This document shows positions 1-64,000 of a stretch of 64,000 bases of DNA, in pieces. The position numbers and the translations under genes were made by a program. Origin of the DNA: an uncultured Carboxylicivirga sp. (GTDB lineage: Bacteria > Bacteroidota > Bacteroidia > Bacteroidales > Marinilabiliaceae); NCBI GenBank assembly GCA_947503525.1, contig CANNEA010000004.1, forward strand, positions 496,001 through 560,000. The letters are read 5' to 3'. The notes under the pieces are model-generated. The model ran no database searches, was not told where the DNA came from, and saw nothing but the letters and a program-made list of their open reading frames with translations. Each line of letters starts with the position of its first letter. The stretch's first letter is position 1.

Positions 1-774
1 ATAAAAATGCTTTATCTTTTGTAATCCTGTTTCACCCGCATTTAAATCCAAATTTAAACTATCTAAACTTAACCTAGAGAAATAGGTATTTAATTTTAAC
101 TCCCTAAGACTAATCTCACTTTGTCCAATATTAGCCTTACATGATGCTCCTTCGATTTCAAAACCAGACGCTTCAGATAAACTAAGTGTATTCAGGTTGA
201 AAGAGACCGTACTATCCACCTTAATATCGTTAAGGGAGAACTCTACTTTCTTAGCACTGAATTCATCATGGATAGTTGAACTAGTATTTTTAAAACGTAA
301 ATCTCCGTTCTGAAAGTGAATGGCTCTGACACTCATTAGCCATTTTTCTTTAATTACGCTATCTCCATGAGTAAATGCATTGAGTAAAAAAGAATAATTA
401 TAGACTGAATCCCCTTTGTTAATGTTGACAATTGGCTTTTGAACAAGTAAATTGTTGAGATAAAGTCGTTTCTCATTTATAAAAATAGAATCTAAGCGGG
501 CGCTTAATCTTTGAACAAAAACAAGAGTGTCCTTTTCTTCGTCCTTAACAAGTACATCATTAAGTACGATATTTTTGAATGGCTTAAAATAAACCCGACC
601 TACGGAAATTTCGGTGTCAAATTCTTCCGAAAGTTGATTGGCAAAATATGCCACAACTTTGGTTTGAACAACCGGGATCAAAACTAAGGTGTACAATATC
701 ACTAGCAGTGCAAAAAATGCCGCTAGAGCGTACAATACTATTTTGATATTTTTTTTTATATTTTTGACCCGTTT
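1..774 (-). CDS. TamB/AsmA-like translocation and assembly protein, N-terminal part
   Basis: The minus strand is open from about 774 to the left edge, so the gene is partial (its 3' part lies outside). The translation starts with a basic stretch and one hydrophobic segment (VLYALAAFFALLVILYTLVL), followed by IPVVQTKVVAYFANQLSEEF and ISVGRVYFKPF. That layout, a TM anchor then a short amphipathic region and a 'G-R-V' strand, is typical of the N-terminus of TamB/AsmA-family proteins of Bacteroidota, which span the periplasm from the inner membrane. The start is unclear: an in-frame stop is at 775-777 and no ATG lies between it and the TM segment. A TTG at 733-735 or a near-cognate codon is possible. 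The gene diverges from tsaD, an arrangement I recall as common in this phylum. Family call fairly sure, start unsure. Confidence 0.72.
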
Positions 775-846
775 TTATAACCCACCAAAATTAACAAAAA
801 GGTGGGAATATTAAGAGCTTGAAGGCTAATTCTATTGATAGAGATT

Positions 847-1866
847 ATGGGTACGATTATTTTAGGAATAGAATCATCATGTGATGATACCTCCGCTGCA
901 GTTTTTAATGATGAAGTTATACTATCTAATTGCGTTGCAAATCAACATGTTCATGAGGCATATGGAGGCGTAGTACCTGAACTTGCTTCGCGTGCTCATC
1001 AACAAAATATTATTCCGGTAGTTGAAAAGGCAATTAATGATGCAGGCATAGACAAATCTGAAATAAATGCTGTGGCATTTACCAGAGGCCCTGGATTAAT
1101 GGGTTCATTATTGGTTGGTACATCTTTTGCAAAAGGTTTTGCTTTGGCTAATGAATTACCCTTAATTGAAGTTAACCATTTGCATGCACATGTTTTAGCT
1201 CACTTTATCAAAGAAGATGTGGACGATCAGGATCAACCTGAATTTCCTTTCCTATGTCTACTTGTCTCAGGTGGAAACAGCCAAATTATTAAAGTTAAAA
1301 GTCATCTTGAAATGGAGATAATTGGGCAAACCATTGATGATGCTGCCGGCGAAGCCTTTGATAAATGCGCTAAGGTTATGGGCTTACCATATCCCGGAGG
1401 ACCTCTAATTGATAAACTTGCTACTGAAGGTAACGAAGATGCCTTTACATTTAGTAAACCTCGGATTGCTGAATACAACTATAGTTTCAGTGGACTCAAA
1501 ACCTCGTTTTTATATTTTCTTCGTGATCAATTAAAGATAAACCCAAATTTCATAGAAGAAAATAAAGTAGACATATGTGCATCTCTGCAGAAGACAATTA
1601 TTGACATTTTAATGGACAAATTAGTAACGGCTGCTAAAGATACTGGCATTAAGCAAATTGCTCTTGCGGGAGGCGTTTCAGCTAATTCGGGTTTAAGACA
1701 GCGACTCAATGATTTAGGAAAATTAAATAATTGGGTAACTTATATACCAAAGTTCTCGTACACAACCGACAATGCGGCAATGATAGCTATCAACGGATAC
1801 TATAAATTTCTAAAAAACGAGTTTGTGGGTCAGGAAACTACACCATTTGCTCGATTAGAATTTTAA
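847..1866 (+). CDS. tsaD: tRNA N6-threonylcarbamoyladenosine transferase TsaD
   Basis: TsaD (Gcp/Kae1/YgjD) transfers the threonylcarbamoyl group to A37 of tRNAs that read ANN codons, together with TsaB and TsaE, in the cytoplasm. The protein begins with the family hallmark ILGIESSCDDTSAA and has the metal-binding HLHAHVLAH motif, the GGNSQI phosphate loop and the late ALAGGVSANS motif. Length of about 339 residues is normal. An upstream in-frame TTG at 835 would add four residues, but ATG at 847 gives the usual TsaD N-terminus and is preferred. TsaB and TsaE are not in this window. Essential housekeeping gene; call very sure. Confidence 0.96.
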   Translation: MGTIILGIESSCDDTSAAVFNDEVILSNCVANQHVHEAYGGVVPELASRAHQQNIIPVVEKAINDAGIDKSEINAVAFTRGPGLMGSLLVGTSFAKGFALANELPLIEVNHLHAHVLAHFIKEDVDDQDQPEFPFLCLLVSGGNSQIIKVKSHLEMEIIGQTIDDAAGEAFDKCAKVMGLPYPGGPLIDKLATEGNEDAFTFSKPRIAEYNYSFSGLKTSFLYFLRDQLKINPNFIEENKVDICASLQKTIIDILMDKLVTAAKDTGIKQIALAGGVSANSGLRQRLNDLGKLNNWVTYIPKFSYTTDNAAMIAINGYYKFLKNEFVGQETTPFARLEF

Positions 1867-1967
1867 TAATTGAACAAAAATGAAGGTTGTTTAAATGCTA
1901 AATTCGAATATTTATCAAATTAAACCTAAGTTTTAGCCTTATGTCAAGGCATATATTCGTTTTTTTA

Positions 1968-1975
1968 TATTTTTG
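1968..1975 (+). promoter_or_regulatory. Bacteroidota-type promoter -7 element for the PqqD/peptide cassette
   Basis: TATTTTTG matches the Bacteroidota -7 consensus TAnnTTTG and lies 19 bases before the GTG start at 1995. It implies a very short leader. No clear -33 TTG at ideal spacing was seen. The position supports a transcript beginning with the PqqD-like gene rather than read-through from tsaD. Confidence 0.5.
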
Positions 1976-1994
1976 CAGCAGAATTATTTAATTA

Positions 1995-2279
1995 GTGGGG
2001 GAATTACTGTACAAGAAAGCATCAGGATTTGTGGAGAAACGAATGGGTAATGAATTGGTGATTGTACCAATGGTTGCAGCCGTGGCACAGATGGACAAGG
2101 TGTTTTCTTTAAATGAAATTGGATCACTAATATATGATTTTTTGAATGAACCTAAATCTGAAAAAGAGATTTTAAATAAAGTAATTATCGAGTTTGAAGT
2201 TTCTGAAAGAATAGCTAAACAGGATATAAAGAGCTTCCTTAATGAATCCATTAAGGCAAAAGTAATAGAAACTGTTTAG
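1995..2279 (+). CDS. PqqD-family peptide-recognition protein (RRE-like)
   Basis: 94 residues with the size and pattern of PqqD-like proteins. These are small winged-helix RiPP recognition elements that bind the leader of a precursor peptide and present it to modifying enzymes. Seen: an N-terminal beta-hairpin region (residues 10-35, KRMGNELVIVP then an aliphatic run), the 'FSLNEIGSLIYDFL' helix typical of PqqD (compare V-x-L-N-E-x-A-x-x-I-W in the family), and a C-terminal pair of helices. The GTG start at 1995 follows a promoter-like element; ATG at 2043 is a possible shorter start but would remove the first strand. It is the first gene of a five-gene cassette with a small peptide gene 8 bases downstream, which fits a role as peptide chaperone. 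The exact partner is inferred from context. Confidence 0.75.
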   Translation: MGELLYKKASGFVEKRMGNELVIVPMVAAVAQMDKVFSLNEIGSLIYDFLNEPKSEKEILNKVIIEFEVSERIAKQDIKSFLNESIKAKVIETV

Positions 2280-2287
2280 TCAGGAAA

Positions 2288-2512
2288 ATGATTACAATGG
2301 GAATTAGAAAAAAATATATAAGTCCAAAAATAGAAATTCATCGTATCGATCAGGAGATATGTCTGGTTATGGAATCTCCACCGGTTGATCCAGGAGGAGG
2401 AGGCGATCCATGGGATCCCGCTGCAGCACCAGCATCAACACCTGAATATCCAAGCACTTTAAGTGATGATTCACCATTTGGTGGCAGCACTCCTGATTAT
2501 GACAATATGTAA
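2288..2512 (+). CDS. Small Pro/Asp/Gly-rich peptide, candidate RiPP precursor
   Basis: 74 residues. The N-terminal part (1-29) is basic and amphipathic (RKKYISPKIEIHRIDQEIC) and looks like a leader. From residue 30 it changes to a low-complexity tail of Pro, Asp, Gly, Ser and Thr with a GGGG run at 36-39 and single Trp, Phe and Tyr residues, ending DYDNM. An AGGA box lies just before ATG 2288; ATG 2297 is the alternative. It sits between a PqqD-like gene and an HprK-related kinase, so a ribosomally made, modified peptide is the simplest reading. The tail is rich in Ser/Thr that a kinase could use and has one Cys (residue 25) only in the leader. Similar small 'MKKKY-x-x-P' peptides are common in Bacteroidota, mostly without known function. 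It could also be a small secreted or structural peptide. Function is inference. Confidence 0.6.
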   Translation: MITMGIRKKYISPKIEIHRIDQEICLVMESPPVDPGGGGDPWDPAAAPASTPEYPSTLSDDSPFGGSTPDYDNM

Positions 2513-2521
2513 AACATAACA

Positions 2522-3415
2522 TTGGTGACAAAAGCCGATTACAATATAGGGGGCATAGAAATTACAGTTAATTTCTTATGCCCTTTTTTCATTCCTAATA
2601 CTAATTGTGGAAGCAAGAACTTCACAATTGATTCGTTGACTTCCAATGCTTGGACAATTAATATTGATTCAATAGACAGCATTGATTTATCGGCTTATCA
2701 ATTGATGTTCAAAGGAGCACAGGAGTTTGCTGACGAGGTGCCTTATAAATGGAGCCTGTTACAATCATCAAGACATAATCACTGCATACATTTTGAACTT
2801 GAAAACCACTCACACATTAATAGTGGACTTGCTGAAATTGATTACCTAAACAAAACGGTTAGTTTAGGGATTTGTAACAAGTCAAATATTCCTTATTCTC
2901 TGGATCCATTTTTTCACCCCTTTGGAATTCTCCTATTACAATACATAGTGCATCTGGAAAAAGGATTTATACTTCATGCTTCTGCCATTGCTTATAAAAA
3001 GAAAGGATTCTTATTCACAGCAATCTCCGGAACAGGTAAAACCACAATGGCTAAACTGTGGCAATCCAAAGGGGCAAGCATCATAAATGATGATCGAATC
3101 ATAGTTCGACCTGAAAACAACACCCAGATAATTAGCAATACACCAATGCCTTATTATAATGATTATAATAAAAGTGTTGAGTTAGCTAAACTATTTATCA
3201 TTAAACAATCGCCTACTAATTATATTAAACCATTAAGTACATTACAGGGTACCCTTGCAATATTAGGAAACTGTATGCAATATCAATTTGATGAAACGCA
3301 GGTAAAGGAACGACTTGATTATATCGAACAAGCGGTAACTAAATGTAGTGTATTTGAAATAGGTTTCAAACCTGACACTTCTATTGTGGATCTAATTTTA
3401 GAAAATTTTGGATAA
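2522..3415 (+). CDS. HPr kinase/phosphorylase-related (HprK-like) kinase
   Basis: 297 residues. The C-terminal half carries the HprK fold: the LHASAIA motif at 151-157, a P-loop SGTGKTT at 169-175 and NDDRIIV at 189-195, which match the 'H-A-S', Walker A and 'N-D-D' elements of HprK-like proteins in peptide-biosynthesis clusters. The N-terminal 140 residues are not recognisable. True HPr kinases act on PTS HPr; relatives in lasso-peptide clusters phosphorylate the precursor peptide, and no HPr or PTS gene is nearby. The gene starts 9 bases after the peptide gene, at TTG 2522 or GTG 2525, and overlaps the next gene by 8 bases, so translational coupling is likely. The substrate may be the 2288-2512 peptide (inference). 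Confidence 0.78.
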   Translation: MVTKADYNIGGIEITVNFLCPFFIPNTNCGSKNFTIDSLTSNAWTINIDSIDSIDLSAYQLMFKGAQEFADEVPYKWSLLQSSRHNHCIHFELENHSHINSGLAEIDYLNKTVSLGICNKSNIPYSLDPFFHPFGILLLQYIVHLEKGFILHASAIAYKKKGFLFTAISGTGKTTMAKLWQSKGASIINDDRIIVRPENNTQIISNTPMPYYNDYNKSVELAKLFIIKQSPTNYIKPLSTLQGTLAILGNCMQYQFDETQVKERLDYIEQAVTKCSVFEIGFKPDTSIVDLILENFG

Positions 3416-3842
3416 ACAAACCATCATAAGCCTGGCAATTGAATTACTTAAAGAAGGCAAAACAACAAAGATCGTTGCCAACGGAATAAGTATGTTCCCC
3501 TTGCTACACCCTGGTGATATACTAACGATACAACCGACCCAAGAAATAACAATAGGGGATATCGTTGTATTTAAAGCCGAAACTTCTCTTATAGCTCATC
3601 GGGTGGTAAAAATATTCGATAACAAGATTTATTGTAAAGGTGATAGTCTTTTTTCAGTTGATAAACCATTCTTACTTAATGAGACTTTAGGAAAGGTAAT
3701 AGAAAGGCAACGTGATGGAAAAACAATTAAGAATACTAGTTTAAGCCACCGTCTATTCGCAAAAATCATTCCTTATACCGGAAAATATCCTTCTCTACTC
3801 TTTAGGTGGTGGGCTATTCTATGGTTAAAGCTGCGTAAGTAA
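3408..3842 (+). CDS. S24/S26-type signal-peptidase-like protease
   Basis: 144 residues with signal peptidase I signatures: GISMFP at 26-31 with nucleophile Ser28, GDIL at 36-39, GDIVVF at 50-55, AHRVV at 63-67 and KGDS at 77-80. The second catalytic position appears to be His64, as in SipW and ER-type signal peptidases, rather than the Lys of bacterial LepB. There is no N-terminal membrane anchor, so it may act in the cytoplasm or be held by the aromatic C-terminus (FRWWAILW). It starts at TTG 3408 inside the end of the kinase gene. In this cassette a leader-cleaving protease is needed, and this is the only candidate. Family call good, role inferred. Confidence 0.75.
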   Translation: MDKQTIISLAIELLKEGKTTKIVANGISMFPLLHPGDILTIQPTQEITIGDIVVFKAETSLIAHRVVKIFDNKIYCKGDSLFSVDKPFLLNETLGKVIERQRDGKTIKNTSLSHRLFAKIIPYTGKYPSLLFRWWAILWLKLRK

Positions 3843-3857
3843 ATATGCTTTAACCAT
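3821..3857. repeat. Perfect 11-bp inverted repeat after the peptidase gene
   Basis: ATGGTTAAAGC (3821-3831) and GCTTTAACCAT (3847-3857) are exact reverse complements with a 15-base loop. The left arm is in the last codons of the S26-type gene. No strong U-tract follows directly (GCGGCTAAAATTTT), so it may be an attenuator or an RNA-stability element between the peptide genes and the ABC exporter rather than a clean terminator. Confidence 0.5.
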
Positions 3858-3906
3858 GCGGCTAAAATTTTATTATTAATTTAGTCATTGAATTTTTGCA
3901 TACCCT

Positions 3907-5697
3907 ATGATATTCGGAACAACATTTAATTTAAAATATATTCGACAAACACTGAAATTGGTTTATCAAAGTTCCCCTAAATGGACTTTAATCAATTCTG
4001 TTGTTACCATAATCCGAGGTTTCATACCATTATTACTTTTAATTGTTGTAAAACAATTGGTTGATATTGTAGGAGATTCCTCCCAGGAATTACATAGCAT
4101 TGATAAACAAGAAGTGATCTTTACACTTACATTGGTTGGAATATTCTTTCTACTAAATGCCATAAGTGGCTCTATAAACAATCTTGTACGTGAAAGACAA
4201 TCGCATTTTGTAAATGACTTCATCCAAAAACTAATCCATCATAAGACCGTACGACTGCCTTACAAATATTTTGAAGATTCAACATATCAAGATTTATTCT
4301 TTCGAGCAATAAACGAGGCCAACTATAGGCCTTCAAAAATATTTTATGGGATACTTGGCTTAATACAAAGCCTAATCACTTTATCCATTGTATTAGTAGT
4401 TCTTACAACCTTTCATTGGGGCATCGTTCCCGTACTCTTTATAGCTGCTGTACCCATTATTATATTTCGTCTTTATTACTCGAGAAAAGAATATGCCATT
4501 AAACAAGAGCATACAGAAGACGAACGGCGAATGCATTATTTTAACCGACTACTTGTAGCTAAAGATTTTGCCAAGGAATTACGAATTTTTAACCTTAGTG
4601 ATACTTTTAAAAATAAATACATTGAAATTCGCGACCAGCTCCGAACCAGACAATGGAAAGTTTCAAAGGCAAAGGCACTATGGGAATCACTTGTGCAAAT
4701 TTTGTCGACTATTGCTATACTGTTTATCTTTTATTTTATCATCTCACAAGCTTTACGAGGTGAAATCAGTACGGGTTCAACAGCAATGTATTTCCTTGCA
4801 CTCCAACGTGGTTATGCCGTCTTACAAGATTTCCTTTCGAAAATGGCATCTTTATTTGAAGACAATCTTTTCTTAAAGAACTTCTTCGAATTCCAACAAA
4901 TAAAACTACCTAAAGAAGGTAATAAACCAGGTCAATTTCCTGTCCCATTAAAAAAACAAATTGAATTTAAATCTATCGAGTTTAAATACCCCAATACAGA
5001 TCGATATGTATTTAAAAACTTAAACTTTAGTATCCCTTCAGGAAAAACGGTTGCCTTAGTTGGTGAAAACGGAAGTGGCAAAACTACTTTAGTTAAAATG
5101 CTGGCCGGTCTTTATCAACCCAGTATGGGTGAAATAAGAATTGACCAAATAAATCTAAATGATATTCATCCAACTGATTTAGCGAAAAACGTAAGTATCA
5201 TTTTTCAGGATTTTATGCTCTATAATGTATCTGCTGATGACAATATTCGCTTTGGAAATGTCGATCGCGTATATAATGAAAACAATATTAAAGAGGCTGC
5301 TGAAAATGCAGGCATAGATGAAGTTTTTAGTAATTTAAAAGATGGTTATAATACGCAGTTAGGCACACTCTTTAAGCATAGCGAAATGCTTAGTAGAGGT
5401 GAATGGCAAAGAACAGCTCTCGCGCGATCATTTTACAATGATGCTCAACTCATAATTCTTGATGAACCAACCAGCTCTCTTGATGCTTACACGGAAGCAA
5501 AACTCATTTCGCATTTCAAAAACATTACACTGGGAAGGACTGCAATTATAGTCAGTCACCGATTAACAACTATTAATCTCGCCGATATTATTGTAGTATT
5601 GAAAGATGGACAAATTGAAGAAATGGGAGCATATGAGGAACTTATAGCGAATGAAGGTGAATTTCATCGCATGGTTCAAAGCTATAAAAACAGCTAG
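3907..5697 (+). CDS. ABC transporter, fused permease and ATPase (peptide/lipid exporter type)
   Basis: 596 residues in the half-transporter layout: a membrane domain with about six hydrophobic segments in residues 25-310, then an ATPase domain. Seen: Walker A GENGSGKTT 386-394, Q-loop around 434 (IIFQDF), a variant signature LSRGEWQ 495-501, Walker B LIILDEP 515-521 and the switch His551. It would work as a homodimer in the inner membrane. It lacks an N-terminal C39 peptidase domain, so leader removal would need a separate protease such as the upstream S26-type protein. The gap of 64 bases to the upstream gene holds a hairpin end and a weak -7-like TGAATTTTTG, so it may have its own promoter. 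Export of the mature peptide is inferred from context. Confidence 0.88.
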   Translation: MIFGTTFNLKYIRQTLKLVYQSSPKWTLINSVVTIIRGFIPLLLLIVVKQLVDIVGDSSQELHSIDKQEVIFTLTLVGIFFLLNAISGSINNLVRERQSHFVNDFIQKLIHHKTVRLPYKYFEDSTYQDLFFRAINEANYRPSKIFYGILGLIQSLITLSIVLVVLTTFHWGIVPVLFIAAVPIIIFRLYYSRKEYAIKQEHTEDERRMHYFNRLLVAKDFAKELRIFNLSDTFKNKYIEIRDQLRTRQWKVSKAKALWESLVQILSTIAILFIFYFIISQALRGEISTGSTAMYFLALQRGYAVLQDFLSKMASLFEDNLFLKNFFEFQQIKLPKEGNKPGQFPVPLKKQIEFKSIEFKYPNTDRYVFKNLNFSIPSGKTVALVGENGSGKTTLVKMLAGLYQPSMGEIRIDQINLNDIHPTDLAKNVSIIFQDFMLYNVSADDNIRFGNVDRVYNENNIKEAAENAGIDEVFSNLKDGYNTQLGTLFKHSEMLSRGEWQRTALARSFYNDAQLIILDEPTSSLDAYTEAKLISHFKNITLGRTAIIVSHRLTTINLADIIVVLKDGQIEEMGAYEELIANEGEFHRMVQSYKNS

Positions 5698-5701
5698 ATA
5701 C

Positions 5702-7084
5702 TTATTTCAGAATGAAAGTTACTCCTCCGAATACCGCAAAAGAATAGGGCTGAAAGTCATAATTTGGATTAGTACTCACCGATTCCAAATAATATTTCAT
5801 ACGAGGTTCTATATTAATCCTTATTAATCTTGACAAAGGCAACTCTAATCCTAATCCGACTGAACTACTCCATGAAAGAGGCTTAATATCTTCAGTCTCA
5901 CCAATATCAATTCTTTCACCACCATCTAACAAGTAAGCATTATTACCAATTAAAAAGTTTGAACTCACCCCTCCCGCAATAGAAAGTATCGGAAAGCCAT
6001 CTAATATTTTATAACGAGCCAACAACGGTACTTCAACATAATCCAATGTCTGACGCAAACCATCAATATTTGAAAGCTCTGAGTTATATTGAGAGTTATC
6101 TTCAAAGAAACTCATCGCGGCTTCACTCAATGCTCTATCACCATTATTAGCGGTTCTTTGATCGAATTTCACCCTACCCATCGAATTATTTGATAAATAA
6201 TCATTCGATGGAGGCACAGCCGATTTTATAAAAGCCTCAGCATAAAGCAAGTCAGCTTGACGCAAATTGTTATTCGAGAGCTCTTGCCCCATTTGAGCAA
6301 AAAGCACACCGGTTTCAACACTCCATCTCGACTTACCTTCCAATCGAATATTTACACCTCCTCCTAATGTATTAATCCCACTCTCTGAATAATTGGCAGC
6401 ACTCACCGGCGCTCCCGTCGATTCTCTATAACTATACGAAGAAGACATAGATCCACCAAGAAGCATTCTCATACTTTTTTTAGCTTCTTTTACTTCTTCA
6501 TAAGCATAAATCGAGTAGTATTCTTTTTTTGATTCGGCTTGCACTAAGGATCTGTTTAATTCATTCGATGAAGCTAATAAGTAGATATCCTTTTTACCTT
6601 CCAGAACACTCCAAAACTGCCTCAAATGATTTATATCCTTATCTGTTGATCCATCTGAAATATTAGCGATTAATATATTACTTTCCGCTTCTTCCACAAT
6701 GGTATTAACAGGCTCACCAGAACCGGTTCCAATCTGGTGAATTTTCACTTCTGAATTAGCCTTGCTATCCAAGTCATAATTTGAAATATTCTCATTCTTA
6801 TCGACTATCTCTATGTTTTCTTCATTAATATTATCGATAATTCCTGCTGCAACAATATCACGCGATTCTGTGACATTATTATCCATAACAAACCAAGCAA
6901 TCAGTCCGGCAATAACAATTGATGCCGCAGCTGAAACTCTCCAAAACAATACAAGTCGTCTCTTTTTTGAGTATATATCCAGTTTTGCTTCAATGCTCTG
7001 CCAAACACCTTCGGGAGGCTTAACTTCCAGACTCCCCAGCCCCTGCTCAAAGACATTATCTATATGTTGATCAGATTTTAACAT
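5702..7084 (-). CDS. Membrane protein with anti-sigma-like N-terminus and outer-membrane-barrel-like C-terminus
   Basis: 460 residues. The first 45 residues (IDNVFEQGLGSLEVKPPEGVWQSIEAKL) resemble the cytoplasmic segment of Bacteroidota anti-sigma proteins. One membrane helix follows at about 48-66, then a long acidic linker. The last 250 residues look like an OMP beta-barrel (PF13568-type): alternating strands, 'LGGGVNIRLEGKSRWSVETGVLF', 'VPLLARYKI', 'SSSVGLGLELPLSRL', ending FAVFGGVTFILK. The start overlaps the stop of the ECF sigma gene by 7 bases, so the two are co-translated. A sigma/regulator pair is the likely role. The mixture of an inner-membrane helix and a barrel domain is odd, since one chain cannot easily sit in both membranes. 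Ends 4 bases from the convergent ABC gene. Confidence 0.68.
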   Translation of the reverse strand: MLKSDQHIDNVFEQGLGSLEVKPPEGVWQSIEAKLDIYSKKRRLVLFWRVSAAASIVIAGLIAWFVMDNNVTESRDIVAAGIIDNINEENIEIVDKNENISNYDLDSKANSEVKIHQIGTGSGEPVNTIVEEAESNILIANISDGSTDKDINHLRQFWSVLEGKKDIYLLASSNELNRSLVQAESKKEYYSIYAYEEVKEAKKSMRMLLGGSMSSSYSYRESTGAPVSAANYSESGINTLGGGVNIRLEGKSRWSVETGVLFAQMGQELSNNNLRQADLLYAEAFIKSAVPPSNDYLSNNSMGRVKFDQRTANNGDRALSEAAMSFFEDNSQYNSELSNIDGLRQTLDYVEVPLLARYKILDGFPILSIAGGVSSNFLIGNNAYLLDGGERIDIGETEDIKPLSWSSSVGLGLELPLSRLIRINIEPRMKYYLESVSTNPNYDFQPYSFAVFGGVTFILK

Positions 7085-7626
7085 ACAATCTGCTTTTTAC
7101 TTTTCACCTTATCTTCAATCCTCTGTTTTAACCATTGCCTTGCTCTCGAAAGGTTTGATTTGGAAGTTCCTATCGATATCCCGGTTTCTTCCGCAATCTC
7201 TTTATGCGTATACCCTTCAATTGCATACATATTAAAAACAACTTTATACTTTGGTGGTAACTCCTGAATCATCAATAATAATTCCTTCTCGTTGATTACA
7301 GGCATATAAACCTCCACTTCCTCTTCTTTTATAATTGGAAATTCGTCAACCAATATTTCAGGTTGCTTCTTTCTGAAATATTCAATTACAGTATTAACGA
7401 CTATCCTTCTAACCCATCCTTCAAAAGAGCCTTTAAAACCAAACAAATGTATTTTCGAAAACACTTTTATAAAGCCTTCCTGCAAACAATCCTCTGCCTC
7501 CGCATGATTTTTACAATACCGCAGACAAACCCCAAACATCTTAGACGCAAACATCTCATAGAGCAATTGTTGCGCCTTACGCTTGTTGTTTTGACAATCT
7601 TGTATTATTTGATTCAAATCATTCAC
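7078..7626 (-). CDS. ECF RNA polymerase sigma factor
   Basis: 182 residues. Region 2 (MFGVCLRYCKNHAEAEDCLQEGFIKVF, FEGWVRRIVVNTVIEYFRK) and region 4 (LPPKYKVVFNMYAIEGYTHKEIAEETGISIGTSKSNLSRAR) are complete. Such factors direct transcription of small regulons in response to envelope or other signals. The next gene overlaps by 7 bases and encodes a membrane protein with an anti-sigma-like N-terminus, its probable partner. The target genes cannot be told from this window. Confidence 0.92.
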   Translation of the reverse strand: MNDLNQIIQDCQNNKRKAQQLLYEMFASKMFGVCLRYCKNHAEAEDCLQEGFIKVFSKIHLFGFKGSFEGWVRRIVVNTVIEYFRKKQPEILVDEFPIIKEEEVEVYMPVINEKELLLMIQELPPKYKVVFNMYAIEGYTHKEIAEETGISIGTSKSNLSRARQWLKQRIEDKVKSKKQIVC

Positions 7627-7730
7627 AGGCCAAAACTATTTCCAATGGTCAAAGTCATTAATTGAGAGCATTGAAAATAATCTTTTTATACGAATGTAAC
7701 AACTTGCATCATACGCAAAAGTCATTGCTC

Positions 7731-7754
7731 ATAGATATTAGGGATAATATCTAT
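7731..7754. repeat. Perfect 10-bp inverted repeat
   Basis: ATAGATATTA (7731-7740), loop GGGA, TAATATCTAT (7745-7754). It lies between smpB and the sigma-factor gene, about 105 bases upstream of the sigma start. No U-tract follows on either strand, so a protein-binding site for sigma gene control is more likely than a terminator. Confidence 0.4.
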
Positions 7755-7798
7755 TGACGAGTACTTTAAAGAACGGTTGCGTATTAATCAGGAAAGAT

Positions 7799-8257
7799 TT
7801 AATATATTTTTTTAACACGATCCATCTCGCGGCTTGCATCTTTTTGCTTCAAGGTTTCTCGTTTATCATGTTGCTTTTTACCTTTGGCTAAAGCGATTTC
7901 AATTTTAGCAAAACCTCTATCATTAAGAAATAAACGGATTGGTATTATAGTAAGTCCGGATTCTTTTGTTTTTCGCTCCAGTTTTTGAAGCTCTTTTTTA
8001 TGAAGAAGTAATTTCCGCTCTCGTTCAGGCTGGTGGTTATTATATGTGCCATAAAAGTATTCGGATACTCTCATACCTTTTAACCACAATTCTCCTTTTA
8101 CAAAAAAGCAGTATGAATCGACCAAACTGGCTTTTCCCATTCGAATCGACTTTATTTCAGTTCCTGCCAATTGTATCCCGGCCGAAAATCGTTCGATTAA
8201 TTCATAATCAAAAGTGGAACGCTTATTGCGAATATTTATTCTAGCTGCCTGACTCAT
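7799..8257 (-). CDS. smpB: SsrA-binding protein SmpB
   Basis: 152 residues, full length. SmpB binds tmRNA and brings it to stalled ribosomes for trans-translation. Seen: the N-terminal [18 protein letters not shown] motif, the [10 protein letters not shown] motif, and the C-terminal basic tail [15 protein letters not shown] that enters the mRNA channel. Overlaps the upstream Yip1-like gene by 4 bases (ATGA-type coupling). The tmRNA gene ssrA was not found in this window. Confidence 0.96.
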
Positions 8258-8856
8258 AATGCAAATCCACTAAGATTGATTAATAATTTATTAAAGGCGT
8301 ATGGTAGTAATAATATTAAAACAGTTATGACTATGGTTTGCCATAATCTCTTATTCTTATTTTTATCTAAAACACCTGTTGCTTCCCAAACTATATAGGC
8401 AGAATAAATAACTAAAAAAGACAAAAAGAAGGTTTCAGGAAACAAGGCTGTTATAAAACCGAATAAATAGATTGGTAACGAAGAAAATGCAACTAACTTA
8501 AATGCTATTTCTTTATCGCCCTTTAACTCTAAAACGGGCATTAGTTTCACCAAAACAAAATACGCTGAATACAAGCCAAAGAAACAAGCTGAAAAAATAA
8601 ACACGGCATACTTTAAAGCACTCTCAAGATCAAATTCCTGATGGCTTAATAAATAACCAATTAATATAGCTAAGCTGTATGCTCCAATAAGAGGCAAACT
8701 AAATTGCATTAAGACCTCATTCAATGAACTTTTCTCAGCAAAAGCTCCCTCCCACACCATACGGGGCCGCACAATTAAGCCTTTAATTCTTGTGAATAAG
8801 TTTTTATACATATCCCCGAGCAACAAGGTTTCTTTGTTCTTTTTTCCATCTGACAT
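8254..8856 (-). CDS. Yip1-family integral membrane protein
   Basis: 200 residues with five hydrophobic helices spread over about 50-200 and a short charged N-terminus. The pattern, [17 protein letters not shown] before the first helix and a Pro-rich '[11 protein letters not shown]' helix, matches bacterial Yip1-domain proteins of unknown role. Two CAAAAATA elements (8864-8871 and 8873-8880, the minus-strand form of TAnnTTTG) lie just upstream and may drive this gene and smpB. Function unknown. Confidence 0.7.
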
Positions 8857-8934
8857 AGTGTGGCAAAAATAGCAAAAATATCTAATTTGAAATTCTATAT
8901 TGCATAATGTTCTATGACACTAGATGGAAGATAC

Positions 8935-8966
8935 TTGCACTTTTTCCTTAAAATAGCTTAGTTTTG
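8935..8966 (+). promoter_or_regulatory. Bacteroidota promoter of miaA
   Basis: TTG at 8935-8937 (-33) and TAGTTTTG at 8959-8966 (-7, TAnnTTTG) are separated by 21 bases, close to the ideal spacing. The -7 ends 17 bases before the miaA ATG. This is the best-formed promoter in the window. Confidence 0.65.
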
Positions 8967-8983
8967 AAGGATAAAAATTATTT

Positions 8984-9922
8984 ATGTCATCTATTGAAAC
9001 TCCATATAATCTTCTGGTTATTCTGGGCCCAACTGCTTCCGGGAAAACAAGCTTTGCTACAGCCTTAGCTCAAAAGCTTAATGGCGAAATTATTAGTGCA
9101 GATTCGCGCCAGGTATATAGGGGCATGGACCTTGGAACAGGTAAAGATTTGGAAGACTATACAATTAATGACCTTAGTATTCCCTATCACCTGATAGATA
9201 TTGTTGATGCCGGATATAAATATAATGTCTTTGAATATCAATCCGATTTTTTCAAAGCCTTTGAACAAGTTCAAAAAAATAAGCATTTGCCAATCATGTG
9301 TGGCGGCACAGGCATGTACATTGAATCTGTGCTTAAAAAATATAAACTTATAAATGTTCCCTTAAACGAAGCATTGCGTGCGGAACTTAAAAACAAAAGC
9401 ATTAACGAGCTTGAATCCATCCTTGGTGAATTCAAAAATCTACATAACCAAACCGACACCGAAACAATACCAAGAGCGATTAGGGCCATTGAAATAGAGA
9501 CTTATTATTCTAAGCATCCGGATATTGCATTAGAATTACCACCAATAAATCCATTAATTATTGGAGTCAATATTGACCGATTAGCCAGGAGAAAAAAAAT
9601 TACTTCTCGATTAAAAAAGAGAATTGATGAAGGGATGATTGATGAGGTTCAGACATTAATAGATAATGGCGTGAAATCTGAAGACCTTATCTATTATGGC
9701 CTAGAATACAAGTACCTTACCATGCATGTTAATGGAAAAATCACCTACAAAGAGATGTTCGATAAACTTAACGTTTCTATCCATCAATTTGCCAAACGAC
9801 AAATGACATGGTTTAGAGGAATGGAACGCAAAGGAACCAAGATACATTGGGTGGATGCTTTTGAACCCATGGAGGAACGTATAGATCGTGTAATGCAACT
9901 ACTGAGCAAAACAGACCAATAA
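8984..9922 (+). CDS. miaA: tRNA dimethylallyltransferase MiaA
   Basis: 312 residues. MiaA adds the dimethylallyl group from DMAPP to N6 of A37 in tRNAs reading UNN codons. Seen: P-loop LGPTASGKTS near residue 14, the DSRQVYRGMDLGTGK motif, GGTGMYIESVL and the late KRQMTWFRG motif, all hallmarks of the family. Ends only 1 base from the stop of a convergent gene, so the two transcripts must overlap or share a compact end. Confidence 0.97.
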   Translation: MSSIETPYNLLVILGPTASGKTSFATALAQKLNGEIISADSRQVYRGMDLGTGKDLEDYTINDLSIPYHLIDIVDAGYKYNVFEYQSDFFKAFEQVQKNKHLPIMCGGTGMYIESVLKKYKLINVPLNEALRAELKNKSINELESILGEFKNLHNQTDTETIPRAIRAIEIETYYSKHPDIALELPPINPLIIGVNIDRLARRKKITSRLKKRIDEGMIDEVQTLIDNGVKSEDLIYYGLEYKYLTMHVNGKITYKEMFDKLNVSIHQFAKRQMTWFRGMERKGTKIHWVDAFEPMEERIDRVMQLLSKTDQ

Positions 9923-9923
9923 G

Positions 9924-10760
9924 TTAATTGCCCCAACGATAGGCAACCACTCTATTATCAAAAAAAGTAGGCACAAAAATCAATCTTGATTCTTTGTCGT
10001 AGCCAATGTCAGCACAATTAATTTTATCCTCTGATGTATTTAATAGCAAGTTAGGAACCTGTCCAGGAATAACATGAAACAGTTTTCCTTGCCATGAAGA
10101 GAAGTAATACCCACCATTTCCATCTGCCATTAATCCATCAACAGGAACGGTTTCAGGAATCAGTACCATAACTGACTTATCCACCATACTTACCTTTAAT
10201 ATGCGCTCTGCAGTTCCAACAATTAAATCATCACCCTCACAATAAAGGCCATTAACCCTATTATAATCTTCTCCTTCTGCCCATACTTCCAGCACACCAT
10301 CCTTCAACTTTAAAATTTGATTTGTCATCATATCGGAAACAAAAACATCACCCTTATTATTTATCGATACATCATTGAGGAATTTAGCCCCTTCTTTTTT
10401 AATCCGGTTATTTATTTGCTTTAGTTCAACATCTACAATAACCAATTCATCAATATCAGCTACATATAAAAATGATGAATCAATAGCCATACCTTTAGGC
10501 GCATTAAAACCATTCAACCAATCAATCTCTTTTATTTCACCGCTTACGCTCAATATCGAAATACTCCCTTCGTCATCTTTATCCGTCGGTTTACCAAAAA
10601 CATTTGACACAAATAAGCAATTGTGAATCTTGGAATACAATACTGATTCAGGAACTTTTAAAATTGGCTCCGAAGCCCAAATCCTTTTTAAATCCTGACT
10701 TAACAGCGAAAATGGGCCAATATAAACGAGTAATGAAATAATAAGTAAAACGTGTTTCAT
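9924..10760 (-). CDS. Secreted SMP-30/gluconolactonase-like beta-propeller protein
   Basis: 278 residues with a signal peptide (residues 1-21, ending FSLLSQ). The body has repeating strands such as KGMAIDSSFLYVADID, NDVSINNKGDVFVSDM, NGLYCEGDDLIVGT and DGLMADGNGGYYFSSW, the pattern of SMP-30/NHL six-bladed propellers. Some relatives hydrolyse lactones with a divalent metal held by Glu, Asn and Asp. 'PESVLYS', 'NDVS' and 'DGLMAD' could supply these ligands, but the fit is loose. Substrate unknown; periplasmic or extracellular. Confidence 0.68.
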   Translation of the reverse strand: MKHVLLIISLLVYIGPFSLLSQDLKRIWASEPILKVPESVLYSKIHNCLFVSNVFGKPTDKDDEGSISILSVSGEIKEIDWLNGFNAPKGMAIDSSFLYVADIDELVIVDVELKQINNRIKKEGAKFLNDVSINNKGDVFVSDMMTNQILKLKDGVLEVWAEGEDYNRVNGLYCEGDDLIVGTAERILKVSMVDKSVMVLIPETVPVDGLMADGNGGYYFSSWQGKLFHVIPGQVPNLLLNTSEDKINCADIGYDKESRLIFVPTFFDNRVVAYRWGN

Positions 10761-10975
10761 AGGGCTTTTTGTTATTTACTTAATCTTAGAATTGTTTTAA
10801 ATTAGAATAACATTTTGAATTAAACAACGTACTTATGATACTAGAACGAACTTAACATCATAAAGACCTAAGTAACAAAAGAATGAAATAAGGATTATTT
10901 TAAAATTTCAAGATAGTTGTTTTGAACCTTTAGTTACTTAAAAACATTAACCTAACTGTAAGCTACAGATCATTT

Positions 10976-12382
10976 ATGGAAGGCATAGATAATTACATAT
11001 CGAGGATCACCAAACTTGCAAACCGCAATAAGGAATTAAATGATCAACTTCAGGGTTGGATGGGATGGTATGAAGACATTCAACGTCAAAACGAAAAATA
11101 CCATAACCTACTGGCTGAATATTCCGACGAAGATATAGAGTCCCAATTGCAAAAAACGCCTACTCGAAAGGTAAAACGTTTTAAAATGGTCTCTGTACTT
11201 TACGCTACTATTGAAGGATTTAGAAATCTCAATGGTCATCCTAAAGCACAGGACTTAGTGGATGCCTTGGATGAAATATATTTAAAATTTGATGAGATTG
11301 CGCAAAAATATGGTGTCTTAAAAATCAAAACTATTGGAGACACATTTCTGCTTGCAGGTGGAATTCTGGAGGAAAACAGGACCAATCCAATAGATGTAAT
11401 CAATACAGCTATCGAGATGCAACAAACGGTTTCCACTTGCATCCTTGATAATACTAAAGAGCCCTTCTGGAGAATAAGTATTGGCATCCATACCGGCCCG
11501 GTTCTGGGTTCGCCTACCGGCAAAAAAAGTATGCCATACAGGCTTACCGGTGAAAGCGTGAATATAGCCTCAAGAATGGGAATGGCTTGCCACCCGGGGA
11601 AAATCAACATTTCCAATATGACCTATGAATTGGTTAAAGAGTTTTTTAGCCTTTCTCAAAGTGGTAAAATACCAGCCAAATACAAAGGCCTGCTGGATAT
11701 GTTTGAAGTAAATGGAATTCTTCCTGAATTATCTGAAAACAGAGAAGGATTAGTAGCTAACCGCAATTTCAATACAAAGTATAATCTTATCCAATTTATG
11801 GATTTGCAAGAGGAAGTATTGGACTTAATGGAGCAAAATTTACCCGCCACACTCTATTACCACAATATTAAACACACCATCGATGTCATTACTGAAGTAG
11901 AGTTGATCGGATGGGCAGAAGGGTTAAACGAAGAAGAGATCTTAGTTCTCAAATTGGCGGCACTTTTCCATGATAGCGGGCATACTCGAGATTATAAGGA
12001 ACATGAGCTGCATGGAACACATATAGCCAGAGAATTTTTAAGCAATTATAATTATCCTGAAGATCAAGTTGAGACGATTTGCAGACTTATCATGTCAACC
12101 AAATTCCCACCTGAGCCCAAAGATTTATTAGAGCAGGTTATTTGTGATTCAGATTTGGACTACCTTGGTCGTAGCGACTTCATTCCCGTATCTAACACTT
12201 TGTATGATGAATTAAAAGATCGTGATATGATCGGATCCATAGATGAATGGAATCAGCTCCAAGTCAACTTCATACGTAAACATCAGTATTTTACTCAAAC
12301 GGCCCAAAACCTTAGAGAAGTAAATAAACAAATCCAAATAGAACGCCTCGAAAAATTGATGGCTGGTGAGACGGCTCAGTAA
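10976..12382 (+). CDS. Class III cyclase-like domain fused to an HD phosphohydrolase domain
   Basis: 468 residues, no membrane segment. A short coiled coil (1-50) leads into a class III nucleotidyl cyclase domain (about 70-245) and an HD domain (about 285-430). In the cyclase part the first metal Asp is replaced by Thr78 (LYATIEGF instead of the usual F-x-D-I-x-x-F) and the base-selecting Asp is Arg189 (YRLTGESVN), while Asp122 (KTIGDTF), Asn196 and Arg200 remain. The HD part keeps HNIKH 296-300, HD 332-333 and DSD 391-393. So the HD domain may be the active part and the cyclase a sensor or a weak enzyme. Such HD domains act on phosphate esters or nucleotides. No clear operon partner. Substrate unknown. 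Confidence 0.82.
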   Translation: MEGIDNYISRITKLANRNKELNDQLQGWMGWYEDIQRQNEKYHNLLAEYSDEDIESQLQKTPTRKVKRFKMVSVLYATIEGFRNLNGHPKAQDLVDALDEIYLKFDEIAQKYGVLKIKTIGDTFLLAGGILEENRTNPIDVINTAIEMQQTVSTCILDNTKEPFWRISIGIHTGPVLGSPTGKKSMPYRLTGESVNIASRMGMACHPGKINISNMTYELVKEFFSLSQSGKIPAKYKGLLDMFEVNGILPELSENREGLVANRNFNTKYNLIQFMDLQEEVLDLMEQNLPATLYYHNIKHTIDVITEVELIGWAEGLNEEEILVLKLAALFHDSGHTRDYKEHELHGTHIAREFLSNYNYPEDQVETICRLIMSTKFPPEPKDLLEQVICDSDLDYLGRSDFIPVSNTLYDELKDRDMIGSIDEWNQLQVNFIRKHQYFTQTAQNLREVNKQIQIERLEKLMAGETAQ

Positions 12383-12463
12383 AGTTAGAATTAACTATTA
12401 TACTTCAATTAGCTGATTTATGTGGTTGTTTACTAAATGCTGTTTAATTAATTTAGCATTGCA

Positions 12464-12472
12464 TTTACTTTG
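12464..12472 (+). promoter_or_regulatory. Possible -7 element before the M49-like peptidase gene
   Basis: TTTACTTTG is one base short of TAnnTTTG. Its position argues that the TTG at 12470 is not a start codon and that translation begins at ATG 12500. Confidence 0.3.
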
Positions 12473-12499
12473 AATAACAACTCTACAAAAATCAGCATT

Positions 12500-14137
12500 A
12501 TGCACAAATTATTACTGCCATTAATGGCCTTGTTTATACTTGTTGCTTGTCAACAAAAACCAGCTAAAATGTATGTAGCTTCCTTACCTGATGTTCAGCA
12601 AAAAGCTGATGAATTTATCCCTTTCAAGTTAACAACAGACTTAAGTCAACTATCTGACAAAGAAAAAGAAATGCTTCCTCTGTTGTTTGAAACGGCCAAA
12701 ATAATGGATAATTTATTCTGGAAGCAAGCTTGGGGCGATAAAGATGATTTACTTAGTAATTCAGCTGATCCGGCACTAAAACAGTATATTAAAATCAACT
12801 ATGGCCCATGGGAAAGGCTGGATGATAACAAATCATTTATTGAGACTATTGGTGCTAAACCCAAAGGAGCAGGATTCTATCCAAGTGATATGACAAAGGA
12901 AGAATTCGAAGCTTTTGATGGAGCAAAAAAAGATGATTTATATACCATTATTAAACGCAATAAAGAAGGTGGCTTAGAAGTTGTTCCTTATAGCGAGGCC
13001 TATAAAAAGGAATTGACCAAAGCCTCAGAGCTGCTAAAACAAGCAGCAGTCTTAGCCGAGGACGAAGGTTTAAAAAACTATTTAGAATTACGTGCTGATG
13101 CCCTACTCTCAAATGAGTATCGGGCAAGTGATATGGCTTGGATGGATATGAAAACCAATACAATTGATTTTGTTGTTGGACCAATTGAAAACTACGAAGA
13201 TGCTTTATATGGATATAAAACTGCATTTGAAGCTTATATTCTTATCAAGGATAAAGAATGGTCGGATAAGCTAACTCGTTTTGCAGCTTTATTACCAAAA
13301 CTACAACTCTCCTTGCCTGTTGAAGATAAATACAAAGCTGAAGTTCCGGGTAGCGACAGTGATTTGGGTGCTTACGATGCTTTATACTATGGAGGAGATT
13401 GTAATGCTGGAAGTAAAACCATTGCAATAAATCTTCCAAACGACCCTGAAGTACATGTAACTAAAGGAAGCAGAAAGTTACAGCTTAAAAACTCAATGCA
13501 AGCTAAATTTGACAATATCCTTGTTCCAATTAGTAAGGTCTTAATAACTCCGAATCAACAAAAGCATGTGAAATTTGATGCTTTTTTTGAAAACACTATG
13601 TTTCATGAAGTAGCACATGGTTTGGGAATAAAAGAAACGATCAATGGTAAAGGCGAAGTTGGTAAAGCTCTGAAAGAAACTTATTCATCAATTGAAGAAG
13701 CCAAAGCCGATATACTTGGGCTTTATATGGTAAGCGAATTAGCTAAAATGGGTGAATTACCAAATAAAGACCTGATGGATAATTACGTGACTTTTATGGC
13801 TGGTATCTTTCGCTCTGTGCGATTTGGAGCAGCTAGTGCGCACGGAAAGGCCAACATGATGCGTTTTAACTATTTTCAGGAGAAAGAAGCTTTTTCTTAC
13901 GATAGCGAAACCGGTTATTACGCTGTTGATTTCGATAAAATGACAGCTGCAATGAATAGTTTATCTGCCGACATTTTAATCATGCAAGGTAATGGTGATT
14001 ATGAAAAAGCAAAGCAAACACTTAAAGAAATGGGAACCATCCGCCCTGCATTACAACACGACCTTGATCGGATTGCAAAAGCAGGTATACCTGTAGATAT
14101 TATATTCGAACAAGGACCTGAAGTTCTCGGATTATAG
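12500..14137 (+). CDS. Dipeptidyl-peptidase III-like (M49-type) zinc lipoprotein
   Basis: 545 residues from ATG 12500, which begins a lipoprotein signal (MHKLLLPLMALFILVAC, lipidated Cys17). The zinc site is HEVAHG with His369, Glu370 and His373, and the third ligand is probably Glu399 or Glu400 in EEAKAD (399-404). The spacing and the EExxAD motif resemble peptidase family M49 (DPP III), which removes dipeptides from N-termini. Classical members have a six-residue HExxGH; this one has a plain HExxH, a variant I recall from a few bacterial members. It would act in the periplasm or at the outer membrane. A TTG 10 codons upstream would spoil the signal peptide. A strong terminator follows at 14161. 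Confidence 0.72.
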   Translation: MHKLLLPLMALFILVACQQKPAKMYVASLPDVQQKADEFIPFKLTTDLSQLSDKEKEMLPLLFETAKIMDNLFWKQAWGDKDDLLSNSADPALKQYIKINYGPWERLDDNKSFIETIGAKPKGAGFYPSDMTKEEFEAFDGAKKDDLYTIIKRNKEGGLEVVPYSEAYKKELTKASELLKQAAVLAEDEGLKNYLELRADALLSNEYRASDMAWMDMKTNTIDFVVGPIENYEDALYGYKTAFEAYILIKDKEWSDKLTRFAALLPKLQLSLPVEDKYKAEVPGSDSDLGAYDALYYGGDCNAGSKTIAINLPNDPEVHVTKGSRKLQLKNSMQAKFDNILVPISKVLITPNQQKHVKFDAFFENTMFHEVAHGLGIKETINGKGEVGKALKETYSSIEEAKADILGLYMVSELAKMGELPNKDLMDNYVTFMAGIFRSVRFGAASAHGKANMMRFNYFQEKEAFSYDSETGYYAVDFDKMTAAMNSLSADILIMQGNGDYEKAKQTLKEMGTIRPALQHDLDRIAKAGIPVDIIFEQGPEVLGL

Positions 14138-14160
14138 ATCTTCAAGCAATATACTTTAGA

Positions 14161-14195
14161 AGAGCTCATTCATTTATTTGAATGAGCTCTTTTTC
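14161..14195 (+). terminator. Rho-independent terminator after the M49-like gene
   Basis: AGAGCTCATTCA (14161-14172) pairs with TGAATGAGCTCT (14179-14190) over 12 bases, with a 6-base loop and then TTTTT. It lies 24 bases after the stop codon. The rest of the 311-base gap 14138-14448 holds the minus-strand terminator at 14314 and nothing else that I recognise. Confidence 0.9.
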
Positions 14196-14313
14196 TATAC
14201 ACTATTCATCTGTCTATTAAAACTTTGCCAACAAAGTTCAAAAATTGAATAAACCATACTCAGATGATAACAATTCATCAAAAGGATTGTGTTTAATTTT
14301 CTGACGTAACTTC

Positions 14314-14345
14314 AAAAAAAACGCAGGTTTGAAATCAAACCTGCG
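14314..14345 (-). terminator. Rho-independent terminator after the rhodanese gene (minus strand)
   Basis: CGCAGGTTTGA (14322-14332) pairs with TCAAACCTGCG (14335-14345), an 11-base stem with a two-base centre. On the minus strand it is followed by eight T residues (14314-14321). It ends the CoA-disulfide reductase/rhodanese transcript. Confidence 0.88.
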
Positions 14346-14448
14346 CCGTGTCTACTGAAAAAGACCTCGATTAACTTACCAAGGTATGCTATAAATGAAT
14401 TTTAGGTGTTCACTCCATTATTCATTAAGTACTCAAACTCGGAAATAC

Positions 14449-14769
14449 TTATGCACTTTGCATTGTGCGAAAGACTTTATACCAGCTTCCACCATTGTGT
14501 ACATCTTCCAAGCCACTAGACCTTAAAGTATGCATTGCAGAAGCACTTCTACTTCCCGAAGCACAGCAAAGCAAAACCGGACGATTCATCTTCCTTATCT
14601 TTTTTATCGTTGCCGAATTAAACTTATCCAAAGGTATATTGACTGATCCATCTACATTGCCCATTCTAAACTCCTGAGGCGTACGAACATCAATTATTTT
14701 GGCATTACGCTCCAATGCTTCTATTATAATCTTCTTACGCTTTCCAAATAGGTTACTAAATAATCCCAT
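14449..14769 (-). CDS. Single-domain rhodanese
   Basis: 106 residues from the ATG at 14769, chosen because it gives a normal start (MGLFSNLFGKRKK); an upstream start at 14814 would add 15 residues of A/T-rich leader. The rhodanese domain covers nearly the whole protein: KIIDVRTPQEF, GSVNIPLD, and an active loop CCASGSRS with the catalytic Cys, ending in NGGSWYKV. Such proteins carry sulfane sulfur as a persulfide. It follows the multi-rhodanese flavoprotein gene by 52 bases on the same strand and precedes a terminator, so the two form an operon. Cytoplasmic. Confidence 0.88.
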   Translation of the reverse strand: MGLFSNLFGKRKKIIIEALERNAKIIDVRTPQEFRMGNVDGSVNIPLDKFNSATIKKIRKMNRPVLLCCASGSRSASAMHTLRSSGLEDVHNGGSWYKVFRTMQSA

Positions 14770-14821
14770 GTTGTATTTTATTTTTAATAATTTAAACTTC
14801 TTGATTTGTTGCAAACGGATC

Positions 14822-17119
14822 TTAAACGCTAGCCATCATTGATGCAATACCTCCACCGTTTTTCACATTGGTAAAACCACGTTGATTTAATACCTGCTGA
14901 GCATATGCTGATCGTGCACCAGATGCGCAATAGACAATTATTTCGCGATCATGATTTGAACCCAAATCAGCTTTACCTGCCATGATATCATCCAATGGAA
15001 TGTTCACCGCATTTGGAAATGCTCCCGACATAAACTCTCCCGGAGTTCTGACATCAATGACTAACCTTTCAAGCTCTTCCTTCTTTACTTCTTTATTACT
15101 TTCTTCGAAATCTTCAACCGGATAATTAGCCATCATTGAGCTAACTCCACCTCCGTTAGTTACATTCGTATATCCTTTCTGATTCAGGAATTGCTGTGCA
15201 TAAGCAGAACGAGCTCCTGAGGCACAATACACAATTATCTCACGATCTTTGTCTGATCCCAAATCACTTGTTCCTGCCGTAATATCATCGAGTGGTATAT
15301 TAATAGCTCCAGGATAGGCTCCTGTCATAAATTCCCCTTCCGTGCGAACATCAACGACTAATCTTTTCTTTTCATCTGCATTCACATTTTGAGTAGTTTC
15401 TACAGTTTCCTCAACAGATTCCTCAATGCTTTTTTTCTCGATTGGTAATTGCACTACCTGGAAATTTTTATATCCAACTGCCGCTGCATGACGTTGTAAG
15501 GAGGTGTTTCCTCCCGAGATATTATAAACTTCAGTAAAACCAGCACCAATTAATGTACGAAGAGCCTGGTGACCTTTCTTACCTGTTTCATCATAAACCA
15601 ATATTGGTACCTCGCTAGGAATGGATTCCAAATGCTGCGATAACATTTCCAAAGGCAAATGGTGTGCCCCTTTCAGGCTACTTTTCTGAAAAGAAAACAC
15701 ATCTCGAACATCTAAAACAACCAAACGTTTTCCTTCAATAAACTCATCTAACTCGGAAGCCAATAAACTTGGGCTGTACCCTGACATTTTGTTTTCAGCA
15801 GTGTAGGCCGCCATATTCATTGCATCATTTGCCGTACCGATTGGAGGGGAATAGGCAAAATCCATATCTGCTATCTCGCTAACCTTAATTTTGGCAGCTG
15901 CAGCTGTTGCTAATATATCTAATCGTTTATCTGCACCCTTATATCCAGCAGTCTGACCACCAAGCACTACCCCTGTATTTTTATCAAAAACCACCATTAC
16001 ACTTACGGTTTCTGCTCCCGGGTAATAGGATGTATGATGTTCCTTATGAACCACAACTGCATCAGCATCAATCCCAGCTGCCTTGGCTTGTTTTAATGAC
16101 ATACCGGTAATTCCTGCTACTGCCTCAAAAACTCGAACTACAGAGGTTCCTACAGAGCCTTTATAAGCATGCTGTCCTCCCAAGGCATTCTCAGCCGCAA
16201 TACGCCCTTGACGGTTAGCCGGACCAGCTAAAGGAATACGTACTTTCTTACCGCTTACTCTATGCTCTATCTCAACCATATCACCACCTGCATAGATATC
16301 AGCATCTGAAGTCTGCAAATATTCATTTACCAATAAACCACCGGCTTCGCCTATTTTTAATCCGGCATCAATAGCTAATTGAAGAGTTGGTCTAACCCCC
16401 ACGGATAATAATACCATATCAGCATCTAATGTTTCACCATTATCTAATTCAACTGAATTTTTACCAATTGAAGTAACAGCAGCCTCAGTATGAACTCCTA
16501 CACCATATGATAGCAACTCACGAGTTACGAACCCAGCTGTTTCAGCATCCATTAATGACATTACATGAGGCATTTTTTCTACTACATGAACCTTAAGTCC
16601 TCGCTTAACCAATGCCTCAACCATTTCTAATCCAATAAATCCACCACCTACAACAACAGCTGTTTTTGGATCATTATTAGTAACATGGTTATCAATCTTG
16701 TCCATGTCATCTAATGTCCAAAGACTAAATACATGGTCGTCTTGTGCTCCCGGTAGATTAGGCTGAATTGGTCGCCCTCCTTGTGCAAGTATAAGTTTGG
16801 TATATGTAAATTCCTTATTCGATCCATCACGTGTATCTTTTGTATAAACCACATGTGTGTCCTTATTGATTGATTCAACCAATGTATTAATATGTACATC
16901 AACATTGTACTGCTCCTTGAAACTCTCAGGGCTTTGAAGTATAAGCTTCGAACGACTTTCAATATCTCCGGCTATGTAATAAGGTAAACCACAATTGGCA
17001 AATGAAACATCCGGTCCAGCCTCTAACATTGTAATTTCAGCATCCGGTGATAAACGTCGGGCTTTAGCAGCCGCTGTTGCTCCTGCAGCAACCCCTCCGA
17101 TAATAAGTATCTTTTCCAT
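14822..17119 (-). CDS. CoA-disulfide-reductase-like flavoprotein with three rhodanese domains
   Basis: 765 residues. The first 450 are a pyridine-nucleotide disulfide oxidoreductase: FAD motif GGVAAGA 8-14, redox Cys43 in FANCGLP (the single active Cys of CoA-disulfide and CoA-persulfide reductases), NAD-binding GGGFIGLE 158-165 and AGGDM 277-281. Three rhodanese domains follow at about 453-550, 585-665 and 685-763. The first has Asp510 where the sulfur-carrying Cys should be (VYDETG). The second and third have Cys632 and Cys731 in near-identical CASGARSAYAQQ loops and look like a recent internal duplication. One-rhodanese versions are known (NSR/CoADR-Rhd); three are unusual. Probably handles polysulfide or persulfide sulfur with CoA and NAD(P)H in the cytoplasm. 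Divergent from a Crp/Fnr regulator. Confidence 0.88.
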   Translation of the reverse strand: MEKILIIGGVAAGATAAAKARRLSPDAEITMLEAGPDVSFANCGLPYYIAGDIESRSKLILQSPESFKEQYNVDVHINTLVESINKDTHVVYTKDTRDGSNKEFTYTKLILAQGGRPIQPNLPGAQDDHVFSLWTLDDMDKIDNHVTNNDPKTAVVVGGGFIGLEMVEALVKRGLKVHVVEKMPHVMSLMDAETAGFVTRELLSYGVGVHTEAAVTSIGKNSVELDNGETLDADMVLLSVGVRPTLQLAIDAGLKIGEAGGLLVNEYLQTSDADIYAGGDMVEIEHRVSGKKVRIPLAGPANRQGRIAAENALGGQHAYKGSVGTSVVRVFEAVAGITGMSLKQAKAAGIDADAVVVHKEHHTSYYPGAETVSVMVVFDKNTGVVLGGQTAGYKGADKRLDILATAAAAKIKVSEIADMDFAYSPPIGTANDAMNMAAYTAENKMSGYSPSLLASELDEFIEGKRLVVLDVRDVFSFQKSSLKGAHHLPLEMLSQHLESIPSEVPILVYDETGKKGHQALRTLIGAGFTEVYNISGGNTSLQRHAAAVGYKNFQVVQLPIEKKSIEESVEETVETTQNVNADEKKRLVVDVRTEGEFMTGAYPGAINIPLDDITAGTSDLGSDKDREIIVYCASGARSAYAQQFLNQKGYTNVTNGGGVSSMMANYPVEDFEESNKEVKKEELERLVIDVRTPGEFMSGAFPNAVNIPLDDIMAGKADLGSNHDREIIVYCASGARSAYAQQVLNQRGFTNVKNGGGIASMMASV

Positions 17120-17158
17120 ATATTCTATTTTTTATTTTTTTGCTTTAAATTGATGTGA

Positions 17159-17186
17159 CAAAACTAGTACCATAAAATATTTACAA
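17159..17186 (-). promoter_or_regulatory. Promoter for the CoA-disulfide-reductase operon
   Basis: CAAAACTA (17159-17166) is the minus-strand form of TAnnTTTG, and CAA (17184-17186), the reverse of a -33 TTG, lies 17 bases further. The -7 sits about 40 bases before the start codon at 17119. Confidence 0.5.
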
Positions 17187-17199
17187 CTAATAAAAGCGA

Positions 17200-17235
17200 T
17201 TGTGCTTGATCCGAATAAAAATTGAACTAGCACAA
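17200..17235. promoter_or_regulatory. Inverted repeat TTGTGCT-N22-AGCACAA between divergent genes
   Basis: Two exact 7-base arms (17200-17206 and 17229-17235) lie in the 172-base space between the divergent flavoprotein and Crp/Fnr genes, beside both predicted promoters. This is where a shared operator for the Crp/Fnr-type protein would be expected, though the 22-base spacing is longer than a classic Crp site. Confidence 0.4.
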
Positions 17236-17256
17236 CTTTTTTGTTGTTCAAACTAA

Positions 17257-17264
17257 TACCTTTG
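17257..17264 (+). promoter_or_regulatory. -7 element of the Crp/Fnr-type gene
   Basis: TACCTTTG fits TAnnTTTG and lies 28 bases before the ATG at 17292. A TTG-containing stretch (17238-17246) lies upstream, but closer than ideal. Confidence 0.5.
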
Positions 17265-17291
17265 CAACTCAACTACTATTGACCTAATAGA

Positions 17292-17987
17292 ATGAAGACG
17301 ATTACAGCACAAGACATAGAGTATTTATGCGACATTAATGCGCCATGCTTTCAAGCTCTTGCCCCCAAAGAGATGGACCTTATCCGCACGAGTAAAACAC
17401 AGGTTCAGTTCAGAAAAGGAGATAATTTAACCAAGCAAGGTACTTTTGCATCCTATGTTTTATTTATGGCTAAAGGGTTGGCTATTCAATATGTTGAAGG
17501 AGATAACAACAAAAGCTTTAATTTAAGAATAATTCAACCGGGCGAATTTGTGGGCTTATCTTCCGTATTTTCAGGTAATACTTTTAACTACTCTTCAATA
17601 GCCATTAGCGATTGCCATGTTCTTTTAGTTGAAAAAAGTGCCATATCACATGTGATAGAACAAAATGGTATGTTTGGTTTAGGTTTAATTCGACGATATA
17701 CAGAGCAAAATATGAATCTGTTTGAAACACTTCGCACAGTGCTTTACAAACAGATGATGGGAAGAATGGCTGAGAGTCTATTGTACATTAATACAATGAA
17801 AGAACATTATCCTGAAGTTTTTACTCTACTATCTCGAAAACATATTGCTGACTTTGCTGCAATAACAACCGAAAGTGCTGTTAAAATTCTAAAAACATTA
17901 GACAAAGAAGGCATTATCAAATTAGATGGAAAGGACATAAGTCTTTTAAACGAACCTTACTTGCATGATCTCAAGTTAAAAGGCTAG
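17292..17987 (+). CDS. Crp/Fnr-family transcriptional regulator
   Basis: 231 residues: a cyclic-nucleotide-binding-type beta-roll (about 25-130, with IIQPGEFVGLSSVFSG), a dimer helix, and a C-terminal winged helix (LSRKHIADFAAITTESAVKILKTLDKEGII). There is no four-Cys iron-sulfur set; Cys13 and Cys19 (YLCDINAPCF) sit at the N-terminus and could be redox- or persulfide-sensitive, which is speculative. The cAMP-contacting Arg/Ser of Crp is not evident. It is transcribed away from the sulfur-handling flavoprotein and probably controls it. Confidence 0.88.
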   Translation: MKTITAQDIEYLCDINAPCFQALAPKEMDLIRTSKTQVQFRKGDNLTKQGTFASYVLFMAKGLAIQYVEGDNNKSFNLRIIQPGEFVGLSSVFSGNTFNYSSIAISDCHVLLVEKSAISHVIEQNGMFGLGLIRRYTEQNMNLFETLRTVLYKQMMGRMAESLLYINTMKEHYPEVFTLLSRKHIADFAAITTESAVKILKTLDKEGIIKLDGKDISLLNEPYLHDLKLKG

Positions 17988-18070
17988 AATCAATAAGTTA
18001 ATAAGCTAATTTGATAATTGGATGATGTAATAAATAATAAGTTACCATTATTTAACAACCCCTGATTCCA

Positions 18071-19213
18071 TTAGTAGCCCTTTAAATCAATCTTATCAGT
18101 ACTTATGCGATCAACCCACTTGCCCATTTTCTTTTGAATAACCTTAAAATGATGTTCTTCTTCCAAAGTAATCAAAGATATTGCTTCTCCTGTTGATGCG
18201 GCCCTACCTGTTCTTCCAATACGGTGAATGTAATCTTTTGGCGATCGGGGCAATTCGTAATTAATTACGTAAGGTAACTCTTCTATATCAATTCCTCGGG
18301 CCAGCAAATCGGTAGTTACCAATACCCTAAGATTACCTGCCTTAAATCTATTAAGGGTTGAGATGCGAGCCGTTTGCCCTTTTTTACCATGCACAGCTGC
18401 GGCTTCTATTCCGTTTTGCTTTAATTTAGTCACAACACTATCTGCCTTAAATACTGAAGAAGCAAAAACCATAACTTGATGCATCTCTTTGCTTTTTATA
18501 AGATAACGCAATAAAGGCCCTTTTCTTTCCTCTGCGACAAAATAGGCGACTTGTTCAATCAGATCAATGTTATCAACTTTATCCTCAATCTTAATTACAA
18601 GCGGATCATTTAATAAGAGTTGATTGATTTGATTAACATCATCGTTTAATGTTGCTGAAAAAAGCAAGTTCTGCCGCATAGCTGGCAACAACTTAAAAAT
18701 ACGACTTAACTCATCCTTAAAGCCCAGGGTCAGAAGCTTGTCAGCCTCATCCAAAACCAAAGTATTAATCCCTGATAAATGAACGGCATTACTTTCGACT
18801 AACTCTAATAAACGCCCCGGCGTTGCAACCAATACATTTACACCTTGTAAAGCTTTCATTTGAGGATTTATCGAAACGCCTCCATAGACCGCTAATGCCT
18901 TAATTCGCTCTGGAAGTACAGATCCAAATTGTTGAAATACATCCTTTACTTGATCGGCCAGTTCACGCGTTGGAACCAGAACCAAAACATTAACATGTCG
19001 ATTTTTGGTCTCCCTACTGCGCTGTAGATTTCTTAAAACAGGTAATACATATCCTGCGGTTTTACCTGATCCGGTTTTAGCGATGCCTAAAACATCTTTT
19101 TTTTCAAGAACAGCAGGAATTACCTTTTCTTGTATTGGAAAAGCATTTGAGAAGTTTTGACCAGCTAAAGCTTTAAGTAAAGATTGTGATAAACCTAAGG
19201 AATTAAACGACAT
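18071..19213 (-). CDS. DEAD-box ATP-dependent RNA helicase (RhlE-like)
   Basis: 380 residues, the helicase core with almost no extra C-terminal domain. Seen: Q-motif (FSNAFPIQEKVIP), Walker A AKTGSGKT, PTRELA, DEAD (LVLDEADKLL), SAT (LFSATL), and HRIGRTGRA of motif VI. It unwinds structured RNA, for example during ribosome assembly or cold growth. A -7 element in minus orientation lies at 19250. Converges with the Crp/Fnr gene. Confidence 0.94.
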   Translation of the reverse strand: MSFNSLGLSQSLLKALAGQNFSNAFPIQEKVIPAVLEKKDVLGIAKTGSGKTAGYVLPVLRNLQRSRETKNRHVNVLVLVPTRELADQVKDVFQQFGSVLPERIKALAVYGGVSINPQMKALQGVNVLVATPGRLLELVESNAVHLSGINTLVLDEADKLLTLGFKDELSRIFKLLPAMRQNLLFSATLNDDVNQINQLLLNDPLVIKIEDKVDNIDLIEQVAYFVAEERKGPLLRYLIKSKEMHQVMVFASSVFKADSVVTKLKQNGIEAAAVHGKKGQTARISTLNRFKAGNLRVLVTTDLLARGIDIEELPYVINYELPRSPKDYIHRIGRTGRAASTGEAISLITLEEEHHFKVIQKKMGKWVDRISTDKIDLKGY

Positions 19214-19249
19214 GTTTACATTTTAAGATGACCCTGTAGTGGATCTGTA

Positions 19250-19257
19250 CAAAGATA
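19250..19257 (-). promoter_or_regulatory. -7 element of the DEAD-box helicase gene
   Basis: CAAAGATA is the minus-strand form of TAnnTTTG, 37 bases upstream of the start codon at 19213. No ideal -33 was seen. Confidence 0.42.
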
Positions 19258-19302
19258 GATCAAATAAGAAGCAATGAAAGTATCAATATTAAGTTTAAGC
19301 AT

Positions 19303-19310
19303 TATTTTTG
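19303..19310 (+). promoter_or_regulatory. -7 element of the ThrE-type exporter gene
   Basis: TATTTTTG fits TAnnTTTG. Because it ends at 19310, a TTG start at 19308 is inside the promoter, which favours ATG 19332 as the real start. Confidence 0.5.
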
Positions 19311-19331
19311 TATCGAAATCAACAGATTAAA

Positions 19332-20540
19332 ATGCAAGTCCCCCATAAGTACAAGTTCATAGTTCAGTTAGGCAAGGCTCTTCACACATATGGTGTTCCA
19401 TCCTATAAGTCTCAGAAATACCTGACAGAGGTAGCTGCTTTAAAAGGCATTAAAGCCAGCTTTATGGATACACCCACCTGGATTAATTATGTATTTTATG
19501 AAGAAGATGAGCACACTTATAATTATGTGGAATGTATCCCTCCTGGAGAATTAAATTTGGGAGCCTTGTCGAAAGTTGTTGAAATCACTAAACAAGTTTT
19601 AGCTAACAAATTAAACTTTAGTGAGGCTAAAACTCAAATAGAAAAACTTGAATCAACACCAACCGGCTATAGCAAACCGATTGAATTACTTTCATATATG
19701 GTTTCAGCAGGAGCATTTAGTGTCATTCTTGATACAAATTGGGCATCTGTTCTTACCGCTTCCGGGATTGGAGCTTTGGTTTACGGTATTACGCTATTAT
19801 CAAAAAAATCAAGCTATGTAAAAAGCACTCTTGAATCTTTGGTAGCTTTTTTAGCAACTATAATAACTGGAATACTCTCACTGTATGTTGATCAAATCAG
19901 TATCTCAATGACCATTTTGGCCTCCATTATTGTATTTATTCCCGGATTATCCATTACCACAGCTTTGGAAGAAATTACCTCAAAAAGTTTAGTTTCAGGT
20001 ACCGCAAAACTATTTGATGCTTTGGTATCCTTATTCAAACAGTTTTTGGGAGTTGTACTAGGATTGGCTATTCTTTCACAATTTATGGAACTTAAGCAGG
20101 CCGAGATTATTCAAGACATTCCGAATTGGGTGGATTATCCGGCAATCATCTTATTGGCATCGAGTTTACTTCCCGTATTTAAAGTGAGACCGAAAGATGT
20201 TCCTTTATCAATTGTAACCGGATTTATATGTTACAGCATTACCGTTATATTCGATTTTACAGGAATCTTAACAAGTATCTTTCTTGGAACCATAGCTGCC
20301 ACGGCAATAAGTAAGTTTTTTAGTCGTCTTACCAAAACACCCAGGTTGGTCTATCTAACTCCTGGTATTATAATGCTTGTACCGGGGAGTAAAGCCTTTA
20401 TTACCCTAAGTACCGTTTTCCTGGCCACACCTGGAAGCACAAATATGGGAGAGCAAGTACTCTATATCTTTATGGGAATAATAGGCGGTTTAATTTTCTC
20501 TGGCAGCTTCATGGATAGAAGTATAGTAAATCATAAATAA
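19332..20540 (+). CDS. ThrE-family threonine/serine exporter
   Basis: 402 residues from ATG 19332. The first 115 residues are soluble (LHTYGVPSYKSQKYLTEVAALKGI, then TPTWINYVF), as in the DUF1212 half of ThrE. About ten membrane helices follow, covering both halves (PF06738 and PF12821) in a single chain. The motif VFIPGLSITTALEEI and the later TPGIIMLVPGSKAF are the duplicated 'P-G' elements of the family. Such proteins export threonine and serine from the inner membrane. Start chosen from the overlapping promoter. Confidence 0.85.
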   Translation: MQVPHKYKFIVQLGKALHTYGVPSYKSQKYLTEVAALKGIKASFMDTPTWINYVFYEEDEHTYNYVECIPPGELNLGALSKVVEITKQVLANKLNFSEAKTQIEKLESTPTGYSKPIELLSYMVSAGAFSVILDTNWASVLTASGIGALVYGITLLSKKSSYVKSTLESLVAFLATIITGILSLYVDQISISMTILASIIVFIPGLSITTALEEITSKSLVSGTAKLFDALVSLFKQFLGVVLGLAILSQFMELKQAEIIQDIPNWVDYPAIILLASSLLPVFKVRPKDVPLSIVTGFICYSITVIFDFTGILTSIFLGTIAATAISKFFSRLTKTPRLVYLTPGIIMLVPGSKAFITLSTVFLATPGSTNMGEQVLYIFMGIIGGLIFSGSFMDRSIVNHK

Positions 20541-21173
20541 TTCCACTCCTTTCATTGTGTATGTTACATAGAGTAGAAATACTTTCATACATCTTATATT
20601 ATCATCATTAATACAAGGCAATGATTCGCCTTTTACAATTGAAATAAATTGCAAAAAAGACTTCGTATTCAGCAAAACAAAATTAAAGTTCATTGCAAAC
20701 TATCAATTCGTAAGAAGTTAAATAGCTTATGTGATACATGTACTCATTTTCTTCACTCTTATTTGAAAAATGTAACATAAACATTCATTAACAAATAACG
20801 CTTTAAAATATTGAAAACCTTTGTTAAAACTATTTAACAATTGCCCTACTTGACTGTATTACAAGGCAACAAAAAGAGACTATTACTATCACACTTAAAC
20901 TTTCTGTCGGTAGACAATAATAAAATCACGCCATAGAGTAATCATTAGATTTGACCACCAATTTAAGTCATCCTAATTTTACCAACAGAAAATCACACTT
21001 GATTTTGATAATAATAAGTCATAAATTTTGTAGTGCTAAATACTTAATAATATAATATTTTAAATCAATATGGAGGAAAGCCTATGTAATACCATTGCCA
21101 ATATGAAACACTATAATTAAGTAAATAAGGATATATAAAACTTCCTAAATCGAAAAATCTAAAACAACACGCG
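20541..21173. other. 633-base non-coding region upstream of the susC-like gene
   Basis: No supported gene. It holds a perfect inverted repeat TTGTTAAA-ACTA-TTTAACAA (20821-20840) and a smaller TGTC-GGTA-GACA (20905-20916). TAAATTTTG at 21022-21030 is one base longer than the usual -7 element and could be the susC promoter, leaving a leader of about 140 bases. Long leaders are usual for SusC-type genes. No terminator for the ThrE gene was seen. Confidence 0.5.
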
Positions 21174-24100
21174 ATGATTAGAAAATCCATATTTCTATTT
21201 GCCCTGTTTTTTATGTGCTCACTGGGTTTAATGGCCCAACACATAATTACAGGTACAGTAATGGACGACACCGGCAGCCCACTTCCTGGTGTTAATGTAT
21301 TTGAAAAAAGTAATCCCACAAGCGGAACCATCACGGATATTGATGGTAAGTACTCTATTGAAACAGCTTTATCAGATGGTATTCTTACCTTCTCTTTTAT
21401 CGGATTTGAAACTCAGGAAACAACTATTTCAGGTCGGACAACAATTGATATTACATTAGTACCTGAAACAACAGGACTTGACGAGGTAATTGTAACAGCC
21501 TTAGGAATTAAACGCGAAAAGAAAGCTCTTGGTTATGCAGTTCAAGACGTTAAGTCGGAACAACTTACTCAAGCTGGAGCATCTGATGTCACCACTTCTC
21601 TTAACGGAAAAGTAGCAGGTGTACAAATCAGTCAGTCCGGAGGTGGAGTAGGTGGATCATCCAGAATTGATATTCGTGGAGCAAGTTCACTTATTGGAAA
21701 CGATCAACCTATTTGGGTTGTTGACGGAGTCCCATTCGATAATGGTGGCGACAGAGATGGAACCATATGGGGAGGAACATCACGTTCGGGTGGTGCCTTT
21801 GACTTAAATCCAGATGACATAGAATCAATCTCTGTACTTAAAGGGCCAAACGCAGCCGCTCTTTATGGAGAAAGAGGTGGTAATGGTGTTATTCTTGTTA
21901 CCACAAAGACAGGTAAACGTAAATCTGGATTAGGCATTTCATACAATGGTGTATTCTCTATGGACGAAGCGGCATATATGTTGGATTTACAAGATCGCTA
22001 TGGTCAAGGAACAAATGGAGAGTATGTTAATGATGAGACTTCATCTTGGGGACCGGAAATGAAAGGTCAGATGTTGGAATCATGGACTGGTGAAACTATT
22101 CCATACGAAGGACAAAAGGATCGATTAAAAGATTTTACTCGCACCGGTTTTACTCAAAAGCATAGTTTAGCTTTTACAGGTGGAAATGAAGATGGAGCTT
22201 TTCGTCTCTCATTAGGTAAAGACATTATCAAAGGAATATACGAAACACATAAGGTAGAAAAAACTTCTATGGACCTTAGAGCTGACTATGATATTAATCC
22301 ATGGTTAAATGTTGATGCTAAATTTTCGTTTTATAATACTCTGGGTAATGATCGCCCTGAAATTGGTAATTACTCATACGTATCCTACTATAATGGCATG
22401 CCAATGAACATACGTAATGAAGACTTAAAACCAGGTTACAATTACGATGAGGCCAAGGAACAGCACATAGAAAAGTTATATACAACTCCAAGTGCAAACT
22501 ACCGTAATCCTTATTTTTTACAAGCGCAAACATACAATAGAGACGAAAAAAACAGAACATTTGGTTATGTTGCTGCGAATTTAAAATTCACACCTCACCT
22601 TACCGGTAAATTAAAATATGGTATGGACTTCTATCAGCTATCAACTGTAGAAGGATATAGATTTGCTGATAATGTGGATGCAAACAGACCCAACTACAAT
22701 CCAGCTCAGAGTAGGTTTAAGGAAGAGAATGCAGAATTCTTATTATCTTATAATAGAGACATAAACGATGATTTTACTTTTAGTCTGAACTTTGGTGGTA
22801 ACAATCGATATTCTGACCAATCTACACTTAGTGCAAATTCCGGTAGATTATCTTCTGAAGATGACATCTTTTTAGGAGCAGGATCAAATATCATTGCCTT
22901 CGAAACATTTAGAGAAGAAGAAGTACGTTCATTATATGGATTTGGTCAAATAGCGTTCAGAAATTATTTATTTCTGGATTTTACAGGTCGCAACGATTGG
23001 TCTTCAACACTTACATCCAATCATACCAACTTTGATAATTCATACTTCTACCCCTCACTTAGTTTAAGTGGTATTATTTCTGAAATGACCGAATTACCTT
23101 CTTGGGTATCATTTGCTAAAATCAGAGCTTCTTGGGCTAAAGTAGGTAAAGGAACAGATCCATATTTAACTGCACAGAGTTATTCTATTGGCAACTGGAG
23201 TTATAATTTATCTATTGGTAATGTACCTAGTGTGTTTATTGATCCGAGCTTAAAACCAGAACTTTCGACATCATTCGAAATTGGGGCTGATCTTCGATTC
23301 TTAAATAATCGTTTAGGTGTAGACTTCACATACTACAACGAATCTACTGAAAACCAAATTGGTAAAGTAGAACTTGCCCAGTCATCTGGTTATGGTGAAG
23401 TTTTAACTAACATCGGTAAAATCTTGAATGAAGGTGTTGAATTGATGATAACAACAGTGCCTGTTAAAACTAATGATTTACGAATTGGTTTAGATTTTAA
23501 TTTCGCACAGAACACAGGTACCTTAGTTGAATTAAGCGGCGACAGAGATAGATATGTATTCGGTTCAGGCGTTGTAGCTTATAAAGGTGGTAAATTAGGT
23601 GATATAACAGGTAGCATCTACCAAAGAAATGAAAATGGCCAAATCATTGTTGATGATAATGGTTTAATGGTAGTTAACACCGACGACAACCTTGTAATAG
23701 GTAATATTCAACCTGATTGGACTGGTGGTATTAACTTGAGCGTTGATTATAAAGGATTGTTTTTAACATCTCAAATAACAATGCAGCAGGGTGGTGAAAT
23801 TGTATCATCATCAGAACGAGGTGCCACTTCTGCTGGCACAGCAGCCAGAACAGATGCCAATAATCGAATTTCATTCTTTGTTGATGGAGTTACTGAAGAC
23901 GGCGGATTAAATACAACAATGATTTCAGCCGAGGAATATTGGAGACAAGTATCAAAAGTAGACGAAGAATTCGTATACGACGCCTCATATATGAAATTGG
24001 GAGAATTAGCTCTTGGATATAATTTCCCTAGCTCATTATTGACTAAAATAAACAACAATCCTGTAAAATCAGTTCGATTATCACTGGTTGGAAGAAACTT

Positions 24101-24239
24101 GTTTTATTTCTACAAGCATACACCAGGAACAGTTCCTGATGCCAGTGCATACAGCACTGTGTATTATGCAAAAGCATTTGATTTTGCACCAGTACCATCT
24201 ACTAGAACATATGGTTTCTCGGTTAATGTTGGATTTTAA
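21174..24239 (+). CDS. SusC/RagA-type TonB-linked outer-membrane transporter
   Basis: 1021 residues. Signal peptide 1-22 (ending LGLMAQ), a CarboxypepD_reg-like beta-sandwich (about 25-100: GSPLPGVNVFEK, GKYSIE), then the TonB-box region DEVIVTALG and a plug domain with VDGVPFDN, DIESISVLKGPNAAALYG and GGNGVILVTTK. The rest is a 22-strand beta-barrel ending in GFSVNVGF. It imports oligosaccharides across the outer membrane with TonB energy, capped by the SusD-like lipoprotein encoded 19 bases downstream. The neighbouring mannosidases suggest mannose-containing glycans (inference). Confidence 0.95.
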   Translation: MIRKSIFLFALFFMCSLGLMAQHIITGTVMDDTGSPLPGVNVFEKSNPTSGTITDIDGKYSIETALSDGILTFSFIGFETQETTISGRTTIDITLVPETTGLDEVIVTALGIKREKKALGYAVQDVKSEQLTQAGASDVTTSLNGKVAGVQISQSGGGVGGSSRIDIRGASSLIGNDQPIWVVDGVPFDNGGDRDGTIWGGTSRSGGAFDLNPDDIESISVLKGPNAAALYGERGGNGVILVTTKTGKRKSGLGISYNGVFSMDEAAYMLDLQDRYGQGTNGEYVNDETSSWGPEMKGQMLESWTGETIPYEGQKDRLKDFTRTGFTQKHSLAFTGGNEDGAFRLSLGKDIIKGIYETHKVEKTSMDLRADYDINPWLNVDAKFSFYNTLGNDRPEIGNYSYVSYYNGMPMNIRNEDLKPGYNYDEAKEQHIEKLYTTPSANYRNPYFLQAQTYNRDEKNRTFGYVAANLKFTPHLTGKLKYGMDFYQLSTVEGYRFADNVDANRPNYNPAQSRFKEENAEFLLSYNRDINDDFTFSLNFGGNNRYSDQSTLSANSGRLSSEDDIFLGAGSNIIAFETFREEEVRSLYGFGQIAFRNYLFLDFTGRNDWSSTLTSNHTNFDNSYFYPSLSLSGIISEMTELPSWVSFAKIRASWAKVGKGTDPYLTAQSYSIGNWSYNLSIGNVPSVFIDPSLKPELSTSFEIGADLRFLNNRLGVDFTYYNESTENQIGKVELAQSSGYGEVLTNIGKILNEGVELMITTVPVKTNDLRIGLDFNFAQNTGTLVELSGDRDRYVFGSGVVAYKGGKLGDITGSIYQRNENGQIIVDDNGLMVVNTDDNLVIGNIQPDWTGGINLSVDYKGLFLTSQITMQQGGEIVSSSERGATSAGTAARTDANNRISFFVDGVTEDGGLNTTMISAEEYWRQVSKVDEEFVYDASYMKLGELALGYNFPSSLLTKINNNPVKSVRLSLVGRNLFYFYKHTPGTVPDASAYSTVYYAKAFDFAPVPSTRTYGFSVNVGF

Positions 24240-24258
24240 TTGATAAAAGAAAATTATT

Positions 24259-25818
24259 ATGAAGAAATATAATTTAATACTTTTTGTTTTTGGACTTTTA
24301 GTCCTCAACATTAGTTGTTCTGACGATTTTGGTGATATGAATACACCAGCTGATGCAGTATCTAAAGTGGAGCCAAAATTCTTCTTTAATGCCATGCAGC
24401 AAGAAGTTTTGCAAAACTACCAGAGAAATGTAAATCTTTATCCTGATTTATACTCTCAATACTGGGCCAACACGGTTTCAGGTTTTGGATCCGCCCGTTA
24501 TGAATATGTAGACGGATGGATCGGTAATCAATGGAACGAGCATTATACAAGAAACCTGAGAAGAGCATTGGCCATGGAAGATATGGTTGGAGATAAACCA
24601 GCTTATGTAGATGCAATTGCCATTAAGGATATTTGGATGTGCTACGCCTGGTCAAGAATGACCGACACATATGGTGACATCCCTTACTTTGAAGCTTCTT
24701 TAGGAATTAATTCTAAATATGATCGTCAGGAAGACATCTACATGGACCTATTCCAAAAATTAGACCGTGCAATTAATGCTATTACAGGCGATGCTGGTCA
24801 ATATAAATATGATGAGGGATACGACTTAATATTTGATGGTGACATTGTTAAATGGCAAAAATTTGGTAATTCCTTGCGTTTGCGTTTAGCCATGCGTATT
24901 TCAAATATCAATCCTGGTAAAGCTGAGGAAGAAGCAAAGGCGGCTGCAAATGGACCTAATGGACTTTTAAGTAGTAACGATGATGTTACCAAAGTTCCTT
25001 TATGGACAAAAGGATGGTACGACTATTTACACCAAATGGCTTGGAATTGGAATAATATTAGAATGTCTAAAACCTTCTCTAACTACTTGTACAATCAATC
25101 TTCAGCCGGTGAAGATCCTAGAGCTTCTATCTGGTTTGCTTACCAAAGCGAAGGACAATCTGTACCCAAAGAAGATGTTGGTAAATCGATCTACGACGGT
25201 ATTGAAAACGGATTTAATTTAGTCCCTAGTGGATTTAGAGAAGATTTTGCTACAATTAACCTTGAAGGTGGATATATTGATTTTGTTGGCGATGGAGCTG
25301 AAGATTTAATGTATTGTCCAGTAATGTTTTATTCTGAGGTTCTTTTCTTACAAGCCGAAGCAGCCCTAAGAGGATGGTTACCTGGAGATGCAAATACCCT
25401 TTATAAGCAAGGTGTTGAAGCATCAATGGAATATGTTGGTGCGGATGATGCAGCAGCAACCGCTTATGTTGCCGGATTACCAGATCTGACTGGAGTTAAT
25501 GAGTCATCGTTAAAACAAATTATAACCCAAAAATGGGTATCCAACTTCCCTAATGGAATTGAAGCATGGGCCGATTTCAGAAGAACAGATTACCCGGATA
25601 TCACTTTACCAAAGGATGGCGTAAGTGGTAGTTCTACTGTAGCTCCCGGCACTTGGGTTAAGAGAGTTCGTTACCCAAATAACGAACATAACAACAATGC
25701 TGACAACATTCCATCTGGTTTTGCTCCTGTTGAATCAGACAGAATGGATGTTCGCATATGGTGGGACACAGCCGACACGAAAACAAAAAGTAACGGCTTA
25801 ATGAACAGTAATTTGTAA
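24259..25818 (+). CDS. SusD/RagB-type glycan-binding outer-membrane lipoprotein
   Basis: 519 residues with a lipoprotein signal (LVLNISC, Cys21) followed by the acidic SDDFGDMN that favours surface export. The helical TPR-like body has MEDMVGDKPAYVDAIAIKDIWMCYAWSRMTDTYGDIPYFEA, and the C-terminus has the hallmark 'IITQKWVSNFPNGIEAWADFRRTDYP'. These are signatures of the SusD-like_2 group. It binds glycan above the SusC channel. Encoded 19 bases after susC-like and co-transcribed with it and the LamG gene. Confidence 0.94.
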   Translation: MKKYNLILFVFGLLVLNISCSDDFGDMNTPADAVSKVEPKFFFNAMQQEVLQNYQRNVNLYPDLYSQYWANTVSGFGSARYEYVDGWIGNQWNEHYTRNLRRALAMEDMVGDKPAYVDAIAIKDIWMCYAWSRMTDTYGDIPYFEASLGINSKYDRQEDIYMDLFQKLDRAINAITGDAGQYKYDEGYDLIFDGDIVKWQKFGNSLRLRLAMRISNINPGKAEEEAKAAANGPNGLLSSNDDVTKVPLWTKGWYDYLHQMAWNWNNIRMSKTFSNYLYNQSSAGEDPRASIWFAYQSEGQSVPKEDVGKSIYDGIENGFNLVPSGFREDFATINLEGGYIDFVGDGAEDLMYCPVMFYSEVLFLQAEAALRGWLPGDANTLYKQGVEASMEYVGADDAAATAYVAGLPDLTGVNESSLKQIITQKWVSNFPNGIEAWADFRRTDYPDITLPKDGVSGSSTVAPGTWVKRVRYPNNEHNNNADNIPSGFAPVESDRMDVRIWWDTADTKTKSNGLMNSNL

Positions 25819-25879
25819 ATAATACGGGTAAAGTATTTTAGCTCCTGGCAGTTAAAATACTTTATTAAAACTTTATTAT

Positions 25880-27760
25880 ATGAAAGCAAAAAGAATAAAT
25901 ATAAAACTATTGTCATATCTGACTGCTATTATTATGGTATTAGCCATAGCAGCCTGTGAAGATGACAAGCCCGCTGGTAATTTTGATACGGTTTCATTAG
26001 ATACTCTGGTTGAAGAAGCAAATACTCTACTAGAAACCACCGAAGAAGGTATTGAATTAGGAATGCAACAACCAGGGTCGAAAGCCGAGCTACAGGAAGT
26101 TTTAACTTGGGTTGAGTGGCAAAAATTAAATGCTGAATCGCAGCAAAAAATTAGTGATGCAACGGTTAGATTACAGACCTACATTGATAAGTACAAAGAT
26201 AATGTTGTTAAGCTTGCCATTCCATGGATTCATCAAGAATCAGGTACTTGGATGCAATTGTCTAACAATGTTAAGCAAGCTGCAGAACAACCATTTACAA
26301 TGGAAGCAAAGTTTTATGTGGTTGACTTACAGCAAATGGGCTACTCAAATAATATGTTTGCCAGCGTTGTTAATGAAGAGCAAGGTTTTGGCATTAGATA
26401 TTTCAGTGATGGTGTTATTCACTTAAACATTGGCCAAGGCTCAGGTACAGGAGGTTGGAAACATGTTGAATCCGGACCTGGTGTTATAAAAGCTGGAGAG
26501 TGGATGCACATAAGTTATACAAACAATTCTACGGAACATATACTATATGTAAATGGTGTTCCTATTTTAACAAATGAGGCTAATTATCGCCCAAGCCCTG
26601 CTGATGCACCTTTAGTAATCGGCAACACTCCTCCATGGGACAATCGTGTTGTCAATGCTTTAGTGAAAGATTTTAGATTTTGGTCTAAAGTGTTAAGCTC
26701 TTCAGAAGTTAACGATTTACAAGCCGAAGGTGCAGTAAAAGGAACTGAAGATGGACTTGTTGCTTTCTTCCCATTAAATGCAGACCTAGGTTTAAATTTC
26801 GATGATATGACAGGACAATCTAGCATCGAATTTATTGGAAACATTGAATGGTTACCAGGAGGTGAATTACCGGTTATAGTTCTTGACTATGCAGGAATTA
26901 ACAAAGCCATTGCTGATGCAACTGCATTACAAGGTGAAGTTGTTGAAGGAACTGAAGATGGTGATTATCCTGTTGGAACGAAAGATTATCTTCAAAAAAT
27001 AATTGATTCAGGAAATGAAGTTGCAGCCAATGCTAGTAAACAAGATGAACTTGACATTGAAGCCAAAAGTATTCAGGATGACTTAATCACGGTCAAAAAA
27101 TTCCTTGTAGCTGATGCTAATGGAGTATACATAGATCGTGAAGACCCAAATGCGGTTGGATTACGTATTACTCCTAATTATACACCTCAAGGAGATTATA
27201 CTGTTGAGTTTGATGTTAATGTAAAAACACTAGGAGAATATGGAACTGGTGAATTCTTTAACAACGGTAATTTTGGTTTATGGGTATATGGATACCAAGA
27301 ATTTACGGAAGAAGGTTTATTAAATTCCGGAGGTTTATGGAACTTTACTAACGCTGGAAATGGCTGGCAAGGTCCAAAAGCTGATGCTTTAACTATTAAA
27401 TCAGGCATTTGGCAGCACGTTGCTATTATTCACGACAATACAGCCAGAACAACTAAACTTTATGTAGATGGGGAACTAAAAGGTACACAAGAGGATATTG
27501 GTGCACCTGAGGTATCCGGATGGGGCGAAATCTGGCTAGGAAATGGCTGGGGAAAAATGAATGGTTATATCAAAGATTTCCGTTTATGGGACGTTGCCAG
27601 ATCTGAATCGGATTTAAACACTGATATTATGGGCGATGAAACTGGATTGAATATCTATCTTCCATTAGATAAAGTGTCTGGAATAGAATTCATAGATGTT
27701 ACGGGTAATTACAATGCTGAAATGCGAGGCATTGATTGGAACGTAACCGAATCAGAATAA
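25880..27760 (+). CDS. Surface lipoprotein with two LamG-like domains and helical spacers
   Basis: 626 residues. Lipobox LAIAAC with Cys26 followed by EDDKP, consistent with surface display. The body is an internal duplication: a helical FIVAR-like spacer, then a LamG/concanavalin-type jelly roll, twice. The two jelly rolls share 'GIRYF/GLWVYG', 'GxWMHISYTN / GIWQHVAIIH', 'LYVNGVP / LYVDGEL', and 'VKDFRFWSKVLSSSEVNDL / IKDFRLWDVARSESDLN'. It fits a surface glycan-binding protein that works with the SusC/SusD pair. Binding specificity cannot be read. A very strong terminator follows. Confidence 0.82.
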   Translation: MKAKRINIKLLSYLTAIIMVLAIAACEDDKPAGNFDTVSLDTLVEEANTLLETTEEGIELGMQQPGSKAELQEVLTWVEWQKLNAESQQKISDATVRLQTYIDKYKDNVVKLAIPWIHQESGTWMQLSNNVKQAAEQPFTMEAKFYVVDLQQMGYSNNMFASVVNEEQGFGIRYFSDGVIHLNIGQGSGTGGWKHVESGPGVIKAGEWMHISYTNNSTEHILYVNGVPILTNEANYRPSPADAPLVIGNTPPWDNRVVNALVKDFRFWSKVLSSSEVNDLQAEGAVKGTEDGLVAFFPLNADLGLNFDDMTGQSSIEFIGNIEWLPGGELPVIVLDYAGINKAIADATALQGEVVEGTEDGDYPVGTKDYLQKIIDSGNEVAANASKQDELDIEAKSIQDDLITVKKFLVADANGVYIDREDPNAVGLRITPNYTPQGDYTVEFDVNVKTLGEYGTGEFFNNGNFGLWVYGYQEFTEEGLLNSGGLWNFTNAGNGWQGPKADALTIKSGIWQHVAIIHDNTARTTKLYVDGELKGTQEDIGAPEVSGWGEIWLGNGWGKMNGYIKDFRLWDVARSESDLNTDIMGDETGLNIYLPLDKVSGIEFIDVTGNYNAEMRGIDWNVTESE

Positions 27761-27781
27761 CTGTTAGATTCTTTTCATATA

Positions 27782-27815
27782 AAAAGTGGCATGAACTTCG
27801 GTTCATGCCACTTTT
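27782..27815. terminator. Bidirectional terminator between the SusC/D operon and araC-type gene
   Basis: AAAAGTGGCATGAAC (27782-27796) and GTTCATGCCACTTTT (27801-27815) form a perfect 15-base stem closed by a stable TTCG tetraloop. T-rich sequence follows on the plus strand, and the A-run before the stem supplies the U-tract for the convergent minus-strand gene. Confidence 0.92.
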
Positions 27816-27841
27816 GCTTTTTATTAAACTTGATAACTTTA

Positions 27842-28690
27842 TTAGAACACTTTATGATTTATCTCTCTAAATTCCTTTGGAGTCATTCCATTGTATCGTT
27901 TGAACACTTTATAAAAATGTCCAATGGCATTAAATCCGCAATTAAAACAAATAGTTTTAATAGGCACATTGGTCATTGTTAATCTTTGAGCGGCATAGTT
28001 CATTTTAATTTTCGTAACAGTCTCGGTTAAGGTTTGATTCAAATGTTGCTTAATCACCTTGTTAACATGATCTGTTGTCCGGTCAGTTAATCCAACAAAA
28101 CCAGGAACCCCTTCTTTAAACAACTTAGGTGTATTGTATTGCTCCATGGCATAATGTAACCAATGTGGAATTTCCATCTCATCACGATAGGCATGCTCTG
28201 TTAGAATTTTAAAAATATGCAGAATCAATATGTCGAGATGCATGTAATCTCTATTCTTTGATAAAATGTAATCCGTTATGCCAGAAAGTTCGTTTAATTG
28301 ATCAGGATCTAAAATTCTTGTAAACGGTAATTTATCATCGGTCCAAAAAAAGGTATTGGAATCTGGAAAATAACGATCCTTGAACAACTGCAGGCTTTCG
28401 AAATAAAATGCAATATTAGTTAAAACCAGTCCCGTGTTATTTCCAGAAGCTTTAAATGTGTGCACATCATCAGGCCGGATCATACAAAGCGTACCTTTTT
28501 TTATAGGATGTTTCTCTCCATTAATTATATGCACCCCCTCCCCTTCTTTAATCCATAAAATCTCAGCATAATCATGATCATGATAATCTAAATCCTCATC
28601 GGCCGTAATGGTCCTTCTAACGATATGAAAAACATCATCCGGATTTAATAAAAATGACGGTAAACTTATCTTCGTTTTTTCCAATTCCAT
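27842..28690 (-). CDS. AraC-family transcriptional regulator with cupin-type sensor domain
   Basis: 282 residues. The N-terminal half has a cupin-like pattern (DYHDHDYAEILWIKEGEGVHIING, then GTLCMIRPDDVHTF), where a sugar would bind. The C-terminal 100 residues hold two helix-turn-helix motifs, ending in the AraC signature around FNAIGHFYKVFKRYNGMTPKEFR. It lies between the SusC/D operon (convergent) and the symporter/GH130 genes (divergent), the usual place for a local activator of glycan-use genes. Target sites were not identified. Confidence 0.9.
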   Translation of the reverse strand: MELEKTKISLPSFLLNPDDVFHIVRRTITADEDLDYHDHDYAEILWIKEGEGVHIINGEKHPIKKGTLCMIRPDDVHTFKASGNNTGLVLTNIAFYFESLQLFKDRYFPDSNTFFWTDDKLPFTRILDPDQLNELSGITDYILSKNRDYMHLDILILHIFKILTEHAYRDEMEIPHWLHYAMEQYNTPKLFKEGVPGFVGLTDRTTDHVNKVIKQHLNQTLTETVTKIKMNYAAQRLTMTNVPIKTICFNCGFNAIGHFYKVFKRYNGMTPKEFREINHKVF

Positions 28691-28998
28691 TTTATTTCTT
28701 CGTTACTATAATCGTTAACTTTCAATCAAAAACCGTGATACACAGTAAAATTATCAAAACATAACCTTCACCAATATATAAAATCACTAATTCAGGCAAT
28801 TCCAAACAACATACAAAAATCGCGGAATAGCATAAAGATACATTTTTTTAGAGAACGGAATTGAATAATGAAAAAACGTTTAACGATAAGTTTTCAATTT
28901 GTCTTCGTAATCAGTAAGTTCTACTTTTACATTACAATTTAACATCAATGATTCAACAAATATTCTTAGGCTTTACAGCTTTTAAAACAGCCAAATAA
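28691..28998. other. 308-base divergent promoter region
   Basis: It separates the AraC-type gene from the symporter gene and must hold both promoters. I saw no perfect TAnnTTTG element or clear operator repeat on either strand, which would fit an activator-dependent promoter. No gene is supported here. Confidence 0.4.
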
Positions 28999-30831
28999 AT
29001 GAAACTTGCACCAATTGATATCGCCATCATATTATGCTATTTGGCTCTAACAATTTTTATCGGCTACTTTTTGTCGAAAAAAGCATCCAAAAACATACAG
29101 AATTATTTTCTGGGGGGAAATAAAATTCCATGGTATATGCTTGGTATATCAAATGCCTCAGGTATGTTTGATATAACCGGTACCATGTGGATGGTTAGCA
29201 TTCTTTTTATCTATGGATTAAAAAGTGTTTGGCTGCCATGGCTCTGGCCTGTTTGGAATCAAATTTTTTTAATGATGTTTCTGGCGGTTTGGCTCCGAAG
29301 GTCAAATGTAATGACAGGAGCTGAATGGTTAAAAACCCGTTTTGGCAAAAACAGAGGAGCTGAATTGTCACATATTATTGTGGTTATTTTTGCCATTACG
29401 GCAATCATTGGTTTTATCAGTTATGGATTTGCCGGTGTTGGTAAGTTTTCAGAAATATTCTTTCCCTGGAACCTTGAAACAAACATTGGTGCTTTTACTT
29501 TAAGCTCCGCTAATATGTATGCCATAATTATTATGGCCATTACTACTTTATATGTTATAAAAGGCGGAATGTACAGTGTTGTATTTACAGAAGTAATGCA
29601 ATTTATTATAATGACAGCTGCCTGTATTATGGTGGGTTACATAGCCTTCGGCATGGTGTCAGCAGAACAAATTAATGCCGTGGTCCCTGATGGATGGAGA
29701 GACCTGTTTTTTGGATGGAAATTGGATTTGGACTGGAGCAAATCACTACCTGCTGTTAACCAAAAAATTCAGGAGGACGGCTATACTTTATTTTCAGCAT
29801 TGATGATGATGATGATATTTAAAGGAATATTGGTAAGCATTGCCGGTCCTGTTCCTGGATACGACATGCAGCGAATACTTTCGACTGAAACGCCTAAGGA
29901 TGCTGCCAAAATGAGTGGAATAGTTTCTTTGGCATTGTTTATCCCACGCTATTTAATGATTACAGGTTTGGCAGTTATTGCTCTTGTTTATCTACTTCCC
30001 GAATTTGAAAGTATGGGATCAAATATCGATTTTGAATTAATACTTCCACATACCTTAAATAATTACATACCTACCGGAGTAAAAGGATTACTTCTGGCCG
30101 GATTGGTTGCTGCATTTATGTCAACTTTTGCGGCCAATGTTAATGCTGGTCCAGCTTATATCATTAATGATATTTACAAAAAATACATCAATCCCAATGC
30201 CAACGAAAAAAAATATGTAAAAATGAGCTACATAGCTTCTTTTGCAGTCGTGTTCGTTGGCGTTATTTTTGGATTGTTTGCCACCAATATTGATGAAGTT
30301 CTGAATTGGATTGTTGGAGCCTTGTTTGGCGGATATATTGCTGCAAATATTTTAAAATGGATATGGTGGCGATTTAACGGTTATGGATATTTTTGGGGCA
30401 TGGCAGCTGGCTTAATTAGCTCCGCTGTAATACCATTTATATTTCCGAATACTCAAGCCATTTATGTATTCCCACTTACTTTCCTATTTTCATTTATCAC
30501 TTCAATAGTGGTCAGTTTAAAAACTCCTGCTGAACCGGATGAAATATTAATTGATTTTTATGAAAAAGTAAGGCCCTGGGGACTATGGAAGCCGATTCAC
30601 GAAAAACTGATTCTTCAGAATCCTAATGCAAAAACAAACAATGAGTTCGGTAAAGATATGCTTAATAGCCTTGTAGGTATAGTTTGGCAGATGACACTGG
30701 TACTCATTCCGATATATTTAATCATAAGAGAATACTCATCAATGACATGGAGTATTGTATTATTGCTTATCACTTCAGTGTTCTTAAAATTCAATTGGTA
30801 TAACCGAATTAAGAATAATCCAGATGATTAG
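28999..30831 (+). CDS. Sodium:solute symporter (SSS family)
   Basis: 610 residues with about 14 hydrophobic helices. Seen: DIAIILCYLALTIFIGYFLSKK at the start, SSS-type FLGGNKIPWYMLGISNASGMF, and the late GLLLAGLVAAFMSTFAANVNAGPAYIINDIYKKY that forms the conserved sodium-site helix. The family moves sugars, amino acids or other solutes with sodium across the inner membrane. The GH130 gene 37 bases downstream suggests the cargo is a beta-mannosyl disaccharide or related sugar (inference). The final 100 residues are longer than in small members. Confidence 0.9.
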   Translation: MKLAPIDIAIILCYLALTIFIGYFLSKKASKNIQNYFLGGNKIPWYMLGISNASGMFDITGTMWMVSILFIYGLKSVWLPWLWPVWNQIFLMMFLAVWLRRSNVMTGAEWLKTRFGKNRGAELSHIIVVIFAITAIIGFISYGFAGVGKFSEIFFPWNLETNIGAFTLSSANMYAIIIMAITTLYVIKGGMYSVVFTEVMQFIIMTAACIMVGYIAFGMVSAEQINAVVPDGWRDLFFGWKLDLDWSKSLPAVNQKIQEDGYTLFSALMMMMIFKGILVSIAGPVPGYDMQRILSTETPKDAAKMSGIVSLALFIPRYLMITGLAVIALVYLLPEFESMGSNIDFELILPHTLNNYIPTGVKGLLLAGLVAAFMSTFAANVNAGPAYIINDIYKKYINPNANEKKYVKMSYIASFAVVFVGVIFGLFATNIDEVLNWIVGALFGGYIAANILKWIWWRFNGYGYFWGMAAGLISSAVIPFIFPNTQAIYVFPLTFLFSFITSIVVSLKTPAEPDEILIDFYEKVRPWGLWKPIHEKLILQNPNAKTNNEFGKDMLNSLVGIVWQMTLVLIPIYLIIREYSSMTWSIVLLLITSVFLKFNWYNRIKNNPDD

Positions 30832-30868
30832 GCTAATACTCATTCTTTAACATTTTGAACAAAATAGT

Positions 30869-31837
30869 ATGCAAAAAATAAATATTCCCTGGGAAGATAA
30901 GCCGAAAAATACTACGGATGTAATTTGGCGTTGCTCTAAAAACCCAATTATAGATAGAAATCACATTCCAAGTTCCAACAGCATCTTTAATAGCGCAGTC
31001 GTACCTTTTAATGATGGTTTTGCTGGTGTATTTCGATGCGATAATAAAGCCATTCAAATGAACATTCATGCTGGTTTTAGTAAGGATGGCATTAATTGGG
31101 ACATTGAACATGAGCCTATAGTCATGCAAGAAGGTAATACCACAATGATTGCTTCGGATTATAAATATGATCCAAGGGTTGTATTTATCGAAGATCGTTA
31201 TTGGATTACCTGGTGTAATGGATATCATGGGCCAACAATTGGCATTGCCTATACTTTTGATTTTAAATCATTCCATCAATGCGAAAATGCCTTTTTACCT
31301 TTTAACCGTAATGGGGTGCTATTTCCTGAAAAAATAAAGGACAGATACTGCATGCTGAGTCGCCCAAGTGACAATGGACATACAGCCTTTGGCGATATTT
31401 TTATAAGCTATAGCCCTGATATGAAATACTGGGGAGAGCACCGTCATGCCTTGGGAACATCACCTTTCGAGGATAGCGCATGGCAAAGTTTAAAAGTTGG
31501 AGCAGGACCTATACCGATCAAAACTGAAGAAGGATGGCTTATGTTTTACCATGGTGTTATTCAAACATGTAGTGGTTATCGCTATTCAATGGGTGTAGCT
31601 TTGATGGATCTTGACGAACCTCAAAAGGTGCTATATCAATCTAAAAGTTATTTACTGGCACCAACTGAAAGCTATGAAATGACGGGTGATGTGCCTAATG
31701 TTATTTTTCCTTGTGCGGCATTACACGATGACGATGGTAAAGTTGCCATATATTATGGTGCAGCTGATACCGTAACCGGACTGGCTTTTGGTTACATAGA
31801 TGAAATCATTACATTTTTAAAAGAAAATTCTCTTTAG
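30869..31837 (+). CDS. GH130 family beta-mannoside phosphorylase
   Basis: 322 residues, a five-bladed propeller without signal peptide, so cytoplasmic. The catalytic Asp is expected at Asp101 in YDPRV, the family hallmark; SRPSD (164-168) and YHG in 'MFYHGV' contribute to phosphate and sugar binding. GH130 enzymes split beta-1,4-mannosyl-glucose, -GlcNAc or mannobiose with phosphate to give mannose-1-phosphate. The length and short N-terminus resemble the group acting on Man-beta-1,4-GlcNAc from N-glycan cores, but the exact acceptor cannot be fixed by eye. Operon with the symporter. Confidence 0.9.
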
Positions 31838-31969
31838 AGTATTCATAATATCTGGTTAACGTATTTAGAGTTTAATTATCTTGCAGGAACTTTAATAATT
31901 TAAAGTCCGAACATTGTAAATATGTCAATTGTATTTATTATTGGTGTATAAATGATATAAACTATAGAT

Positions 31970-32734
31970 ATGAAGATAATTTCCTGGAATGTAAATGGTA
32001 TTCGGGCAGTAGCCAAAAAGAACTTTTTTACATCCTTTGAACAGATGGCACCTGATATTTTATGCTTACAAGAAACAAAAGCGCAAGATGATCAGGTAGC
32101 AGAAGTTCTTAAATCACTTTTAGTTTGGCATATATTCTCTAACTCTGCTGAAAAGAAAGGCTACTCAGGTACAACAATCATTTCGAAGGAGAAACCCTTA
32201 AATGTAACAAAGGACATTGGTATTAGCGAGCATGATACTGAGGGCCGTGTATTATGTGCCGAATATGATCAGTTTTTTCTAATTAATGTATATGTTCCAA
32301 ATTCTGGCAGTGCACTAAAACGTTTGGATTATCGTCAGGAATGGGATAAAGCATTTTTTGATTATTTAAAGAACCTGGAAAAGCAGAAACCGGTAATTGT
32401 ATGTGGTGACTTTAATGTGGCCCATACGGATATAGATTTGGCCCGCCCTAAACCAAATTACAATAAATCGGCTGGTTATATGCAGGAAGAAATTGATGGT
32501 ATGGATCGCTTTACAAATGGCGGGCTAAAAGATACATTTAGACATTTCTATCCTGATATGACCGACAAATATTCATGGTGGAGTTATAGAGCAGGTGCTA
32601 GAGGCAAGAATGTAGGTTGGAGAATTGATTACTTTTTAACTAGTGAATCATTCTTATCTCAACTAAAGGATGCGTTTATATTAAACGAAGTAATGGACTC
32701 AGATCATTGCCCGGTTGGTATTGAATTGAAATAG
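31970..32734 (+). CDS. xth: Exodeoxyribonuclease III (Xth/ExoA-type AP endonuclease)
   Basis: 254 residues with the full EEP-fold set: ISWNVNGIRA, LQETKAQ (metal Glu), NVYVPNSG, CGDFNVAHTDIDLARP, and RIDYFLTS...DSDHCPV at the end with the catalytic Asp-His pair. It repairs abasic sites in DNA. It stands alone between glycan genes with its own 132-base upstream gap and has no evident link to them. Confidence 0.95.
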   Translation: MKIISWNVNGIRAVAKKNFFTSFEQMAPDILCLQETKAQDDQVAEVLKSLLVWHIFSNSAEKKGYSGTTIISKEKPLNVTKDIGISEHDTEGRVLCAEYDQFFLINVYVPNSGSALKRLDYRQEWDKAFFDYLKNLEKQKPVIVCGDFNVAHTDIDLARPKPNYNKSAGYMQEEIDGMDRFTNGGLKDTFRHFYPDMTDKYSWWSYRAGARGKNVGWRIDYFLTSESFLSQLKDAFILNEVMDSDHCPVGIELK

Positions 32735-32752
32735 TATTTTTTATTATAAAAT

Positions 32753-32791
32753 GCTGGATATTTAAAACCATTAGGTTCTTAAATATCCAGC
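32753..32791. terminator. Hairpin between convergent xth and GH92 genes
   Basis: GCTGGATATTTAA (32753-32765) pairs with TTAAATATCCAGC (32779-32791) over 13 bases with a 13-base loop. A short T-rich tail (TTTGTT) follows on the plus strand and ATTTTATAATAAAAAA on the minus strand. Probably a two-way terminator. Confidence 0.72.
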
Positions 32792-32825
32792 TTTGTTGCT
32801 ATTGCACTCAAGCAATCATCATAAC

Positions 32826-35114
32826 TTACTTAACAGCATTAGAGCTCATCTCGAACACCAGTTCTCCTCCTTTAACAATTTCCTGATGATTAATATAATT
32901 TCTATCCAATAACACTCCATTTAAGCGAACGGATTGTACAATAAAGTTAGTTTCACTTAAACCATTTGCTTTAATTGTAAACATCTTTCCATTAGGCAAA
33001 TGAATAACAGCCTCTTCTACCTGTGGGGCACCAATAATATATTCTCCTCCACACGGGTTAACCGGATAAAAACCAAGTGACGAAAACATATACCAGGCTG
33101 ACATTTGACCGCAGTCATCATTTCCCATCAAACCATCTGGACTATTATTGTAATAATCGTCAACCAAAATTTTGATTATCCTGTCTGTTTTATGCCCTTC
33201 ATTGGTATACTTATATAAATACGGAATGTGGTGACAAGGTTCGTTGCCATGCCAATACTGCCCCATTGTACCATGAATATTCCAAACCAAAGTTTTAACT
33301 TCAGGTTTAGATGATGAATAAAACATAGAATCTAATTTGATAGCAACAGCCTCTTTACCTCCCATTAAATCAATTAAACCGGGAATATCATGTTGCACAT
33401 GAAACAAGTAATGATATGCGTTACCTTCGGTAAAATCGGAACCCTCAACCCACTCGCCCACAACCTCAGTTGGGTCCACATCAGATTTAAATTCGCCTTT
33501 GGCATTTTTACCTCTCATAAAGCCACTTTGGCTATCGTATACATTTTTGTAATATCCAGCTCTACTATTCAGAAAAATTTGTTCTTTAGTCTTCCCAGGT
33601 TCATAAGCTAAGAGTGATGCACAATAGTCATCATATATGTTTTCAAGTAGCCGTGCCACGGTTTCTCTGCCATCATCAATTTCCGAAAGTTTAACATCAT
33701 AAGGAATGTATCCAAAGGAATCGATTAAGGCAACATGATTGCGATAATGAGGCTTAGATACAGAACTCCAAACGGCCTCATAAACTTCCTTATCACTGTA
33801 TCCAGCTGCTTTTATTCCTTTCAAGTACGCATCTACAAAAACAGGTACTGCATGATTACCTACCATGGTATGCGTTTCATGTCCCCATAATTGCCATCTT
33901 GGCAGATACTTGTTTGCCTCACGGGGATTATCCGGATCAGCTTTCATATGTGTATAACTATCCATCATTGAACTAAGCATAGCACCTACTAAATCGGGAC
34001 TTAAAATGGTATACATCGGATTAGCTGCACGATAGGTGTCCCACAACGACAGAGTAGAATAGTACTTCCCACCGGTTGATTCCTGAACTCCGCTTTGAGC
34101 ACTACGAAATTTCCCATCTACGTCAGCAATGTTATTGGGTTGAATGTATAAATGGTACAAGGATGTATAGAAAGCTTCCTTTTTATTCTCATCGGTGGTT
34201 AATTCTATCAACTTTAGAATATTATTCCATTGAAACTTAGCTGCTGCTCTCACTTTATCAAAAGATTTCCATTCAGGTATCTCAGCTTTCAAATTAGCCT
34301 TTGCTTCATCAATACCAACAGTCGACACAGCAACTAACACCTCCAATTCATTGATATTATTAAAATCAAGTTCATATCTGGGAGCCTCTTCTTCTTTACC
34401 TTCAGGAGCTTCAAGTACCCTTTTTGCAGCAATCTTTTCACTAAATTGTATAACGTAATATAAATCACGATGTGCCCAAACACTAGCCTTACGATAGCCT
34501 GTTAAGGTATAATCGTCTTCGAACTGTTGATTTGCATCGAGCACATTTGTGGAAATAGAGTTAATATCCCATGAAACTCCGTATTGAAGGTCGATTAAAA
34601 GCTTAGCATTTTCATGATGATCAAAAGAATATCGATGATAAGTAACATGTTCAGATGCTGTTAGCTCAACATTAACTTTGTGATCGTTTAGATAAACTCG
34701 ATAATAGCCAGGTGTAGCTTCTTCATTTTCTTTATCATATGTGGAACGATAATTAAATCTTGATGACGGATCAATTTCTTTAGCGCCAAATGGCAACAAC
34801 AATATGTCAGACATTGATGGACAGCCTACTCCATTTAAGTGAGTTTGGGTAAAACCAATGATCCATGGATCATTATACTGGTAACCTGTAACATGATCCA
34901 TTTCGTAACCTTCGTAATACTCGTTGTATGCCTCCGGACTGGCTTGCACCATTCCTAATGGAGCAGTTGCTCCTGGAAAGCAATGCCCTTCATTCTGAGT
35001 CCCTATAAAAGTATTAACATACATAGTGTAATCTTTCACATCTTCTTTTCGTTGCGAACAAGATGCTAGAACAATACAACTAAATATTAATAATATATTG
35101 AATAAGGTTTTCAT
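32826..35114 (-). CDS. GH92 family exo-alpha-mannosidase lipoprotein
   Basis: 762 residues from ATG 35114, which starts a lipoprotein signal (CIVLASC); a longer frame upstream has no such role. The GH92 fold is complete: N-terminal beta-sandwich starting YVNTFIGTQNEGHCFPGATAPLGMVQ, then an alpha-barrel with LSLWDTYRAANPMYTI, acid Glu in TEGNAYHYLF and base Asp residues in GNDDCGQMSAWYMFSSLGFYP. GH92 enzymes are calcium-dependent, inverting exo-mannosidases that trim alpha-1,2/1,3/1,4/1,6 linkages. The short 'standard' length has no extra domains. A hairpin terminator at 35161 separates it partly from the upstream operon. Confidence 0.93.
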   Translation of the reverse strand: MKTLFNILLIFSCIVLASCSQRKEDVKDYTMYVNTFIGTQNEGHCFPGATAPLGMVQASPEAYNEYYEGYEMDHVTGYQYNDPWIIGFTQTHLNGVGCPSMSDILLLPFGAKEIDPSSRFNYRSTYDKENEEATPGYYRVYLNDHKVNVELTASEHVTYHRYSFDHHENAKLLIDLQYGVSWDINSISTNVLDANQQFEDDYTLTGYRKASVWAHRDLYYVIQFSEKIAAKRVLEAPEGKEEEAPRYELDFNNINELEVLVAVSTVGIDEAKANLKAEIPEWKSFDKVRAAAKFQWNNILKLIELTTDENKKEAFYTSLYHLYIQPNNIADVDGKFRSAQSGVQESTGGKYYSTLSLWDTYRAANPMYTILSPDLVGAMLSSMMDSYTHMKADPDNPREANKYLPRWQLWGHETHTMVGNHAVPVFVDAYLKGIKAAGYSDKEVYEAVWSSVSKPHYRNHVALIDSFGYIPYDVKLSEIDDGRETVARLLENIYDDYCASLLAYEPGKTKEQIFLNSRAGYYKNVYDSQSGFMRGKNAKGEFKSDVDPTEVVGEWVEGSDFTEGNAYHYLFHVQHDIPGLIDLMGGKEAVAIKLDSMFYSSSKPEVKTLVWNIHGTMGQYWHGNEPCHHIPYLYKYTNEGHKTDRIIKILVDDYYNNSPDGLMGNDDCGQMSAWYMFSSLGFYPVNPCGGEYIIGAPQVEEAVIHLPNGKMFTIKANGLSETNFIVQSVRLNGVLLDRNYINHQEIVKGGELVFEMSSNAVK

Positions 35115-35160
35115 CAATTTCTTCTGTTTAAAACAAATAGATATTATCCACGCGCACAGT

Positions 35161-35195
35161 AAAAAAGCCCTCAAAATTTAGAACATCGAGAGCTT
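35161..35195 (-). terminator. Terminator-like hairpin after the GHL10-type gene
   Basis: On the minus strand, AAGCTCTC (35188-35195) pairs with GAGGGCTT (35165-35172), eight pairs including one G-U, followed by TTTTTT (35161-35166). It lies 16 bases after the stop of the GHL10-like gene and would reduce read-through into the last GH92 gene. Confidence 0.6.
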
Positions 35196-35210
35196 TAATA
35201 AAATAATAAT

Positions 35211-36293
35211 CTAAAACTCCTGACTTAACTTTTTCATGACTTCCTGCATTTCATCACTCATATTATCTGCCGTAAAAATTGTTACTCCACCAGCACCTTT
35301 TTCTTTAGTTAAACGTATGGCCCTTTCAAGTTCGGCTGCGGTTTCAAATGCAGGTAGAAACAATCCGGCGTTGATTGGAAAATCGACATCATTAACTCCT
35401 TGTTCGGTTGCAAAACCAATCCAGTTGATATTTTCTCTATAAAAATTATGATAAAGCATCGGATAGGCTGCGTCCAGGTTCCAATCATTCCAGGCCTGAC
35501 GAACCATTTGACGCGACATCTCAGGAAAAGGAAAAACAGCAGCTGTCATTTTATGCCCCTCAGAATGGGCGATCTCAACTAATTCATTTACCAAAGTTGT
35601 TACGGCATTTAAACGGTACTGACGCCATTCTGTGCTTAATTCCGGAAACTCCATATCCAGAGGATCTTTGTCAAATATTTTCTTAAATCCCTCACGGGCA
35701 ATTGGATGATAACCATAGTCATATTCCGGCATTTCATGATCCTGAACCAATCCATATTTAGGTTGAAGATCTGCACCAAGGATCACATCAACATATCGCA
35801 CATAATCCAAGTGAATAGATGCCAGGCCTTTTACTTTCGTCAGCTTACGAACATTACTCTTAATGTATTCCCTTGCTTCAGGGTGGTGTGGGCTTAACCA
35901 CTGGTAATAATCAACGTATGCTCTGTATTCCAATGAATTTTTCCCCTTTCGATTAACTGCATACCATTCCGGGTGTTTATTGGCTATGGTATCATTTGGG
36001 CGATTTAAAGTCCACATCCATCCGTGGATTTTCATTTCTCTTTTTTGAGCCAAGGGAACTATTTGGGCCAATACTTCAGGACTAGCTCCAATTAACACTT
36101 CGCTAATTCCCATGTTTAGATAATAATCCAGCTTTTTATTCCAATCTTCTTCAACAAAATTGTTGTCGGAATGTGCCCAGGTGGCAAATACAAAATCCTT
36201 TGGGCTCGATTCTTTCACTTCTGAATTCTGTTCCTGCGAATTTTGACAGGACATCAAGAATAAGGCGATAAACAATACGAATAAATTTCTCAT
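35211..36293 (-). CDS. GHL10/DUF187-type glycoside-hydrolase-like lipoprotein
   Basis: 360 residues from ATG 36293, starting a lipoprotein signal (MRNLFVLFIALFLMSC, Cys16). The body looks like a TIM barrel: NMGISEVLIGAS, KIHGWMWTLNRP, WLSPHHPEAREYIKSNVRKL, then SIHLDYVRYVDV, a motif typical of the 'family 10-like' glycosyl hydrolases (GHL10, DUF187). Putative catalytic acids are the Asp in HLDYVRY and residues near MTAAVFPFPE. Substrate of this group is unknown. It sits 21 bases after a GH92 gene on the same strand, so it probably acts on the same glycan in the periplasm or at the surface. Confidence 0.72.
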   Translation of the reverse strand: MRNLFVLFIALFLMSCQNSQEQNSEVKESSPKDFVFATWAHSDNNFVEEDWNKKLDYYLNMGISEVLIGASPEVLAQIVPLAQKREMKIHGWMWTLNRPNDTIANKHPEWYAVNRKGKNSLEYRAYVDYYQWLSPHHPEAREYIKSNVRKLTKVKGLASIHLDYVRYVDVILGADLQPKYGLVQDHEMPEYDYGYHPIAREGFKKIFDKDPLDMEFPELSTEWRQYRLNAVTTLVNELVEIAHSEGHKMTAAVFPFPEMSRQMVRQAWNDWNLDAAYPMLYHNFYRENINWIGFATEQGVNDVDFPINAGLFLPAFETAAELERAIRLTKEKGAGGVTIFTADNMSDEMQEVMKKLSQEF

Positions 36294-36314
36294 AACAATA
36301 TGTATCAATTAGTT

Positions 36315-39300
36315 TTACTTTATTACTCCCCAACTTTTATTTGGTTCACTTCCCATTTCCAACTCAAGCTTTCCTCCTTTTAGCAATTCTCTTGCTGAAA
36401 ACTTAAAGTCCTGCAAGGTTATACCGTTTAGTTTAGCCGATTGAACGTATTTATTCAATCGAGAAGCATTTTTTGCTTCAATAACGAATTTCTCTCCTCT
36501 GCCAAATCTATTTCCCAGAACAATCTCTACTTTTTCGAATATTGGGCTACCAATTTCATAAACAGGCTCAACGCTGCAGCCTCCACCTGTTTGGAAAAGC
36601 CCCAAAGATGACATAATAAACCATGCGCTCATTTGCCCTTGGTCTTCATCACCTAGGTAGGCGTTAGATACACCGTAACCATAGTAACGGTCTAAAATTG
36701 CGCGACTCCATTTTTGTGTCGACCACGGTTTTTCGACCCAATTAAATAAAAAAGCAAAATGCATACTCTGCTGATTTCCCTGCATAACCGGATAGTTCCA
36801 ATATTGGTCATTTAGTCCATTGAAACGCGTTTTGTCGCTTTCCTCAAATCCCCACTCAAGGCGGTTGATAAAACGATCTTTGCCAATTGCCTGAGCTAAA
36901 GCCGGAACATCCTGCGGTACAAAATAAGTTAATTGCCAGGCATTGCCTTCGACATAATGATGATTAGCACCTGACTTATAAGCATCAAAATCAGGCAACC
37001 ACTCGCCTTTGGCGTCTTTCATACGGGCATATCCGGTTTCTTCGTCTATAATGTTTTTCCAGTAATAACCACGTTTGTTAAATACACGATAATCTTTTTC
37101 TTTGCCTAAGGCCTTCGCAAACTGCCCAACCGTCCAATCATCATATGAATATTCCAGCGAATTAGAGAAACGTCCTTCATCATATGGTACATATCCATGC
37201 TTTAAATATGTTACCAGGTCGCGATTACCAGCAAAACCGCCTCCTACTTCTCGTCCGGGAACAGTCTGCATTTTCTTAACCGCTTCAAATGCTTTATCTA
37301 CATTATAATCTCTAATCCCCATTTGATAGGCTCCAACGATAAGTGGTATTTCATGTTCAGCTACCATCACAGGAATATATTCCATTGCTGCCGGCCCCTT
37401 AGCCAACCAACCACCAGCATCGTACATGGCCAACTGAGATTTAACCCAACGATTGCTCCATTCTGGTGTAACTAAGTTCCAAAACTGATTAAGGTTCCAA
37501 AAGGTATTCCAGAACGCATCACAACCTAATGCCGGTGAACTTGAATCTTCCATTTTACGAACTACCTCATCTGCATCGCGCCATTCACCATTTACATCAC
37601 TAAAAGTATTTCGGCTACAAAGCGAACGGTAATAATTATTGTAGAATCGCATTTTCTCACGTGCATCGTTCGAAGTGATTTTTACACGTATCATTAATTC
37701 ATCCCATGTATCCACATTATTTTGTCGGATAGCTTCAAAATCCCAGGCAAATGGTTTACCTATTTCTGTTTCGAGATTTTCTTTGGCATTTTCAATGCTC
37801 ACATACGAAATCCCGGTGCGCAACTGAACCACATTGTTATTTTTAGTATCAAACTCTACAATGCCTCCAACATCTTTTGCGCCTTTAATGGTAATTTCAT
37901 TAATCTCTTGAACACCTTCTTCCGTCCACACTTTAAACCCAGTGATAGGCTGATCGAACACGGCCACAAAATGCACAATATATTCTTGCTCAATACCGCC
38001 TGCCCATGTGTTCGGACAAATCTGGTGACTGTAGCCTTCAATGGTATTCTCGTCAACCTGTTTAAAATAGGCTTCTATAGATTGATAGGTATATTCATTA
38101 GGAATAACCAGATCTAACAACACCCGCGAGCCTTCTCTATCTTTTGGAAAAGTATAACGTTGAAATCCACAACGGTTAGTTGCTGTTAATTCAGCCTTAA
38201 TATCATAATCCGTTAAATCAACCTTATAATAACCAATTGGTGCTTCTTCTGTTGACTTATCAATTCGCGAACGGTAACCACTATCCACATCTTTTTCATC
38301 GCCAACCAAGGTCTGTAGAGGCCCGTTTGTTGGCATGGTTCCTAATCCGGCAATAGTCCATTCATGAATATGCGAAAAACAGCCCACCGACTCAAAAGTA
38401 GGTTCATACCCCGCTTGCCAGCAATCATTCTGATTATCGGGACTTAACTTAACCATGCTAAACGGCATCCATGGTCCAGGTGCAATCATCCATCGAGAGT
38501 GGCCTGTACCCATTTTAGTATCAATATAAGCAGCTGGTGTAATTTCGTCTTGAGGATTTCTTACTACTTCACCGGAAGCAACTTCTAAACCATCAGCAAA
38601 AATTTTATAATTACTATTAACTTTTTCCTTTACCAAAGGCATAGGAGCTTCAAAAATATATCGTCCCTTTTCAACCCTTTCTTTTAATATTTCCTCTCCA
38701 TCCAACATCACTTTCAAAGTAGGCATTGCTTGCAGATGTTCAACATCCACCAGTAAAGCTTGTGCACCGTTTGTTTGATAATCTGCCGCCTTTACATCTC
38801 GTAAATGCACTTTATCAGCTTCGGATAGAATAGTATTTCCCGGACCTTCAAGTTTTATCTGGTCAAACTTAATCCAGGAGCCTTCTATGGTGGTTAAAAT
38901 TATTTCATTACCTCCTTTTTTAATCAGCCCTGATGGTAAAGGAATCTCGAGTAAATATTCTGAAGAGTCAACCGGGAATTCATCTAGAAGGCAAGTTCCA
39001 TTTATTGCAGGAATTCTATATTTCCAAGCCTTCCCATTAACAATTACCTTAAATAATGGCAAATCGTCGGCATTACAATCGAGAATATCAATGGTAAGTT
39101 TCCATTCACCAGATTTTGGTAATTTATCTACACCAAATAAAACATTTAATGTACTTGACCTCCAGCCTGAAGTTCCCCAAGTACCGCCCCATGTATCGCT
39201 CGTACCGGGAATAATATATGGCCAATCTTTTTTTACATCAAATTTACCAATTAGAAAGTACTTATCTTCCCAACCAAAATCGTTAGCAATGTAGTCCAGA

Positions 39301-39434
39301 TATCCATTACCTGATAAAGCAAATTCAGAACCTGAATTATTGTTCTCTCCAATTTGCCAGATAACAGCACTTTTTTGAGTACAGGATGATATTAATAAAC
39401 CAGTTATAAGTATTAAGAATAAATATTTTTTCAT
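36315..39434 (-). CDS. GH92 family alpha-mannosidase with N-terminal CBM-like domains
   Basis: 1039 residues, lipoprotein signal (LITGLLISSC, Cys18). The first ~205 residues form a domain of the rhamnogalacturonan-lyase type (IWQIGENNNSGSEFAL, then TLNVLFGVDKLP, WKLTIDILDCNADDLP, NEIILTTIEGSWIKFDQIKL), usually a carbohydrate-binding beta-sandwich. A small beta domain follows, and GH92 starts near residue 300 (YIDTKMGTGHSRWMIAPGPWMPF). The catalytic elements are VEGNAWQLTYFVPQDV and GDEDQGQMSAWFIMSSLG; the usual NDD is EDQ here, with Asp kept at the first key place. Much longer than the neighbouring 762-residue GH92. In the operon between the PMI and GHL10-like genes. Confidence 0.9.
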   Translation of the reverse strand: MKKYLFLILITGLLISSCTQKSAVIWQIGENNNSGSEFALSGNGYLDYIANDFGWEDKYFLIGKFDVKKDWPYIIPGTSDTWGGTWGTSGWRSSTLNVLFGVDKLPKSGEWKLTIDILDCNADDLPLFKVIVNGKAWKYRIPAINGTCLLDEFPVDSSEYLLEIPLPSGLIKKGGNEIILTTIEGSWIKFDQIKLEGPGNTILSEADKVHLRDVKAADYQTNGAQALLVDVEHLQAMPTLKVMLDGEEILKERVEKGRYIFEAPMPLVKEKVNSNYKIFADGLEVASGEVVRNPQDEITPAAYIDTKMGTGHSRWMIAPGPWMPFSMVKLSPDNQNDCWQAGYEPTFESVGCFSHIHEWTIAGLGTMPTNGPLQTLVGDEKDVDSGYRSRIDKSTEEAPIGYYKVDLTDYDIKAELTATNRCGFQRYTFPKDREGSRVLLDLVIPNEYTYQSIEAYFKQVDENTIEGYSHQICPNTWAGGIEQEYIVHFVAVFDQPITGFKVWTEEGVQEINEITIKGAKDVGGIVEFDTKNNNVVQLRTGISYVSIENAKENLETEIGKPFAWDFEAIRQNNVDTWDELMIRVKITSNDAREKMRFYNNYYRSLCSRNTFSDVNGEWRDADEVVRKMEDSSSPALGCDAFWNTFWNLNQFWNLVTPEWSNRWVKSQLAMYDAGGWLAKGPAAMEYIPVMVAEHEIPLIVGAYQMGIRDYNVDKAFEAVKKMQTVPGREVGGGFAGNRDLVTYLKHGYVPYDEGRFSNSLEYSYDDWTVGQFAKALGKEKDYRVFNKRGYYWKNIIDEETGYARMKDAKGEWLPDFDAYKSGANHHYVEGNAWQLTYFVPQDVPALAQAIGKDRFINRLEWGFEESDKTRFNGLNDQYWNYPVMQGNQQSMHFAFLFNWVEKPWSTQKWSRAILDRYYGYGVSNAYLGDEDQGQMSAWFIMSSLGLFQTGGGCSVEPVYEIGSPIFEKVEIVLGNRFGRGEKFVIEAKNASRLNKYVQSAKLNGITLQDFKFSARELLKGGKLELEMGSEPNKSWGVIK

Positions 39435-39514
39435 TTGTATAATCTATAATGAGCCTAAAATTGCAGGTTTCGATTATAAACACTCAGCATAATTGTGACT
39501 CAGGATTAGTTAAA

Positions 39515-41281
39515 CTATTTCATAAAAGCCTTAACAACAACGGCTTCCTTGTCTGATTTATTAATGAGCCTATAAACCCCGGCAGCAGCGGGAATAACAA
39601 AAGTTTCGGCAAAATTGAAACGTTGACATATTCCATTTTTCGTTTCCACTAGAATACTCCTTCCTTCTACCAATGAAAGCACATTGCATTTATTGTTGGT
39701 TTCAATTTCAATTTCAGAATTAAAATGGTAGCGTTCAACATCGTAAGTGTGTTTTTCATGAGTTGACAGATGAAACTTCTGCCAATCGTCGCCCTCTTCT
39801 ATTAATGAAGGTTTTGCAATCAGCTTATCCTTTACATACTGTCCTTTCCTTTCGAACACAAGGTTTTCCATCCCTCTATCAACATTAATTGGACGTGGCT
39901 TTCCATCTAAATCAACACGGAGCCAATCGTACATTTTAAATGTGAAAATATAAGGCGTGGTGCTTATTTCAAGCACAAGATTTTCAGTTCCCGAACCATG
40001 GATAGTTCCAGGGGGTATCAGAAATAAATCATGTTTGTGCGAATCATGTATTTGAACGTGTTTGGTGATATCAATCTCTTTATTGTTTTCGAAACTGTAT
40101 TTCAAATCAGTCTCAAAAGCTTTAGGATCGATATCTTTCTGAAAACCTAAATAACACTTGGCATCTTTTCCGGCATCCAAAATATAGTAGGTTTCTTCCT
40201 GAGTAATGGTTTCTCCAAAATGCTCCTTCATATATTCTAATTGAGGATGACATTGAATTGAAAGATTTCCACCATCAAAAGTATCCAGAAAGTCGAAACG
40301 AATAGGAAACTCATAACCATATTGATCAGCATGCATTCCCATTACTGCTTTGTTTTCCTGAAACATCAAACAATCAAACGATGCCTCCAGCAACATGCCA
40401 TCGCTTTCAAATAATAATCCGTTTTCAGGCACAATTAGCTCAAAGGACCAGGCATAGTTTATCACATCCTTGTTTAATGACTTAATTCTATCTCTGATCC
40501 ATTGTCCTCCCCAAGCTCCCGGTTCGAACCATGGTCGAACACGAAATACATTTTCCGACATCATTTTTAAGCCCTGCCTGAAATCATCACCTTTCATCCA
40601 AACCAAACTATCCGTTTGCTGTCCATCAATAATAATATCGATATCTCTTAGAACATTCGCTTTGTGTTCGTTAAGTACTATCCAATCAACAAAATAGAAC
40701 CTTTTATACATGGCTTTGATGGCGAATGCATCATCTGCTCCCAGATTCAAAACTGACTTAGCTCTTGCTCTGAATTGAAGCTCGTTTTTTGGCAGGTCGA
40801 TATAAATCAAAAATCCTTTCAAACCAGTTAATGCAGCTCCCGGTCCTATAACGACATTGATATCAGACTCTTCTTTTAAATCCGAATTTTTAATCTTCTC
40901 ATCAATAAAATAATCCGATAGTTTAAGCGTGGTTCTTTTACCAAATATAGGGTCGCTGCCCCCTAAAAATGGAGCTATCATTACATCGATATCTGATGAT
41001 GATTTCATCAGGTCAGTTGTAAAAATAAAGTTTAAACTTTTGTTTCTGCTATTCAGAGCATCTTCAAGATCGGCTGCAATCTGTTTGTAAAAAACACCTT
41101 CAAAACCATCGATTAGCACGAGCTTTTTGTTGACAATGACCTCTGCTAATTCACTAATTTCAGAACTGATTACACCACTATCTATCTTTAAGCTTGGATA
41201 TATATCGTAGTTCCCTTCTTCTACCTGCTCTTTGCTTTGCGGCAAAAGAAATTGTTTAGTCTCTCTAATCTTGTTCATCAT
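39515..41281 (-). CDS. Class I mannose-6-phosphate isomerase with extra N-terminal domain
   Basis: 588 residues, cytoplasmic. The C-terminal two thirds is a type I phosphomannose isomerase: [11 protein letters not shown] 252-262, zinc ligands Gln343 and His345 in IQCHPQ, Glu362/363, and His428 in PPGTIHGSG. It converts mannose-6-phosphate to fructose-6-phosphate. Residues 1-230 are an added domain ([23 protein letters not shown], then [35 protein letters not shown]). It resembles a nucleoside-kinase-like fold but has no intact Walker A loop. The start overlaps the stop of the upstream glycosidase by 4 bases. With the ROK kinase it would complete mannose entry into glycolysis. Confidence 0.85.
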
Positions 41282-42570
41282 TCTTCAATTAAGTCTTCTA
41301 ACATCTCAATAGCCTTAAACAAAACACCAGCAGAACCTCTAAAAGTTCCTGAACCTGTTGGTTTATTATCAACTGTATACCACTCGTAAAAGCCGTTGTT
41401 TTTTTCAACCCTATCAGTCATAGGAATTAACTGTTCATAGGCCTCTTGGTAAAAACCATATTTCACCAACTGTTGTATCATTCGTGCACCAAACCAAGTC
41501 CAGTCTCCCCCATTCTGATAACCGTAAGGAACCATTCCTTCATTCTCGAAGGCCCATTCGGGATATGTAGGATACAAGGTCAAACCTATTGAACCTGCCC
41601 CTGAGGCTTTAACATTGGCAATCATTTTATCAAGAGAAGTCTTAATTTGCTCCTTATTCAACAAGTCCGCTTCAATGGCTATTGCAGTTCCACCATGATA
41701 GAATATTTCGTTTTCGTTGAAATCATCAGGATAAGGTGAACCATCTAGATACACGTGAGGAATAAACTTTTGATTCTTATCATCCCAAAGATGCTCCATT
41801 ATGTTTTTAGCAATACCATCCTTAACAGCTTTCCACTTAACCTTTGATTCAGGAATCAACTCGATTATATTATTAAGCGCAATAACCATCATCGCATTAT
41901 CATAGATGTCCAGACAATATTTTGTATCATCGGTGATATACACGCCCCAAGGATGAGAATGCTGAACATCGCCCCAATCAGCCGTGGTAGCCCCATAAAC
42001 CAATCCGTACTCTTCGCTCCATCTTTGGTTTATTAAAAAATCCATGGACCATTGTAAGCGATCAGCTATGGTTTTATCCCCAACCTTTTCTTGAAGAAAG
42101 TCTTTATCACCAGTTTTAGTCACATACTTATAAACCGCTTGAACAAGTGAAGATTCATGATCAGTTTCTACCGTGTTTTTATGTCCACAATAAACGGGTT
42201 CCAAATCATTATAAATATATGTATATCCTCCTTCTACATCTACTGCCTTCTCCTTGGGAATAAAACCATCAATAATATTTCCGTCATCTCCTTGCAAACG
42301 AAAGAATACCCTTAAATTTTCTTTGAGCTCTTCTCTTGGATAAACTTCGGCCGATAGCTCGATAAAGGTATTGTAATCACGAATCCAAACCTCTCCATAT
42401 CCATCGCCGGCGTTAAAACCTGTTTTAACCACTTCTAAAGCTTTCTTCTTTACAAAGGCAAAACTTTTGTTTGTTTGAATCGAAGATTTAAGTTCCTCGC
42501 TTATTTCTTGTTTTTGAAAACACCCAATAAATAAGAGAGATAGAACAAAAAAAACATAATACTTCTTCAT
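41278..42570 (-). CDS. Six-hairpin (alpha/alpha-barrel) glycosidase lipoprotein
   Basis: 430 residues, lipoprotein signal (LLFIGC, Cys17). The body matches the six-hairpin glycosidase fold: [74 protein letters not shown] and [19 protein letters not shown]. The WIRDYN and GGDWTWFG elements are like those in GH15/GH63/amylo-glucosidase-type enzymes; acid residues near TADWGD and NGGDW are candidates. I cannot assign the GH family. Position between an MFS transporter and PMI, in a mannosidase operon, suggests a periplasmic enzyme on a gluco- or mannosyl unit. Confidence 0.7.
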
Positions 42571-42642
42571 GATATGGTTTCTTTATTATTCTTTTTTAAT
42601 ATGACCTAACTATTCGTTAAAGATGATTACCGATCATTAGTT

Positions 42643-43800
42643 TCAATCAGCCATTTTTTTGACATAAAATGATAAGGCAAGCAAATAAACCGCGCAAAAG
42701 ACTAATACAAACATGCCAAACCAAATGCTTGATAAATCCGCCACTTTTCCAATAATTGGCGGGATAAATGCACCACCTGATACGGCCATAATCATCAAGC
42801 CGGATATTTCGTTGGCACGGTGATTAAATTTGTCGATGGTAATTGAAAAAATGAGTGGAAAAATATTTGAAGCTCCCAAACCAATTGCAAACATTAGTGC
42901 TAAGGCAATGCCAGGGATTGGCGAAACGATATAAGCAACTATTGTACCTAAGGTCAAAACTGACGATAGAATAAGAAATTTCCTGGCCGGCACACGGGTT
43001 AAAAGTAATGCGCCCATAAATGTACCCAACATCTTACCGAAAAAATAAAGGCTTCGTCCCTGTTTTGCTGGTTCGATATCCATCCCTAACTCTTCCATCA
43101 AAAATTGACCGGAAGCTGCATTTATACCAACATCAATTCCTACAACAAAGAAAATCCCCAGCACCATTAAGGCTATGTAGCCATTTCCTAAAAGTTTAAT
43201 ACATGAAATAAATGTTGCTTTTTCACCTTCTGATTTACTTTCCTCAATTTTAGACAGATGCAGCCAAAGGGCAGATAGAATTGAAATCCCACCATAAACC
43301 ACAAGTACCATCATCCAATTACCAAACTGAACAGTAAAAAAAGTGGCCAGATAAGGCGCTATCATTGATCCTATGGCTTTGACAAATTGTGATAGGCTTA
43401 AGAAGCTGGAACTTCGATTCGAAGGAACCACATCTACCAACAAAGGGTTTGCAGAAACCTGAATAATCGTGTTACCAATTCCTAGCAAGGCAAAACCAGC
43501 CAGTAGCGTTGGAAAGGTGTAAACAATAAATGGAAGAAATAAGCCCAAAGCTGTTAAAAGCATTCCAATATTTAGCATGTTTTTTTTACCGATTCGATCT
43601 TGCAGTATGCCTACAGGAATAGAAAGAATAAAAAACCAGGCAAAAACGGCCATTGGAATTAACTGTGCTAGCGTATTGCTTAGTTCGAAATCGGCTTTGG
43701 CGTTATCTGCGCCTATACCCACAAGGTCGCAAAAACTCATGGCGAAAAAGCCAACAAGAACAGGGATTACATATTTGAGAGATAATTTAGTTTGAAACAT
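42643..43800 (-). CDS. MFS sugar transporter (FucP-like group)
   Basis: 385 residues with about 12 membrane helices. The opening KYVIPVLVGFFAMSFCDLVGIGADN, the loop SIPVGILQDRIGKKNMLNIG and the helix 4-5 region QVSANPLLVDVVP are typical of the fucose/glucose-galactose MFS group. It probably brings free mannose or another hexose across the inner membrane by proton symport. In the same operon as a ROK kinase and phosphomannose isomerase. Confidence 0.86.
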   Translation of the reverse strand: MFQTKLSLKYVIPVLVGFFAMSFCDLVGIGADNAKADFELSNTLAQLIPMAVFAWFFILSIPVGILQDRIGKKNMLNIGMLLTALGLFLPFIVYTFPTLLAGFALLGIGNTIIQVSANPLLVDVVPSNRSSSFLSLSQFVKAIGSMIAPYLATFFTVQFGNWMMVLVVYGGISILSALWLHLSKIEESKSEGEKATFISCIKLLGNGYIALMVLGIFFVVGIDVGINAASGQFLMEELGMDIEPAKQGRSLYFFGKMLGTFMGALLLTRVPARKFLILSSVLTLGTIVAYIVSPIPGIALALMFAIGLGASNIFPLIFSITIDKFNHRANEISGLMIMAVSGGAFIPPIIGKVADLSSIWFGMFVLVFCAVYLLALSFYVKKMAD

Positions 43801-43815
43801 TGAAGAAATATTTAT

Positions 43816-44751
43816 TTACATTTTTCCTAAAGCAGGTAGTGTCCGTTGGTAAAAAGTATTATCAATTAATGTGGCTGCTCCAATAAATGATGCGCTTTCC
43901 TTTAACTCAGAAATAGCAATGTTGATTTTCAGGTTTTCCTTCTTCAGGTATTCGTTAAGGCTATTTTCAAAAAGGTGATAAGCTCTGGATATGTTACCAC
44001 CCATTACAAGAACTTCAAGATGAAAACACTGAATCCAAGGGGCTAAGAACACTCCCATTTTTTCACCAAAATCATTGAATACATCTTGTGCTTCCGTTTT
44101 GCTTGAAGCCAACTCTGCAATTTGCTTTACTCCTGTTAGTTTTTGTCCTGAAAGCTGTTCGTACCGATTCAATAATCCCCGTGTAGAAAAATAATCATCC
44201 GCAATTCCATTTTCGAAAGGTAAATGCCATAAGCATCCACTTTGTGGGACTTCATTACCATCAACAACGGGTAATCCATCTTTGATAAAAGCAGAACCAA
44301 ATCCTGTACCCAGAGTAATGGATAATGAATGTTGAAAGTTTTTAGCAAAGCCAACCTGGTCCTCTCCTATAGCAAAAGCTGTTGCATCATTAATAAAACG
44401 AACAGGAATGTCACCATCAAGATTTAAGTATGTTCTGAGTTTTTGAGGAACATTAATACCATAAATATTATCATACTTCCCATTTTCGCCTTTAAACAAA
44501 GGAATTCCATTTAGGTAATCAAACGGTCCCGGCATGGCAAAAGCAATTCCCTGTACCGTTTCAATACCAACTGCATCAACGGTACTTTTAATTACTCCAC
44601 CCCAGGCAGATATAACCTCATCAGGCATACCTTGATTATTTAAATCAGTTTCAGACAAAGTATTTGCTAATAACTTCTTCTCGCTTAAATCATAAGCCAT
44701 ACAGCTAACATGACTGCCGCCAACATCAACGCCTATTGCAATTTTTTTCAT
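43816..44751 (-). CDS. ROK-family sugar kinase
   Basis: 311 residues of the ASKHA kinase fold: IGVDVGGSHVSCMAYD (phosphate 1), AMPGPFDYLNG, FINDATAFAIGE with the catalytic Asp, and ITLGTGFGSAF (phosphate 2), MGGNISRA (adenosine). The usual ROK zinc motif (C-x-C-G-x-x-G-C-x-E) is missing; only Gly-Cys-Leu-Trp-His is present at that place. It probably phosphorylates mannose or another hexose at C6. Two bases separate it from the GntR gene upstream. Confidence 0.85.
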   Translation of the reverse strand: MKKIAIGVDVGGSHVSCMAYDLSEKKLLANTLSETDLNNQGMPDEVISAWGGVIKSTVDAVGIETVQGIAFAMPGPFDYLNGIPLFKGENGKYDNIYGINVPQKLRTYLNLDGDIPVRFINDATAFAIGEDQVGFAKNFQHSLSITLGTGFGSAFIKDGLPVVDGNEVPQSGCLWHLPFENGIADDYFSTRGLLNRYEQLSGQKLTGVKQIAELASSKTEAQDVFNDFGEKMGVFLAPWIQCFHLEVLVMGGNISRAYHLFENSLNEYLKKENLKINIAISELKESASFIGAATLIDNTFYQRTLPALGKM

Positions 44752-44753
44752 AC

Positions 44754-45482
44754 TTATCGTTTAATGCTTATTGTATAGGTAAAACGTTCGGCTATATAGA
44801 AGCCTTTATTATATTCAAGCGGACGATTTCCCGGGTCAGAAACAAAACGTTCTCTAATTAACACCGGGTCGCCTTTGGCTATTTTCAGTCGCTTCGATGT
44901 AATTTCTGATGCCAATCGTGCTTTTAATCTTTCATTTGAAAATGAAGGAATAACATGAAAATCCTTTTCCAGTATTTCGTAGAGAGGACGTGAAAAATCT
45001 TCATTTCCTGTTAATCCAATTTTTGGATGAAAGTAGCTTTCAAAAAACACAAAAGGCCCATCATCATCACCACGCAAACGACTTAATTTCAATATTGAGG
45101 TTTCAGGACTAATTTCAAAAAATGAGGCTATCTTCTTATCTGCCTTAACCCATTCTGTATGTAAGGAAACATTGGTAAAAGCAACACCCTTATCATTCAT
45201 TTCCTGCGTAAAACTGTGCCATTCGTTTAAATGCGTAGTCACTTGTTTTTGTGCAACTTTTGTTCCTACTCCTTTTTTACGAATCAATAAGCCTTCGTAT
45301 TCCAGTTTATTACTTGCCTGACGCAAAGTGTTTCTGGAAATACCAAGTTTCTTGGCTAAGTCAACTTCTTTGGGTAAAAAACCACCATTCTTGTACTCAG
45401 GAAGTTCAATTAAACTACGCAGTAACTCTTCCACCTGTGCATGCAATGGAATCGGACTTGAATGGTCGATTTTAAAAATCAT
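44754..45482 (-). CDS. GntR-family regulator, HutC/UTRA type
   Basis: 242 residues: a winged helix (PLHAQVEELLRSLIELPEYKNGGFLPKEVDLAKKLGISRNTLRQASNKLEYEGLLIRKKGVGTKV) and a C-terminal UTRA domain that senses a small ligand, often a sugar phosphate. It is the first gene of the ROK/MFS/glycosidase operon, so it probably represses its own operon and lets go when the phosphorylated sugar appears. A candidate operator overlaps its promoter at 45510-45536. Confidence 0.9.
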   Translation of the reverse strand: MIFKIDHSSPIPLHAQVEELLRSLIELPEYKNGGFLPKEVDLAKKLGISRNTLRQASNKLEYEGLLIRKKGVGTKVAQKQVTTHLNEWHSFTQEMNDKGVAFTNVSLHTEWVKADKKIASFFEISPETSILKLSRLRGDDDGPFVFFESYFHPKIGLTGNEDFSRPLYEILEKDFHVIPSFSNERLKARLASEITSKRLKIAKGDPVLIRERFVSDPGNRPLEYNKGFYIAERFTYTISIKR

Positions 45483-45509
45483 AAATTATTACCTGATATA
45501 TAATACCTT

Positions 45510-45536
45510 GTTCATATGTTTGAACATGCAAATGTA
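45510..45536 (-). promoter_or_regulatory. Promoter -7 and overlapping inverted repeat of the GntR operon
   Basis: CAAATGTA (45529-45536) is the minus-strand form of TAnnTTTG. GTTCA (45510-45514) and TGAAC (45521-45525) form an inverted repeat between it and the start codon, at or just after the transcription start. That is a good place for autorepression by the GntR-type protein. Confidence 0.42.
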
Positions 45537-45738
45537 TTAACAATTTAAGTTTTAGTCCAGGCTAATAGCTTAGCAGCATTTTTACACAAAACACATATAA
45601 CGCTGTATATATGACTCTTATAAACCAAAACAAAACATGCACTAAGTTTGCACCTCGTCATATGAGTATAATTTGTGGTTATAAAACAATGCTTTTTCTT
45701 TTTTGAAACACGGATTTCAACTTTGCTTTAATAGTTAT

Positions 45739-47916
45739 TTATAGTACTACTTCCTCGCCATAAAATTTAGTAGCAATCAACTTATCATCTTCGTATACCG
45801 AAAAGGTTTTACGTTTTAACTGAATGCCAAAAGTTCGGCCTTTGTACTTGATGTTTTTTAATGTTGCTTCACCAATATCTTCGTGGTTAAATGGCTTAAT
45901 AGTCATTTTATCATTTTCTATTTTCACTCCAAACGTTCCAAAAACAATGGCTTCCATACCTGCACCGGCTGCAATCTGAACTGGCATAGAAGAGCGATCT
46001 TGCTCGGGTGCATCGATACGTGGATTTTGTGGCAGATAAGGGAAATGGTTGATATATCGAATGTTACGATTTAGTACATCCCAACCTTTACCTGCAAAAC
46101 CTTTTTGGTATAGGTTACGAGAAATACGCCCAGGCATTCCTGCATATTGTCCACCACCTCCCCAGTCGGAATCAATTAAATCCCAATGTACCGAATCTCT
46201 TCTTGCAATTGAATAAACACCATACTTCCCAAGAAACTCACCTTCCTGAAGATGACTCACCAAACGATAAGCCTGATAATCCGGGAGGTAATCTGTGCCT
46301 AGCAGATCAAATAAATGATAAGTCCAAATTGTACCTTTGGTACCATCAGGATAGTAATTATCGAACCATCCTAATTCGTCATTCCACAAATACTCATCAA
46401 CCAAACCTTTTAGATTTTCAGCATCGTTAAAATAGTTCTGTTTCAACTTCTTTTCGGCCCTTTTATCGGCCCATTCAGACATTGTGTATAACAAATCGAT
46501 AGTTAAAGTATTGGTTATCGGCACCACATGATTATAACCATCGGTACGAATCTCAATAATCTTCTCGGTATTATAACCCACATCAATTAAGCCTAACTTG
46601 TTGGTATAATTCGTTTGTAACTCATTAACCCAAGCTTGCATCCATTCCCATACTGTTTTGCCTGAAGCCAATTCATCAAATAAGGTATAATCGCCTGTGT
46701 GACGTATGTAAGCCTCTATCATTACTTGCAAAGCAAATGGTTCTTGAATATAAAGTATATCCCAATGTGCACCATTCCAGCCTACGTATGTTCTTTTTAA
46801 TTTTACCTGTTCGAAATTGGTAAGAATAGCTCCTCTTAAACTCTCTGGATCAAGCATTGCCAACAAATCGGATGTATACGAATTATCCCAACTAATGGTG
46901 TATGGCCATGTTCCTACGGCCCAAAATACTTCAGAAATATAATTTGGATTCTCATATCGACTCATTAACACGGAAAGTACACATCGATAATAATACTCTT
47001 TTAACTGCTTATTAGTGCCAGACAACTGTGGAAGTGTAGTATATGCCCAAGACAACATATCGCGTGTTTTCTTGTCTGCATTTTCCATGCGCTGTTTAAT
47101 ATCGGACTGGCTTATTGCAGGAGCGCCATTTTGTGGCTCGTAAAACTTAACTGCAAAATAATAAGTTTCCGTTTTACCCGGAGCAATATTAATTTCAAAA
47201 CCCTTTTCACTGGTTTCTTGTATTGATGAAGACACGCGGGCATGAGCCATTTTACTTCCATGCGTAAAAGCATCAATGGAGTCGGCTTTTGTATCACCAA
47301 CCTTAAAATGACATTCCATTATTTCAGCTACCTGATTAGGAATTATAGTTAGTTCTAAATCTTTCGAATTTCGGTTGGTCAATTGTAATTTAATAAATAC
47401 CTCATCGTCTTCAAACGACACATTTGTCCAGCTTTTTGCAGCAAAACTTACCCACTTCTGATTATATTCCTTATGAAAAGTAGCTGTTCTTTCGTATTGA
47501 TTTGGCTGCCATCTTTCATCTTGTGTTACCATGATGGAAGGAGAATTTGGACGAAAATTAGAGCCAAGCGGGTCATGCCCTTTCCCATCATTAATCCAAT
47601 ATTTCCACATAGTTGGCACATCGTCTTGTATAATACGTCCCGTTCTTTTATCAAAAAAGTTTAGATTAAAATCGTAATGAGGCGCTCCAATTGGTAAAAA
47701 CCATACATTGGTAAACTGTGTAACACTATATTGACGTGGCGAAACAAACCCACGATAGTTAACCAACAAAACCTGCTCATCGTCAAAAGTCATGTCTTCT
47801 CTATCCATACCATAGTATTCCGGGTCGGCAGGCGTAATATCTCTTTGTGCCAACAAGCCTTGATCAGTAAATACGATAGCAAAAAAGACGATTAATAATA
47901 AGTTTAGCTTCCTCAT
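45739..47916 (-). CDS. Secreted glycosidase-like protein, alpha/alpha-barrel type, family unassigned
   Basis: 725 residues, signal peptide 1-23 (ending GLLAQ). The N-terminal half (about 25-270) is beta-rich. The C-terminal half reads like a six-hairpin barrel: YYYRCVLSVLMSRYENP, FWAVGTWPYTISWDNSYTSDLLAML, WNGAHWDILYIQEPFALQVMIEAYIRHTGD, LWNDELGWFDNYYPDG and DLIDSDWGGGGQYAGMPG. Candidate acids are the Asp in WDNSYTSD and in DSDWGGG. It resembles GH63/GH65/GH78-like clans, but I cannot pick one. Alone between the GntR operon and the GH92-PA14 operon, with large gaps on both sides, so probably its own unit. Confidence 0.62.
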   Translation of the reverse strand: MRKLNLLLIVFFAIVFTDQGLLAQRDITPADPEYYGMDREDMTFDDEQVLLVNYRGFVSPRQYSVTQFTNVWFLPIGAPHYDFNLNFFDKRTGRIIQDDVPTMWKYWINDGKGHDPLGSNFRPNSPSIMVTQDERWQPNQYERTATFHKEYNQKWVSFAAKSWTNVSFEDDEVFIKLQLTNRNSKDLELTIIPNQVAEIMECHFKVGDTKADSIDAFTHGSKMAHARVSSSIQETSEKGFEINIAPGKTETYYFAVKFYEPQNGAPAISQSDIKQRMENADKKTRDMLSWAYTTLPQLSGTNKQLKEYYYRCVLSVLMSRYENPNYISEVFWAVGTWPYTISWDNSYTSDLLAMLDPESLRGAILTNFEQVKLKRTYVGWNGAHWDILYIQEPFALQVMIEAYIRHTGDYTLFDELASGKTVWEWMQAWVNELQTNYTNKLGLIDVGYNTEKIIEIRTDGYNHVVPITNTLTIDLLYTMSEWADKRAEKKLKQNYFNDAENLKGLVDEYLWNDELGWFDNYYPDGTKGTIWTYHLFDLLGTDYLPDYQAYRLVSHLQEGEFLGKYGVYSIARRDSVHWDLIDSDWGGGGQYAGMPGRISRNLYQKGFAGKGWDVLNRNIRYINHFPYLPQNPRIDAPEQDRSSMPVQIAAGAGMEAIVFGTFGVKIENDKMTIKPFNHEDIGEATLKNIKYKGRTFGIQLKRKTFSVYEDDKLIATKFYGEEVVL

Positions 47917-48460
47917 CCTGTTATATATTTTAATGCTCTGTTTTAAGAAGAATGAAATGTGTTACCCAATATTCTATTATTATGAGAGGTAATAATTCTT
48001 TATTTCTTCACCTATTGAAATAACCACATAAACTGATCTTCTTCTGTTTCGTACAAGTGCAACAATACGCCATCACTTTCATGACCTGGTTGAGAACAAA
48101 CTACATTAAGTTGTCATTCGTATTTAAATCAAAAAAATGATTCTAATCCTTCATTAAACTCTGTTATTATATGTCAATCCAGACATGCTTATCAGTTGAC
48201 AACATACTATTTAACTATACCTGTAGATATGTTCTGACATATAATATTACGAATAAATTGATGCAAGTAAATCAACAGACCGCCAATGCATAATAATTTC
48301 TTGTTGAAGTACAATAATCGATTTTATACACTAGGAGTATTGCAAAAAAAAGAATGCTACCTGAATCAATATCAAGTAGCATTCTATCAGTTCCTTTAGT
48401 ACATAAAACTTATGACAATATTTATTATCCAGCAATACTAATTCTAATCCTAGTTATGTA
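47917..48460. other. 544-base non-coding region with a long inverted repeat
   Basis: No supported gene. It must hold the promoter of the 45739-47916 gene and it contains the terminator at 48344. A 12-base inverted repeat, TATTATATGTCA (48165-48176) and TGACATATAATA (48235-48246), encloses further ATGTC/GACAT half-sites (48171-48175 and 48181-48185). This looks like a multi-site regulator-binding region upstream of the secreted glycosidase gene. Confidence 0.4.
48344..48385 (-). terminator. Terminator of the GH38/GH92-PA14 operon
   Basis: On the minus strand AGAATGCTAC (48376-48385) pairs with GTAGCATTCT (48351-48360), with a partly paired 15-base centre. It is followed by a run of seven to eight T residues (48344-48351). 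Confidence 0.85.
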
Positions 48461-51103
48461 TTAGTATAAAGTTCCCCAATTTTTGTTTGGTTCAGCACCC
48501 ATTTCAAAAACAAGCTCTCCACCATTCATTAAATCAGTATGATCCAAGGTACATCTGGCATATGGCTTTCCGTTTAAGGTAGCTGACTGAATGTAGGCAT
48601 TCTCGCGTGAGTTGTTATTGGCAATAATGGTAAAGGTTTTTCCATCTCCAACATTAATGCTTGCTTTATCTAACACAGGACTACAAAGCTGATAAACAGG
48701 ATCACCGGGACAGGCCGGGTAAAAGCCAATGGCACCAAATACATACCACGATGATACTTGACCGCAATCGTCGTTACCCGGAAGACCACCTACATCGTTA
48801 AAGAAATATTTGAATAACATATCTCTAACCACTTTTTGAGTTTTCCATGGTGTTCCAATAAAGTTGTACATATAAGGGGCATGCATTGAAAATTCATCTC
48901 CCACATAGTACATATCCTTATCAAAGAAATCATCCAGATAAGCTTCCAGTTTATCATCCCCACCCATAAACTCAGCCAATCCTGGCACATCGTGTGGAAC
49001 CAACAAGGTATGATTCTTATAATATACTTCAGTATCATGATCTGTACCTTGTGCCCAAACGCTTATACTTTTATCGAAAGGTTCTAACCACTCTCCATTT
49101 GTTTTCTTCCCGCGAACCAGGCCGGTTTCTTTATCCAGCACATTAATGTAACGTTTCGAGCGCTCCATATACTCATCGTGATATTCATCTTTACCCAATG
49201 CTAAGGCCATTTGAGCAATACAATAATCGTCGTATGAGAATTCAAGAGTTCTTGCAACCGGTTCGCCATAATAGCCAAAGACACCAGTTGGTACATAACC
49301 AATTTCATTAAAGTAATCGATACCTACACGACCGGAGAAACCACGATTTCCTTTTTCATTGGCATTTTTAAGCATGGCTTCGAAGGCCATTTCCATATCA
49401 AAATCTCTAATGCCCTTTATATACGCATCGGCAATAACAGCATCTGCATGAGTCCCCATCATTATACTACGGTACCATGGGTTTGGCCATTTTGGTAACC
49501 AACCTCCTTGCTGATAGGTATTCAACATACCATTTATGATATCTGTTGTTTCCTGAGGTTTTACAATAACCCAAAGCGGATGCAAAGAGCGGAATGTATC
49601 CCATAAAGATAAATCGGTGTACATTTCGCCTTCGTGAACCTTATAATCAAATGGGCTAAAGTATCGACCATCTTCGTTTAAGTTACGTGGATTAACAAAG
49701 CATTTAGTTAAGGCCGTATAGAAAATAGCCTTATCATCTTCGGTACCTTCAACCTTAATCATGTTTAACTCTTTCTCCCAAACATCGGCAACTTTAGCCA
49801 CTGCCTTATCAAAGTCAAAATCGCCAAATTCCGACTCCATATTCTTACGCGCTTGATCAATACTTATAAGTGAAGTACCTACTTTTACTCTTATTTGTTC
49901 TCCTTCTTTTGTGACAAACGATACCGAAACAGCATTAGCCTCAGACCCTTTTAGTGCCATTTGCCTTGCAAATTCAGCATCCAGAACATTTGGTTCATGG
50001 CACCTAAACTCTATGGTTGCAGATGCAGCACCTTCAAAATATTCAATTCTAATGTCAACTACTTCTCCTTTTTCAAGGTCTACACTATAGGCATCTGTTG
50101 TTGGTCCGCGAGGAACCCAGGAATCAATTACCAATTCATCATTAACATACAAACGGGTTCCATCATCAGTTGTAAGTTCGAAAGTATGTTTTCCCGAATA
50201 ACGGGTAACCAGCTTACCTGTATATCGAGCTGAAAAACCATCTTCAACTATACCTTCGTATGGTGATTTTGCCCATGAGTAATTTAACTTTGATTCTGTA
50301 ACAACAACTGCCGGCTCGCCTTTTAATTCAACATTGTTAAAATATTCCCCTTTGAGTCCTTCAGGTATTAATCCTTCATCTATAACTTTTGCATTACTTA
50401 AGTCTACAGTATATGACTCAAATGCTTTATCGAACCGGGCAACAAAGTGGTTTTTAAAATCACCATTGATTACGGAAAAGCCTTCTATTTCTCTGGTCTC
50501 CGGCAACGCTTTATATTCACCGGGAACATCTACGCCATCAAAAAGCACCGATGATTTTTCAGATTCAGGAAAGGTAAATTGAAAAAATCCGGTTTTTGCT
50601 GCGGCAGTTAATTCTGCTTTAATATTATAATCTTCAAGTTGAACCGAATAATAATGAGGTTTCGCAATCTCAGTATCGTGACTATATTTTGAAGCGCGTT
50701 TCTCAGCTTTACTTACCACTTTACCTGTCATAGGCATAATTGACATTGGTCCCCAATCGCCAACAACTGCACCATTGGGATAACGCGTTCCACGAAATCC
50801 TTGAATTTTTTCCTGATCGTACCAATAAGGTACAGGCACATTGGCCACTCGTTGTGTCCATCTTGCCGTTTGAGGTGTCCAGTGAGTTAATGCAGAGGGG
50901 TATCCAACAATAGGTGAAACATAGCCCATTGGCTCTTCTACCTCGGTTACCGTAATATCGGCAATACTTGCAGCAGTACCTACGCGTGTGTCTACATATT
51001 TCAATACTGATTCTTTATCCTTTCCTTTTTCAGAGGTTGAGCAAGAAACCAATACAACACCGATAAAAACTACTGCCAGATAATTAACAACTACCTTCAT
51101 CAT
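48461..51103 (-). CDS. GH92 alpha-mannosidase with inserted PA14 domain (second copy in operon)
   Basis: 880 residues, lipoprotein signal (VVLVSC, Cys21). GH92 begins at YVDTRVGTAASIADITVTEVEEPMG. A PA14 domain (about 248-368: LKGEYFNN, FSARYTGKLVTRYSGKHTFELTTDDGTRLYVNDELVID, IRIEYFEG) is inserted in the N-terminal beta-sandwich, after which the GH92 sandwich resumes near 388 (ANAVSVSF). The barrel then has LSLWDTFRSLHPLWVI, acid Glu in TEVYYKNHTLLVPHDVPGL and NDDCGQVSSWYVFGAIGFYP. PA14 domains usually bind sugars. It is a paralog of the next gene upstream (51124-53763), separated by 20 bases. Last gene before the terminator. Confidence 0.92.
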   Translation of the reverse strand: MMKVVVNYLAVVFIGVVLVSCSTSEKGKDKESVLKYVDTRVGTAASIADITVTEVEEPMGYVSPIVGYPSALTHWTPQTARWTQRVANVPVPYWYDQEKIQGFRGTRYPNGAVVGDWGPMSIMPMTGKVVSKAEKRASKYSHDTEIAKPHYYSVQLEDYNIKAELTAAAKTGFFQFTFPESEKSSVLFDGVDVPGEYKALPETREIEGFSVINGDFKNHFVARFDKAFESYTVDLSNAKVIDEGLIPEGLKGEYFNNVELKGEPAVVVTESKLNYSWAKSPYEGIVEDGFSARYTGKLVTRYSGKHTFELTTDDGTRLYVNDELVIDSWVPRGPTTDAYSVDLEKGEVVDIRIEYFEGAASATIEFRCHEPNVLDAEFARQMALKGSEANAVSVSFVTKEGEQIRVKVGTSLISIDQARKNMESEFGDFDFDKAVAKVADVWEKELNMIKVEGTEDDKAIFYTALTKCFVNPRNLNEDGRYFSPFDYKVHEGEMYTDLSLWDTFRSLHPLWVIVKPQETTDIINGMLNTYQQGGWLPKWPNPWYRSIMMGTHADAVIADAYIKGIRDFDMEMAFEAMLKNANEKGNRGFSGRVGIDYFNEIGYVPTGVFGYYGEPVARTLEFSYDDYCIAQMALALGKDEYHDEYMERSKRYINVLDKETGLVRGKKTNGEWLEPFDKSISVWAQGTDHDTEVYYKNHTLLVPHDVPGLAEFMGGDDKLEAYLDDFFDKDMYYVGDEFSMHAPYMYNFIGTPWKTQKVVRDMLFKYFFNDVGGLPGNDDCGQVSSWYVFGAIGFYPACPGDPVYQLCSPVLDKASINVGDGKTFTIIANNNSRENAYIQSATLNGKPYARCTLDHTDLMNGGELVFEMGAEPNKNWGTLY

Positions 51104-51123
51104 AATATATTAAGATTATAAAT

Positions 51124-53763
51124 CTATTTTACTCCCCATTTTTTGTTTGGTTCTGACCCCATTTCAAACACCAATTCTCCGCCTTTCATTAGGTCATCAT
51201 GGTGCAACCAGCTTTTGGTATAATCCTTACCATTTAAAATAGCCGACTGGATGTACATATTCTTCTTTGAGTTATTATTGGCAATAATTGTAAAGGTATT
51301 TCCCTCTCCAACATTAATGCTCACTTTATCTAACACAGGACTACAAAGCTGATAAATTGGGTCGCCTGGACAAGCAGGGTAAAAACCCATTGCTCCAAAC
51401 ACATACCACGATGAAACCTGGCCACAATCATCATTACCCGGAAGTCCTCCAATATCATTGAAAAAGTATTTCGCCAACATATCGCGAACTACCTTTTGAG
51501 TTTTCCATGGTGTTCCAATGAAATTATACATATAAGGTGCATGCATTGAAAATTCATCACCCACATAGTACATATCCTTATCAAAGAAATCATCAAGGAA
51601 AGCAACCAGTTTATCATCGCCCCCCATAAAATCAGCTAATCCGCTAATGTCATGAGGAACCAATAAAGTATGATTTCTATAGTAAACCTCGGTATGGCTC
51701 TCGTCTCCTTGCGCCCAAACACTAATGCTTTTATCGAAAGGAGGCAACCACTCACCGTTCTCTTTCTTACCGCGAACCAAACCGGTTTCTTTATCCAAAA
51801 CATTAATATATCGTTTAGAACGGTTCATAAAGTCTTCATGATGATCGTCCTTTCCGAGCGCCTTAGCCATTTGAGCAATACAATAATCGTCGTATGAAAA
51901 CTCTAATGTTCGGGCTACAGACTCACCAAATCCAGCGCTTGCAGGAACATAACCAATTTTATTAAACTGCTCAATACCCACACGACCTGAGAAACCACGA
52001 TTTCCCTTTTCAGTAGCATTTTTAAGCATGGCTTCGAAAGCCAATTCGGTATCGAAACCTCTTAGACCTTTTATATAAGCATCAGCTATAACAGCATCGG
52101 CATGAGAACCCATCATAATGCTTCGATACCAAGGATTTGGCCATTTTGGCAACCAACCTCCTTGCTGATAGGCATTCAGCATACCATTAATAACATCAAC
52201 AGATTCCTGAGGTTTTACTATAACCCACAGTGGATGCAAAGAGCGAAAAGTATCCCATAACGATAAATCGGTATACATTTCGCCTTCGTGAATCTGATAA
52301 TCGAATGGGCTAAAGTATCGACCTCCTTCGTTTAAGTTACGAGGATTCACGAAACATTTGGTTAAAGCGGTATAGAATATAGCCTTATCATCTTCCGAAC
52401 CTTCTACCTTAATCATATTTAATTCCTTGTCCCATACTTCGGCTCCTTTGGCAACAGCTCTGTTAAAATCGAAATCGGCAAACTCTTCGTCCATATTTGC
52501 ACGCGCCTGAGCAATATCAATTAAAGAAGTACCAACTTTCATTTTTACCACTTCATTGGTTTTAGTGGCAAAGCTTACATATACTGCATTTCCATCGGCT
52601 CCTTTAAGAGCCAATTTAGAACCTATTTCGGGAGTTGCTTCTACTGGCTCAGAACATCTAAGGTGCATTTCAGTAGTGCTCGATCCATCGTAATATTCAA
52701 CACGAATTTCATATTTCTCACCTTTGGTAAGATTTACCTTGTGTATATTAGTCCCTGTTGCCCTGTACTCCCATTTGTCGATAACCATATTACCGTTAAT
52801 GTACATACGAGTACCATCTTTGGTGGTTAATTCGAATACATGCTCTCCTGAATGTCTAGCGATAAGATTACCCGTATACCTTGCAGAAAAGAAATCGGGC
52901 ACCACACCTTCAGCAGGTTCTTTCAACCAATTGTAGTTTAACTTAGGATGATTTACCACTACATCGGGCTTACCCTGAAGCTTATCGTTATTATAATATT
53001 CAGCTTTAAAACCATCAGGTACCAGATTAGCATCAACCACAGCAGGCAATAAATCTATATTTTGAACCTCGAAAGGTTTATCAAATCGAGCTACAAAATG
53101 ATTCTGAAAATGGCCTGCAATAACAGAATATCCTTCAATCTCATTTCGTTCGGGAATTACTTTATAATAACCAGGCACAAATACGCCATCTATTATGATG
53201 GATGACTGCTCAGATTCAGGAAAAGTAAATTGAAAGAAAGCTGTTTTACCAGCAGCTGTAAGCTCAGCCTTTATGTTATAATCACCTAACTGTACCGAGT
53301 AATAATGAGGCTTCGCAATCTCATTATCGTGCCTAAATTTTGAGGCACGAGATTTCGGATCCAATTTCACATCACCTGTCATTGGCATTATGCACATGGC
53401 TCCCCAGTCACCCACAACAGCACCATTGGGATAACGCGTTCCTCGAAACCCCTGAATTTTATCCTGATCGTACCAATAGGGAACAGGTACGGTTATTACT
53501 CGCTGAGTCCATACTGCCGTTTGAGGCGTCCAATGCGTTAAGGCTGATGGATTACCAACAATGGGTGAAACATAGCCCATGGGTTCCTCCACTTCGGTTA
53601 CCGTAATGTCAGAAATACTTGCCGCTGTACCAATACGGGTATCAACATATTTGAACACTCCTTTATTGGCCAAATCAACAGTTGATTCTGAAGTGATATT
53701 ACAGGAAGTTATTGCATAAACTGCCATTACAAAAACTACTAAACTCTTAACTACATTTTTCAT
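51124..53763 (-). CDS. GH92 alpha-mannosidase with inserted PA14 domain (first copy in operon)
   Basis: 879 residues from ATG 53763, chosen because it starts a lipoprotein signal (MKNVVKSLVVFVMAVYAITSC); the frame extends 19 codons further without purpose. Same layout as its downstream paralog: GH92 start VDTRIGTAASISDITVTEVEE, inserted PA14 at about 250-370 (FKAEYYNN, FSARYTGNLIARHSGEHVFELTTKDGTRMYING), then a barrel with TEVYYRNHTLLVPHD and NDDCGQVSSWYVFGAMGFYP. Catalytic parts of the two copies are almost identical, while the PA14 domains differ more, so they may bind different sugars around the same cut. Follows the GH38 gene by 96 bases. Confidence 0.92.
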   Translation of the reverse strand: MKNVVKSLVVFVMAVYAITSCNITSESTVDLANKGVFKYVDTRIGTAASISDITVTEVEEPMGYVSPIVGNPSALTHWTPQTAVWTQRVITVPVPYWYDQDKIQGFRGTRYPNGAVVGDWGAMCIMPMTGDVKLDPKSRASKFRHDNEIAKPHYYSVQLGDYNIKAELTAAGKTAFFQFTFPESEQSSIIIDGVFVPGYYKVIPERNEIEGYSVIAGHFQNHFVARFDKPFEVQNIDLLPAVVDANLVPDGFKAEYYNNDKLQGKPDVVVNHPKLNYNWLKEPAEGVVPDFFSARYTGNLIARHSGEHVFELTTKDGTRMYINGNMVIDKWEYRATGTNIHKVNLTKGEKYEIRVEYYDGSSTTEMHLRCSEPVEATPEIGSKLALKGADGNAVYVSFATKTNEVVKMKVGTSLIDIAQARANMDEEFADFDFNRAVAKGAEVWDKELNMIKVEGSEDDKAIFYTALTKCFVNPRNLNEGGRYFSPFDYQIHEGEMYTDLSLWDTFRSLHPLWVIVKPQESVDVINGMLNAYQQGGWLPKWPNPWYRSIMMGSHADAVIADAYIKGLRGFDTELAFEAMLKNATEKGNRGFSGRVGIEQFNKIGYVPASAGFGESVARTLEFSYDDYCIAQMAKALGKDDHHEDFMNRSKRYINVLDKETGLVRGKKENGEWLPPFDKSISVWAQGDESHTEVYYRNHTLLVPHDISGLADFMGGDDKLVAFLDDFFDKDMYYVGDEFSMHAPYMYNFIGTPWKTQKVVRDMLAKYFFNDIGGLPGNDDCGQVSSWYVFGAMGFYPACPGDPIYQLCSPVLDKVSINVGEGNTFTIIANNNSKKNMYIQSAILNGKDYTKSWLHHDDLMKGGELVFEMGSEPNKKWGVK

Positions 53764-53859
53764 ATAACTATATATTATCAGAGGCCTTATGAAACTAACC
53801 ATGATTGAATAATTATTCAATCATGGTTGATTCATATTCACAATTTAGATGCTATTACT

Positions 53860-56800
53860 CTACTTCACATCGAAAAGGTAAGTCTCAATTCCGTATGGAG
53901 AAACTTTAATTTCATTAACAGATTTAGGATTTTCCTCAATGATGTTAGTATGCTTTAGATTCTCCAACTTAAAATGTGATTCAATGTTAACCACTACATT
54001 CTCACCTTCGGTATCGTACATACGTACAACCAGCTCATCGCCGTCTTCTGCTTTCTTGATGGCCGTAACAATAACATTCTCCTTATCGATACTAAAGAAC
54101 TCTGTACTCTCGGCTAGATTGGCTTTACTCGACCTTTCAGGATTTACCACAACTTTAACCGGTTCGTTAAACTGCTTTGAAATGCGCGAACCGTTAATAT
54201 CACCTTCTTTATTCGAAGTTAATACGTGAGCGTATGAGTGATGACCTGCTTGAGAATACTCATTTCCTTCCCAATGGCACGATGTGCGACTTGCTAATAG
54301 TACATGCTGTAATAAATCGGCATCACCTTCTTTTGCCGGATTAATCCAATCGGCAGCTGCTACCGATGAACTTACAGTTACACATACTTCATCGTCGTTA
54401 GCAGAAATCCAATCCATTATCGCTCTTGGATGAACGTCTTTACAAAGAGCTGTATATCTTTCTCCAGCCGTTTTAATTTCATCTCTACCTACCTGAACAG
54501 TACCGAACGGAACTTCGTGCTCGATAGTTGAGTTTTTAGTGGCCACAGGATATGCAGTTCTGAACTCGCGATATAATTCGCCGTCCCAATTCATTAAGTC
54601 ATTTTCGAACTGAATACGTTTTAACTGGTGATAGATAGTTACAGTCTGTACTACCTTAGCATGCTTAATCTCTTGAATTAATTGATATGATGAGAATACT
54701 TCTCCTGATGCCAGCAATTCCCACTTAGCACCATGCTGACTTACATGATCGAAATTTTTCATAAATGGTTGCTGTACATCACCAAACTCACCAGCTCCAT
54801 TTCCTTCCGATTGTAAAGTAAATATCTCACCAACTTTAAATTGTTTGGTATCAAATAAGTTCTTTTTTAGTTCTTTATCGTATACCTGCTCTATTCCACC
54901 ATCAACAAAAGTTACTTTGTAAAAGTCGTTTTCGTAAACTGATTTATATTCTGGAGAATCAACTATATGGTTGCTCTTCATTTCCTGCTTCACATAGTAT
55001 GTCTTGTAACCTACCGACGGAATATTCTCAGCTATAAATACAATTTCGGCATGTTTAATACTACCGTCATCGTGTTTAACCAAGTTAGTATATTGGAATG
55101 GAACTTCTTTTTTATCAGCTGTATAAACACTTAAACCTTGTGCTTTCCCTTTTTTCCAATCGAAACTAGCTGTTACTGGATCAGTTCTTTCCCACGAAAG
55201 GCTATTAAATAGTACTACAGGAATACCTTTCTTCTCTTCTGTTTTAACACGTTGCGCAATAAAGTTAGTCGCCTTATCAAGCAATTTCTCGCCTATAAAC
55301 TGCGACTCAACTAAACTCTCTTTAAACAGGTTATCTGTGATATCGCCGTCATGTCCTCCCCAACCGTGGTCAGGATATATTTTCGCTTCCCATCCGGCAT
55401 CCAATTCCTGATAAGGATAAGGCATTTTTTCGCCATCAACAATAGAAGCTACAGTAAGAAATTTCTCTGCCGCAGGTAACAATTTTGAGGCTTTTCGACT
55501 AGCAGTTAAAGCATCGTGATGCGCAGGGCCATGAATATAAACCCAAACATTAGGACGCTCGCCACGAATGGTATCTATCGAAGTTGCATTTTGTTCAGCT
55601 AAAGGCATAAATTCATCAACCGTCATTAATTCCATATGAGGGAAATAAACGTCTTTTTCCTTTCCGTTTTCATCAAGTACGGACTCAGTACTGTTCCATT
55701 CTTTTATATAATCGGAATAATCGATGGCAGGTAACATATCCTGGCTTGATAATAATGGTGTTTGTGTTTGTCCACCTTCGAAATATTGGCTCCACCAAAC
55801 TACTTGTTCAGCACCATACTTTACTTTCTCATCAATATCTTTCGATAAATGAAGTAAGTCTTCGCCATAATGTCCAGGAGAATAAGTAAAAACACTACTT
55901 CCATCAGGACTGGCCCAATGTGTCATACTTTTTGCATGTCGGCTTATAATCATATAATCAACGCCTGCCTTCTTAAGTATCTGCGGAAACTGCATGGTCT
56001 TACCCGGAACATCAACATTCCAGTATACCTTAGAATCGTATCCTCCAAAGTTTTTCTTCACCCATAGTTTACCAAGATAAAGCTGACGAACCAAGTCTTC
56101 GCCATCATACATATCTTCGTAAGGACAGTTGTAAGTGGCTCCTACAGAAAGTAAGTTTCGATTTAAGAGCTCCGTCAATTTCTCCTTGGCATCAGGATGA
56201 CGTTCAATATATTCACGTAACATTAATCCGTCTTCAATATCGAAACCATAATCCTTACGGGCAAAGGCATCTTTGATGATGGGAGTTAACAATAATGTGT
56301 CGCGCATTATAATACACGCTTCAGGACGATCGACCCATGCAATATCCTGATGGCTTGAGTTCATAATAGAAATTAAACCTTCTTCGTACTTATTATCGAA
56401 AAATGGCTGATATGAAGCATAGAAATCAGGACGGTAACGTTTGGTAAAATCGCCTAGCCAACCATGATGCGAATGTGAATGAGACGCATAGAAGAAATCG
56501 CCTCTTACAACATTCTCATTAATTACTCCATCACCTTTTTCAAATTCAATATCATAAACCTCAATGCCATAATTTATTTGAAATGACTTTTGCGGAGCAA
56601 TAGACTTAACAGCTGCTTTAGCCATATCACCTTGCAATTTAAAAGTTGCTGTAGTACTTTTTTTGCCATCAGCCACTACAGAAACTTTTTGACCTGTCCA
56701 ATTCGCGGGAGCATCTATTAGCAGTTGATCGTTAAATTGCTTAATCGAAAAAGACACATCTCGCAAAGCTGCCTCTTTTAACCAATTGATTGCGTTTGGG

Positions 56801-57417
56801 ACTTTAAACAACATAAACCAGCCATTTGTCCCCTTGGCTTGTCCCACAACTGATATTTTTGCCTTTTCACCTTTTTTAAGCATGGATGCAGGAACGCTTA
56901 ATCGAAACGCACCAATACCATCTCCGTTACCATCACGACGATACAGGTAATAATTAGCATCTCCATTACCCGCATTATTTAGTATTTGAAGCTTACCATT
57001 TTCATCAGCAACAAATGACAGTAAGGCTTTATCATTAATCTTAATATTGTATGGTTCACGAATATTTAGATCCATATCAGAATAGAAGAAAAAGTCAACT
57101 GACTCTCCTTGATGATCAGCAGGCACATTTGCCGTCAAAAACTCAAAACCAGCCTTTCCCGTTGAAGCCCTTGCGATCATAGCTTGTCGTACATCATCTC
57201 TTAATGAAGGGTAAGAATAAACGCCTCCTTTAGTTTGACTAGTATATCCTTCAACATCATTTTTACAAATCTGGAATAACTCGTAATTGATGTTTACACT
57301 ATGAATTTGATTCTTACCAGCGCTTTCGTGTGCCTTTAAATTTTCTAATGTAAAAAATGAAACACTCACTAACGCAAGCAATGCTAATTTCAATCTTAAA
57401 TTAATCTTTGTCTTCAT
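53860..57417 (-). CDS. GH38 family alpha-mannosidase with long N-terminal extension
   Basis: 1185 residues, signal peptide of about 29 residues. Residues 35-300 are a beta-rich region of unknown type. GH38 begins near 345: NSSHQDIAW 353-361 supplies the zinc ligands His356 and Asp358 (the family form is HSHxDxxW), and WNVDVPG 466-472 holds the nucleophile Asp469. The C-terminal beta domains include LFNSLSWERTDPV and YREFRTAYPV, typical of GH38. GH38 enzymes are retaining zinc alpha-mannosidases for alpha-1,2/1,3/1,6 links; bacterial ones are often cytoplasmic, but this one is exported. First gene of the operon with the two GH92-PA14 genes, so the three may work in series on the same branched mannoside. 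Confidence 0.85.
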   Translation of the reverse strand: MKTKINLRLKLALLALVSVSFFTLENLKAHESAGKNQIHSVNINYELFQICKNDVEGYTSQTKGGVYSYPSLRDDVRQAMIARASTGKAGFEFLTANVPADHQGESVDFFFYSDMDLNIREPYNIKINDKALLSFVADENGKLQILNNAGNGDANYYLYRRDGNGDGIGAFRLSVPASMLKKGEKAKISVVGQAKGTNGWFMLFKVPNAINWLKEAALRDVSFSIKQFNDQLLIDAPANWTGQKVSVVADGKKSTTATFKLQGDMAKAAVKSIAPQKSFQINYGIEVYDIEFEKGDGVINENVVRGDFFYASHSHSHHGWLGDFTKRYRPDFYASYQPFFDNKYEEGLISIMNSSHQDIAWVDRPEACIIMRDTLLLTPIIKDAFARKDYGFDIEDGLMLREYIERHPDAKEKLTELLNRNLLSVGATYNCPYEDMYDGEDLVRQLYLGKLWVKKNFGGYDSKVYWNVDVPGKTMQFPQILKKAGVDYMIISRHAKSMTHWASPDGSSVFTYSPGHYGEDLLHLSKDIDEKVKYGAEQVVWWSQYFEGGQTQTPLLSSQDMLPAIDYSDYIKEWNSTESVLDENGKEKDVYFPHMELMTVDEFMPLAEQNATSIDTIRGERPNVWVYIHGPAHHDALTASRKASKLLPAAEKFLTVASIVDGEKMPYPYQELDAGWEAKIYPDHGWGGHDGDITDNLFKESLVESQFIGEKLLDKATNFIAQRVKTEEKKGIPVVLFNSLSWERTDPVTASFDWKKGKAQGLSVYTADKKEVPFQYTNLVKHDDGSIKHAEIVFIAENIPSVGYKTYYVKQEMKSNHIVDSPEYKSVYENDFYKVTFVDGGIEQVYDKELKKNLFDTKQFKVGEIFTLQSEGNGAGEFGDVQQPFMKNFDHVSQHGAKWELLASGEVFSSYQLIQEIKHAKVVQTVTIYHQLKRIQFENDLMNWDGELYREFRTAYPVATKNSTIEHEVPFGTVQVGRDEIKTAGERYTALCKDVHPRAIMDWISANDDEVCVTVSSSVAAADWINPAKEGDADLLQHVLLASRTSCHWEGNEYSQAGHHSYAHVLTSNKEGDINGSRISKQFNEPVKVVVNPERSSKANLAESTEFFSIDKENVIVTAIKKAEDGDELVVRMYDTEGENVVVNIESHFKLENLKHTNIIEENPKSVNEIKVSPYGIETYLFDVK

Positions 57418-57453
57418 CTTATCTATTCTAAAACATTGTCTAATCCTAATTTG

Positions 57454-57598
57454 CTAAAACGGTTTAGCTTGCTTCGAAAGAAAAAGTTCAAACTTCTATA
57501 AACCTGAACTTTCAATTACAACCCTAATTTTGAACCATAAAAATACAACATGTCATATTCTGTCACAATTCGATTATATTGCCTTAAACCGTTTTTTA
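57454..57598. promoter_or_regulatory. Two near-palindromic AAACGGTTT-type sites upstream of GH38
   Basis: CTAAAACGGTTTAG (57454-57467) is 12/14 palindromic about a central CG. TTAAACCGTTTT at 57584-57595 is its reverse complement in core. Both resemble LacI-type operators. A separate AGTTCA-N14-TGAACT (57485-57510) has the same half-sites as the GntR operator candidate. All lie in the 269-base gap before the GH38 start. Confidence 0.4.
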
Positions 57599-57686
57599 TA
57601 CTCCTATAACGACTAACTAGTCTTCATCATGTCAAATAAGAACACTCTTCTCTTAAAACAGGATGAAAACTATAATATATTTACTT

Positions 57687-58763
57687 TTAATTCTCTAGCT
57701 TAACTACAGAAATGGCTGACTTCATAAATCCCATTGCATAGGCCATACCAGCATGCCATGGAGCACTACAGCTCATTTGTGGCGTATGGTCTGGTATCAG
57801 CGTGCCTTGAAAATTATTTTTCTTCAAAATACGCAGGATCCTAAGCATATCAATATCGCCTTCATCAACAAAAACCTCTTTATAGTTAGGTACTTTTCCA
57901 ATGATATTACGAAAATGAATATACCCTACCTTATTTTGTTTTGAGTAGTGATCGGTAGCTTCGTATACATCACCTTCTGTCATTTCAGCTACAGAACCTA
58001 AACAAAACTCAAGCTGACTGTTATCGCTGGGCCTAATATCAATTAAACGTTGATACATATTTGGCTGATAAACCAAACGTGGTGTATTTCTTACATACGG
58101 CATCGGCGGATCATCGGGATGTGCGGCTAGTTTTACACCTGCCTCTTCGGCTACAGGGACAATATTTTCCAGAAAATACTGCAATCGACTCCAAAGCTCA
58201 TCATGATCAATTCGTGCTATTGTTCCTTTGGGCGCATTTTTATCGTAAACCATATTCCAAACCATGCCGTTAGGAATAGGCGTTTCATCCACACTTCCAT
58301 TCATACCCACAGACTCCGCACCTCCGCGTGCATATGGTCCTATATCGCGACTTGATACTCCTGCCAATGAAAAGTTATATCCGAAAAATGGAATATCTGC
58401 CTGACCAACAATACGAATTTGTTCTTTTACAAGCTCGATCTGCGCTCCCTTTTTAGGCCCATCCAATAAGATATCGTGCCATATTGCCGGATCGAAATTT
58501 TCTATGGCTTCAAGTTCTAAGCCATGACTATTTATATCTGCCTTGATCTTTAAAATCTCTTCCAAACTCCAAAGCTGACCATTACCGGCACCTCCCCAAC
58601 CATCTTTTTCGCCAATAGGTTGGTTGGCATTTTCCTTGTTGTTATCGTCGTTTCCAAAATAATCTACCAAGTGAATTACCAAATGAGTTGCACCGCATTG
58701 CTTAGCAAATTTATAATGCTCTTCATTCAGCATGTGTTTATATAATCCAAATCCTAATTTCAT
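57687..58763 (-). CDS. Mannonate dehydratase-like enzyme (UxuA family)
   Basis: 358 residues, a TIM barrel of the UxuA/xylose-isomerase-like group: MKLGFGLYKHMLNEEHYKFAKQCGATHLVIHL, LEAIENFDPAIWHDIL, KEQIRIVGQADIPFFGYNFS, KLAAHPDDPPMPYVRNTPRLV, LEFCLGSVAEM and LIPDHTPQMSC. Metal ligands in UxuA are His, Cys, His and Asp in these last blocks, present here (HPDD, CLGS, HFRN, DHTP). UxuA converts D-mannonate to 2-keto-3-deoxygluconate. It is the last gene of an operon with CoA-linked enzymes, and no KDG kinase or aldolase is nearby, so a different sugar acid is possible. Confidence 0.82.
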   Translation of the reverse strand: MKLGFGLYKHMLNEEHYKFAKQCGATHLVIHLVDYFGNDDNNKENANQPIGEKDGWGGAGNGQLWSLEEILKIKADINSHGLELEAIENFDPAIWHDILLDGPKKGAQIELVKEQIRIVGQADIPFFGYNFSLAGVSSRDIGPYARGGAESVGMNGSVDETPIPNGMVWNMVYDKNAPKGTIARIDHDELWSRLQYFLENIVPVAEEAGVKLAAHPDDPPMPYVRNTPRLVYQPNMYQRLIDIRPSDNSQLEFCLGSVAEMTEGDVYEATDHYSKQNKVGYIHFRNIIGKVPNYKEVFVDEGDIDMLRILRILKKNNFQGTLIPDHTPQMSCSAPWHAGMAYAMGFMKSAISVVKLEN

Positions 58764-58774
58764 AATTATTTTTT

Positions 58775-59977
58775 TCAGTGGGCTTGTAAATCATTATTCT
58801 GTAAAAATGATACTACTGCTTCATCATTATAACCGCAAAACTCTTTCAAAATTTCAACGGCATGCTCATTCAATAATGGAGCTGGCTTATATATGTTCTG
58901 AGGCGTTTCACCAAACGAAACAGGAAATCCTGTAGTCTTTATTTTACCAACTTTTGGATGATCATACTCAATAATCATCTGGTTATGTTTTATTTGAGGA
59001 TCCTCAACCATTTCGTTGAAGGAGTTGACTTGCGAACACCAAATATCATGCTCTAAGAGTATCTCTAACCACTCTTCGGTCGTCTTTGTCTTAAACACCT
59101 CATCAAAGTCGAAACGAATTTCGTCTCTTCCATCGATAATATTGTTGGAATCAAACTCCTTTGAATCGTACTTCTTAAATCCGATGGCTTGTGCTAATTT
59201 TTGCACTGAATTCATACCAATTGCGACAAAGTTATCTTTGGTATTGTATAAACCGTATGGAGCTCCTAACCATGGATTAGGTATGCCGCTTGCACTCTTT
59301 TCAGGATTTTCACCTTTATGCAAAAACGCTGTAACTTCCTGAATGTGAAAACCAACTGCAGAATTCATTAAGTTGGCTTCTATCTTTTGTCCTTTACCGC
59401 TGACACTTCTTGAGTAAATGGCAGCTAGTACTGACTGAACAATAAATAAACTGGTTAGCAAATCTGCCTGTCCAACTGCAGTTACAACAGGGATATCTCC
59501 TTTTTTTCCATTTAAGGCGGCTCCTCCACTAATGGATTGCGCTAATAAATCTTGTCCCGGACGTTTTAAGTATGGACCTGAAGCGCCATATCCTGAACTG
59601 GAACAATACACAAGACCGGGATGTAGCTTTTTTATTTCTTCGTAACCTAAACCCAAACGCTCCATAACACCGGGCCGGAAGTTTTCAAGAAGAATATCAG
59701 CTTTAAGAATAATATCCTTTGCAATTTTCTTTCCTTCCTCAGATTTAAGATCAAGGGCAATACTCTTTTTATTTCGGTTGAAACTAATAAATGAGATACT
59801 CTCTCCTTCCGGATACAAATTGCCGTAAGAATAATGTCTCATCCAATCTCCTTTAGGTGGCTCAATCTTTATGATATCTGCACCCATATCTCCTAGTTGC
59901 TGAGTAGCCCAAGGACCTTGAGCCAATTGTGAAAAGTCTGCTACTACTAAGCCTTTTAATGGTCCGTTGTTTTCCAT
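58775..59977 (-). CDS. Class III CoA-transferase (CaiB/BaiF family)
   Basis: 400 residues. The N-terminus has LVVADFSQLAQGPWATQQLGDMGADIIKIEPPKGDWMR and the nucleophile is expected at Asp143 in PGQDLLAQ, as in formyl-CoA transferase (FRC). LKADILLENFRPGVMERLGLGY and the late 'YDHPKVGKIKTTGFPVSF' are also typical. It moves CoA between two acids. The next gene upstream is an enoyl-CoA hydratase 3 bases away, so an acid is probably activated to its CoA ester and then hydrated or cleaved. The acid is unknown. Confidence 0.92.
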   Translation of the reverse strand: MENNGPLKGLVVADFSQLAQGPWATQQLGDMGADIIKIEPPKGDWMRHYSYGNLYPEGESISFISFNRNKKSIALDLKSEEGKKIAKDIILKADILLENFRPGVMERLGLGYEEIKKLHPGLVYCSSSGYGASGPYLKRPGQDLLAQSISGGAALNGKKGDIPVVTAVGQADLLTSLFIVQSVLAAIYSRSVSGKGQKIEANLMNSAVGFHIQEVTAFLHKGENPEKSASGIPNPWLGAPYGLYNTKDNFVAIGMNSVQKLAQAIGFKKYDSKEFDSNNIIDGRDEIRFDFDEVFKTKTTEEWLEILLEHDIWCSQVNSFNEMVEDPQIKHNQMIIEYDHPKVGKIKTTGFPVSFGETPQNIYKPAPLLNEHAVEILKEFCGYNDEAVVSFLQNNDLQAH

Positions 59978-59980
59978 AAT

Positions 59981-60751
59981 TTACTTTTCTGATTTTTTAA
60001 TAAAATTTTGAATCGCTTCCTGAGCCTCATTCTGCATAAACAAGTTCTTAACGGTTTGTGCTTCATCATTTATTCGCTGCTTAAAATCTATGGCAGACAG
60101 ACTGATGTTCGCCAAACGTTTTAAGTGGCTTATGGATTGAGAAGACCGTCTTGATAGCTTAGAAGCAAACCCAATCACCTCATCACCAAAAGAATCATCA
60201 CTAAAAACACGATTCACGATTCCCCAATTATATAAGGTGTTGGCATCATATTGAGCTCCAAAAAACAACATTTCCTTTACTCGGTTAATCCCAATCTTTT
60301 GGATTAATCGTTGTGTTCCTCCACCTCCAGGAATAAGACTAAGAAATACTTCCGGCAAGCCCATTTTGGACTGTTCTGAAGCAACTATCATATCACACGA
60401 AAGCGCAATTTCAAACCCTCCTCCGAGGGCAAATCCATCAACAGCCGCTATCCATGGTTTAGATGAATTTTCGATGGACTCGTATAAGCGCATACCTTTT
60501 TGCTGAAAGGCAATAAACTCTTCATCAGTTTGACTTCCATATTCTTTAATGTCAGCACCTGCCATAAATGCACGTCCCTCTCCGACAATTACAGCTACAG
60601 TAGTATCATCATGTGAATTAATTAGATCAATGGCCTCAATAATTTCATCCATCATCTCCCTGTTCATTGCATTCAACTGATCAGGGCGATTAAACTTTAA
60701 TATAGCGACTGCATCCACCTGTTCTATCTTAAGCGTCTTAAACGTTTTCAT
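59981..60751 (-). CDS. Enoyl-CoA hydratase/isomerase (crotonase family)
   Basis: 256 residues. Crotonase oxyanion-hole motifs FMAGADIKEY and DGFALGGGFEIALSCD are present. The two Glu residues used by true hydratases are there: Glu in GGGFEIAL and Glu in LPEVFLSLIPGGGGTQRL. So it should hydrate a 2-enoyl-CoA. It overlaps the solute-binding-fold gene by 14 bases and precedes the CoA-transferase by 3, a tightly coupled unit. Confidence 0.92.
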   Translation of the reverse strand: MKTFKTLKIEQVDAVAILKFNRPDQLNAMNREMMDEIIEAIDLINSHDDTTVAVIVGEGRAFMAGADIKEYGSQTDEEFIAFQQKGMRLYESIENSSKPWIAAVDGFALGGGFEIALSCDMIVASEQSKMGLPEVFLSLIPGGGGTQRLIQKIGINRVKEMLFFGAQYDANTLYNWGIVNRVFSDDSFGDEVIGFASKLSRRSSQSISHLKRLANISLSAIDFKQRINDEAQTVKNLFMQNEAQEAIQNFIKKSEK

Positions 60752-61892
60752 CTTTTGTGATTGTTTGAAATAAGTCGTTTAAATCATCAATTACTTTTTC
60801 TGAGTTTCTGTTTTTAGCCACTCCATCATGCAATAATTCAGCGCCTTGTTCCTGAATTTGATTCCAACCCGGAAATTGAGGTCGCACATATGCGTTTTCT
60901 AATGTTAATAGTGTATCCTTAAAAAAGTTATGACATAGGACATTGTTCTTATCACTTGTCCATGCTCTAAGGTTACCCGGCTGACCTCCATTTTCAGTAA
61001 ATATGCCTTCTTGCATCTCTTCGCCTGCAACATACTCAACAAATTTCGCGGCTACATTCGGTGACGAACACTTCGCCGAAACAGCTAAGCCCACACCACC
61101 TAATATGGTAGAAATTCCCTTCTTATTTATAGGGCTATTACAGAAATGCACGAGCTTTTTAGCATAAGTATCCCGAGAATAATTGGTATAACCAAACAGG
61201 TATGGCGAATAAATAATTTCATCGTTGGCAGCCATATGATCCAAAATTTGAATTGGATTCCAACTCATCGCATCAGGATGTAAATAATCCAAATGAGACT
61301 TTATCTCATCCAGAACAAGGCTTGCAACTTGTTTATCTACCCCTTTATCATTGACAAAATCACGTCCTGCATTTTGAGCGCAAAGTGTTAAGAATGTACA
61401 CCAAAAATCCGTTGGACAAAGTGCCCATGCAACGAATAAATCACCTGGCAACTTCGAATAGAAACTTTTTAGCTCTTCCTTTGAATGCGGTAAAACAAGA
61501 CCTCTGTCCGTTAAAATGTCGTTTCTATAGGCACCAACTAATGCGGCTGCATCAATAGGTAAGGCATAAATATGCTTATTGTACTGATACGAAATAAAAC
61601 TTGGCCCTACTGATTGTCCTGCCAATTCAACAAGTTTCTCCGAAGAAATAAATTTTTCCAACTTTTGAAGCAAACCATTTTTATGGGCTTGCCCCATATA
61701 AGGGTGATCTATTGTAATTAAATCATAACGTTCAATTAAAGACTCAATTGGCATATCTCCGAATTCTTTTAATGAACGCACATCCCACTTAATGGAAACA
61801 TCCGCGTGTATTTTTGAGAATTCATTTGATGCAGCAATCAAAGGCTCATAACCGCGTGGATGATCCCAAGCCATCCCTCGTAGTGTAGTCAT
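60738..61892 (-). CDS. Solute-binding-fold protein without signal peptide
   Basis: 384 residues. The layout is that of a family 1 extracellular sugar-binding protein: GYEPLIAASNEFSKIHADVSIKWD, YDLITIDHPYMG, GLLQKLEKFIS, YALPIDAAALVGAYRNDIL, ISTILGGVGLAVSAKCSSPNVAAKFVEYV and TENGGQPGNLRAWTS. But the start MTTLRGMAWDHPRG has no signal peptide or lipobox, and no ABC permease or ATPase is near. So it is probably cytoplasmic, and may sense or shield an intermediate. I recall similar 'RGxxWxHxRG' proteins next to CoA-transferase and enoyl-CoA hydratase genes in other phyla, function unknown. Confidence 0.75.
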   Translation of the reverse strand: MTTLRGMAWDHPRGYEPLIAASNEFSKIHADVSIKWDVRSLKEFGDMPIESLIERYDLITIDHPYMGQAHKNGLLQKLEKFISSEKLVELAGQSVGPSFISYQYNKHIYALPIDAAALVGAYRNDILTDRGLVLPHSKEELKSFYSKLPGDLFVAWALCPTDFWCTFLTLCAQNAGRDFVNDKGVDKQVASLVLDEIKSHLDYLHPDAMSWNPIQILDHMAANDEIIYSPYLFGYTNYSRDTYAKKLVHFCNSPINKKGISTILGGVGLAVSAKCSSPNVAAKFVEYVAGEEMQEGIFTENGGQPGNLRAWTSDKNNVLCHNFFKDTLLTLENAYVRPQFPGWNQIQEQGAELLHDGVAKNRNSEKVIDDLNDLFQTITKDENV

Positions 61893-61901
61893 GGTTTTCT
61901 T

Positions 61902-62696
61902 TTAAGAATTATTATTAGGACGCGGATCGTATTGTATGGTATGGTTCATATAAGAACCATCTAAATACACATCGGTACCAGTAGCATAGCTGGCCAGGTC
62001 GCTTGCAAAAAATGCAACAGATGGAGCCACATCCTGCACAACACCAACTCTTCCTTGTGGAATCCACTCCTCAAATTGATGACGACCAAACTTATTGATT
62101 TCTTCACGGTTCATTTCTGTTTCTATCGCTCCCGGTGCAATAGATACAACGCGTACATTATCTTCAGCCAACTCCAATGACAAACATTTTGAAAACATCC
62201 TTAATCCTGCTTTAGCAGAGCAATAATGGATTAATCCTTTACGTGGTACCACATCATGGATTGATGAAATATTAATAATTACTCCACCTTTACCTTGCAT
62301 TCTGCGACCTGCTTCGCGTGAACACAACCACGGGCCTTTTAAGTTTGTATTCAGGACTCTGTCCCAGGCAGCTTCCTCCAGATCCAAAACATGCTCCACA
62401 GATTCACATCCGGCATTATTCACCAGAATATCAATACCACCCAATTCTTTATCCAACACCAAAAACATCTCTTTGACTTGATCTGCATCAGCCACATTAG
62501 CTCCGGCAACAACTGCTTTTACCTTATATTCTTTCTGGATTTCTTCAGCTAATACTTCAGCCTTTTTCTTGTTGGAGTAATAGTTAATAACAACATCAGC
62601 TCCACATCGCGCCAGTTCGCGACAAATTTCGGAACCAATACCCTGGCTACCACCTGTAACCAATGCTTTTTTACCCTTTAAATCAATCTCTCTCAT
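61902..62696 (-). CDS. Short-chain dehydrogenase/reductase (SDR)
   Basis: 264 residues, classical SDR: cofactor loop TGGSQGIG 14-21, NNAG 93-96, catalytic Ser144, Tyr158 and Lys162 (YCSAK). The basic SNKKK after strand 2 suggests NADP(H), not certain. It would oxidise or reduce a sugar or sugar acid early in the operon's pathway. Next to the RraA-like gene (18 bases) and the solute-binding-fold gene (9 bases). Confidence 0.93.
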   Translation of the reverse strand: MREIDLKGKKALVTGGSQGIGSEICRELARCGADVVINYYSNKKKAEVLAEEIQKEYKVKAVVAGANVADADQVKEMFLVLDKELGGIDILVNNAGCESVEHVLDLEEAAWDRVLNTNLKGPWLCSREAGRRMQGKGGVIINISSIHDVVPRKGLIHYCSAKAGLRMFSKCLSLELAEDNVRVVSIAPGAIETEMNREEINKFGRHQFEEWIPQGRVGVVQDVAPSVAFFASDLASYATGTDVYLDGSYMNHTIQYDPRPNNNS

Positions 62697-62714
62697 TTTA
62701 GATAGTTTTTAGGT

Positions 62715-63407
62715 TTACATTATTCCAAACTTGGCAAAAGCGTCCACAGTACTCATCCCGGCTTCCAAGGCCTCTTTAACGAGTTGCTCGCCACGTGCTT
62801 TTTCAATTGCTCCGGTAAAGGCTTTTTCTGCCACTTCCTGGGGAACTATTAATACTCCATCACGATCGCCATATACAATATCACCCGGATTAACTCTTAC
62901 CCCATCAACTTCAATCGGCACTCTATAATCAATCACTTTTCCTCGAGGACCTTGATCCTGGGCATATCCACCCATTGAAAAAGTTGGGAAGTTAAGACTC
63001 AAAATCTCATTTGTATCTCTGGAATAACCATTTACAACTGCACCTGCTGCTTTCAGCTTCATGGCCCTGGTGCTCATTAGTCCACCCCAAAGCGCATATC
63101 GTGGAGAAGAACCACTACAGATATACACCTCGTTTTCTTGCAAGCTATCAAGCGCTTCAAACATAATTCCGAAGGGCTTTTTCATCAGTGGATTATTCGT
63201 ATGCTCAACCACCTCTTCAAACACATCAGCTTCCAACACAGGCATTGCTCTTCCAATAACGACAAAATCGTTATTAACCGGCTTTAGCTGAGGTGAAAGA
63301 AATTGATGTTGATAACCCAATTTGTCCAACACATCACCAACCAACGCTACAAATAATTCCTTTTTAGCTATACTGAACAGCTCCTTATCATCTTTCCAAA
63401 TTGCCAT
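62715..63407 (-). CDS. RraA-family aldolase/decarboxylase-like protein
   Basis: 230 residues. Seen: GDVLDKLGY, the family's AGAVVNGYSRDTNEI block (usual form G-x-V-x-D-G-x-x-R-D, here Asn for Asp) and GDIVYGDRDGVLIVPQEVAEKA, the metal-site hallmark of HMG/CHA aldolases. RraA-like enzymes split 4-hydroxy-4-methyl-2-oxoglutarate or related 2-oxo acids into pyruvate, or decarboxylate oxaloacetate. In this operon a retro-aldol step on a keto sugar acid would fit. It could also be catalytically silent, as in E. coli RraA. Confidence 0.85.
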   Translation of the reverse strand: MAIWKDDKELFSIAKKELFVALVGDVLDKLGYQHQFLSPQLKPVNNDFVVIGRAMPVLEADVFEEVVEHTNNPLMKKPFGIMFEALDSLQENEVYICSGSSPRYALWGGLMSTRAMKLKAAGAVVNGYSRDTNEILSLNFPTFSMGGYAQDQGPRGKVIDYRVPIEVDGVRVNPGDIVYGDRDGVLIVPQEVAEKAFTGAIEKARGEQLVKEALEAGMSTVDAFAKFGIM

Positions 63408-63415
63408 ATCGAATT

Positions 63416-63838
63416 TTATTTATTGTTCTCTATTAATTGATTTACTTTTTCCCTCATTTCCTTTTGCTCATGTTCCGACAAGTGATGAAATTCATAGTCG
63501 CCTAAGTGAGTATCAGACTTTTCGACGATTATGACTTCACTACCTTCATACATGGCAATGTTATGCCATACTTTCTTTGGGATATTATAGCTTACCTCAG
63601 ATTGCATTAATTCCATTTCAAACGTTGGTTTCCCATTTTCGATAGCTGCCGTTATTAGTACAGCCTTACCCTTCAGTAATAGAAAAACTTCATCTGTTTG
63701 ATAGTGAACATCCAACTTTGTAATATTTTCAATCTTTTGGTTTTCATCAGCATTAAGTTGTGCAACCTGCCATCCTTCTCGAATTAAAAAAGGATGATAG
63801 CCACTTTCCTTAACTGCATATTTTTCAATCAAGCTCAT
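63416..63838 (-). CDS. Small cupin-domain protein
   Basis: 140 residues from ATG 63838, which is 10 bases after the stop of the upstream transporter gene; longer starts would overlap that gene. Cupin motifs: VHYQTDEVFLLLKGKAVLI (first block) and IPKKVWHNIAMYEGSEVIIVEKSDTHLGDYEF (second). The usual first-motif His pair is HYQTDE, so metal binding may be weak, with His in WHN and Asp/Glu left. Possibly a sugar isomerase or lactone-handling protein. Role unknown. Confidence 0.78.
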   Translation of the reverse strand: MSLIEKYAVKESGYHPFLIREGWQVAQLNADENQKIENITKLDVHYQTDEVFLLLKGKAVLITAAIENGKPTFEMELMQSEVSYNIPKKVWHNIAMYEGSEVIIVEKSDTHLGDYEFHHLSEHEQKEMREKVNQLIENNK

Positions 63839-63848
63839 ATTTTTTGTC

Positions 63849-64000
63849 TTACCACTTCTTTGTTTTCCAATATTTCTCGATTTGCTCCAACGATTTCCCT
63901 TTGGTTTCCGGAACATATTTCCAGATAAACCATAATGCAGGCAAGGTTAATGCTGCGTATAGGAAAAATGTACCTGAAGGCATAATGACTTTGAAAAACA
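63849..64000 (-). CDS. MFS sugar porter, C-terminal end
   Basis: Cut by the right edge; only the last 50 codons are visible. They read a final membrane helix (GTFFLYAALTLPALWFIWKY), then VPETKGKSLEQIEKYW, the sugar-porter family C-terminal signature PETKGxxLE. It stops at 63849. It is the first visible gene of the operon, so it likely imports the substrate of the downstream enzymes. Confidence 0.88.
   Translation of the reverse strand, partial: FFKVIMPSGTFFLYAALTLPALWFIWKYVPETKGKSLEQIEKYWKTKKW

Follow-up and report, generated by a model that had tools for sequence, protein, structure and literature searches.

A conserved five-gene cassette of Bacteroidota, a probable LPP-like phosphopeptide pathway with unlinked precursors beside type IX secretion cargo genes

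The cassette and its genes

The window, that is the whole analysed stretch of 64,000 nucleotides, carries near its beginning five genes for an RRE, a small peptide, an HprK-like kinase, an S26 peptidase and an ABC exporter, which a check of the open reading frames places on the + strand at 1995-5697. They follow each other with 8 bp, 9 bp, an 8-bp overlap and 64 bp, and the five-gene same-strand cassette with short gaps or overlaps that the initial annotation described is thus present. The features of the locus are:

835..1866, + strand: tsaD (PF00814), a syntenic anchor in the family, outside the pathway
1968..1976, + strand: possible Bacteroidota -7 promoter element TATTTTTGC, a pattern match 18 bp before the RRE start
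1995..2279, + strand: discrete RRE of 94 aa (PqqD-like, LppB/lasso-B1 type; PF05402), GTG start
2288..2512, + strand: precursor peptide of 74 aa, ATG start; homologues in relatives, alignment, purifying selection
2315..2332, + strand: predicted RRE-binding leader motif YxxPxI, Tyr10-Ile15, from the alignment; fits [Y/W]xxPx[L/V/I/F/A] as given in PMC13381572
2375..2377, + strand: Ser30 (Tyr+20), predicted phospho-acceptor; conserved Ser/Thr, comparison with LPP and BsfA
2471..2512, + strand: conserved core tail SPFGGSTPDYDNM with stop codon; recurrence of [NDSTYE]P[FY]
2522..3415, + strand: predicted HprK-like peptide kinase of 297 aa, TTG start; invariant catalytic residues, HprK profile
3408..3842, + strand: predicted archaeal/SipW-type S26 leader peptidase of 144 aa, TTG start; invariant residues, SEC11 profiles
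3907..5697, + strand: MsbA-like ABC half-exporter of 596 aa, ATG start; PF00664, PF00005

The element TATTTTTGC follows the Bacteroidota promoter consensus. As this pattern is matched 18 times in the window with 18.5 matches expected, which is chance level, it is the position of the element that speaks for it. Promoter-like sites in general (25 found, 18.2 with sd 3.6 in shuffles) were given no weight, and terminator-like sites numbered 4, compared to 2.2 in shuffles.

The RRE exceeds the cut-off of PF05402 (E 7e-10) and matches the profiles of TbiB1 (5v1u, 1e-10), PbaB1 (9x90, 5e-10) and LppB (9x8z, 8e-8), while it stays below the cut-off of the lasso model NF033536 (E 2.7e-9). Among 27 sequences D77 is invariant and F81 is found at 90% or more; both have the same spacing as D70 and F74 of LppB, which contact the Tyr and Pro of the leader according to PMC13381572. 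Structure predictions from two-row alignments gave poor models for the RRE (pLDDT 59) and the kinase (pLDDT 35).

No family in Pfam or NCBIfam, sorting domains included, matches the precursor peptide. It is a real gene, since its homologues in relatives hold the same slot between the PqqD-like protein and the kinase, and since pN (0.20-0.37) lies below pS (0.51-0.87) in ten pairs among five genus members, which indicates purifying selection. A second ATG in the reading frame at 2297 may be the true start. The leader motif has Pro at +3 in 83/83 peptides, this proline belonging to the pattern used for placing the peptides, which none of them failed, and Tyr in 82/83. Position Tyr+20 is Ser or Thr in all 83 distinct peptides (56 S, 27 T) and in 20/20 further ones, one of which was read by eye. 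Its place is comparable to that of the phosphorylated Ser3 of LPP at Tyr+18 and of the BsfA lasso precursor at Tyr+19, as described in PMC13381572 and PMC10368454. Towards the C-terminus, [NDSTYE]P[FY] occurs within the last 25 residues of 66/83 peptides, compared to a mean of 11.6 and a maximum of 24 in 1000 shuffles of the cores.

The kinase is recognized by PEPCK_ATP (3e-4) and Hpr_kinase_C (9e-3) in Pfam and by HprK_rel_B in NCBIfam (8e-8), each time below the cut-off, and by the profile of HprK 1jb1 (E 1e-4). Its residues H152, S169, G170, G172, K173, T175 and D191 are invariant in 72/72 sequences, and D190 is present in 71/72. An alignment by eye places Ala167 and Thr174 where BsfK has Gly163 and Ser170. 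In the HPr-rel-A and HprK_rel_B systems of NCBIfam, an HprK-like kinase accompanies a PqqD-like protein; the cassette shares this combination, but its kinase scores far below the cut-offs of both models.

The S26 protein exceeds the cut-off of Peptidase_S24 (2e-7), reaches 44.4 bits with the archaeal signal peptidase I model TIGR02228 (1.5e-11; cut-off 51.85) and matches the profiles of SEC11C (4e-11) and SEC11A (5e-11). S28, H64, R65, G78 and D79 are invariant in 62/62 sequences and D85 is found in 59/62, and S28/H64/D85 can be paired, by order alone, with S29/H68/D93 of LppS as reported in PMC13381572. The exporter is over the cut-offs of PF00005 and PF00664, and its best NCBIfam match is TIGR02203 (MsbA, E 6.5e-85, below cut-off). 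In two loci, L094 and L089, the S26 domain is fused to the ABC exporter, which suggests that cleavage is coupled with export.

Conservation and covariation

Of the 30 family genomes with the best scores, 25 have all five genes in the same order within ~3.9 kb. Two of the five others are broken by contig ends (L019, L021), two have the ABC gene farther away (L024 and L030, which are the same as loci L068 and L070), and in L029 the S26 and ABC genes were not seen at the cassette. In more distant genera the order becomes looser: at L071 and at L073-L077 the S26 and ABC genes do not adjoin the kinase, and the kinase locus L072 has neither RRE nor peptide. The kinase is present in 69/71 genomes of the family, and the peptide search gave no match in 9/71. 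A tsaD homologue precedes the cassette in 17/20 family stretches, which argues for mostly vertical inheritance. Far from being a stray cluster, the cassette is near-universal in the family and has mostly been inherited vertically.

The peptide was found in 23/25 genomes with the kinase and in 5/270 others (Fisher 3e-27). The seeds of the underlying alignment A1 included, besides the family, 9 of the 25 kinase genomes; when these 9 are left out together with the 4 genomes of the family, 10/12 remain. Matches to the kinase profile within the order with E above 1e-50 were not counted as kinase, and a peptide match in G498 with four internal stops was excluded. The two exceptions among the kinase genomes, G107 and G181, gave no peptide in the profile search, and there are five genomes that have the peptide but no strong kinase. 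The covariation also holds for unlinked peptides. In a separate sample of 296 genomes from the phylum, a kinase with E <= 1e-50 was found in two genomes besides the own one, and the same two were the only ones with credible peptides. The initial annotation had proposed to look for the same gene order in other genomes and for covariation of peptide and kinase; the order is kept in relatives, and the two genes do covary. Together these results bear out the view of a RiPP-type maturation cassette with phosphorylation as the likely modification.

Unlinked precursors beside type IX secretion cargo genes

Further, unlinked precursors exist outside the cassette, and most of those examined adjoin cargo genes of the type IX secretion system (T9SS). 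Within the family, 15/20 and 10/12 unlinked peptides (total 25/32) lie directly 3' of a same-strand cargo gene, with a background of 4/213 and 3/86 (total 7/299). These counts largely reflect one orthologous locus, and the 32 stretches were hand-picked from 144 peptide matches that also contained the cassette copies. The first 15 of these cargo proteins also served as seeds of the sorting-domain profile; NCBIfam confirms 9 of them over the cut-off, and the later 10 matches rest on this seeded profile.

In other families the same arrangement is found for 13/20 and 3/8 unlinked peptides (total 16/28; background 7/121 and 1/45, total 8/166), and it recurs in 10/14 genomes examined; the other 12/28 have no adjoining cargo. 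Of 30 listed peptides 28 were examined, as two of G287 gave no reading frame (stops or overlap). A gene-overlap filter removed the peptides of the cassette loci L066 and L070, which are outside every adjacency count. Within the family, the peptides counted as misses include L161 and L191, where the upstream protein is cargo-like by eye, L155 and L193 (RRE in between), L188 and L195 (contig edge), and the weak peptides L194 and L195. In another class, all five unlinked peptides (5/5) lie directly 3' of T9SS cargo over the cut-off of TIGR04183, and the N-terminal domains of this cargo are unrelated. The cargo genes directly 5' of many unlinked precursors encode proteins with type A sorting domains; the peptide itself gave no match to such a domain. 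The cassette peptide has no T9SS gene beside it in the genus of the window. The mere presence of T9SS is uninformative as a covariation partner, because PF18962 is found in 280/295 genomes. An apparent lack of the PNP sorting-domain motif in peptide-adjacent cargo (33/36 vs 16/28) was dropped, as the cargo of the other class has PNP.

Relation to known phosphorylated peptides

In May 2026, Linear Polyphosphorylated Peptides (LPP) from the lpp cluster of Paenibacillus alginolyticus were described in Nat Commun (PMC13381572). According to that paper, LPP are linear phosphorylated RiPPs made by an RRE, an HprK-like kinase, a SipW-like peptidase and an MsbA-like exporter; LppK phosphorylates the precursor, and without LppK the cleaved peptide is barely detected. 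The paper presents LPP as restricted to Bacillota, with a patchy distribution there, without lasso B2/C, and without a known role. LPP and the cassette have in common a discrete RRE, an HprK-like kinase with catalytic residues, an archaeal-type signal peptidase, an MsbA-like exporter, a YxxP leader, a conserved Ser after the leader and no lasso cyclase in the cluster. Linear phosphorylated RiPPs from the same enzymes without lasso B2/C being already published (PMC13381572), the initial view that the product would be of a new kind finds no support. What is new, judged from sequence, is an LPP-like system in Bacteroidota that is near-universal in a family, together with the covariation of its peptide and kinase, the constant Ser/Thr at Tyr+20 and the placement of unlinked precursors next to T9SS cargo genes.

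Several differences from LPP are apparent. The cassette is syntenic in its family and LPP is patchy in Bacillota; unlinked precursors lie beside T9SS cargo here and beside capsule loci there; and the recurring [NDS]P[FY] tail is a feature of the present peptides. Of the LPP leader motif YxxPxVLxHQxIxFETxxS only YxxPx[IVL] is met here, and the remainder reads IDxEISLVMx[ST].

Paeninodin and pseudomycoidin are phosphorylated lasso peptides. Such systems share with the cassette the B1-type RRE, an HprK-like kinase acting on the precursor and the YxxP leader, with Ser3 as the site in Bsf (PMC10368454). In contrast to them, the cassette has an S26 peptidase instead of B2 and no cyclase, so the product is presumably linear. 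The initial annotation had listed lasso B2 and C, radical SAM, LanM and YcaO as absent. For B2 this stands more widely, as PF13471 had no match in the own genome and none over the cut-off in 70 family genomes (two weak sub-threshold matches), while the same search exceeded it in one control genome; for the macrolactam synthetase C, radical SAM, LanM and YcaO it stands for the reading frames around the cassette.

Proposed pathway and its alternatives

We think that the cassette probably represents an LPP-like RiPP pathway of Bacteroidota, whose peptide would be phosphorylated, trimmed and exported, and would act with T9SS surface proteins. The proposal builds on the observed genes and their order, the core enzymes shared with the experimentally tested lpp cluster, the conserved catalytic residues, the conservation of the peptide, its covariation and the T9SS adjacency. 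Several observations count against it: LppN, the NTP transferase of the lpp cluster, is missing from the cassette; the leader has no counterpart of HQxIxFETxxS; the Ser/Thr stands at Tyr+20 and not at +18; the kinase departs from BsfK at residues 167 and 174; and some genomes have the kinase or the peptide alone. The cassette peptide of this genus without a T9SS neighbour, the single locus behind most family cases, the seeded profile and the 12/28 other-family peptides without cargo weigh against the T9SS part. We infer as likely all the chemistry, the cleavage site, the export, the action of the enzymes on precursors encoded in trans and the joint role of product and T9SS cargo. The 74-aa precursor would be bound by the RRE through its YxxPxI leader and handed to the HprK-like kinase, which would add one or perhaps several phosphates at Ser30. 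The S26 peptidase would next cleave off the leader near residues 25-28, and a linear Pro/Ser/Gly/Asp-rich peptide with the conserved PFGG-type tail would leave the cell through the exporter. These enzymes may in addition act on precursors whose genes lie outside the cassette. As most unlinked precursors are paired with a large T9SS surface protein, the product and such type IX-secreted proteins probably act together at the cell surface.

The peptide might instead be exported unphosphorylated, as a pheromone-like or structural peptide, with the kinase acting on another substrate. In its favour, there are 13 strong-kinase loci without a local peptide, but 11 of these genomes (not G107 and G181) have the peptide elsewhere; with the invariable Ser/Thr at Tyr+20, the covariation of unlinked peptides and the phosphorylation of the precursor by LppK in a tested relative (PMC13381572), we regard this as unlikely. 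It is far less credible that the kinase is an HPr kinase of the classical, carbon-regulating type whose neighbours have nothing to do with it: it belongs to that fold family by sequence, but it is far below the models (PF07475 16 bits, cut-off 33.3; TIGR00679 13.3, cut-off 240), and its association with RRE, peptide and peptidase is repeated across families. A lasso peptide system whose B2 and C genes lie away from the cassette would explain the B1-like RRE and the YxxPxI leader, but the S26 enzyme occupies the place of B2 and the PF13471 searches, at their sensitivity, speak against it, and we give it hardly any credence.

More weight belongs to the view that the RiPP pathway is as proposed and that peptide and T9SS cargo genes adjoin because they move or are regulated together, and not because their products act jointly. 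Cargo genes are numerous, as the PF18962 count shows, over a third of the other-family peptides lack the adjacency, and the unlinked family peptides mostly represent one conserved locus, so that the independent events are fewer than their number implies. The recurrence of the adjacency in most of the other-family genomes and in another class, with cargo of unrelated N-terminal domains, argues against it, and we consider it rather improbable.

The adjacency in two classes offers a first clue to the role of the peptide and a concrete function to test. It also connects RiPP research with that on type IX secretion; searches of the open-access literature found no paper treating the two together (some candidates being judged by title). 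Tentatively, and with a good deal less confidence than the pathway itself, the phosphopeptide may be a dedicated partner of T9SS cargo, with many cargo genes having their own small linker peptide and one trans-acting enzyme set serving them all. The RRE, kinase, peptidase and exporter would prime the linker peptide near its N-terminus, and the C-terminal [NDS]P[FY] tail would bind the cargo or its machinery, so that the peptide would anchor or mature selected cargo at the cell surface. In some lineages the phosphate would perhaps pass onward to a sugar via an NTP transferase. Such an enzyme (LppN) is absent among the reading frames around the cassette, and in relatives its gene lies at the set or close to it in six loci, with PF14907 confirmed in the three that were tested.

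The cassette and its known counterpart

1995-5697, + strand: RRE (PqqD-like), 74-aa peptide, HprK-like kinase, S26 peptidase and MsbA-like ABC exporter

All five genes that the initial annotation grouped into a cassette are present at these positions, on one strand and closely packed. Domain searches concur with the labels it gave them, but the HprK-like kinase scores beneath all curated cut-offs of Pfam and NCBIfam, and the S26 peptidase, which domain and profile searches place in the archaeal/SipW/SEC11 branch, stays under the cut-off of the NCBIfam archaeal-type model. The 74-aa peptide matches neither a Pfam or NCBIfam family nor a PDB entry; it is a real gene, because its position is kept in relatives and it is under purifying selection. 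The ordinary readings, a lasso locus or an HPr kinase locus, fail.

A new kind of product had been proposed, but this RiPP type has been known since 2026 as the Linear Polyphosphorylated Peptides (LPPs; PMC13381572, cited throughout from excerpts), which are stated there to be restricted to Bacillota and of unknown role. In the tested lpp cluster, the RRE protein LppB binds YxxP, the kinase LppK adds one to four phosphates to core Ser3, and the SipW-like peptidase LppS removes the leader with help of the RRE, inefficiently if phosphorylation is missing (PMC13381572). What is new is a Bacteroidota form of an LPP-like pathway that is stably inherited, has unlinked precursors and has a probable partner in type IX secretion (T9SS), and this form merits a bench test. 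A title search, with most subscription papers and all bioRxiv-only preprints outside its scope, found no paper uniting PqqD, RRE or RiPP with type IX secretion, and the one paper naming both RiPP-type terms and type IX secretion lists them separately in the excerpts available.

Conserved residues and the candidate phosphosite

The RRE profile matches LppB in the PDB, and D77, invariant in 27 sequences, is spaced from F81 as D70 is from F74 in LppB. Among the kinase counterparts of the BsfK motif (PMC10368454, likewise from excerpts), H152, G170, G172, K173 and D191 are invariant in 72/72 sequences and D190 is kept in 71/72, whereas the window kinase has Ala167 and Thr174 in place of Gly163 and Ser170 of BsfK. 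In the S26 peptidase, S28 and H64 occur in 62/62 and D85 in 59/62 sequences, in the same order as S29/H68/D93 of LppS (PMC13381572).

Tyr10, Pro13 and Asp21 are invariant in the peptide alignment (42 sequences). Counted from leader Tyr10 of the YxxPxI motif, Pro at Tyr+3 and Asp at +11 are each found in 83/83 distinct peptides, which were placed by a pattern demanding Pro at +3 and Asp/Glu at +11 that no peptide failed; Tyr+20, outside that pattern, is Ser or Thr in 83/83 (56 S, 27 T). Twenty further peptides agree at +20, 19 by script and the last (L195) by eye; L195 and L194 do not have Asp at +11, and both come from G124, a genome with a weak kinase match only. Five peptides of another class (genomes G383 and G473) have Ser at +20, by eye. 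Ser/Thr30, at Tyr+20, is the hydroxyl residue kept without exception, and the proven phosphosites lie at Tyr+18 (LPP) and Tyr+19 (BsfA), as derived from the numbering in the excerpts (PMC13381572, PMC10368454). Because of this invariance near the proven sites, Ser30 is the best candidate phosphosite of the window peptide. Leader cleavage is predicted within residues 25-28, the exact site being uncertain. Pro, Ser, Gly and Asp are abundant in the core and Cys is nearly absent from it, and a [NDSTYE]P[FY] motif stands near the C-terminus in 66/83 peptides (1000 shuffles: mean 11.6, maximum 24), including 18/30 from other families alone (shuffles: mean 3.6, maximum 10).

Gene order and inheritance

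The conserved order that the initial annotation called for was found: all five genes stand in order, within a stretch of about 3.9 kb, in 25 of the 30 best-scoring genomes of the family (taken to be Marinilabiliaceae in the broad sense). The set loosens in more distant members, the S26 and ABC genes not being beside the kinase in loci L071 and L073-L077, and the L072 kinase locus having no RRE, which together with a peptide lies about 29 kb off in the same genome (L150). In other families of the order, loci L080, L081, L083, L085 and L086 repeat the succession RRE, peptide, kinase, S26, exporter, and L082, L092 and L095 do so without a nearby exporter. S26 and exporter are fused into one protein in L094 and L089, suggesting that leader cleavage would be coupled to export. 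Clustering places an LppN-type NTP transferase at the set, or no more than one gene away from it, in six loci (L081, L089, L090, L091, L093, L097), and PF14907 was confirmed in the three of these tested. In five other-family loci (L089, L090, L091, L093, L097) the kinase and an NTP_transf_5-type gene come without a local YxxP peptide; for these sets a peptide lies elsewhere in genomes G154, G361 and G205, and G107 and G181 yielded none. The cassettes of two genomes contain an opposite-strand 121-aa ORF (L068 7802-8167, L070 11597-11962), presumably endonuclease-like.

The kinase is present in 69/71 family genomes, G023 and G032 (72% complete) being those that do not have it, and is single-copy except for two copies in G024. 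Among 20 stretches of 19 kb from the family (L060-L079), 17 have a tsaD homologue upstream of the cassette (exceptions L072, L076, L077), and in most of the 17 a divergent large gene, which we take to be TamB-like, stands between the two. Since the kinase is nearly ubiquitous in the family and synteny with tsaD is kept, the distribution fits vertical inheritance, whereas a patchy history is reported for the Bacillota LPPs in the excerpts of PMC13381572.

Covariation of peptide and kinase

The expected covariation was borne out. With the kinase counted at E <= 1e-50 and the peptide at E <= 0.001, 295 genomes of the order comprise 25 with kinase and 28 with peptide, 23 having both and 265 neither (Fisher 3e-27); G107 and G181 have the kinase without the peptide, and G124, G192, G231, G304 and G358 the peptide without a kinase at that threshold. 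The alignment seeds included nine kinase genomes outside the family; leaving these and the four family genomes out, the peptide occurs in 10 of 12 kinase genomes, in 8 of the 10 on a different contig from the kinase. Of the genomes behind 13 strong-kinase loci without a local peptide, 11 have one elsewhere. In a phylum sample of 296 genomes, the kinase at E <= 1e-50 and credible peptides occur in the same three (the window's own, G383 and G473), and G538, G546 and G562 have weaker kinase matches (1.4e-28 to 5e-26) and no peptide.

Unlinked precursors and type IX secretion cargo

The window's own genome (6.56 Mb) encodes a second precursor (G000:C1:500822-501001), which lies 34 bp downstream of a gene whose 1371-aa product carries Ig-like repeats together with a type A sorting domain of the T9SS. 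Such unlinked peptides, found by searches seeded with kinase-linked copies, often lie directly 3' of a same-strand sorting-domain gene: 15/20 in a first family set (background 4/213 gene pairs in the same stretches), where the profile was seeded with those same cargo proteins and most cases are one orthologous locus, and 10/12 in a further family set (background 3/86). In other families, whose unlinked loci, like all loci added later, gave no seed to the profile, the counts are 13/20 (background 7/121) and 3/8 (background 1/45), and adjacency spans 10/14 genomes. With wider sampling the other-family share thus fell from 13/20 to 16/28, and the family share rose to 25/32.

Of the 15 cargo proteins in the family's first set, 9 exceed the TIGR04183 cut-off, five fall short of it and L147 gives no hit; among those of other families in the first set, 10/12 tested exceed it, with L168 falling short, L158 giving no hit and L159 left out. 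This confirmation covers the first sets alone, with the 13 later-added adjacent cargo outside it. In G383 and G473, classed only as members of the same phylum, all five peptides lie 32-131 bp downstream of a sorting-domain gene; their cargo all pass the TIGR04183 cut-off (44-50 bits), and those long enough have unrelated N-terminal parts (subtilase, DUF285, GLUG, choice-anchor repeats). At the cassette itself, the gene before the RRE is a sorting-domain gene in 7/18 other-family stretches (L080-L083, L086, L094, L095), with PF18962 over cut-off in L080, L081, L083 and L086; no sorting-domain gene stands beside the cassette in the window's own genus.

Other genes in the window

In a 468-aa protein (10976-12382), a class III adenylate/guanylate cyclase domain is fused with an HD domain at the C-terminus, joining a cyclase to a possible phosphohydrolase. 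A 765-aa protein (14822-17119) consists of a pyridine nucleotide-disulphide oxidoreductase and then three rhodanese-like domains, and is followed by a short gene (14449-14814) that looks rhodanese-like by eye. Of three confirmed GH92 genes at 32826-39434 and 48461-51103, one also encodes PA14 and another a CBM-like domain, and a fourth ORF (51124-53820), outside the domain scan, resembles them; judged from its gene content, this region looks like a mannan-type utilisation locus.
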